From: Thermoflexales bacterium | GTDB lineage: Bacteria; Chloroflexota; Anaerolineae; Fen-1058 | Reading direction: 5' to 3' | NCBI GenBank assembly: GCA_016931085.1 | Contig: JAFGFO010000433.1 | Span: forward strand, 1-24,024 | DNA length: 24,024 nt | In this document: in pieces, positions 1 to 24,024 of the stretch | Numbering within the stretch: the stretch's first letter is position 1 | Layout of the letters: each line of letters begins with the position of its first letter | Notes under the pieces: model-generated | Seen by the model: the letters and a program-made list of their open reading frames with translations, nothing else | The model's database searches: none | What the model was told of the DNA's origin: nothing | Made by a program: the position numbers and the translations under genes

Positions 1-1
1 C

Positions 2-3000
2 GTGGCCGGCGACCACGAGGGCATCTACGTCGTCGGCTGCGACGCCGCCTGGGGGCCGGCGCGGCCGGTGTGGAACGAGTACGCTTACCACATCACCAAC
101 GTCGCCGACGATCTGAGCGTGCCGCCCGAGGAGCCGGACAGTTGGACGGCGCACAACACCTATCGCACCCAGTCTCCACTGGCGTCGCCGGCGCCGGCTT
201 ACCGGATCGATCTCACGCATACCGTCGCGCTGACCGGCGTAGCGGTGCTGGAGGATACGTTCTCGGCTGCACCTGATACGGCCGGCCCGGCCTATCATTG
301 GGGCTATACCCAGTACTGGTCCGAGCCGCTTCGCCGGATCACCTTCGCGTCGAGCCTGGCCAACTTGCAGCCGGGCGAAGTGCGGCAGATTAGCGAGGGC
401 AGCGAGCTGGCCTACCGGCTGCCCGGCGGGCGGAGCTGGCTGGCGGCGCCGCCGCTCTACGTGGCGGCTGCGCACATCGTGGCCCTCACGCCGCCGGCGC
501 GCGCGGCCAATCCCGGCGGGTTGGCGCGCTACCAGGTGACGCTGTACAATCCGCAGGCCGCCTCGAGCGTGTATACGCTGTCGCTGGAGGGCCTGCCGGC
601 CGGCTGGACGGCCGGGCCGGCCGCCGTGCCCATCGGCGGCGGGGCGGAGCTGGCCCTGCCGGTGACGGTGACTGTGCCGGCCGGGGCCGGGCCTGGGGAG
701 TACGTCTTTGCCGCCGTAGTGGAAAGCTCTTCGGGCGGGCGGGACTATGCCCAGGCGCGGCTGTCCGTCGCCGATTGGGTAGAGGTCGCTATCGAGCCGC
801 CGCTCTCGATCGCGGACAGCGGCCAGACTGTGATCTACACGCTCGCCGTCACCAACCTGGAAGACGTAAGCCGCAGCTACGCCTTGAGCGTGGATGACGT
901 GGCCGGTTTCGACGTCGAGCTCCCGGCGGCGCTCGCCGTCGAGGCTGGCGCGTCCGCCACGGCGACGCTGCGTGTCACGGCACGCGGCCAGGCGGGCTTG
1001 TACCCGCTCCGCGTCGCCGCCGTTCACGAGACGCCGGAGCGCATCGTCCGGGGCGTGGCTGAGGCGGCGCTGGCCGTTCTTGGCAAGCGGGCCGTCCAGG
1101 TTTCTCTCTCCCCCTCCGCCGCTGCCGGCGGACCTGGCACGCCCGTGCTTTACCGCCTGTCCATTACCAACACCGGCAGCCTGTCCGACACTTATACCTT
1201 TGCCGTGGACCTTCCGGCTGGCTGGACGTACCAGTTGACGGCCAACGGCGTGCCTGTCGATAGCCTGACCATGACGCCGTTCGTCTTCAATGCCGCCGAG
1301 GTGTGGCTGATCGTGAGGCCGCCCGAAGACGCGCCGCCTGGCGTATACGCGCTCAGTCTCACGGCCGTATCGCAGTTTGACCCTTTGACCTCGTTTACTG
1401 CCAGCGCCGCGCTAGACGTCGGCGAACGTGGTGTGACGGTAAAAGTCACACCAGCCCAGGCCACGATGCAGCCTGGCGGGACGCACACCTGGGACGTCGT
1501 GGTGCGCAACACCGGCTCGGTGGCCGATAGCTACGCCTTGTCCGCAAGCGGCATCGTGTCGGCCGCGGCCGGCTTTGATCCCAACCCGGTGGCACTCGCG
1601 CCGGGCGAGGTGCTGACGGCGCACTTGACGTCCGGGCCGCTCGAGTTCGCGCTGCCGCAGGCCTATCCGTTCGCGGTAACGGCCCGCTCGCAGGCCGATC
1701 CGGCCATTCACAATTATGACACGGCTGAGGTCAGCTTTGAGGAGTTTGAGGCAGTGGAGGTGGCGTTCCTGCCGGCCAGCCAGGCGTTGACCGCTACCGC
1801 GACACTGGAAGCCTCGTACCTGGTGCTGATCACCAACACGGGCAACGTGGACACGATCTACCACATCTCGAGCTCTGCGATGCCTGCCGGGAGCATCTTT
1901 ACCCAACTGGAGATAGAAGACATCTACATCCCGCCGCACATGACGGCTGGCATCTTGCTCGTTGTGCGGGTGAGTGCTGAGGGCACCTATACTATCACCG
2001 TCTCAGCCAGCTCGACCAGCAGCCCGGCCGCTTATAGCGCTACGACCGAGCTGACTGTCGCTGTCCCCAACCGGCCGCCGAGCGTCCATGCCGGGCCGGA
2101 TCAGGCGGTGGATGAGGGCGAGAGTGTGCTCTTTGAGGGTTCTTACACTGACCCTGACGCCGGGGACACGCACACGAGCGCGTGGGATTTTGGGGATGGC
2201 GGAACGGCAGCCGGCACATTGACCCCATCTCACACCTATGCTGATAGTGGCATCTACACTATCACGCTCACCGTTACGGATAATGCTGGCGGGGTGGGCA
2301 GCGACACGCTCGTGGTCACCGTCAACCCGGCCAACCATCCACCCATAGCGGCAGGCGACATGGCCATCACCGATGAGGACACAGCAGTCACCGTTGATGT
2401 GTTGGCCAATGACGATGACGTGGACGGCGACAGCCTGAGCGTGGACTCGGTGACGCAGCCTGCTCACGGCACGGTGGTCAACAACGACACGGACGTGACC
2501 TACACGCCGGAGGCCGACTTTGACGGGAGCGACAGCTTTGGCTACATAGTCTCTGACGGCAGCATGACCGGCACCGCTACCGTGCTGGTGACGGTGAGAG
2601 CGATCAACGACGCACCGGATGCGGCAGACGACACGGCCGTCACCGACGAGGACACGGCGGTCACCGTTGACGTGTTGGCCAATGACGATGACGTGGATGG
2701 CGACAGTCTGAGTGTGAACTCGGTGACACAGCCTGCTCACGGCACGGTGGTCAACAACGGCACGGATGTGACCTACACGCCGGAGGCCGACTTTGATGGG
2801 AGCGACAGCTTTGGCTACATAGTCTCTGACGGCAGCATGACCGACACCGCTACCGTGCTGGTGACGGTGAGAGCGATCAATGACGCACCGGATGCGGCAG
2901 ACGACACGGCCGTCACCGACGAGGACACGGCGGTCACCGTTGACGTGTTGGCCAATGACGATGATGTGGACGGCGACAGTCTGAGCGTGGACTCGGTGAC

Positions 3001-3880
3001 ACAGCCTGCTCACGGCACGGTGGTCAACAACGGCACGGACGTGACCTACACGCCGGAGGCCGACTTTGACGGGAGCGACAGCTTTAGCTACATAGTCTCT
3101 GACGGCAGCTTGACCGGCACCGCTACCGTGCTGGTGACGGTGAGAGCGATCAATGACGCGCCGGAGGTCGAGGCTGGGCCGGACCAGGCAGTGAGCGAAG
3201 GTGAAGAGATCGGCTTTGCCGCTTCGTTCACTGATCCAGACGCGGGGGACACGCACACGATCGAGTGGGATTTTGGGGATGGCGGAATGGCAGCCGGCAC
3301 ACTGGCTCCAGTCCATAGCTATACCGATGACGGCGTGTACACTGTCATCCTCACCGTCACGGACGACAGTGGAGGAGTGGGCAGCGATACGCTGCTCGTC
3401 ACCGTCAGCAAGGTTGTGACAGCCTGTGATTTCTATCCCATCGCGTTGCACATCGACACGCTGGCCGGTGCAGAGATAGGCCAGGAACTGGAAGATATCT
3501 ACAACGGGGCAAAGCCTGGGAACTTTGGCTGGCTCAGTTGGGCGGGCGACCAGGGTGTGTCAGCGTTGGTGCAAAGCCTGACCCCACCAGGCAACAGCGG
3601 CACGTACGTCAATCCTTACGACCCCACCGACCACGTTCTGTCAGCCGGCGACTGGGTACGCGGCCGGCCTGGCGTGTCTAATGCCAAAGCGGTACGCGAG
3701 GCCCTGGATAGTCTCAAGAACACCGTTATTACCGTGCCGGTATGGGACGCTGCCAGCGGGCAGGGCAGCAATCTCAAGTATCACGTTGCCGGTTTTGCGC
3801 GCATCCAGATCACTGGCTACCGCCTGCCAGGGACGAACCGCATCTCGGCTGTCTACCTGGGGATGGTCGACTGTCCGTAA
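2..3880 (+). CDS. Giant secreted repeat protein, 5'-truncated (NEW3-like, PKD and cadherin-like repeats)
   Basis: The frame is open to the window edge, so the N-terminus and any signal peptide lie outside; the GTG at position 2 is probably not the start. In the visible 1292 residues I see about five NEW3/CARDB-like beta-sandwich repeats starting near residues 159, 260, 365, 478 and 584. A PKD domain follows (about 693-776, core WDFGDGG), then three 91-residue cadherin-like (tandem-95 type) repeats with the motif VDVLANDDDVDGD, then a second PKD domain (about 1055-1138). The last 150 residues, from TACDFYPIALHI to AVYLGMVDCP, resemble a C-terminal domain seen on Chloroflexota TadG-like and adhesin-like proteins; this is recalled, not searched. 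The repeats and acidic calcium-type motifs point to an extracellular structural or adhesive protein. No catalytic motif is visible. A strong hairpin follows the stop codon. Confidence 0.85.
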   Translation: MAGDHEGIYVVGCDAAWGPARPVWNEYAYHITNVADDLSVPPEEPDSWTAHNTYRTQSPLASPAPAYRIDLTHTVALTGVAVLEDTFSAAPDTAGPAYHWGYTQYWSEPLRRITFASSLANLQPGEVRQISEGSELAYRLPGGRSWLAAPPLYVAAAHIVALTPPARAANPGGLARYQVTLYNPQAASSVYTLSLEGLPAGWTAGPAAVPIGGGAELALPVTVTVPAGAGPGEYVFAAVVESSSGGRDYAQARLSVADWVEVAIEPPLSIADSGQTVIYTLAVTNLEDVSRSYALSVDDVAGFDVELPAALAVEAGASATATLRVTARGQAGLYPLRVAAVHETPERIVRGVAEAALAVLGKRAVQVSLSPSAAAGGPGTPVLYRLSITNTGSLSDTYTFAVDLPAGWTYQLTANGVPVDSLTMTPFVFNAAEVWLIVRPPEDAPPGVYALSLTAVSQFDPLTSFTASAALDVGERGVTVKVTPAQATMQPGGTHTWDVVVRNTGSVADSYALSASGIVSAAAGFDPNPVALAPGEVLTAHLTSGPLEFALPQAYPFAVTARSQADPAIHNYDTAEVSFEEFEAVEVAFLPASQALTATATLEASYLVLITNTGNVDTIYHISSSAMPAGSIFTQLEIEDIYIPPHMTAGILLVVRVSAEGTYTITVSASSTSSPAAYSATTELTVAVPNRPPSVHAGPDQAVDEGESVLFEGSYTDPDAGDTHTSAWDFGDGGTAAGTLTPSHTYADSGIYTITLTVTDNAGGVGSDTLVVTVNPANHPPIAAGDMAITDEDTAVTVDVLANDDDVDGDSLSVDSVTQPAHGTVVNNDTDVTYTPEADFDGSDSFGYIVSDGSMTGTATVLVTVRAINDAPDAADDTAVTDEDTAVTVDVLANDDDVDGDSLSVNSVTQPAHGTVVNNGTDVTYTPEADFDGSDSFGYIVSDGSMTDTATVLVTVRAINDAPDAADDTAVTDEDTAVTVDVLANDDDVDGDSLSVDSVTQPAHGTVVNNGTDVTYTPEADFDGSDSFSYIVSDGSLTGTATVLVTVRAINDAPEVEAGPDQAVSEGEEIGFAASFTDPDAGDTHTIEWDFGDGGMAAGTLAPVHSYTDDGVYTVILTVTDDSGGVGSDTLLVTVSKVVTACDFYPIALHIDTLAGAEIGQELEDIYNGAKPGNFGWLSWAGDQGVSALVQSLTPPGNSGTYVNPYDPTDHVLSAGDWVRGRPGVSNAKAVREALDSLKNTVITVPVWDAASGQGSNLKYHVAGFARIQITGYRLPGTNRISAVYLGMVDCP
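2336..3154 (+). repeat. Three tandem 273-bp repeats encoding 91-aa cadherin-like domains
   Basis: The same codon (GCC before the ITDEDTA or VTDEDTA motif) recurs at 2363, 2636 and 2909, giving an exact 273-bp period. Units 2 and 3 are almost identical at the nucleotide level, while unit 1 differs more at its start. Each unit carries VDVLANDDDVDGDSLSV and FDGSDSF motifs typical of calcium-binding cadherin-like or tandem-95 repeats. Recent duplication or gene conversion is inferred from the near-identity. Confidence 0.93.
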
Positions 3881-3893
3881 TACGCAAATCGTC

Positions 3894-3987
3894 CTGGGAC
3901 ACCTCGATCGATTGGAAGACCAATTGAGAACCGTTCCGCCGGCATAATCGCCGGCGGAACGGTAGGTGTTGTCCCAGAACGATCGAG
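3894..3987. repeat. Composite palindromic element
   Basis: Four inverted-repeat pairs lie within 94 bases. CTGGGACA (3894-3901) pairs with TGTCCCAG (3970-3977). CTCGATCG (3903-3910) pairs with CGATCGAG (3980-3987). ATTGG (3911-3915) pairs with CCAAT (3920-3924) around an AAGA loop. The centre is a 14-bp perfect hairpin (3930-3963). The two outer pairs are interleaved rather than nested, so they cannot all form at once. It could be a terminator region, a REP-like element, or a recombination or binding site. No second copy was noticed in the window. Confidence 0.6.
3930..3963 (+). terminator. Strong hairpin after the adhesin-like gene, possible terminator
   Basis: ACCGTTCCGCCGGC and its exact reverse complement GCCGGCGGAACGGT form a perfect 14-bp stem with loop ATAATC, 49 bases after the stop codon at 3880. 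The following bases (AGGTGTTGTC) contain no run of T. It is therefore either a terminator without a U-tract or an RNA 3'-end stabiliser. Confidence 0.55.
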
Positions 3988-4219
3988 ATAACCAAAACAA
4001 TCACAAAATCCATGTGAGGGTATCCAAGGTCAGAGTGCGGCCTCCCATTGGGCATCAAGTCACCTCGGGGAATCCAAAGTGTTCGCGCATGGCGAGGAAA
4101 CTCTAGCGAGTCCGCTATCCCCCATAGTGCCTGGATCTTGTGTTATTGCACGTGCTTGATGGGTAGTCAATCATGCTTTTATGCTTGTAAGCCGTTGTAC
4201 ACCCACCGAGCCTGCTGCC

Positions 4220-4280
4220 GCTGCGAGTCAAGTATCTCGTGGCTGGCTTCGCGGGTACAGATCACCGGCTACGGCTTGCC
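4220..4280 (+). pseudogene. Relic of a C-terminal domain like that of the 2-3880 protein
   Basis: This stretch aligns with 3768-3829 in the upstream gene. One frame gives KYLVAGFA against KYHVAGFA, and after a one-base loss near 4252 another frame gives VQITGYGLP against IQITGYRLP. The match ends at about 4280 and has no start or intact frame, so I read it as the decayed end of a second gene of this type. The match is short; chance similarity is unlikely but not excluded. Confidence 0.45.
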
Positions 4281-4336
4281 CTCCCTTCAAGCGCGAGTTC
4301 GAGAGCCACAATGGTGGCGCTACTCCCAATTGCGAC

Positions 4337-4364
4337 TTGCCTTTTCTGCTCATGCATGTATAAT
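4337..4364 (+). promoter_or_regulatory. Sigma70-type promoter for the RHS gene
   Basis: A perfect TATAAT (4359-4364) follows TTGCCT (4337-4342, four of six matches to TTGACA) with a 16-base spacer. It lies about 120 bases upstream of the RHS start codon in an otherwise non-coding stretch. The predicted transcript would start near 4371. Confidence 0.5.
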
Positions 4365-4486
4365 AGCCCCGACGCAGCCATTCATCCAACCCTTGCAAGC
4401 CACAAGGCGTGGTGGATCAGCCAGTATGGCAATGCCATTTCTTAATGGCACGCGATTAAGAAAATGGGCAACGATAGGAGGACTAC

Positions 4487-7400
4487 ATGCGTTCTTTGCG
4501 CGTTCCACGTTCCTTCGTTCATACTGTGAACGTCCTTGTCGTATTGTCTTTGCTTTCGAGCACATCCAGCCCAGCACCTGCGGCTGGCCATGGCTCGTCG
4601 GCCTTGCCCACGCAAGTCGTCAATGTCTCCACTTTGCCGGTGTTCCTATCCTCGATCGTGTGGGCCAAGCCCACGCTGTCACTGGCCCCCAGCATTCCGC
4701 CTGCCGCCCTCAATATCCCGGCTGCTCCAGTTATTTCGCAGGCAGATGTCGAGTCGCAGCAGGCAGACTTTCTCCCACCGCAGGTCTACCACCCTCACGC
4801 CTATCTCGTCTACTTCCCCATCGTCATGAAGAATTACCCGCCGGTGTCTTCCACGCTTTCATTGGATATGGGTATGGCCGCCCACCCCGGCTTGGTCGAG
4901 GCCGGCCAAGATGTGACCTTTACCGTGGCGTTGTCTAACCCGAACGACGCGCCGCTGGCAGGCTTGCTGCTCAGCGCCACGCTGCCCGGCGAGCTGGACT
5001 GGGTTTCACACCAGGCGGGTTGGGACTACGACGAGCCGGATCGGCGCGTGAGCGCCAAAGTGGGAACACTCGCGCCGGGCGCGGAGATTAGCTCGACCCT
5101 GCGATTGCGCACCCTCAAGCCAGAGCACGTGCCCCTCGGCCAAAGCAAGAAGGCAACCCTGGCCATCGAGGCACGCCAGGACGCCCCGGCCGGCTATGGC
5201 CCACTGGCGGATGCTTCGGCCTCAGTCACGATCACGCTGCCTGCCACGCCAACGCTGGCGCTGACGTTGGCCGTCTGGCCAGAGATCGCGCGTCCCGGCC
5301 GTTTGGTCACCTTCACGCTGACGCTGTCCAACACTGGCACGACGCCGGCCAGCGGGCTGGCGCTCCGCGCCGCAATCCCCAAGGGGCTGCACTGGGTCCA
5401 GGATCAGCCCGGCTGGGTCTATGACGGCTCGGCCAAGTGCGCGACGCTAGAGCTTGGCCTGCTGCCGCCAGGCGCGGTGAGGGTATTGACTTTCTACCTG
5501 CACACCAGCGGCCCCCTGGATAGCCCGGCGACACTGGCAGTTGAGGCGCTGTACGAGAAGTTGGTTGTGGGACGGGCCTCGGCCACGGTCTGGATTGTGC
5601 ACCCGACGCGGGGGGTAGAGGGCGTGCTGGACAAGAGCGTCACACCCTGGCTGGCCTGGCCTGGCGGCGCGGTGACCTACACCTTGAGCGTGCGCAACCC
5701 CGGCAACCATCCGTTGAAGAATGGCGTGGTGGTCGATCGCTTGCCGGGCGAGATCGAGGTCATCGAAGCCGAGGGAGCAGACTATGACCCACAGACGCGC
5801 GAGCTGCGCTGGGAGCCGGGGCAAATCAAGCCAGGCCAGTCTGTGACGCTGAGCGTCCTGGCGCGCCCGGCGGCGGGGGTCGAGATGGCGGTGGTGCACA
5901 ACAGCGCTGTCTTGAGCGCCGAGGCCGCGTCTTTGCCGCAGCCCATGACGGCGACGGCGGAGGCCACACTATACGTGGGCGGCTCGATCACGGCCACGAT
6001 CACACCCACCGGCGGCCTGATATCCGTCCTGGATGGGCTGACGACGCTGGACTTTCCGCCGGGGGCGGTGACGGAGACGGTCGTCGTGACGGTGAGTGTG
6101 CCGGTAACGCTGCCGGCGCCGCTCGAGTGGTCCACGGTCTACAGAGGCTATGCCCTGGATGTGCGGCTGCGCGCGCTGAACGGGGGCACGCCGGTCACCA
6201 CGACGCTGCGGCCGGTGACGATCACGCTGCAGTATGCGGCGCTGCCCACGCTTGGAGAAACGGTCTGGGAACCCTGGCTGGGAGTCTACCACTACGACGG
6301 GGCGCGAGGAGAATGGGGGTATCTGCGCACGCAGGTGGCGACGGACACCGGGGTATTGACTGCGACCACGCTTGGCTTTAGCGCGCTGGCGCTGGCAGAG
6401 GACAAGTTGGACACCGGTTGGAAGTTGCTGTACAACCCACCCCAACTGGCCACCTTTAGCGGCGCGGCGACCTACAACTACCCCATCGAGGCGCCGCCGG
6501 GGCGGAATGGCCTGCAGCCGGCCTTGAACCTGTCCTACAACAGCCGCCGGGTGGACGGCATCGTGGGTTGGGTGGACAGCGGTTGGGTTGGCCTGGGCTG
6601 GTCACTGGACACGGTGGAGATCGTGCGCGATGAGATAGACGTCGAGCATTCCGGCCCGGAGGACTATTATCTCGACTACGACCCAAGCTTTACCCTGCTG
6701 CTCAACGGCACCGGGCACAAGCTGTACGCGGGCGACGGCGTGGTCAACCACGGCCGGTATTATGCCAAGAATGCGCCGGGCCTGTACGTCTTGCGGGTGA
6801 ACGACTTGTGCACCCCGGCCACCTGTGATGGCTTCGAGGGTGGAGCGGCTACCGAAACCGGCGACTATTGGATCGTCCATTTGCCGGACGGCAGCCAGGT
6901 CACGTTGGGCAGCCAGGCTGACTCGGAGCAGGTCATCGCGCCGGTATGCAGTACGTATGGCTGTGGCGATTGGGCGAGCGACGCGAAATACGGCGGCCGC
7001 CAGGCCGGCCAGGCCGTTTACCGCTGGCGGGCGGACACGTTCACCGACACCTTTGGCAACCGCATCCAGGTCCACTACACCGAGTGCCACAGCGACGACG
7101 GCGGGCGCGATTCGGCCAGTTGGCCGGCCTGGATCGGCTACAATGCGGATGAGCAAGGCCGGTGGGGCACAGAGATCCGGTTCGAGACGGCCGGGTGTGG
7201 GGATCAGCCCGGAGCGATCACGAAGGACGACAAGATCATCTTTGGGCGTCACCCGCAGTTGGATGCCATCTGGATCAGCCACCTCGGGCAGGACGTGCGG
7301 CACGTGAAATTGGGCTACCAAAGTGCCAACAAGTCCAACAACGCCAAGATTCGGCGGCTGACCTCGATCCAGGAATTCGACGGGCAGGGGCAGCAGGCCC

Positions 7401-10400
7401 TGCCGGCGACGGTGTTTGGATACGAGAACTATGCCAACAAGGGCTTTTGCTTGTGGGACCCGTGGCGGGGCTGGTGCAAGCCCCACCGGCAGGAGACGTA
7501 CCAGTACCCGCGCCTGGTGCGGATCTACAACGGCTTTGGGGCGTTGGACGAGTTCAGCTACGCGCACGACGATCGGGCCAACGATAATGACCTGGGGTAC
7601 GCGTATCGCGTGGTGACGCACGCCACGTACGATGGCCAAAGCGGCCAGCCGGCAGTACGGAGCTATGCGTATGGCACGCCGTGCTACCACGTCCTGTACG
7701 AGGGCCACGGCACGCAGTGCGTCTCGCCTGACAGCAAAAAGGCGCTGGTCGGGTTCGACGTGGTGACCGAGACGGCGCACGGCTACGATGGGGAATGGCT
7801 GGCCGGCGCGGTCCATCACTTTCACGTCGAAAACGGCCCGGACCAATCCGAGTCGCCGGTGTTGGGCCGGGGGCGTTACGCCGAGAGCCTGGCCGAGGAC
7901 GGGCGCGTCCTGCAGACGGCCGAGACGCTGTGGGCCTACAGCCTGTTTGGAAACGGCGTGCCGTTCGTGTATGCGCGAGCCGTGACAGCCACCCAGGAAG
8001 GCCAGGTGCGCTGGGCGGCCTATGAGTACGACCCGGCCTTGCAGGGTGGGACCCAGTACGGCAACCTGACCTCGGAGTACGACTATGGCGACGCCGATCT
8101 CGAGGGCGACGAGCGCACGATTTACCGGCAGTACGTCCCCAGCCCAGGTGGGTGGGTGGTGAACAAGCCGGCCTGGGAAAAGATCTACGAAGGCGTGGTC
8201 GACGATCCGGCCGCCGGCCCAGCGTTGAAGACAGAGGTGCTTTATCACTACGATGGCGCGCAGAGCGTCGAGGCAGCGCCGGCCCAGGGCGCCTTGACAT
8301 GGATGAGACGGGGCCGGGCCGGGGACGTGTGGCAAGACGCCTACACCAGCTACGACGCGTGGGGGAATCCCCAAGTGGTCACCGACGCACTGGGGCACGT
8401 TGCGACCACGCAGTATGATGAGGCGTATCACCTATACCCGGTGCAGACCACCAACGCCAAGGGGCACACCAGCAGCGTCGAGTATTACGGCCTCAACGCT
8501 GCCGGCGCGCCTGCTGGCGGGGGACAGCCGGGCCAGGTGTGGCGCACGTGGGATGCGAATGGTACAGAGACGGCCAACGCCTTCGTCTACGATAGCCTGG
8601 GGCGCTTGACCCGCCTGATCCGGCCCGGCGATACCGTCACGCTGCCCACGACGAGCCTGGTCTACGCGCATCCGCTGCCGGCCCAGCCCTACTCCAATGG
8701 CGGCTTCGAGGAGGACGAGCTGTGGACCAGTCCCAATGGGACTATCTGGAGCTACACGGCCGAGCAGACCCACAGCGGCAGCCGGGCCTTGAAGATCGAC
8801 ACGACCGGGTGGGGGAATGACTGGGTAGGGGAGAATCACACCTACCTCTCGGGTTGGCAAGCGGGCCACGCCTATTGGCTGGGCGCGTGGGTATACGTCA
8901 GTCAGGGGCAAGTGACGCTGGCGGTGTCGTATCGCTATTGCGTCGCGCGCAAGCCCAACGGCCAGTGTGACCGGCACGAGGACGGCAGTGTATCCATCGG
9001 CGTCGCGGGGGCAAGCGGTGCTTGGCAGTTCGTCTATGGCCCGGTCGTGCTGCCGCCTGGGGATTTCGCGGGCAAGCGGGTGACGTTCTACCCCACGCCA
9101 GGCACACTGGCTTACGTGGACGACGTGGTGTGGGGGCCGCCGCTGACGCCTCTGGCGATTGAGACCCGCCAGCGCGAACAGAGCGGCAAGGCCGGCGAGC
9201 TGGTCACGCTCGAGTTCTACGATGGGCTTGGACGGTTGCTGCAAACACGGGCCGAGGCGGAGAACAACCAACAAATGGTGACCAACCTGGCCTACGATGC
9301 GTTAGGGCGGGTGCAGTACGCCTACGCGCCAGAGTTCGAGCCGTTTAGTCAGGCGATGAGCCGGCCGGACGGCTGGCAGGCGCAGGCGCGGACGACGACG
9401 GAATACGATGGGCTGGGGCGGACGGTGGCAATCACCGCGCCGGATGGCACGACGACGCGCAGCACCTATGTGGGCCGGACGACGATCGTGACAGACGCCA
9501 ATGGCCACCGTAAGGACTCGGTAGCAGACGCCTTTGACCGGCTGGTTGCGGTCAGAGAGTACAGCGGGACCGAGGTGTACACCACCAGCTATGCTTACAA
9601 CATCTTGGGCAATCTGACGGGCGTGACCGATACGCTGGGCAACACCACCGTCATCACCTACGACACGCTGGGACGCAAGACGGGGATGCACGACCCCGAT
9701 ATGGACAATTGGCGCTATGGCTACGATCCAGCCGGCAACCTGCTCTACCAGGTGGACGCCAAGCGGCAGGCGGTCAACTTTTACTACGACGAGCTGAGCC
9801 GGCCGGTGGGCAAGACCTACGCAACGGAGGTGGTGGACGCGGCGAGCTATCAACGTCCCGACCCGCCGCCGGACAACAAGTACAATGTGTGGTACGACTA
9901 TGACGAGGGCCAGTATGGCATCGGGCAGCGCACGTCGATGGGCAACCGTCAGGCTTCGAGTGCCTGGAGCTACGACGAGCGCGGGCGGATGGTGCGGGAG
10001 AGCAAGACCATTGGCGAGATAGGGCCGTTCGACACAACGTACAGTTTCGACGCGTTGGACCGCGTAGTGAGCACGACCTACCCCGACGGCGAGGTAGTGG
10101 AGCAGAGCTACAACGCCGGCGCCCAGCCCGACAGTCTGGGCAGCAGTCAAGGAGAAACGTTCGTGAGCGGGACCGAGTACAACGCGCTGGGGCAACCGGT
10201 GCGCGTGGGCTACGGCAGCGGGTTGGAAACGCGCTACGCTTACTTTGGACTGGACACCGCGCAGCAGTGGGGCAACCAGTTCTACGGCCGGCTGTTCCAG
10301 GTGTGCGTCATCCAGGGCGGCGCGGATTGCCCCGCTAACGATCAGAGCGATGCGCTGTTGAACCTGAGCTATTGGTACGACGCGGGCGGCAACGTCACGG

Positions 10401-13285
10401 CCATCCGTGACCGCACCCCGGCGGGCGACAACCAAGTGCAGCATTTCGTTTACGACAGCCTGGATCGCCTGCGGCGAGGCTACACCGATCCCCAGGGCAG
10501 CGGCGTGGGAGATTATGACGAGAGTTATACCTACAACGCCATTGGCAATCTTTTGAGCAAGGGTGAAGTCACCTACACATACGCCGACAAGCCAGGTGAT
10601 CCTCGGCCTCACGCCGTCACTGACCTCAGCGATGGCTCGCATTTCGAGTACGATGCCAACGGCAACATGACACTGAGGGTAGAAGTTGGCCCCACGCAGA
10701 CGCTCACCTACGAGCAAGAGTTTGATGTGGAAAACCGGCTGGTGGCCGTGACGGCGAGGGGCGGCGTCGAGGCGGTCACGCGCTTCTATTACGACGGCGA
10801 TGGCGCGCGGGTGGCGCAGGTTACCCAGGCCGGCACGACTATCTACGTCGGCGATCACTACGAGTTGTTCTTCCCCGATCTGGATCTATCGCAGGCAGAG
10901 CGCGATATCTTCCAACTGGCCGCCGGCAGCGGCGCTCAGACCGGCGCGCGTATTGAAACCGCACCCGGTATGGGGCAATCTCTGCTGGTGTACCTGGACA
11001 ACGTGAGCTACACACCCGGCGGCCTGCCTTATGGCGACGTCGTAGGGCAGTGGCTGGATGAAGCAGGCGAGCGGGTGGGCGCGCCGTTCGTGATCGCGAA
11101 CGCGACCGAGGTCGAGCAGTTCTACCGGCCCTACATCTCTTACAATCCGTACAACCGGCGCTTCCTGGTCACAATGCCGGCCTCGTCGGCAGCAGGCGGC
11201 AGCCGGGTGGCCTATGCCTTGGTTGACGTGGCGGGGACAGTTGGCGCGCTGCACTACGTCGGGGCGGGCGAGTGGACGGCCGGCCTGGAGCGCATGATCG
11301 TATCCGAGGCTCACCCTGTTGATGGCACGTGGTTGTTGTTTTGGGATGGGGGGAAACAGGGCCAGCTTTCCAGCGGCCCCTCGTGGGGTTCGTGTGGCCT
11401 GGCACTGCTGGTGGATGCGAATGGCGCCCCGGTGGGCGAGCCACTCCAGGTCACGGAATGGGGCGCGATGGCCGGCTCGCAGATCGTGCCGGCGGTGGCG
11501 TTTGACCCGGGCGACCAGCGTTGGCTGCTGGTCTGGAGCACTAACCCGCACGGCTCGCCACGCCGCGTTTTGGGTCGGTTCGTTGGCCCGGTGAGCCTGA
11601 CGCCGACACTTCCTATCTCTATCTCTATCTCTGTCTCTATCGCCACGACCTATCGTGACGCCTTTGCGCCGGCGATGGCCTACAACGCGGTCGAGGACGA
11701 GTTCTTGGTGGCTTTCACCGTCAACGGCCTCGTCAACCTGCCTGGGCAGACAGGCGGCGTGAACCGTTCCTGGGAGCTTGTCTACCAACGCGTGCTGGCC
11801 GATGGGACATTGCCGGGCGGCGTGGAAGCGCCTGTACTGCTCGACAAGCACGGCACCCACAACTGGACGGATGCTAACTCGCTGGAAGTGGTGAGCGGGA
11901 CAGGCGAGTATCTGCTGAGCTACGCTTCTGTCCGGGACGGCGGCGGGTTCTTTACCGGCCCCTATGACGTGCGGCAGTTCAGGCTTGATGGGCAAGGGGC
12001 TAACCCGACCAACGGCCTGGTCTCTGACTATACCCCGCGAGCGACAGACGGGGAGTACGACGTGGCCGTGGGTGACGGCGGCAGCGTGCTGGCCGTGTGG
12101 AGCGACCTGCGCGACGGTACGCCGCACATTTGGGGCCGGCGCTACGGTGTGGGTGACGAGCTCCCCACACCGCGCGTGACGAAATACTACTACCACGGCG
12201 GCCAGCGCGTGGCCATGCGCGATGGAGACGTAGTGTACTACCTGCATGGCGACCACCTCGGCAGCACCTCGCTGGCGACCTACGGCAGTGGGCCACAGAT
12301 GGGGCAGCCTGTGCAGGACAGCCGGGTGTGGTATTACCCCTATGGCGAGGTGCGCTATGGCGGGGATGGCCTGCCGACTGACTTTGGCTTTACAGGTCAG
12401 AAAGCCGTGCCAGGAACGGGGTTGATGTATTACAAGGCGCGCTATTATCACCCTGTGTTGGGACGGTTCGTGAGCGCGGACTCGATAGTGCCCAATGCAC
12501 TCGATCCCCAACTACTTAACCACTACAGCTACGCTGGGGACAATCCTGTCCTGTATATTGACAAGAATGGTCACCTCCCCATCTTGCCTGTTTTGATTGC
12601 TGTTGTGGCCCTTTTGGGTCTACTGGCTAGCGGGTGTTCGGGTCCTGATCAGACCCAAGCTGTTCTTCAGTCTACAGTCATAATTGATCACAATACAGAA
12701 ACTCAGCAACAGCAGGGGAACAGAATCATTGTAAGACAGAGGACACCCGCCAGCATCAGCTTGGGGACCGTAGTCGGCCCTCAATCTGTGCTCACGCATG
12801 GTCACTACGCTCCCGGAGATTCCCTTCAAGATCCCAGCTATACTGCGGAGTCACTCACTTTTTACAATCACGAGGGACAACTTATCGCCGATATACCTGC
12901 TGCAAATATAGCGATTCCTATGTCTGATAATGGGACAACACTCTTGGTAGGACCAAACCTGGGAGTGAAGCCAGCACTTATGGGTGATCCTACTGACCTC
13001 AAAGTTGGTGACAGAGTACTATTGGTTTACAAGGACGCGAATGGGCAAGCGGCTGTCTTGAGATCTACAGTGGAAGAAATGAGTGCTACACAGGGAGGGA
13101 TTCCGATTGCGCGGATAAAAGATCCGCTCAATGTGGGGGAAGTCGGTGATTCCGGAGGCGGTGTATTCGATACAAGGGGGAGACTGATTGGTAACAATTG
13201 GTGGGTTGGGCTCAATGCAGATGGACTTTCAGTAGCATTTTTTGTTGCCTTGCTGCCGGAAAATACTTCTCAAAATGTTAGGTAG
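4487..13285 (+). CDS. Sec-exported RHS/YD-repeat polymorphic toxin with trypsin-like C-terminal domain
   Basis: 2932 residues. The ATG is fixed by AGGAGG at 4476-4481, 5 bases upstream. Domain order: signal peptide 1-33 (hydrophobic VNVLVVLSLLSS, cleavage after PAPAA); YFPIVMKNY at 109-117; three DUF11-like repeats (about 123-498); a ZU5-like region (about 501-635); an SpvB-like start of the RHS shell (about 640-1040); YD/RHS repeats to about 2130, interrupted at 1402-1548 by a jellyroll, carbohydrate-binding-like insert; a beta-propeller-like insert (about 2128-2563); the RHS-associated core (about 2564-2697, with DHLGSTSLAT and GRFVSADS); and a hydrophobic segment plus trypsin-like tip. RHS shells of this family encapsulate a C-terminal toxin. 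Export by Sec and the lack of PAAR or VgrG motifs resemble WapA more than type VI Rhs. A lipoprotein gene follows after 64 bases and may encode immunity. Partial copies of the 3' end occur three times downstream. Confidence 0.92.
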   Translation: MRSLRVPRSFVHTVNVLVVLSLLSSTSSPAPAAGHGSSALPTQVVNVSTLPVFLSSIVWAKPTLSLAPSIPPAALNIPAAPVISQADVESQQADFLPPQVYHPHAYLVYFPIVMKNYPPVSSTLSLDMGMAAHPGLVEAGQDVTFTVALSNPNDAPLAGLLLSATLPGELDWVSHQAGWDYDEPDRRVSAKVGTLAPGAEISSTLRLRTLKPEHVPLGQSKKATLAIEARQDAPAGYGPLADASASVTITLPATPTLALTLAVWPEIARPGRLVTFTLTLSNTGTTPASGLALRAAIPKGLHWVQDQPGWVYDGSAKCATLELGLLPPGAVRVLTFYLHTSGPLDSPATLAVEALYEKLVVGRASATVWIVHPTRGVEGVLDKSVTPWLAWPGGAVTYTLSVRNPGNHPLKNGVVVDRLPGEIEVIEAEGADYDPQTRELRWEPGQIKPGQSVTLSVLARPAAGVEMAVVHNSAVLSAEAASLPQPMTATAEATLYVGGSITATITPTGGLISVLDGLTTLDFPPGAVTETVVVTVSVPVTLPAPLEWSTVYRGYALDVRLRALNGGTPVTTTLRPVTITLQYAALPTLGETVWEPWLGVYHYDGARGEWGYLRTQVATDTGVLTATTLGFSALALAEDKLDTGWKLLYNPPQLATFSGAATYNYPIEAPPGRNGLQPALNLSYNSRRVDGIVGWVDSGWVGLGWSLDTVEIVRDEIDVEHSGPEDYYLDYDPSFTLLLNGTGHKLYAGDGVVNHGRYYAKNAPGLYVLRVNDLCTPATCDGFEGGAATETGDYWIVHLPDGSQVTLGSQADSEQVIAPVCSTYGCGDWASDAKYGGRQAGQAVYRWRADTFTDTFGNRIQVHYTECHSDDGGRDSASWPAWIGYNADEQGRWGTEIRFETAGCGDQPGAITKDDKIIFGRHPQLDAIWISHLGQDVRHVKLGYQSANKSNNAKIRRLTSIQEFDGQGQQALPATVFGYENYANKGFCLWDPWRGWCKPHRQETYQYPRLVRIYNGFGALDEFSYAHDDRANDNDLGYAYRVVTHATYDGQSGQPAVRSYAYGTPCYHVLYEGHGTQCVSPDSKKALVGFDVVTETAHGYDGEWLAGAVHHFHVENGPDQSESPVLGRGRYAESLAEDGRVLQTAETLWAYSLFGNGVPFVYARAVTATQEGQVRWAAYEYDPALQGGTQYGNLTSEYDYGDADLEGDERTIYRQYVPSPGGWVVNKPAWEKIYEGVVDDPAAGPALKTEVLYHYDGAQSVEAAPAQGALTWMRRGRAGDVWQDAYTSYDAWGNPQVVTDALGHVATTQYDEAYHLYPVQTTNAKGHTSSVEYYGLNAAGAPAGGGQPGQVWRTWDANGTETANAFVYDSLGRLTRLIRPGDTVTLPTTSLVYAHPLPAQPYSNGGFEEDELWTSPNGTIWSYTAEQTHSGSRALKIDTTGWGNDWVGENHTYLSGWQAGHAYWLGAWVYVSQGQVTLAVSYRYCVARKPNGQCDRHEDGSVSIGVAGASGAWQFVYGPVVLPPGDFAGKRVTFYPTPGTLAYVDDVVWGPPLTPLAIETRQREQSGKAGELVTLEFYDGLGRLLQTRAEAENNQQMVTNLAYDALGRVQYAYAPEFEPFSQAMSRPDGWQAQARTTTEYDGLGRTVAITAPDGTTTRSTYVGRTTIVTDANGHRKDSVADAFDRLVAVREYSGTEVYTTSYAYNILGNLTGVTDTLGNTTVITYDTLGRKTGMHDPDMDNWRYGYDPAGNLLYQVDAKRQAVNFYYDELSRPVGKTYATEVVDAASYQRPDPPPDNKYNVWYDYDEGQYGIGQRTSMGNRQASSAWSYDERGRMVRESKTIGEIGPFDTTYSFDALDRVVSTTYPDGEVVEQSYNAGAQPDSLGSSQGETFVSGTEYNALGQPVRVGYGSGLETRYAYFGLDTAQQWGNQFYGRLFQVCVIQGGADCPANDQSDALLNLSYWYDAGGNVTAIRDRTPAGDNQVQHFVYDSLDRLRRGYTDPQGSGVGDYDESYTYNAIGNLLSKGEVTYTYADKPGDPRPHAVTDLSDGSHFEYDANGNMTLRVEVGPTQTLTYEQEFDVENRLVAVTARGGVEAVTRFYYDGDGARVAQVTQAGTTIYVGDHYELFFPDLDLSQAERDIFQLAAGSGAQTGARIETAPGMGQSLLVYLDNVSYTPGGLPYGDVVGQWLDEAGERVGAPFVIANATEVEQFYRPYISYNPYNRRFLVTMPASSAAGGSRVAYALVDVAGTVGALHYVGAGEWTAGLERMIVSEAHPVDGTWLLFWDGGKQGQLSSGPSWGSCGLALLVDANGAPVGEPLQVTEWGAMAGSQIVPAVAFDPGDQRWLLVWSTNPHGSPRRVLGRFVGPVSLTPTLPISISISVSIATTYRDAFAPAMAYNAVEDEFLVAFTVNGLVNLPGQTGGVNRSWELVYQRVLADGTLPGGVEAPVLLDKHGTHNWTDANSLEVVSGTGEYLLSYASVRDGGGFFTGPYDVRQFRLDGQGANPTNGLVSDYTPRATDGEYDVAVGDGGSVLAVWSDLRDGTPHIWGRRYGVGDELPTPRVTKYYYHGGQRVAMRDGDVVYYLHGDHLGSTSLATYGSGPQMGQPVQDSRVWYYPYGEVRYGGDGLPTDFGFTGQKAVPGTGLMYYKARYYHPVLGRFVSADSIVPNALDPQLLNHYSYAGDNPVLYIDKNGHLPILPVLIAVVALLGLLASGCSGPDQTQAVLQSTVIIDHNTETQQQQGNRIIVRQRTPASISLGTVVGPQSVLTHGHYAPGDSLQDPSYTAESLTFYNHEGQLIADIPAANIAIPMSDNGTTLLVGPNLGVKPALMGDPTDLKVGDRVLLVYKDANGQAAVLRSTVEEMSATQGGIPIARIKDPLNVGEVGDSGGGVFDTRGRLIGNNWWVGLNADGLSVAFFVALLPENTSQNVR
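8690..9135 (+). other. Carbohydrate-binding-like insert within the YD-repeat shell
   Basis: Residues 1402-1548 of the RHS protein begin with YSNGGFEED and end with LAYVDDVVWG, the usual start and end of CBM4/9-like or discoidin-like beta-sandwich domains. The inner motif HSGSRALKIDT is also typical. YD-repeat sequence resumes on both sides, so this is a domain inserted into the shell. Ligand unknown. Confidence 0.6.
11023..12575 (+). repeat. Long direct repeat, copy A (propeller insert plus RHS core, in the full-length gene)
   Basis: This segment runs from GLPYGDVVGQWLDEAGE to the end of the RHS core (YIDKNGH). It is repeated in the same orientation at 13969-15525 (B), 17434-18962 (C) and, as a short remnant, 20398-20597 (D). 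Long stretches match at protein and DNA level, for example TNPHGSPRRVLGR, HGTHNWTDANSLEVV and LLSYASVRDGGGFF. Similarity stops abruptly after the core, where each copy has a different tip. D shares about 40 extra bases upstream with this copy (LLVYL and YTPGG motifs). Confidence 0.93.
11613..11641 (+). repeat. CTATCT hexanucleotide microsatellite
   Basis: Nearly five tandem copies of CTATCT, with one G substitution, encode the linker ISISISVSI in copy A. Copies B and C have only a single ISI at this point (STISIAATYRDAF), so the expansion is specific to the full-length gene. Being a hexamer, changes in copy number would alter linker length but not frame. Confidence 0.8.
12576..13282 (+). other. 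C-terminal tip A: hydrophobic segment plus trypsin-like serine protease domain
   Basis: Residues 2698-2932 of the RHS protein. Directly after the core comes a hydrophobic stretch (LPVLIAVVALLGLLASGC), then a domain with LTHGH (His2773, placed like the LTAAH motif of trypsins) and GDSGGGVFD (Ser2889). The position expected for the catalytic Asp (consensus DIAL) reads NIAI, with Asn2807, so activity is uncertain. The DNA is visibly AT-richer than the core, as expected for an exchangeable toxin tip. Confidence 0.75.
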
Positions 13286-13349
13286 TTTCCAAGTACTAGA
13301 TGGCTTCATCTGAACAACAATGGAACTGGCAGCATAAGGAGAACATGGA

Positions 13350-13955
13350 ATGAAAACTTCAAAAGTGGAAAGATCAATACAGGGATGGATTATTTTGATG
13401 ACAGTCCAAACCATTCTCTTGTTTATACTTAGTGCTTGTACAGGATCAAATACGCCTGCTTATGAAAGCACTGTTATGGTTGCGGCTTTAAGTAGCCCTA
13501 AGCAGACATTGACACCTGTAAAGCTACCAGGATTTTTGAGACAAGTGTTTCCACTTCCTAATGCTATATTGTCCTCGCGATCATACAACGAGCGGTTGAA
13601 GGGTTTAGCGATTATATATACAGGCGAAGTGGGAGTTGGGGTGGTCTTAGATAGTATAGCTGTTGCAGAAGTAGGCGATAGTCTTGATGAACAAGATGTT
13701 ATTAGTAGAGTTTCTTTGTTGATTGACGGCGAACCATTAATATTGGACACTCCGTTCGACTGGGTAAATCAGGAAGGAGCACATACGAAAGTGCTGGACG
13801 AACAAGGGCAACTATTATATGAGGTTGCTGGTGGAGATTACTGGATGCTTTGGCGGAAACCTCTTGGACTTGGGAAACACGAAGCCATGTTTCGTGTACG
13901 CAAGACTTCTGGTACGTTGCTAGAATATAGTTGGAGTTTTGAGCTTGTACCCTAA
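13350..13955 (+). CDS. Small lipoprotein after tip A, candidate immunity protein
   Basis: 201 residues. The ATG follows AAGGAGA (13336-13342) with 7-base spacing. The N-terminus has a basic start, a hydrophobic run and lipobox LSAC with Cys30, so a lipid-anchored extracytoplasmic protein is predicted. The rest is mostly beta-strand-like and ends with a beta-sandwich-like stretch (FRVRKTSGTLLEYSWSFEL). I do not recognise a named family. It is AT-rich, unlike the flanking RHS core repeats. Its place directly behind the trypsin-like tip, and in front of a displaced RHS module, is the usual position of an immunity gene. An exported inhibitor would suit an extracytoplasmic protease. That role is inferred from position only. 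Its TAA stop overlaps the ATG of the next frame (TAATG). Confidence 0.8.
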   Translation: MKTSKVERSIQGWIILMTVQTILLFILSACTGSNTPAYESTVMVAALSSPKQTLTPVKLPGFLRQVFPLPNAILSSRSYNERLKGLAIIYTGEVGVGVVLDSIAVAEVGDSLDEQDVISRVSLLIDGEPLILDTPFDWVNQEGAHTKVLDEQGQLLYEVAGGDYWMLWRKPLGLGKHEAMFRVRKTSGTLLEYSWSFELVP

Positions 13956-16192
13956 TGAGAGGCTACTGTGGCTTGCCCCACGGCGACGTCGCCGGGCAGT
14001 GGCTGGATGAGGACGGCGAGCCGGTGGGCGCGCCGTTCGTGATCGCGGCTGCGACCGAGGCTGTGCAGTTCTACCGGCCCTACGTCTCGTACAACCTGTA
14101 CAACCAACGTTTCCTGGTCTCGATGCCGTCCTTGTCGTCGGCGGGCAGCAGCCGGGTGGCCTATGCGCTGGTGGGCTTTGGGGAGACGACCAGCACACTG
14201 CGTTACGTCGGGGCGGGTGAGTGGACGGCCGGCCTGGAGCGCATGGTCGTGTCCGAGGCTAATCCTGCTGACGGCACATGGCTTTTATTCTGGGACGGAG
14301 GATTCTACCGCTACATCCCTGGCAGCTACCCCGATCACGCCTGGGGTTTGTGCGGTCTGGCGGTGGTGCTCGATGCCGGCGACAACTTGGTAGGCGATCC
14401 ATTCCAGGTCACGGAATGGGGCGCGACGGCCGCCTCGCAGATCGTGCCGGCGGTGGCGTTCGACCCGGGCGACCAGCGTTGGCTGCTGGTCTGGAGCACC
14501 AACCCGCACGGCTCGCCAAGGCGGGTGCTTGGTCGGTTAGTCGCGCGAAGCGGGTCGGGGGGTCAAATCACCGCCAGCAGTACGATCTCGATTGCGGCGA
14601 CTTATCGCGACGCTTTTGCGCCGGCGGTGACCTACAACCCGGCTGCGGGCGAGTTCTTGGTGGCTCTCACAATTAATGGCCGCGTTGGCGGTACTGATCA
14701 CCACTGGGATTTGCTCTACCAGCGTGTGCTGACCGATGGCACGCTGCCGGGCGGCGTGGAAGCGCCAGTGCCGCTCCCCAAGCACGGCACGCACAACTGG
14801 ACCGACGCCAACTCGCTGGAAGTGGTAACCAGCGACCAGCAACCAGCAACGAGTGAATACTTGCTGAGCTACGCCTCTGTCCGAGACGGCGGCGGGTTCT
14901 TCAGCGGCCCGTATGACGTGCGGCAGTTCAAATTGAGTAGCCAGGGCAGCCAGTTGAGCAACGGCTTGGTCTCTGACTATACCCCGCGAGCGACGGACGG
15001 CGAGTATGACGTGGCCGTGGGTGACGATGACACCGTTCTGGCCGTGTGGGGCGACCTGCGCGACAGCGCGCCGCACGTGTGGGGCCGGCGCTACGGCGTG
15101 GGCGACGAGCTACCCACCCCGCGCGTGACCAAATACTACTACCACGGCGGCCAGCGGGTGGCCATGCGTGAAGGAGATGTGGTATACTACCTGCACGGGG
15201 ATCATCTGGGCTCGACCAGTCTGGCGACTTACGGCAGCGGGCCACAGGCAGGGCAAGCCGTGCAAGACAGCCGGGTGTGGTACTACCCCTACGGCGAAGT
15301 GCGCTACGGAGGGGAGGGTTCGCCGACTGACTTTGGCTTCACAGGCCAGAAAGCCGTGCCAGGAACGGGGTTGATGTATTACAAGGCACGTTTTTATCAC
15401 CCGGCATTGGGACGGTTCGCGAGCGCGGATACAATAATACAAGACCCCAGCTATTCAGTCAGTCTGAACAGGTATGCTTATGCCTGGAATAATCCGCTTC
15501 GGTACACAGATAGCTCGGGGCACTGCATAGATGGGATCAGTACATGGGTGTGCATCGGCTTTGTCATCGCCGCATTGGCATTGACGACTTCTGGTTGTGC
15601 TGCTCAACCTGTTACGTATCAACCTCAAGAGCCCCAATTTAAGCCGCAAATTCAACTTCCTGTCATTTACAATCAACTGGAGGATGCCAGGCCACCAGAC
15701 TCCACTGTTGAGCGACCATACCATCCACGCGAAATACCAGCCCATCTTAGAGCCTGCGGTCCAACGTGTATGGCAATGATATTACAGTACTACATCGAAG
15801 AACGTGGAATTGCTCTTGACCCACAAAAGGTTGAACCTGATGACATTGTGTTTGATGCTCAGACAAAAGGATATTGGGATCAGTTAGAAGGTGGAGTAGG
15901 GCCAATAGCTCAGATGCTACAGCACGAGTATGGATTTCGTAATGTGCGAACTGGCGACTTGACCATAGAAATATTACAAGAAGCTATGCAGTCGGGTGTA
16001 CCACTCATTGTAGGAGTTGATCGCGCAGGCGAGGAAGGAGAGCTTCAGCGGGGACGGGGGCATGCAGTTGTAGTTGTAGGTTTTTCGGGGAACCAGAACC
16101 AAGTGATTCTGGTAGATCCATATGGTGGATATACGAGAGCATACGATGTTGAGCTAGTGAAAGACTGGGGCTATATCTGGGCCGAGCCATAG
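13955..16192 (+). CDS. Orphan RHS C-terminal module B with C39-like peptidase tip
   Basis: 745 residues with no N-terminal signal and no YD-repeat shell. It starts directly in the propeller insert (GLPHGDVAGQWLDEDGE), continues through the RHS core (DHLGSTSLAT, YTDSSGH) and ends in a tip unrelated to that of the full-length gene. The tip begins with a hydrophobic stretch ending LALTTSGC. It then carries a papain-like C39 peptidase signature: ACGPTCMAM (Cys601), GRGHAVVVVGF (His703) and VDPYGG (Asp721), the expected catalytic order. The ATG at 13955 overlaps the upstream stop as TAATG, but I see no good Shine-Dalgarno. It may be translated by coupling or may be silent until recombined into the full-length gene. 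A short CAGCAAC-type expansion near 14824-14853 adds a few linker residues. A propeller gene follows 10 bases downstream. Confidence 0.82.
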   Translation: MRGYCGLPHGDVAGQWLDEDGEPVGAPFVIAAATEAVQFYRPYVSYNLYNQRFLVSMPSLSSAGSSRVAYALVGFGETTSTLRYVGAGEWTAGLERMVVSEANPADGTWLLFWDGGFYRYIPGSYPDHAWGLCGLAVVLDAGDNLVGDPFQVTEWGATAASQIVPAVAFDPGDQRWLLVWSTNPHGSPRRVLGRLVARSGSGGQITASSTISIAATYRDAFAPAVTYNPAAGEFLVALTINGRVGGTDHHWDLLYQRVLTDGTLPGGVEAPVPLPKHGTHNWTDANSLEVVTSDQQPATSEYLLSYASVRDGGGFFSGPYDVRQFKLSSQGSQLSNGLVSDYTPRATDGEYDVAVGDDDTVLAVWGDLRDSAPHVWGRRYGVGDELPTPRVTKYYYHGGQRVAMREGDVVYYLHGDHLGSTSLATYGSGPQAGQAVQDSRVWYYPYGEVRYGGEGSPTDFGFTGQKAVPGTGLMYYKARFYHPALGRFASADTIIQDPSYSVSLNRYAYAWNNPLRYTDSSGHCIDGISTWVCIGFVIAALALTTSGCAAQPVTYQPQEPQFKPQIQLPVIYNQLEDARPPDSTVERPYHPREIPAHLRACGPTCMAMILQYYIEERGIALDPQKVEPDDIVFDAQTKGYWDQLEGGVGPIAQMLQHEYGFRNVRTGDLTIEILQEAMQSGVPLIVGVDRAGEEGELQRGRGHAVVVVGFSGNQNQVILVDPYGGYTRAYDVELVKDWGYIWAEP
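13969..15525 (+). repeat. Long direct repeat, copy B
   Basis: Homologous to 11023-12575, beginning about 14 bases after the stop of the upstream lipoprotein gene and ending with the RHS core at DSSGH. It is closer to copy C than to copy A in the middle: both have GGFYR-IP-SYPDHAWGLCGLAV, where copy A reads differently. Confidence 0.92.
15526..16189 (+). other. C-terminal tip B: hydrophobic segment plus C39-like cysteine peptidase
   Basis: Residues about 525-745 of orphan B. The Cys-His-Asp order with ACGPT, GHAVVVVG and VDPYGG is the signature of the peptidase C39-like (papain-fold) group. Such domains occur both in bacteriocin-processing transporters and as polymorphic toxin tips. Here the setting behind an RHS core favours the toxin-tip reading. 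The DNA is AT-richer than the core. Confidence 0.8.
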
Positions 16193-16202
16193 GGAGGGAG
16201 CG

Positions 16203-17435
16203 GTGAATAAAGTGAGGATATGGTTGACTGTTGGGGTGATGCTCATAGTCGGAGTTTTGTTGATAACTCTGTGTCAATCTAAACCGCATAGCCCTATAGA
16301 TCCCACCCTGAGTTCTGACTCAGAGCCAGGAACGTGGCGAATGTACGGTTATGATTTGGCTCACACCCGCTTTTCACCTGAGGTGGCACTACCACCCAAG
16401 GGAGAATTGGTCTGGCGACATGCGATTCCCGGCTCGATCTCTTCCGCTCCGCTGATCGTAGATAACATAGTCTATGTGGTTGGTTGGGAAGGCACAGTTG
16501 TTGCGCTGGATGTTGATACAGGTGAGGAAATATGGCTCACCCAACTTGATGTAGAGACTTCCTACGTGCAATCTTTGAGTATTGCGAATGACATGCTCTA
16601 TGTAGCGGGTGAATATGATGTTGCTGACAAATTGTACGCGCTGGATCGGCATACCGGCAAGGTACTATGGCAACATAGCGCTACCAGTTACATAGCACCT
16701 GTTGTCTACCGTGGATTTATTTACCGGCGAGCCACTTTGCGAAAAGATGACTTAACCCATGTAATTGAAGTGCGAGATGCAGCAACGGGAAAGTGGATTA
16801 GAGCGTTTCCACTCAAAACCATAGGCGGTCTCGGTCCAGTGCTGGAGGATCACCTGTTATTCACAGGTGATACCGGCGGCTATATTTATGCCTTCGATTT
16901 GAATATGGGCAGAGCAATATGGATTGCCCAGAAGGGAGGAAAGTCAATAAGTGGTATGATGCTTGCAGAGGGCAAACTGTACGTAATCGAAGGCATCGGC
17001 GATGTTGTTGCAATCAAGCCACATACTGGAGTAGAATTGTGGCGATTTAAGAATCCCGGAAGTATATGGTGGGAATGGGACGGCGCAGCTGCCTACGGGA
17101 TGGTTTTCGTAGTGGGCAGTAATAAGGACGTGGGAAATATTCTTTACGCTCTTGATGCGGAAACGGGTGAAGCGCGTTGGCAATTCCAAGTTGAGGGAAA
17201 AGTTGACGCGCCACCGGCTATTGCAAATGGCAGGATTTACCTTGGCACTGCTATTTACCCTGGCGGTTATGCTCGACACCCTGAAAGAGGTAAAATATAC
17301 TCGGTGGATGCAATCGGTGGAAAGTTGGTTTGGGTACTGGACGCTCCACCTGTGATGTACTCTGCTGCTCCCATCATTGTGAATGGGGTGTTGTATGTCG
17401 GCACAAGCACAGGGGAAGTACTAGCAATCCGATGA
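16203..17435 (+). CDS. Membrane-anchored PQQ-type beta-propeller protein, candidate immunity partner of tip B
   Basis: 410 residues. Start GTG at 16203, supported by GGGAGGG ending at 16199, just 10 bases after the stop of orphan B. The N-terminus has a hydrophobic segment (VGVMLIVGVLLITL) followed by Cys, but the residue before the Cys is Leu, so the lipobox is poor and an uncleaved anchor is possible. The body is a PQQ/BamB-like propeller with at least six blades carrying an A-L-D-x-x-TG-x-x-x-W motif, such as VALDVDTGEEIW, YALDRHTGKVLW, YAFDLNMGRAIW, VAIKPHTGVELW, YALDAETGEARW and YSVDAIGGKLVW. No dehydrogenase partner is nearby. Its position between the C39 tip and the next displaced core makes it the candidate immunity gene. 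An unrelated passenger gene cannot be excluded. Its stop codon lies exactly at the start of repeat copy C. Confidence 0.85.
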   Translation: MNKVRIWLTVGVMLIVGVLLITLCQSKPHSPIDPTLSSDSEPGTWRMYGYDLAHTRFSPEVALPPKGELVWRHAIPGSISSAPLIVDNIVYVVGWEGTVVALDVDTGEEIWLTQLDVETSYVQSLSIANDMLYVAGEYDVADKLYALDRHTGKVLWQHSATSYIAPVVYRGFIYRRATLRKDDLTHVIEVRDAATGKWIRAFPLKTIGGLGPVLEDHLLFTGDTGGYIYAFDLNMGRAIWIAQKGGKSISGMMLAEGKLYVIEGIGDVVAIKPHTGVELWRFKNPGSIWWEWDGAAAYGMVFVVGSNKDVGNILYALDAETGEARWQFQVEGKVDAPPAIANGRIYLGTAIYPGGYARHPERGKIYSVDAIGGKLVWVLDAPPVMYSAAPIIVNGVLYVGTSTGEVLAIR

Positions 17436-18962
17436 TGTCGCCGGGCAGTGGCTCGACGAGGACGGCGAGCCGGTGGGAGAGCCGTTCGTGATCGCGGATG
17501 CGACCGGGGTCGAGCAGTTCTACCGGCCCTACGTCTCGTACAACCCCTACAACCAGCGTTTCCTGGTCTCGATGCAGGCCTTGTCGACAGCGGGCGGCAG
17601 CCGGGTGGCTTATGCGCTGGTGGGCCTTGGGGAGACGACCAGCGCGCTGCGCGTCACGTCGGGGCGGGCGAGTGGACGGCCGGCCTGGAGCGCATGGTCG
17701 TGTCCGAGGCCAATCCTGTTGATGGCACGTGGCTGCTGTTTTGGGATGGGGGATTCTACCGTCACATCCCCGATAGTTACCCCGATCACGCCTGGGGTTT
17801 GTGCGGGCTGGCAGTGGCGGTCGATGCTGACGGCAACCCGGTGGGCGAGCCGTTCCAAGTTACGGAATGGGGGGCAACGGCCAGCTCGCAGATCGTGCCG
17901 GCGGTGGCGTTTGACCCCAGCAGCCAGCGTTGGCTGCTGGCCTGGAGCACCAACCCGCACGGCTCGCCAAGGCGGGTGCTTGGTCGGTTAGTCGAGTGGT
18001 CGCGCGAAGCGGGTCAGATCACCGCCAACAGTACGATCTCGATTGCAGCAACTTATCGCGACGCCTTTGCGCCGGCGGCAGCCTACAACCCGGCCGCGGG
18101 CGAGTTCTTGGTCGCCTTCACCGTCAACGGTCTCGTCAACAGCGTGAACCGTTCCTGGGAGCTCGTCTACCAGCGCGTGCTGACCGATGGCATGCTGCCG
18201 GGTGGCGTGGAAGCGTCAGTGCTGCTCGACAGACACGGCACGCACAACTGGACCGATGCCAACTCGCTGGAGGTTGTGAGCGGGACAGGCGAATACTTGC
18301 TGAGCTACGCATCTGTCCGGGACGGCGGCGGGTTCTTCACCGGCCCGTATGACGTGCGCCAGTTCAGGCTAGATGGGCAAGGGGCAGGCCCCTCCAACGG
18401 CCTGGTGTCTGACTATACCCCGCGAGCAACGGATGGGGAATACGACGTGGCCGTGGGTGACGGCGGCAGCGTGCTGGCCGTGTGGGGCGACCTGCGAGAC
18501 GGCGCACCGCACGTTTGGGGCCGACGCTACGGTGTAGGTGATGAGCTCCCCACACCGCGTGTGACCAAATACTACTACCACGGCGGGCAGCGGGTGGCAC
18601 AGCGCACGCTGGAGGGATTGTATTACCTGCACGGCGATCACCTGGGCTCGACCAGCCTGGCCACCTACGGCAGCGGGGCACAAATAGGGCAGATTGTGCC
18701 GGACAGCCGGGTGTGGTACTATCCCTATGGCGAGGTGCGCTACGGCGGAGAGGGCTCACCGACCGACTTTGGCTTCACGGGTCAGAGGAATGTGCCTGGC
18801 ACTAACTTGATCCACATGGGCGCACGCTGGTATGACCCGCGACTTGGCCGTTGGATCAGCGCAGACACTCTTGTGCCCGATTTCTCCAATCCGCAGAGCC
18901 TCAATCGATACAGTTACGTCTACAACAGACCTTTGGCTTTCATCGACCGGGGCGGGCACCTG
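17434..18962 (+). repeat. Long direct repeat, copy C (frameshifted)
   Basis: Homologous to 11023-12575 and 13969-15525. It starts at GATGTCGCCGGGCAGTGG, overlapping the stop codon of the propeller gene by two bases, and ends with the RHS core at IDRGGH. Compared with copy B, two extra bases occur at about 17653-17657 (CGCGTCACGTC against CGTTACGTC). Confidence 0.92.
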
Positions 18963-19667
18963 CCGGTACCAGTTATTGTTGCACTCGTAGTCCTTGGTGG
19001 TGTTGGCGTTGGTTACGGGGTTAGCACACTTCTAGGCTATCATACCCTACCTTTTGATCCTCCAACGATGATAACAAACAGGGTTACGGATCAATATCCT
19101 ATTACTTCGAGCGACATGACCGTATGGCTTTGTAATCAACTGGTGACGAATGCTCAATCTGACGTTGTGCACAGGATTCAAGAAGCTTGGCTCAGTGGGA
19201 ATCTGGCGAAACAGGATGCAGCAATGCAGGCATGGACGGCCCTTGTAGGCACCGGTGCAACTTGGGATTTCAAACCTGATATTATACTGGCGGACAAGTT
19301 TATCCCAGGTACATATGACATTATACTGGGCAATCGTCAACTCCATTACGACGTTATTGCCAACATACACTTTGGCTTTGTGGGGCGTGCTGCGGGCTTT
19401 AGTGGCGAGCTCCTTAAGTGGGGTGCTGGTATTGCTCAAACAAAGCGAGCGATAACAACCCTCGATCCAGAAAACTTTGGAGATTGCCTGGGTTCCTATT
19501 GCGACCATCCCTATGCTACCTGGGCTATAGGGTTTGGCACCTCTCTCTACAAGGATTACTGGTATCGACTGGATGAGCTGACCGATGAGGCTTTCACTCA
19601 AGCCCTGCAAGCATACATCGAAGAGTATGGGGAGATGCCCCCTTGTACCCAGTCGTGGTGTACACCT
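18963..19667 (+). other. C-terminal tip C: polymorphic toxin type 44-like domain
   Basis: After the hydrophobic stretch (VPVIVALVVLGGVGVGYGV) the tip contains WDFKP (about 19263), then LHYDVIANIHFGFVGRAAGF (about 19340-19400), LLKWGAGIAQ, and DHPYATWAIGFG (about 19504). From memory this is the pattern of the bacterial toxin 44 (Ntox44, PF15607) family, a tip domain of polymorphic toxins that is predicted, not known to me as proven, to act on nucleic acid. The His and Asp residues in these motifs are the likely functional ones. Confidence 0.75.
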
Positions 19668-19685
19668 TGATACTTGAGGTGAACA

Positions 19686-20306
19686 ATGTGTGTAAAAAGG
19701 TTACATTGTAAATGGACGGACAAGAAATTGACACTGATCATACTACTTGTAGCTACACTGGCCCTATTCCTGGCAGCTTGTGCTCTCCTGGAGCCGCCCG
19801 CCCCACAGCGTTCTTTCGCACTCAAAGAACTATTGATTGATCAAGAAACTGTATCACCAGCCTGGGAAGCCTTTAAGCCTTTTTGCCCATGCAAAGACGA
19901 TATGTGCACTACCGAGTGCGTCGCTATACAGTTTGGAATCTATGATAGAGAACCGCCGATACGAGCCAGTCAGGATATTTATCGTTACCGTAGCATGGGC
20001 ATCGCGCAGCGCACATTTGAGCAAGTGTACTTGCCACGATTCGAGTTTCTCAACTCAAATGGCGAGTGGATATATCAAAGCCCAATAGCAGATCAGTCAC
20101 ACTTTGGTTGCTATGACTCAAAAGGGCATACAGAACCAGTGTGCCAGTGGGCTGGCCGTTACGAGGAATATATAGTGGTCTTCAGGGCGCATATGCTCTC
20201 AGGCGAAATGTCACTGGAGGGGATGGAACAAGTGGTTAGGGCTATTGACGCACGGATGGCGCAGTATTTGGACAAGCCCTACCAGAGCACCCCAACAGGC
20301 AGGTAG
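19686..20306 (+). CDS. Small lipoprotein after tip C, candidate immunity protein
   Basis: 206 residues. The ATG follows GAGGTGA (19677-19683), 15 bases after the stop of orphan C. It has a basic N-terminus, a hydrophobic run and a perfect lipobox LAAC (Cys32), so it should be a lipoprotein. The mature part has clustered cysteines (CPCKDDMCTTEC, then Cys residues in FGCYDSKG and VCQW) that could form disulfides outside the cytoplasm. I do not recognise a family. By position it would be the immunity gene for the type 44 tip. An exported location is unexpected for protection against a toxin predicted to act in the cytoplasm, so the pairing is less certain than for the protease tips. Confidence 0.78.
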   Translation: MCVKRLHCKWTDKKLTLIILLVATLALFLAACALLEPPAPQRSFALKELLIDQETVSPAWEAFKPFCPCKDDMCTTECVAIQFGIYDREPPIRASQDIYRYRSMGIAQRTFEQVYLPRFEFLNSNGEWIYQSPIADQSHFGCYDSKGHTEPVCQWAGRYEEYIVVFRAHMLSGEMSLEGMEQVVRAIDARMAQYLDKPYQSTPTGR

Positions 20307-20324
20307 TCCCTGTTCGTCGAGTCA

Positions 20325-20337
20325 GTTTCATTGAAAC
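20325..20337. repeat. Short perfect palindrome GTTTCA-T-TGAAAC
   Basis: A 13-base inverted repeat in the 91-base spacer between the lipoprotein gene and copy D. It resembles the end of some CRISPR repeats but occurs once only. It could be a small operator or part of a weak hairpin. Confidence 0.4.
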
Positions 20338-20397
20338 ACTGTAGGCAGGTCGTGGGAAACGGAAGAAGACTATCAAGGCAGTGATGGACGCGAGGTG

Positions 20398-20597
20398 CTC
20401 TGCTGGTGTACCTGAGCAAGGTGGACTACACGCCTGGTGGTGGTCTGCCCCATGGCGACGTCGTCGGGCAGTGGCTGGATGAGGCAGGTGAGGTGGTAGG
20501 GGAGCCGTTCGTGATCGCGGACGCGACCGGGGCCGAGCAGTTCTACTGGCCTTACGTCTCGTACAACCCCTACAACCAGCGTTTTCTGGTTTCGATG
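20398..20597 (+). repeat. Long direct repeat, copy D (200-bp truncated remnant)
   Basis: This starts at CTCTGCTGGTGTACCTG, matching copy A from about 10980 (slightly further upstream than B and C), and ends at TCTGGTTTCGATG, where copies A-C continue with the propeller. It encodes DVVGQWLDEAGEVVGEPFV to YNPYNQRFLVSM and then runs in frame into the beta-helix gene. No RHS core or tip remains. It marks the far end of the module array. Confidence 0.88.
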
Positions 20598-20609
20598 AGG
20601 AGAACTGGT

Positions 20610-22442
20610 ATGACAAGTCGCTTTTCCAGGCATACATTTTCGCTGTCTGTCGCTGCGCTGGGCGCGGGGCTCGGCTTGGCCCTGACCATCCTGTTGGTAC
20701 TGGGTGCGGCTCCACCCTTGGTCTGCGCGGCCGAGATCGACGGTATCGACACCACCGACGACGACCTAGCCAAAAATAACAACTGCACACTGCGCGAGGC
20801 GATCCAGGCCGCCAATACGGATGCCAAGGTGGATCGTTGCCCGGCCGGCAGCGGCGCTGACACTATCCTCTTGCCGGCCGGCATCTACACTCTGACGCTG
20901 GCCGGGGCAGGCGAGGACAGTAACGCCACCGGCGACCTGGACATCACCGCGCCTCTGACCATCGCCGGGGTTGGGCCGGGGCAGACAATCATCAATCCCG
21001 GCGCTGGGACTGTCGTCATCTCGGGCGTGACAATCATGGACGGCCACGTCATCAGCAGTAGCGGCGGCGGCATCTATAACGCGGGCGCCGCGCTAACGCT
21101 CAACCATACCATCGTCACCAGCAACACGGCTCATGGGGATTGGCCTGAGGGCAGAGGCGGCGGCATCTATAACGCTGGCCCTGAGCTGGCTCTCATTGGC
21201 GCTACCATCGTGAGCAGCAATGTTGCTACCGGCACTCATAGTGGCGGGGGTGGAGTGTCTGTCGATCGAGGCAACGCCTTGTTGAGCGAGGGTCAGATCA
21301 TTGGCAATTTCGCTACGTGGGGGGGCGGCGTGTTCGTCGACACAGGTTACATAGTGTTGAGCGGCACGCAGGCATACATTGCCGGCAATTCCACCACGGC
21401 CAGCGGTGGCGGGATATATGCCTACCATGGGAGTGTGACGCTGAACAGCACGCAAGTGCAAATCACTGGCAACTTGGCTGGCGGCAGTGGCGGGGGAGTA
21501 GTCCTGGACGGGGGCGACGCGAGCCTGAACGTGGTCGAAGGGCAAATCGCCGGCAACTCTGCTCGCTCCGAGGGTGGTGGGATACTCAGTGGAGGAAAAA
21601 TCGTGCTGAGCGGCGGGCAAATCGTCGATAATGCTGCTGGCCTGCGGGGCGGTGGCATGGCTCTTCACTGGGGTCATTTGACGTTGAGCAGCACGCAGAC
21701 GCACATCGCCGGCAATTCCGCTCCCGAGGGCAGCGGTTTGTACAGTTATGGCGGCATGATTGACCAACTGGCCGCGCTGACGATCGGCGGCGACGTATAC
21801 CAGGTTGGCGAGGTGTTCAATGGAGGAGACGCCGCCCTGCGCATTGATGGTTCACTTCACCTAAAGGTGGGGGTGTTCAATGCGCCCAGCATGCTGGAGA
21901 TCACCGGCCTCTTCACGCACACCGGCGGCACGTACCGGCAGATGCAGGTCGTCAGCGGCATGGCCGATGTTGGTTTCCCCAAGGTGGGCGGGCTGATCCT
22001 CAACGCCGGTGGGCGCGATCTGGGACGCACCGAGGTGGTCATCCGGGCTGGCCAGGACTGCACCACGGTTGGGGGTGAGACGGTCAGGCATTGCTATACC
22101 ATCACGTCCACCACCCCAGCCACGGTAACGGCGACCTTTTTCTTCAACAGCAGCGAGCTGCCCGCCGGCAACACTTGTGATACACTAGACCTCTACCACT
22201 GGGATGGGGCATGGAGCGCTCCGCTGGCGGCGGACGGGCGGCAGTGCGTAAGCTCCCCCTATTCCGTCCGTGTCACGGACGTGGCCAGCTTTTCGCCCTT
22301 TGTGCTCAAAAGTGGCGGCGCGCCCACGATTGTTGCGCTGCGGGCGCTGGTTGCGCGCGGGGGTGCACCTGCCCTGCTGCTCCTCGGCGCGTTTGCCTTG
22401 GGGTTGGTTGGCGCTGCTCTGCGCCGGGGTTGGTGGCGGTAG
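20610..22442 (+). CDS. Secreted beta-helix surface protein with CTLREAIQAAN motif and C-terminal anchor
   Basis: 610 residues. I choose the ATG at 20610 because AGGAG (20598-20602) lies 7 bases upstream and a signal peptide starts there (hydrophobic LSVAALGAGLGLALTILLVLG, cleavage near VCAAE). The in-frame upstream extension to 20406 is the RHS copy D remnant. Next comes CTLREAIQAAN (Cys59), the CSLREA motif common at the start of secreted right-handed beta-helix proteins. Residues about 150-400 are Gly/Asn-rich parallel beta-helix rungs (GGGIYN, IAGNS). The C-terminus ends with PFVLKSGG, a hydrophobic span (APALLLLGAFALGLVGAAL) and RRGWWR, a sorting or membrane-anchor tail. The usual G-DRVF segment between the TIAG and VTISGVTI motifs seems missing. 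Likely role: cell-surface or polysaccharide-interacting protein. No enzyme activity can be claimed. It converges with the recombinase gene, with 28 bases between stops. Confidence 0.87.
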   Translation: MTSRFSRHTFSLSVAALGAGLGLALTILLVLGAAPPLVCAAEIDGIDTTDDDLAKNNNCTLREAIQAANTDAKVDRCPAGSGADTILLPAGIYTLTLAGAGEDSNATGDLDITAPLTIAGVGPGQTIINPGAGTVVISGVTIMDGHVISSSGGGIYNAGAALTLNHTIVTSNTAHGDWPEGRGGGIYNAGPELALIGATIVSSNVATGTHSGGGGVSVDRGNALLSEGQIIGNFATWGGGVFVDTGYIVLSGTQAYIAGNSTTASGGGIYAYHGSVTLNSTQVQITGNLAGGSGGGVVLDGGDASLNVVEGQIAGNSARSEGGGILSGGKIVLSGGQIVDNAAGLRGGGMALHWGHLTLSSTQTHIAGNSAPEGSGLYSYGGMIDQLAALTIGGDVYQVGEVFNGGDAALRIDGSLHLKVGVFNAPSMLEITGLFTHTGGTYRQMQVVSGMADVGFPKVGGLILNAGGRDLGRTEVVIRAGQDCTTVGGETVRHCYTITSTTPATVTATFFFNSSELPAGNTCDTLDLYHWDGAWSAPLAADGRQCVSSPYSVRVTDVASFSPFVLKSGGAPTIVALRALVARGGAPALLLLGAFALGLVGAALRRGWWR

Positions 22443-22470
22443 AAATCGTTGATGCTTACGCCATCCCTGT

Positions 22471-24024
22471 TCAGTCACTGGAGGATAGATTGTCAATCAG
22501 GCGTTTGTCTTTTTGGCCATTGTATGCCCTTCGCACCTGCGGCCGGCGCGAGCCAAGGTTGATCGCCAACCCGACCGGCCAACCGCCGCTGCGCAAGCGA
22601 GCCTCCAGTTGCTCCATATCCAGTTGAGTGAGGCAGCGCGCCCTCTTGATCAGAACGATCACCGTGCTGCCTGCCCGGCCAGCAAGGCCAACCAGCATGA
22701 TTGCACTGTCGGCCTTGCCGCGACCGGGCGGGGTGCGCTGTGTATTCACCGCCAGGCCGCTGCTCTTGAGCTCGGCCGCCAACGCCTGAAGCGGGTCCTG
22801 GTGGTTATGGTTGAACACCCGGTAATAAGCTGCCAGGATTCGACCGCTCATGTCGGCGGGTGAAGGCTCTGGCTGGGCAGGCTGGTCACCTGGCTGCTTG
22901 TCCTCCATCTGTAAGCGGCTGGCCAGCAGCCGCACTGCCATCGCCCACGGATACAGGTGACGGCTTTCTTCATACCAACTCTCCCACTCGCCGGGCGGCG
23001 CTTTCTTGAGCACCGACAACACGGCCGGACGTCTGATGCCCATCAGCGTGCCGATCTGGCTGGCCGTCACGCCGCTCTTGGGTTGGGCAGCAAGCCATTC
23101 CTCCAGCCGCTTGCGCTGCAGCCAGTCAAAGGCGTGCAGGTACGATCCGGTCGTCGTGTCGGTGCTGGCGTGGCCCAAGCTGCGGGCGATCTCGATCGGC
23201 AGCACGCCCGACACGAGCAGGCGATTGGCGTACACGTGGCGCAGGGTGTGAAAGGTGATGGGCAAGGCGATCGGGTCCTGCTTGATCTCTAGCACGCGGA
23301 TGGCGGCATTGACGGCCCGTCCCAGGTTCTCGATCAGGTTCTCGTCCTCATCTGAGCTCAGGAATCGGGCGGCCGGGTTGCCGCCGGCCGCTTCCCATCG
23401 GCGCTGCCACCAAGCGCGCAGCAGGTCGAGCACCTCGGGCGGCACGTGCCTGACCCACACCACGCGTGACTTGCCGCGCTTGGAGCGCCACACGCGCAGG
23501 TAGGGCATTTGTGCGTCCAGCACCACGTCCCCCAGCCGCATGTGGGCGATTTCGCGCCTGCGCAGGCCCAAGAAGGTGGCCAGCAGGATAGCAAGAAAGG
23601 CATTGTAGGCCAGGCGAACTTTGGCCGGCAGCTTTTGGGCCATGGCGCGCTGCCGCCAGGCCAGCAGTTGGGCCAACATCTGCGCCACGTGCCCCATTGA
23701 GGGCAAGTTGACCGGCCGCAGCCGGCGGGCCAGCCTGACTGCACTGCGGTTCAACTCGGCCACATCCATCCCCATTTCCTCTTGCAGGAACTCGATCACC
23801 CGGCCCATCACCGTCAGCAGGCGGGAGCGCGTACTGACGCCCAAATCCAGGGCGGCTACTTCGCGCACGTCCTCCTCGTCCAGCTCGTCCCAGCGCACGC
23901 CAGCCAGGTGACGTACCAACGTGCTGCCAGCCGAGCGATAGTTGGCCAGGGTGAGCGGCGTCAGCCTGGTGGCGCGGCACAGGTGGGCCAGCCAGGCGGC
24001 CAATGCGGCCACGTTGAAGGCGTC
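22471..24024 (-). CDS. Tyrosine recombinase with C-terminal degenerate GxxExxY-like domain (5' end at window edge)
   Basis: The frame is open to the window edge; a GTG at 24012-24010 has no visible Shine-Dalgarno, so the true start may be outside. Numbering from that GTG gives 513 residues. Residues 1-100 are an alpha-helical SAM-like core-binding domain. Residues 130-300 are the catalytic domain with all expected residues: Arg151 (GLRRRE), Lys178, His255 and Arg258 (HTLRH), His281 (LGHAS) and Tyr291 (TGSYLHAF). Residues about 313-337 look like a helix-turn-helix (VTASQIGTLMGIRRPAVLSV). Residues about 387-498 align with the GxxExxY family (PF13366, PD-(D/E)XK-like) through AAELKSSGL, VIVLIK and WPVGLAINLGSRRPQVRR. 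The GxxExxY motif itself is absent, and the Glu of the usual VELK is replaced. It may mobilise this region or be unrelated to the RHS array. It ends 28 bases from the beta-helix gene in convergent orientation. Confidence 0.87.
   Translation of the reverse strand, partial: DAFNVAALAAWLAHLCRATRLTPLTLANYRSAGSTLVRHLAGVRWDELDEEDVREVAALDLGVSTRSRLLTVMGRVIEFLQEEMGMDVAELNRSAVRLARRLRPVNLPSMGHVAQMLAQLLAWRQRAMAQKLPAKVRLAYNAFLAILLATFLGLRRREIAHMRLGDVVLDAQMPYLRVWRSKRGKSRVVWVRHVPPEVLDLLRAWWQRRWEAAGGNPAARFLSSDEDENLIENLGRAVNAAIRVLEIKQDPIALPITFHTLRHVYANRLLVSGVLPIEIARSLGHASTDTTTGSYLHAFDWLQRKRLEEWLAAQPKSGVTASQIGTLMGIRRPAVLSVLKKAPPGEWESWYEESRHLYPWAMAVRLLASRLQMEDKQPGDQPAQPEPSPADMSGRILAAYYRVFNHNHQDPLQALAAELKSSGLAVNTQRTPPGRGKADSAIMLVGLAGRAGSTVIVLIKRARCLTQLDMEQLEARLRSGGWPVGLAINLGSRRPQVRRAYNGQKDKRLIDNLSSSD

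Follow-up and report, generated by a model that had tools for sequence, protein, structure and literature searches.

The window analyzed here, the whole 24,024-nucleotide stretch of DNA, contains a displaced ("orphan") array of RHS tips, in which a full-length RHS/YD-repeat carrier gene lies upstream of fragments that keep part of its conserved region and then switch abruptly to other tips. We consider it likely that this is a polymorphic-toxin locus of the RHS type, trailed by displaced C-terminal cassettes and fed by recombination.

Organization of the Locus

The carrier, or shell, gene matched DUF11/NEW3-type domains, SpvB, YD/RHS repeats (RHS_repeat), and the RHS core (Rhs_assc_core) in profile searches, followed by the live tip A. 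Its N-terminus is signal-like as judged by eye, and the product is probably Sec-exported and of Chloroflexota type. An identity as a T6SS-type Rhs protein (PAAR carrier) was rejected because the profile search found no match to a PAAR family in the shell at an E value of 0.1, and DUF11 and SpvB there instead of an N-terminal PAAR domain. The features of the array are as follows.

4487..13285, forward strand: RHS carrier (shell) gene, 2,932 aa
11021..12480, forward strand: repeat copy A, inserted β-propeller-like domain (to ~12172) followed by the greater part of the last RHS core segment
12578..13285, forward strand: tip A, S1-type serine-protease-like, GDSGGG motif
13350..13955, forward strand: partner A, lipoprotein-like, lipobox LSAC, 201 aa; candidate immunity protein
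13968..15429, forward strand: repeat copy B, within an intact 745-aa frame (13955–16192)
15527..16192, forward strand: tip B, Peptidase_C39_2-type cysteine peptidase
16203..17435, forward strand: partner B, PQQ/BamB-type β-propeller, hydrophobic signal-like N-terminus
17434..18786, forward strand: repeat copy C, mosaic with one B-like and one A-like half; frameshift near 17650
18787..19670, forward strand: tip C, Ntox44 toxin domain; segment includes the last 58 aa of the core
19686..20306, forward strand: partner C, lipoprotein-like with a LAAC lipobox; belongs to a family that accompanies Ntox44 tips
20398..20597, forward strand: remnant D, 200 bp from the 5' end of the module

Copies A–D are direct repeats with abrupt ends, and no inverted repeats of 40 nt or more were reported in the window. 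An earlier sequence-only reading had recognized a gene end repeated three times downstream of A; the long copies measure ~1.35–1.49 kb rather than the 1.55 kb it gave. The repeat includes most of the last RHS core segment (in the shell gene the core extends to ~12577), but the larger share of it is the inserted β-propeller-like domain and not RHS core. BLASTN scores of 1233–1434 bits for the long copy pairs place the similarity beyond chance.

The downstream copies are progressively less complete. As had been read from the letters, copy B is an intact frame without a shell; its ATG at 13955 overlaps the preceding stop (TAATG). The frameshift in copy C was borne out, but the statement that this copy is "without a start codon" was too strong, since its native frame lacks a start at the left end and has GTG (17473) and ATG (17572) codons further in; a mechanically called GTG ORF of 740 aa spans the break in another frame. 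Remnant D, whose length of 200 bp was given correctly, has neither core nor tip and stops where the next gene may begin. No signal peptide was visible by eye in B, C, or D.

Divergence and Mosaicism of the Copies

DNA identities of the long pairs are 78.6% for A and B (1488 columns), 81.1% for A and C, and 83.6% for B and C; those to remnant D are 82.4% for A (193 columns), 84.8% for B (158 columns), and 87.9% for C (141 columns). The long pairs have diverged as coding sequence, with dS ~0.5 and dN/dS of 0.2–0.27. Because B, C, and D are closer to one another than to A and all long pairs are old, the proposal that the newest tip lies nearest the shell finds no support here. Copy C is recombinant (maximum chi-square 39.7, breakpoint at A position ~11714, p 0.001), and a mosaic relative (P0084) is present on another contig. 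Judged from sequence comparison, the copies resemble alleles that diverged long ago and were reshuffled by recombination, rather than recent duplicates decaying where they arose.

Divergence spread along the copies, which had been named beforehand as the mark of ordinary old paralogues and as part of what would refute the sequence-only reading, is present. Its high, purifying character and deletion-type remnants such as D would be expected if three to four complete RHS genes had stood side by side and the shells of B–D had been deleted in place, with no import. We regard this history as unlikely: the left ends of B and C lie 14 and -2 nt from the stop of the preceding partner, the starts of B, C, and D all fall within 56 bp of one module position, and unrelated tips beside homologous modules, together with the mosaicism, require recombination anyway. 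Serial tandem duplication of the gene end in one lineage, with every tip replaced afterward, would account for the head-to-tail order and the common left boundary, but the tips and partners are unrelated and AT-richer and the divergence between the copies is too great for duplication to have been recent, which makes this scenario very unlikely.

Tips and Their Partners

Tips A, B, and C are mutually unrelated, and each is AT-richer than its module and followed by an exported partner, in agreement with the sequence-only reading. GC content falls from ~0.63–0.67 in the modules to ~0.40–0.53 in tips and partners, and tip GC is lower than core GC in all three modules of the array. Two of the proposed tip identities, C39 peptidase and toxin 44, exceeded the profile cut-offs, whereas the trypsin-like assignment of tip A stayed below threshold (Trypsin_2, PF13365, 20.3 bits against a cut-off of 27.6). 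Tip A has weak S1 protease matches in PDB (best E 0.0086) and, by eye, has the GDSGGG and THxH motifs in common with another locus (L072); no relatives of it were found on another RHS-length protein. Tip B matches Peptidase_C39_2 (PF13529) with 48.5 bits (cut-off 24). Lipobox-like motifs directly follow the core in both tip A (LASGC) and tip B (TSGC). Partner A matched nothing in Pfam or NCBIfam, partner B is a candidate immunity protein as a single case, and the partners of both tips are each known from a single locus.

Tip C begins directly after TDFGFTGQ and matches Ntox44 (PF15607) with 44 bits (cut-off 24). A homolog of partner C follows 22 of the 26 Ntox44 tips that have a downstream gene, a strong linkage; the partner family is uncatalogued, its members are mostly membrane-anchored and have two invariant cysteines, and its profile matched no chain in PDB. 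Ntox44 tips are also found live: one on a full shell of 2,035 aa (P0009) is 61% identical to tip C over 201 aa, and another on a 1,966-aa frame (L056) is 47% identical, with a partner 44–45% identical. Ntox44 has been called an RNase in two papers. Because the tips are mostly paired with the membrane-anchored partner C family, the genomic context suggests that Ntox44 may act at the envelope rather than as an RNase.

Recurrence across Anaerolineae

A match to the RHS core end was found in 200 of 396 Anaerolineae genomes, and the details below derive from 150 listed matches (74 genomes) of that search. Among the matches listed, 107 lie in frames shorter than 700 aa and 28 in frames of at least 1300 aa. 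They form at least 26 clusters, six of which hold a full-length frame that is 5'-most in every case, an order that independent deletions in old paralogues would not favor. Displaced rhs/wapA-type orphan cassettes behind one live gene, as the sequence-only reading described the window, are therefore an architecture that recurs in this class. That separate RHS loci of a metagenome were joined in assembly is hardly credible, since such clusters recur in other genomes, in some cases on contigs 4.7 and 5.1 Mb long, and the copies in the window differ by 12–21% and should not confuse an assembler.

Across 16 fetched arrays, completeness drops with distance (15 pairs with the proximal module fuller and two with the distal fuller, permutation p 0.006, in a rank test that left out the window, the first module of each array, and two contig-edge modules). 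Only 6 of the 14 arrays with at least three modules have the most truncated one in last place. In L060 and L064 the module found first is already partial, and in L068 a partial module lies mid-array. The decay gradient proposed earlier thus holds as structural loss, both in the window and as a statistical trend across other arrays, but not as age read from sequence. Tip GC is lower than core GC in all 40 scorable modules of the 16 other arrays.

Relatives of the inserted domain were found only at 30–36% identity, in 10 of the 396 genomes, and four loci from the genome-contig search match little past the core end. The suggested check for the window's shell joined to tip B or C turned up no case in any genome searched. 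Recombination between repeats, also proposed earlier, is visible in the mosaicism of copy C, and other full shells carry tip C as their live tip. We found no description of orphan RHS arrays in Anaerolineae in the open-access literature.

Comparison with Known Systems

Displaced modules are known for WapA. The window shares with WapA/WapI of Gram-positive bacteria (partly PMC3967940) a shell that is secreted, here probably so, a variable tip, and a downstream immunity gene, here a candidate; unlike in that system, its partners resemble lipoproteins or membrane-anchored proteins and its shell is of Chloroflexota type. As treated in the part of PMC3967940 drawn on here, Enterobacteriaceae orphans lie downstream of a full rhs gene and consist of a fragment of the conserved part, a new tip, and a small gene linked to it, as in the orphan rhs-CT/rhsI modules of Salmonella LT2, and the window has the same composition. 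Those orphans usually lack start and export signals; the window fragments likewise lack export signals, with B having an ATG and C only the internal starts. An orphan tip of one strain can be live in another, and Salmonella orphan tips are activated by recombination with the main gene (PMC3967940). The window differs from them in its probably Sec-exported DUF11 and SpvB shell without a PAAR match, its 1.4-kb repeat with a β-propeller-like insertion, and its exported partners.

Standalone toxin–immunity cassettes that recombine with a carrier gene at its 3' end have been described for polymorphic toxins (Zhang et al. 2012, PMC3482391). In the portion of that catalog used here, Ntox44 is listed with Chloroflexi and RHS and its table row has a dash where other rows name immunity families, Imm65 is the only apparent lipoprotein among the immunity proteins, and β-propellers are stated as not found among them; the window, by contrast, has lipoprotein-like and β-propeller candidates. 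Partner anchoring resembles TelC/TipC by architecture: in the relevant part of PMC6193138, the TipC immunity domain is membrane-anchored by its N-terminus and faces outward and TelC acts outside the cytoplasm, although TelC is exported by a T7SS and has no RHS shell. Cpe1 of the Cpe1/Cpi1 pair is, in the sections of PMC12136450 used, a papain-like cysteine protease that serves as an interbacterial toxin, also with Rhs carriers. It and tip B are both cysteine peptidases by type, and tip B has an exported partner; Cpe1 acts on cytosolic GyrB/ParE, which argues against the view that all peptidase tips have their target in the envelope.

A Model for the Array

In the recombination-fed model that we favor, the cassettes, each made up of shell end, tip, and partner, stand head to tail. 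The first cassette alone is joined to a signal peptide and shell, so that A should be the one tip to be exported and delivered, with B and C as unexported spares and D as a stub. Alleles with other tips would come in through homologous recombination within the conserved module (propeller and core end), and each entry would push older tip/partner pairs downstream, the presumed direction of displacement, where sequence would be lost. Recombination would also shuffle modules, giving rise to mosaics such as copy C, and could swap tips in living populations. The putatively toxic tips would be countered by the putative immunity partners, which are exported and probably shield the membrane's outer face, each from the tip that it accompanies.

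A broader joint reading, to which we give an even chance, is that Ntox44 would be an envelope toxin and not a cytosolic RNase, that the partners of its RHS tips in Anaerolineae would form a new immunity family, facing outward, anchored by lipid or in the membrane, and held by a conserved cysteine pair, and that the RHS arrays of this class would store warheads supplied by recombination. Many of these warheads would act at the surface, among them peptidase tips against which lipoproteins and a β-propeller stand guard.

Orphan RHS arrays have been studied best in Enterobacteriaceae; these findings extend them to Anaerolineae and provide a measurable rule for them: the full gene comes first and modules shrink with distance. 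Tip switching becomes open to direct testing through the long repeats and the mosaic copy. The Ntox44 pairing provides a candidate immunity family for a toxin listed without one in the portion of the 2012 catalog used here and predicts where that toxin acts. As stores of spare parts for weapons used between bacteria, arrays of this type are of a kind already known.

Structure of the Array

The 24,024-bp window contains a real orphan RHS array of a known kind with new details. Four direct copies of the RHS gene end (A–D), recognized in a sequence-only reading, were confirmed by repeat finding and pairwise BLASTN, although the repeat length of 1.55 kb given there was slightly too long. Copy A lies inside the full-length gene and D is a stub.

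2–3880, + strand, 1,292-aa protein with PKD, Big_9, and cadherin-like domains
4487–13285, + strand, RHS gene (2,932 aa) with DUF11/NEW3 domains, SpvB, RHS repeats, and Rhs_assc_core
11021–12480, direct, copy A
13968–15429, direct, copy B
17434–18786, direct, copy C
20398–20597, direct, copy D
20595–22442, + strand, CTLREA-motif protein with Gly/Asn-rich repeats, no Pfam match
22471–24024, − strand, tyrosine recombinase (PF00589, 58.6 bits)

The 2,932-aa protein has a Sec-signal-like N-terminus, as judged by eye, and the nearest named protein relatives of the window are RHS proteins of Chloroflexota/Anaerolineae. Copy C, which had been described as lacking a start codon, indeed starts without one at the left, but its frame offers a GTG (17473) and an ATG (17572) at internal positions. 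Among the flanking genes, the one encoding the 1,292-aa protein contains three 273-nt direct repeats (2313–3158, 89–90% identical), a possible ATG of the CTLREA-motif gene lies exactly where remnant D ends, and the recombinase gene, located just past the array and running off the window, encodes a long C-terminal extension with a weak PDDEXK_3 match.

The repeated module comprises more than RHS core: its first ~1.15 kb encodes an inserted domain, flanked, as judged by eye, by YVGDHYE and TKYYYHGGQRVAMR of the core, and only about the last 130 aa are core. An AlphaFold model of this domain (three sequences) is all-beta, with a pTM of 0.80 and a mean pLDDT of 70.6. Foldseek returned 193 matches at E 0.001 or better, with TM scores to the query of at most 0.55 among the 50 listed, most of which we take to be beta-propellers (GH43 enzymes, lactonases, and WD40 proteins). 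By eye, the same insertion site holds Ig-like domains in the related proteins P0162 and P0173 and in locus L003 of another genome, and L001 has a further insert at this core position.

Tip A, the variable domain following copy A, is S1-protease-like with a GDSGGG motif and matches below the Pfam cut-off, whereas tip B (C39-type cysteine peptidase) and tip C (Ntox44) match above it. All three partners, the candidate immunity genes 3' of the tips, encode hydrophobic signal-like N-termini, and two of the three have lipoboxes. By eye, tip A shares a THxH motif with a stand-alone exported protease in locus L072. A lipobox-like motif, rare after the core among 124 tips, directly follows the core in tip A (~12626–12637), tip B (~15587–15598), and the related protein P0135, as if these tips could become lipidated once released. 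A BamB/PQQ-type beta-propeller (16203–17435, +) is the apparent partner of tip B, the single case seen; a passage of Zhang et al. (PMC3482391) notes the absence of beta-propellers from the immunity proteins found until then.

Age of the Copies and Recombination

DNA identities by BLASTN are 78.6% (AB), 81.1% (AC), 83.6% (BC), 82.4% (AD), 84.8% (BD), and 87.9% (CD). Over 443 codons, dN/dS values are 0.153/0.572 (AB), 0.126/0.488 (AC), and 0.102/0.508 (BC). Copy-unique changes at codon positions 1/2/3 number 44/26/67 in A, 26/28/67 in B, and 14/17/49 in C; because they fall mostly at third positions, most divergence arose while the sequence was protein-coding, and neither B nor C shows the uniform spread over codon positions that prolonged drift as a pseudogene would leave. 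Sites shared by only two copies number 137 (BC), 121 (AC), and 80 (AB), and their order shows copy C to be mosaic, resembling B up to A position ~11714 and A beyond it (maximum chi-square 39.7, p 0.001, 1,000 shuffles). In P0084, a related protein of 612 aa encoded on a separate 4,637-bp contig, the module shows mostly residues private to B, followed by ones private to A and finally by ones private to C. These sequence patterns are best explained if the copies are alleles from a recombining pool rather than young duplicates. That the newest tip lies nearest the shell (the long upstream RHS carrier), as had been proposed, cannot be read from the window sequences, since the copies appear to be old alleles.

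The exchange point of copy C lies inside the core, directly after TDFGFTGQ. Its last 58 core residues are 76% identical to P0084 and 50% to A, and its core end is 74% identical (54 aa) to P0009, a 2,035-aa relative; this greater similarity to P0084 and P0009 than to A indicates that tips move together with some core sequence.

RHS Arrays in Other Anaerolineae

Core-end matches were found in 200 of 396 Anaerolineae genomes taken from a larger group, with at most ten candidates scored per genome. Among the 150 matches listed (74 genomes), 107 lie in frames shorter than 700 aa, some of them short due to contig ends, and 28 in frames of at least 1300 aa. Grouping same-strand listed matches that lie within 7 kb gives 26 clusters of at least two; six of these include a full-length frame, which is 5'-most in all six.

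A core profile search of 16 hand-picked, fetched clusters revealed further partial modules. Completeness drops with rank: the proximal module is fuller in 15 pairs and the distal one in 2 (15 arrays; permutation p 0.006), leaving out the window, the first module of each array, and two contig-edge modules. The structural loss with distance noted in the window is thus borne out in other arrays, with exceptions in L060, L064, and L068; the most truncated module is last in only 6 of 14 arrays having at least three modules. In all 40 scorable modules the tip has a lower GC content than the core (means 53.4 vs. 60.3%), and modules start a median of 106 nt past the preceding partner's stop (22 cases outside the window, range 18–1263). 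Aligned pieces of within-array copies are about 66–97% identical, usually sharing less than 450 nt of sequence 5' of the core; the longest such stretch is the window's (1.15 kb), followed by L069 (969) and L059 (690–714).

Ntox44 Tips and the Partner-C Family

Tip C is live on P0009 (61% identity over 201 aa), and a 1,966-aa frame in L056 ends in a tip 47% identical to it, followed by a partner-C homolog (44–45% identical). Partner C has matches at E 0.01 in 40 of the 396 genomes. A tip-C-like domain lies directly upstream in 8 of 15 fetched loci; three others have no RHS core in the fetched stretch, and in the remaining four the only core is downstream. In two of those four, a contig end lies no more than ~270 nt from the partner.

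An independent Pfam Ntox44 search gave 29 matches in 23 of the 396 genomes (six giving two loci each), three in ~2,000-aa frames and 25 with an upstream RHS core. An ORF of at least 70 aa follows 26 of the 29, and 22 of these 26 are partner-C homologs (E-values from single-locus frame sets, weakest counted 3e-4). A hydrophobic N-terminus occurs in 23 of the 26, against 27 of 102 background ORFs (Fisher p 9e-9; in each set the start codon giving the strongest signal was used, and the signal rules differed slightly between the sets), and a lipobox in 15. As a control, the 16 fetched arrays contain four partner-C homologs, only in L056 and L057, each immediately preceded by a tip-C-like domain (weak in one case); 13 arrays lack both tip and partner, and in L069 the tip occurs but no partner-C homolog. 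The three homologs in L057 (~13334, 14852, 15816) each follow an Ntox44-like piece, one weak. A weak partner-C-like match at 3727–3876 (+) of the window (E 1.4e-4 among window frames, compared with 0.017 for the best of 40 shuffled sets) falls within the end of another gene in a different frame and is probably due to chance.

A Pfam/NCBIfam scan of 19 family members and a profile search against PDB chains gave no match. Both cysteines are present in all 28 aligned sequences (partner C and 27 homologs). The Ntox44 row of a table in Zhang et al. (PMC3482391) has a dash where other rows give immunity families, and the text accompanying that collection names Imm65 as its only apparent lipoprotein; statements in two later papers describe Ntox44 as a toxin that is, or is predicted to be, an RNase. 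A partner that is exported and carries two conserved cysteines would fit a toxin to be stopped outside the cytoplasm, in the way that TipC stops TelC (PMC6193138).

Proposed Mechanism

Most likely, the first cassette would be the only one delivered, the remaining ones being spares that are not exported and that probably enter and leave by recombination within the module. A direct precedent for this route is orphan-tip activation in Salmonella, where, as summarized in PMC3967940, the main rhs gene of some lineages became fused to the orphan tip through recombination. Toxicity of the tips, immunity by the partners, and present-day switching are putative. A title search of the open-access literature found no paper on RHS arrays of Chloroflexota/Anaerolineae. 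What the window's array adds is a rule seen across the class and a partner family for Ntox44.
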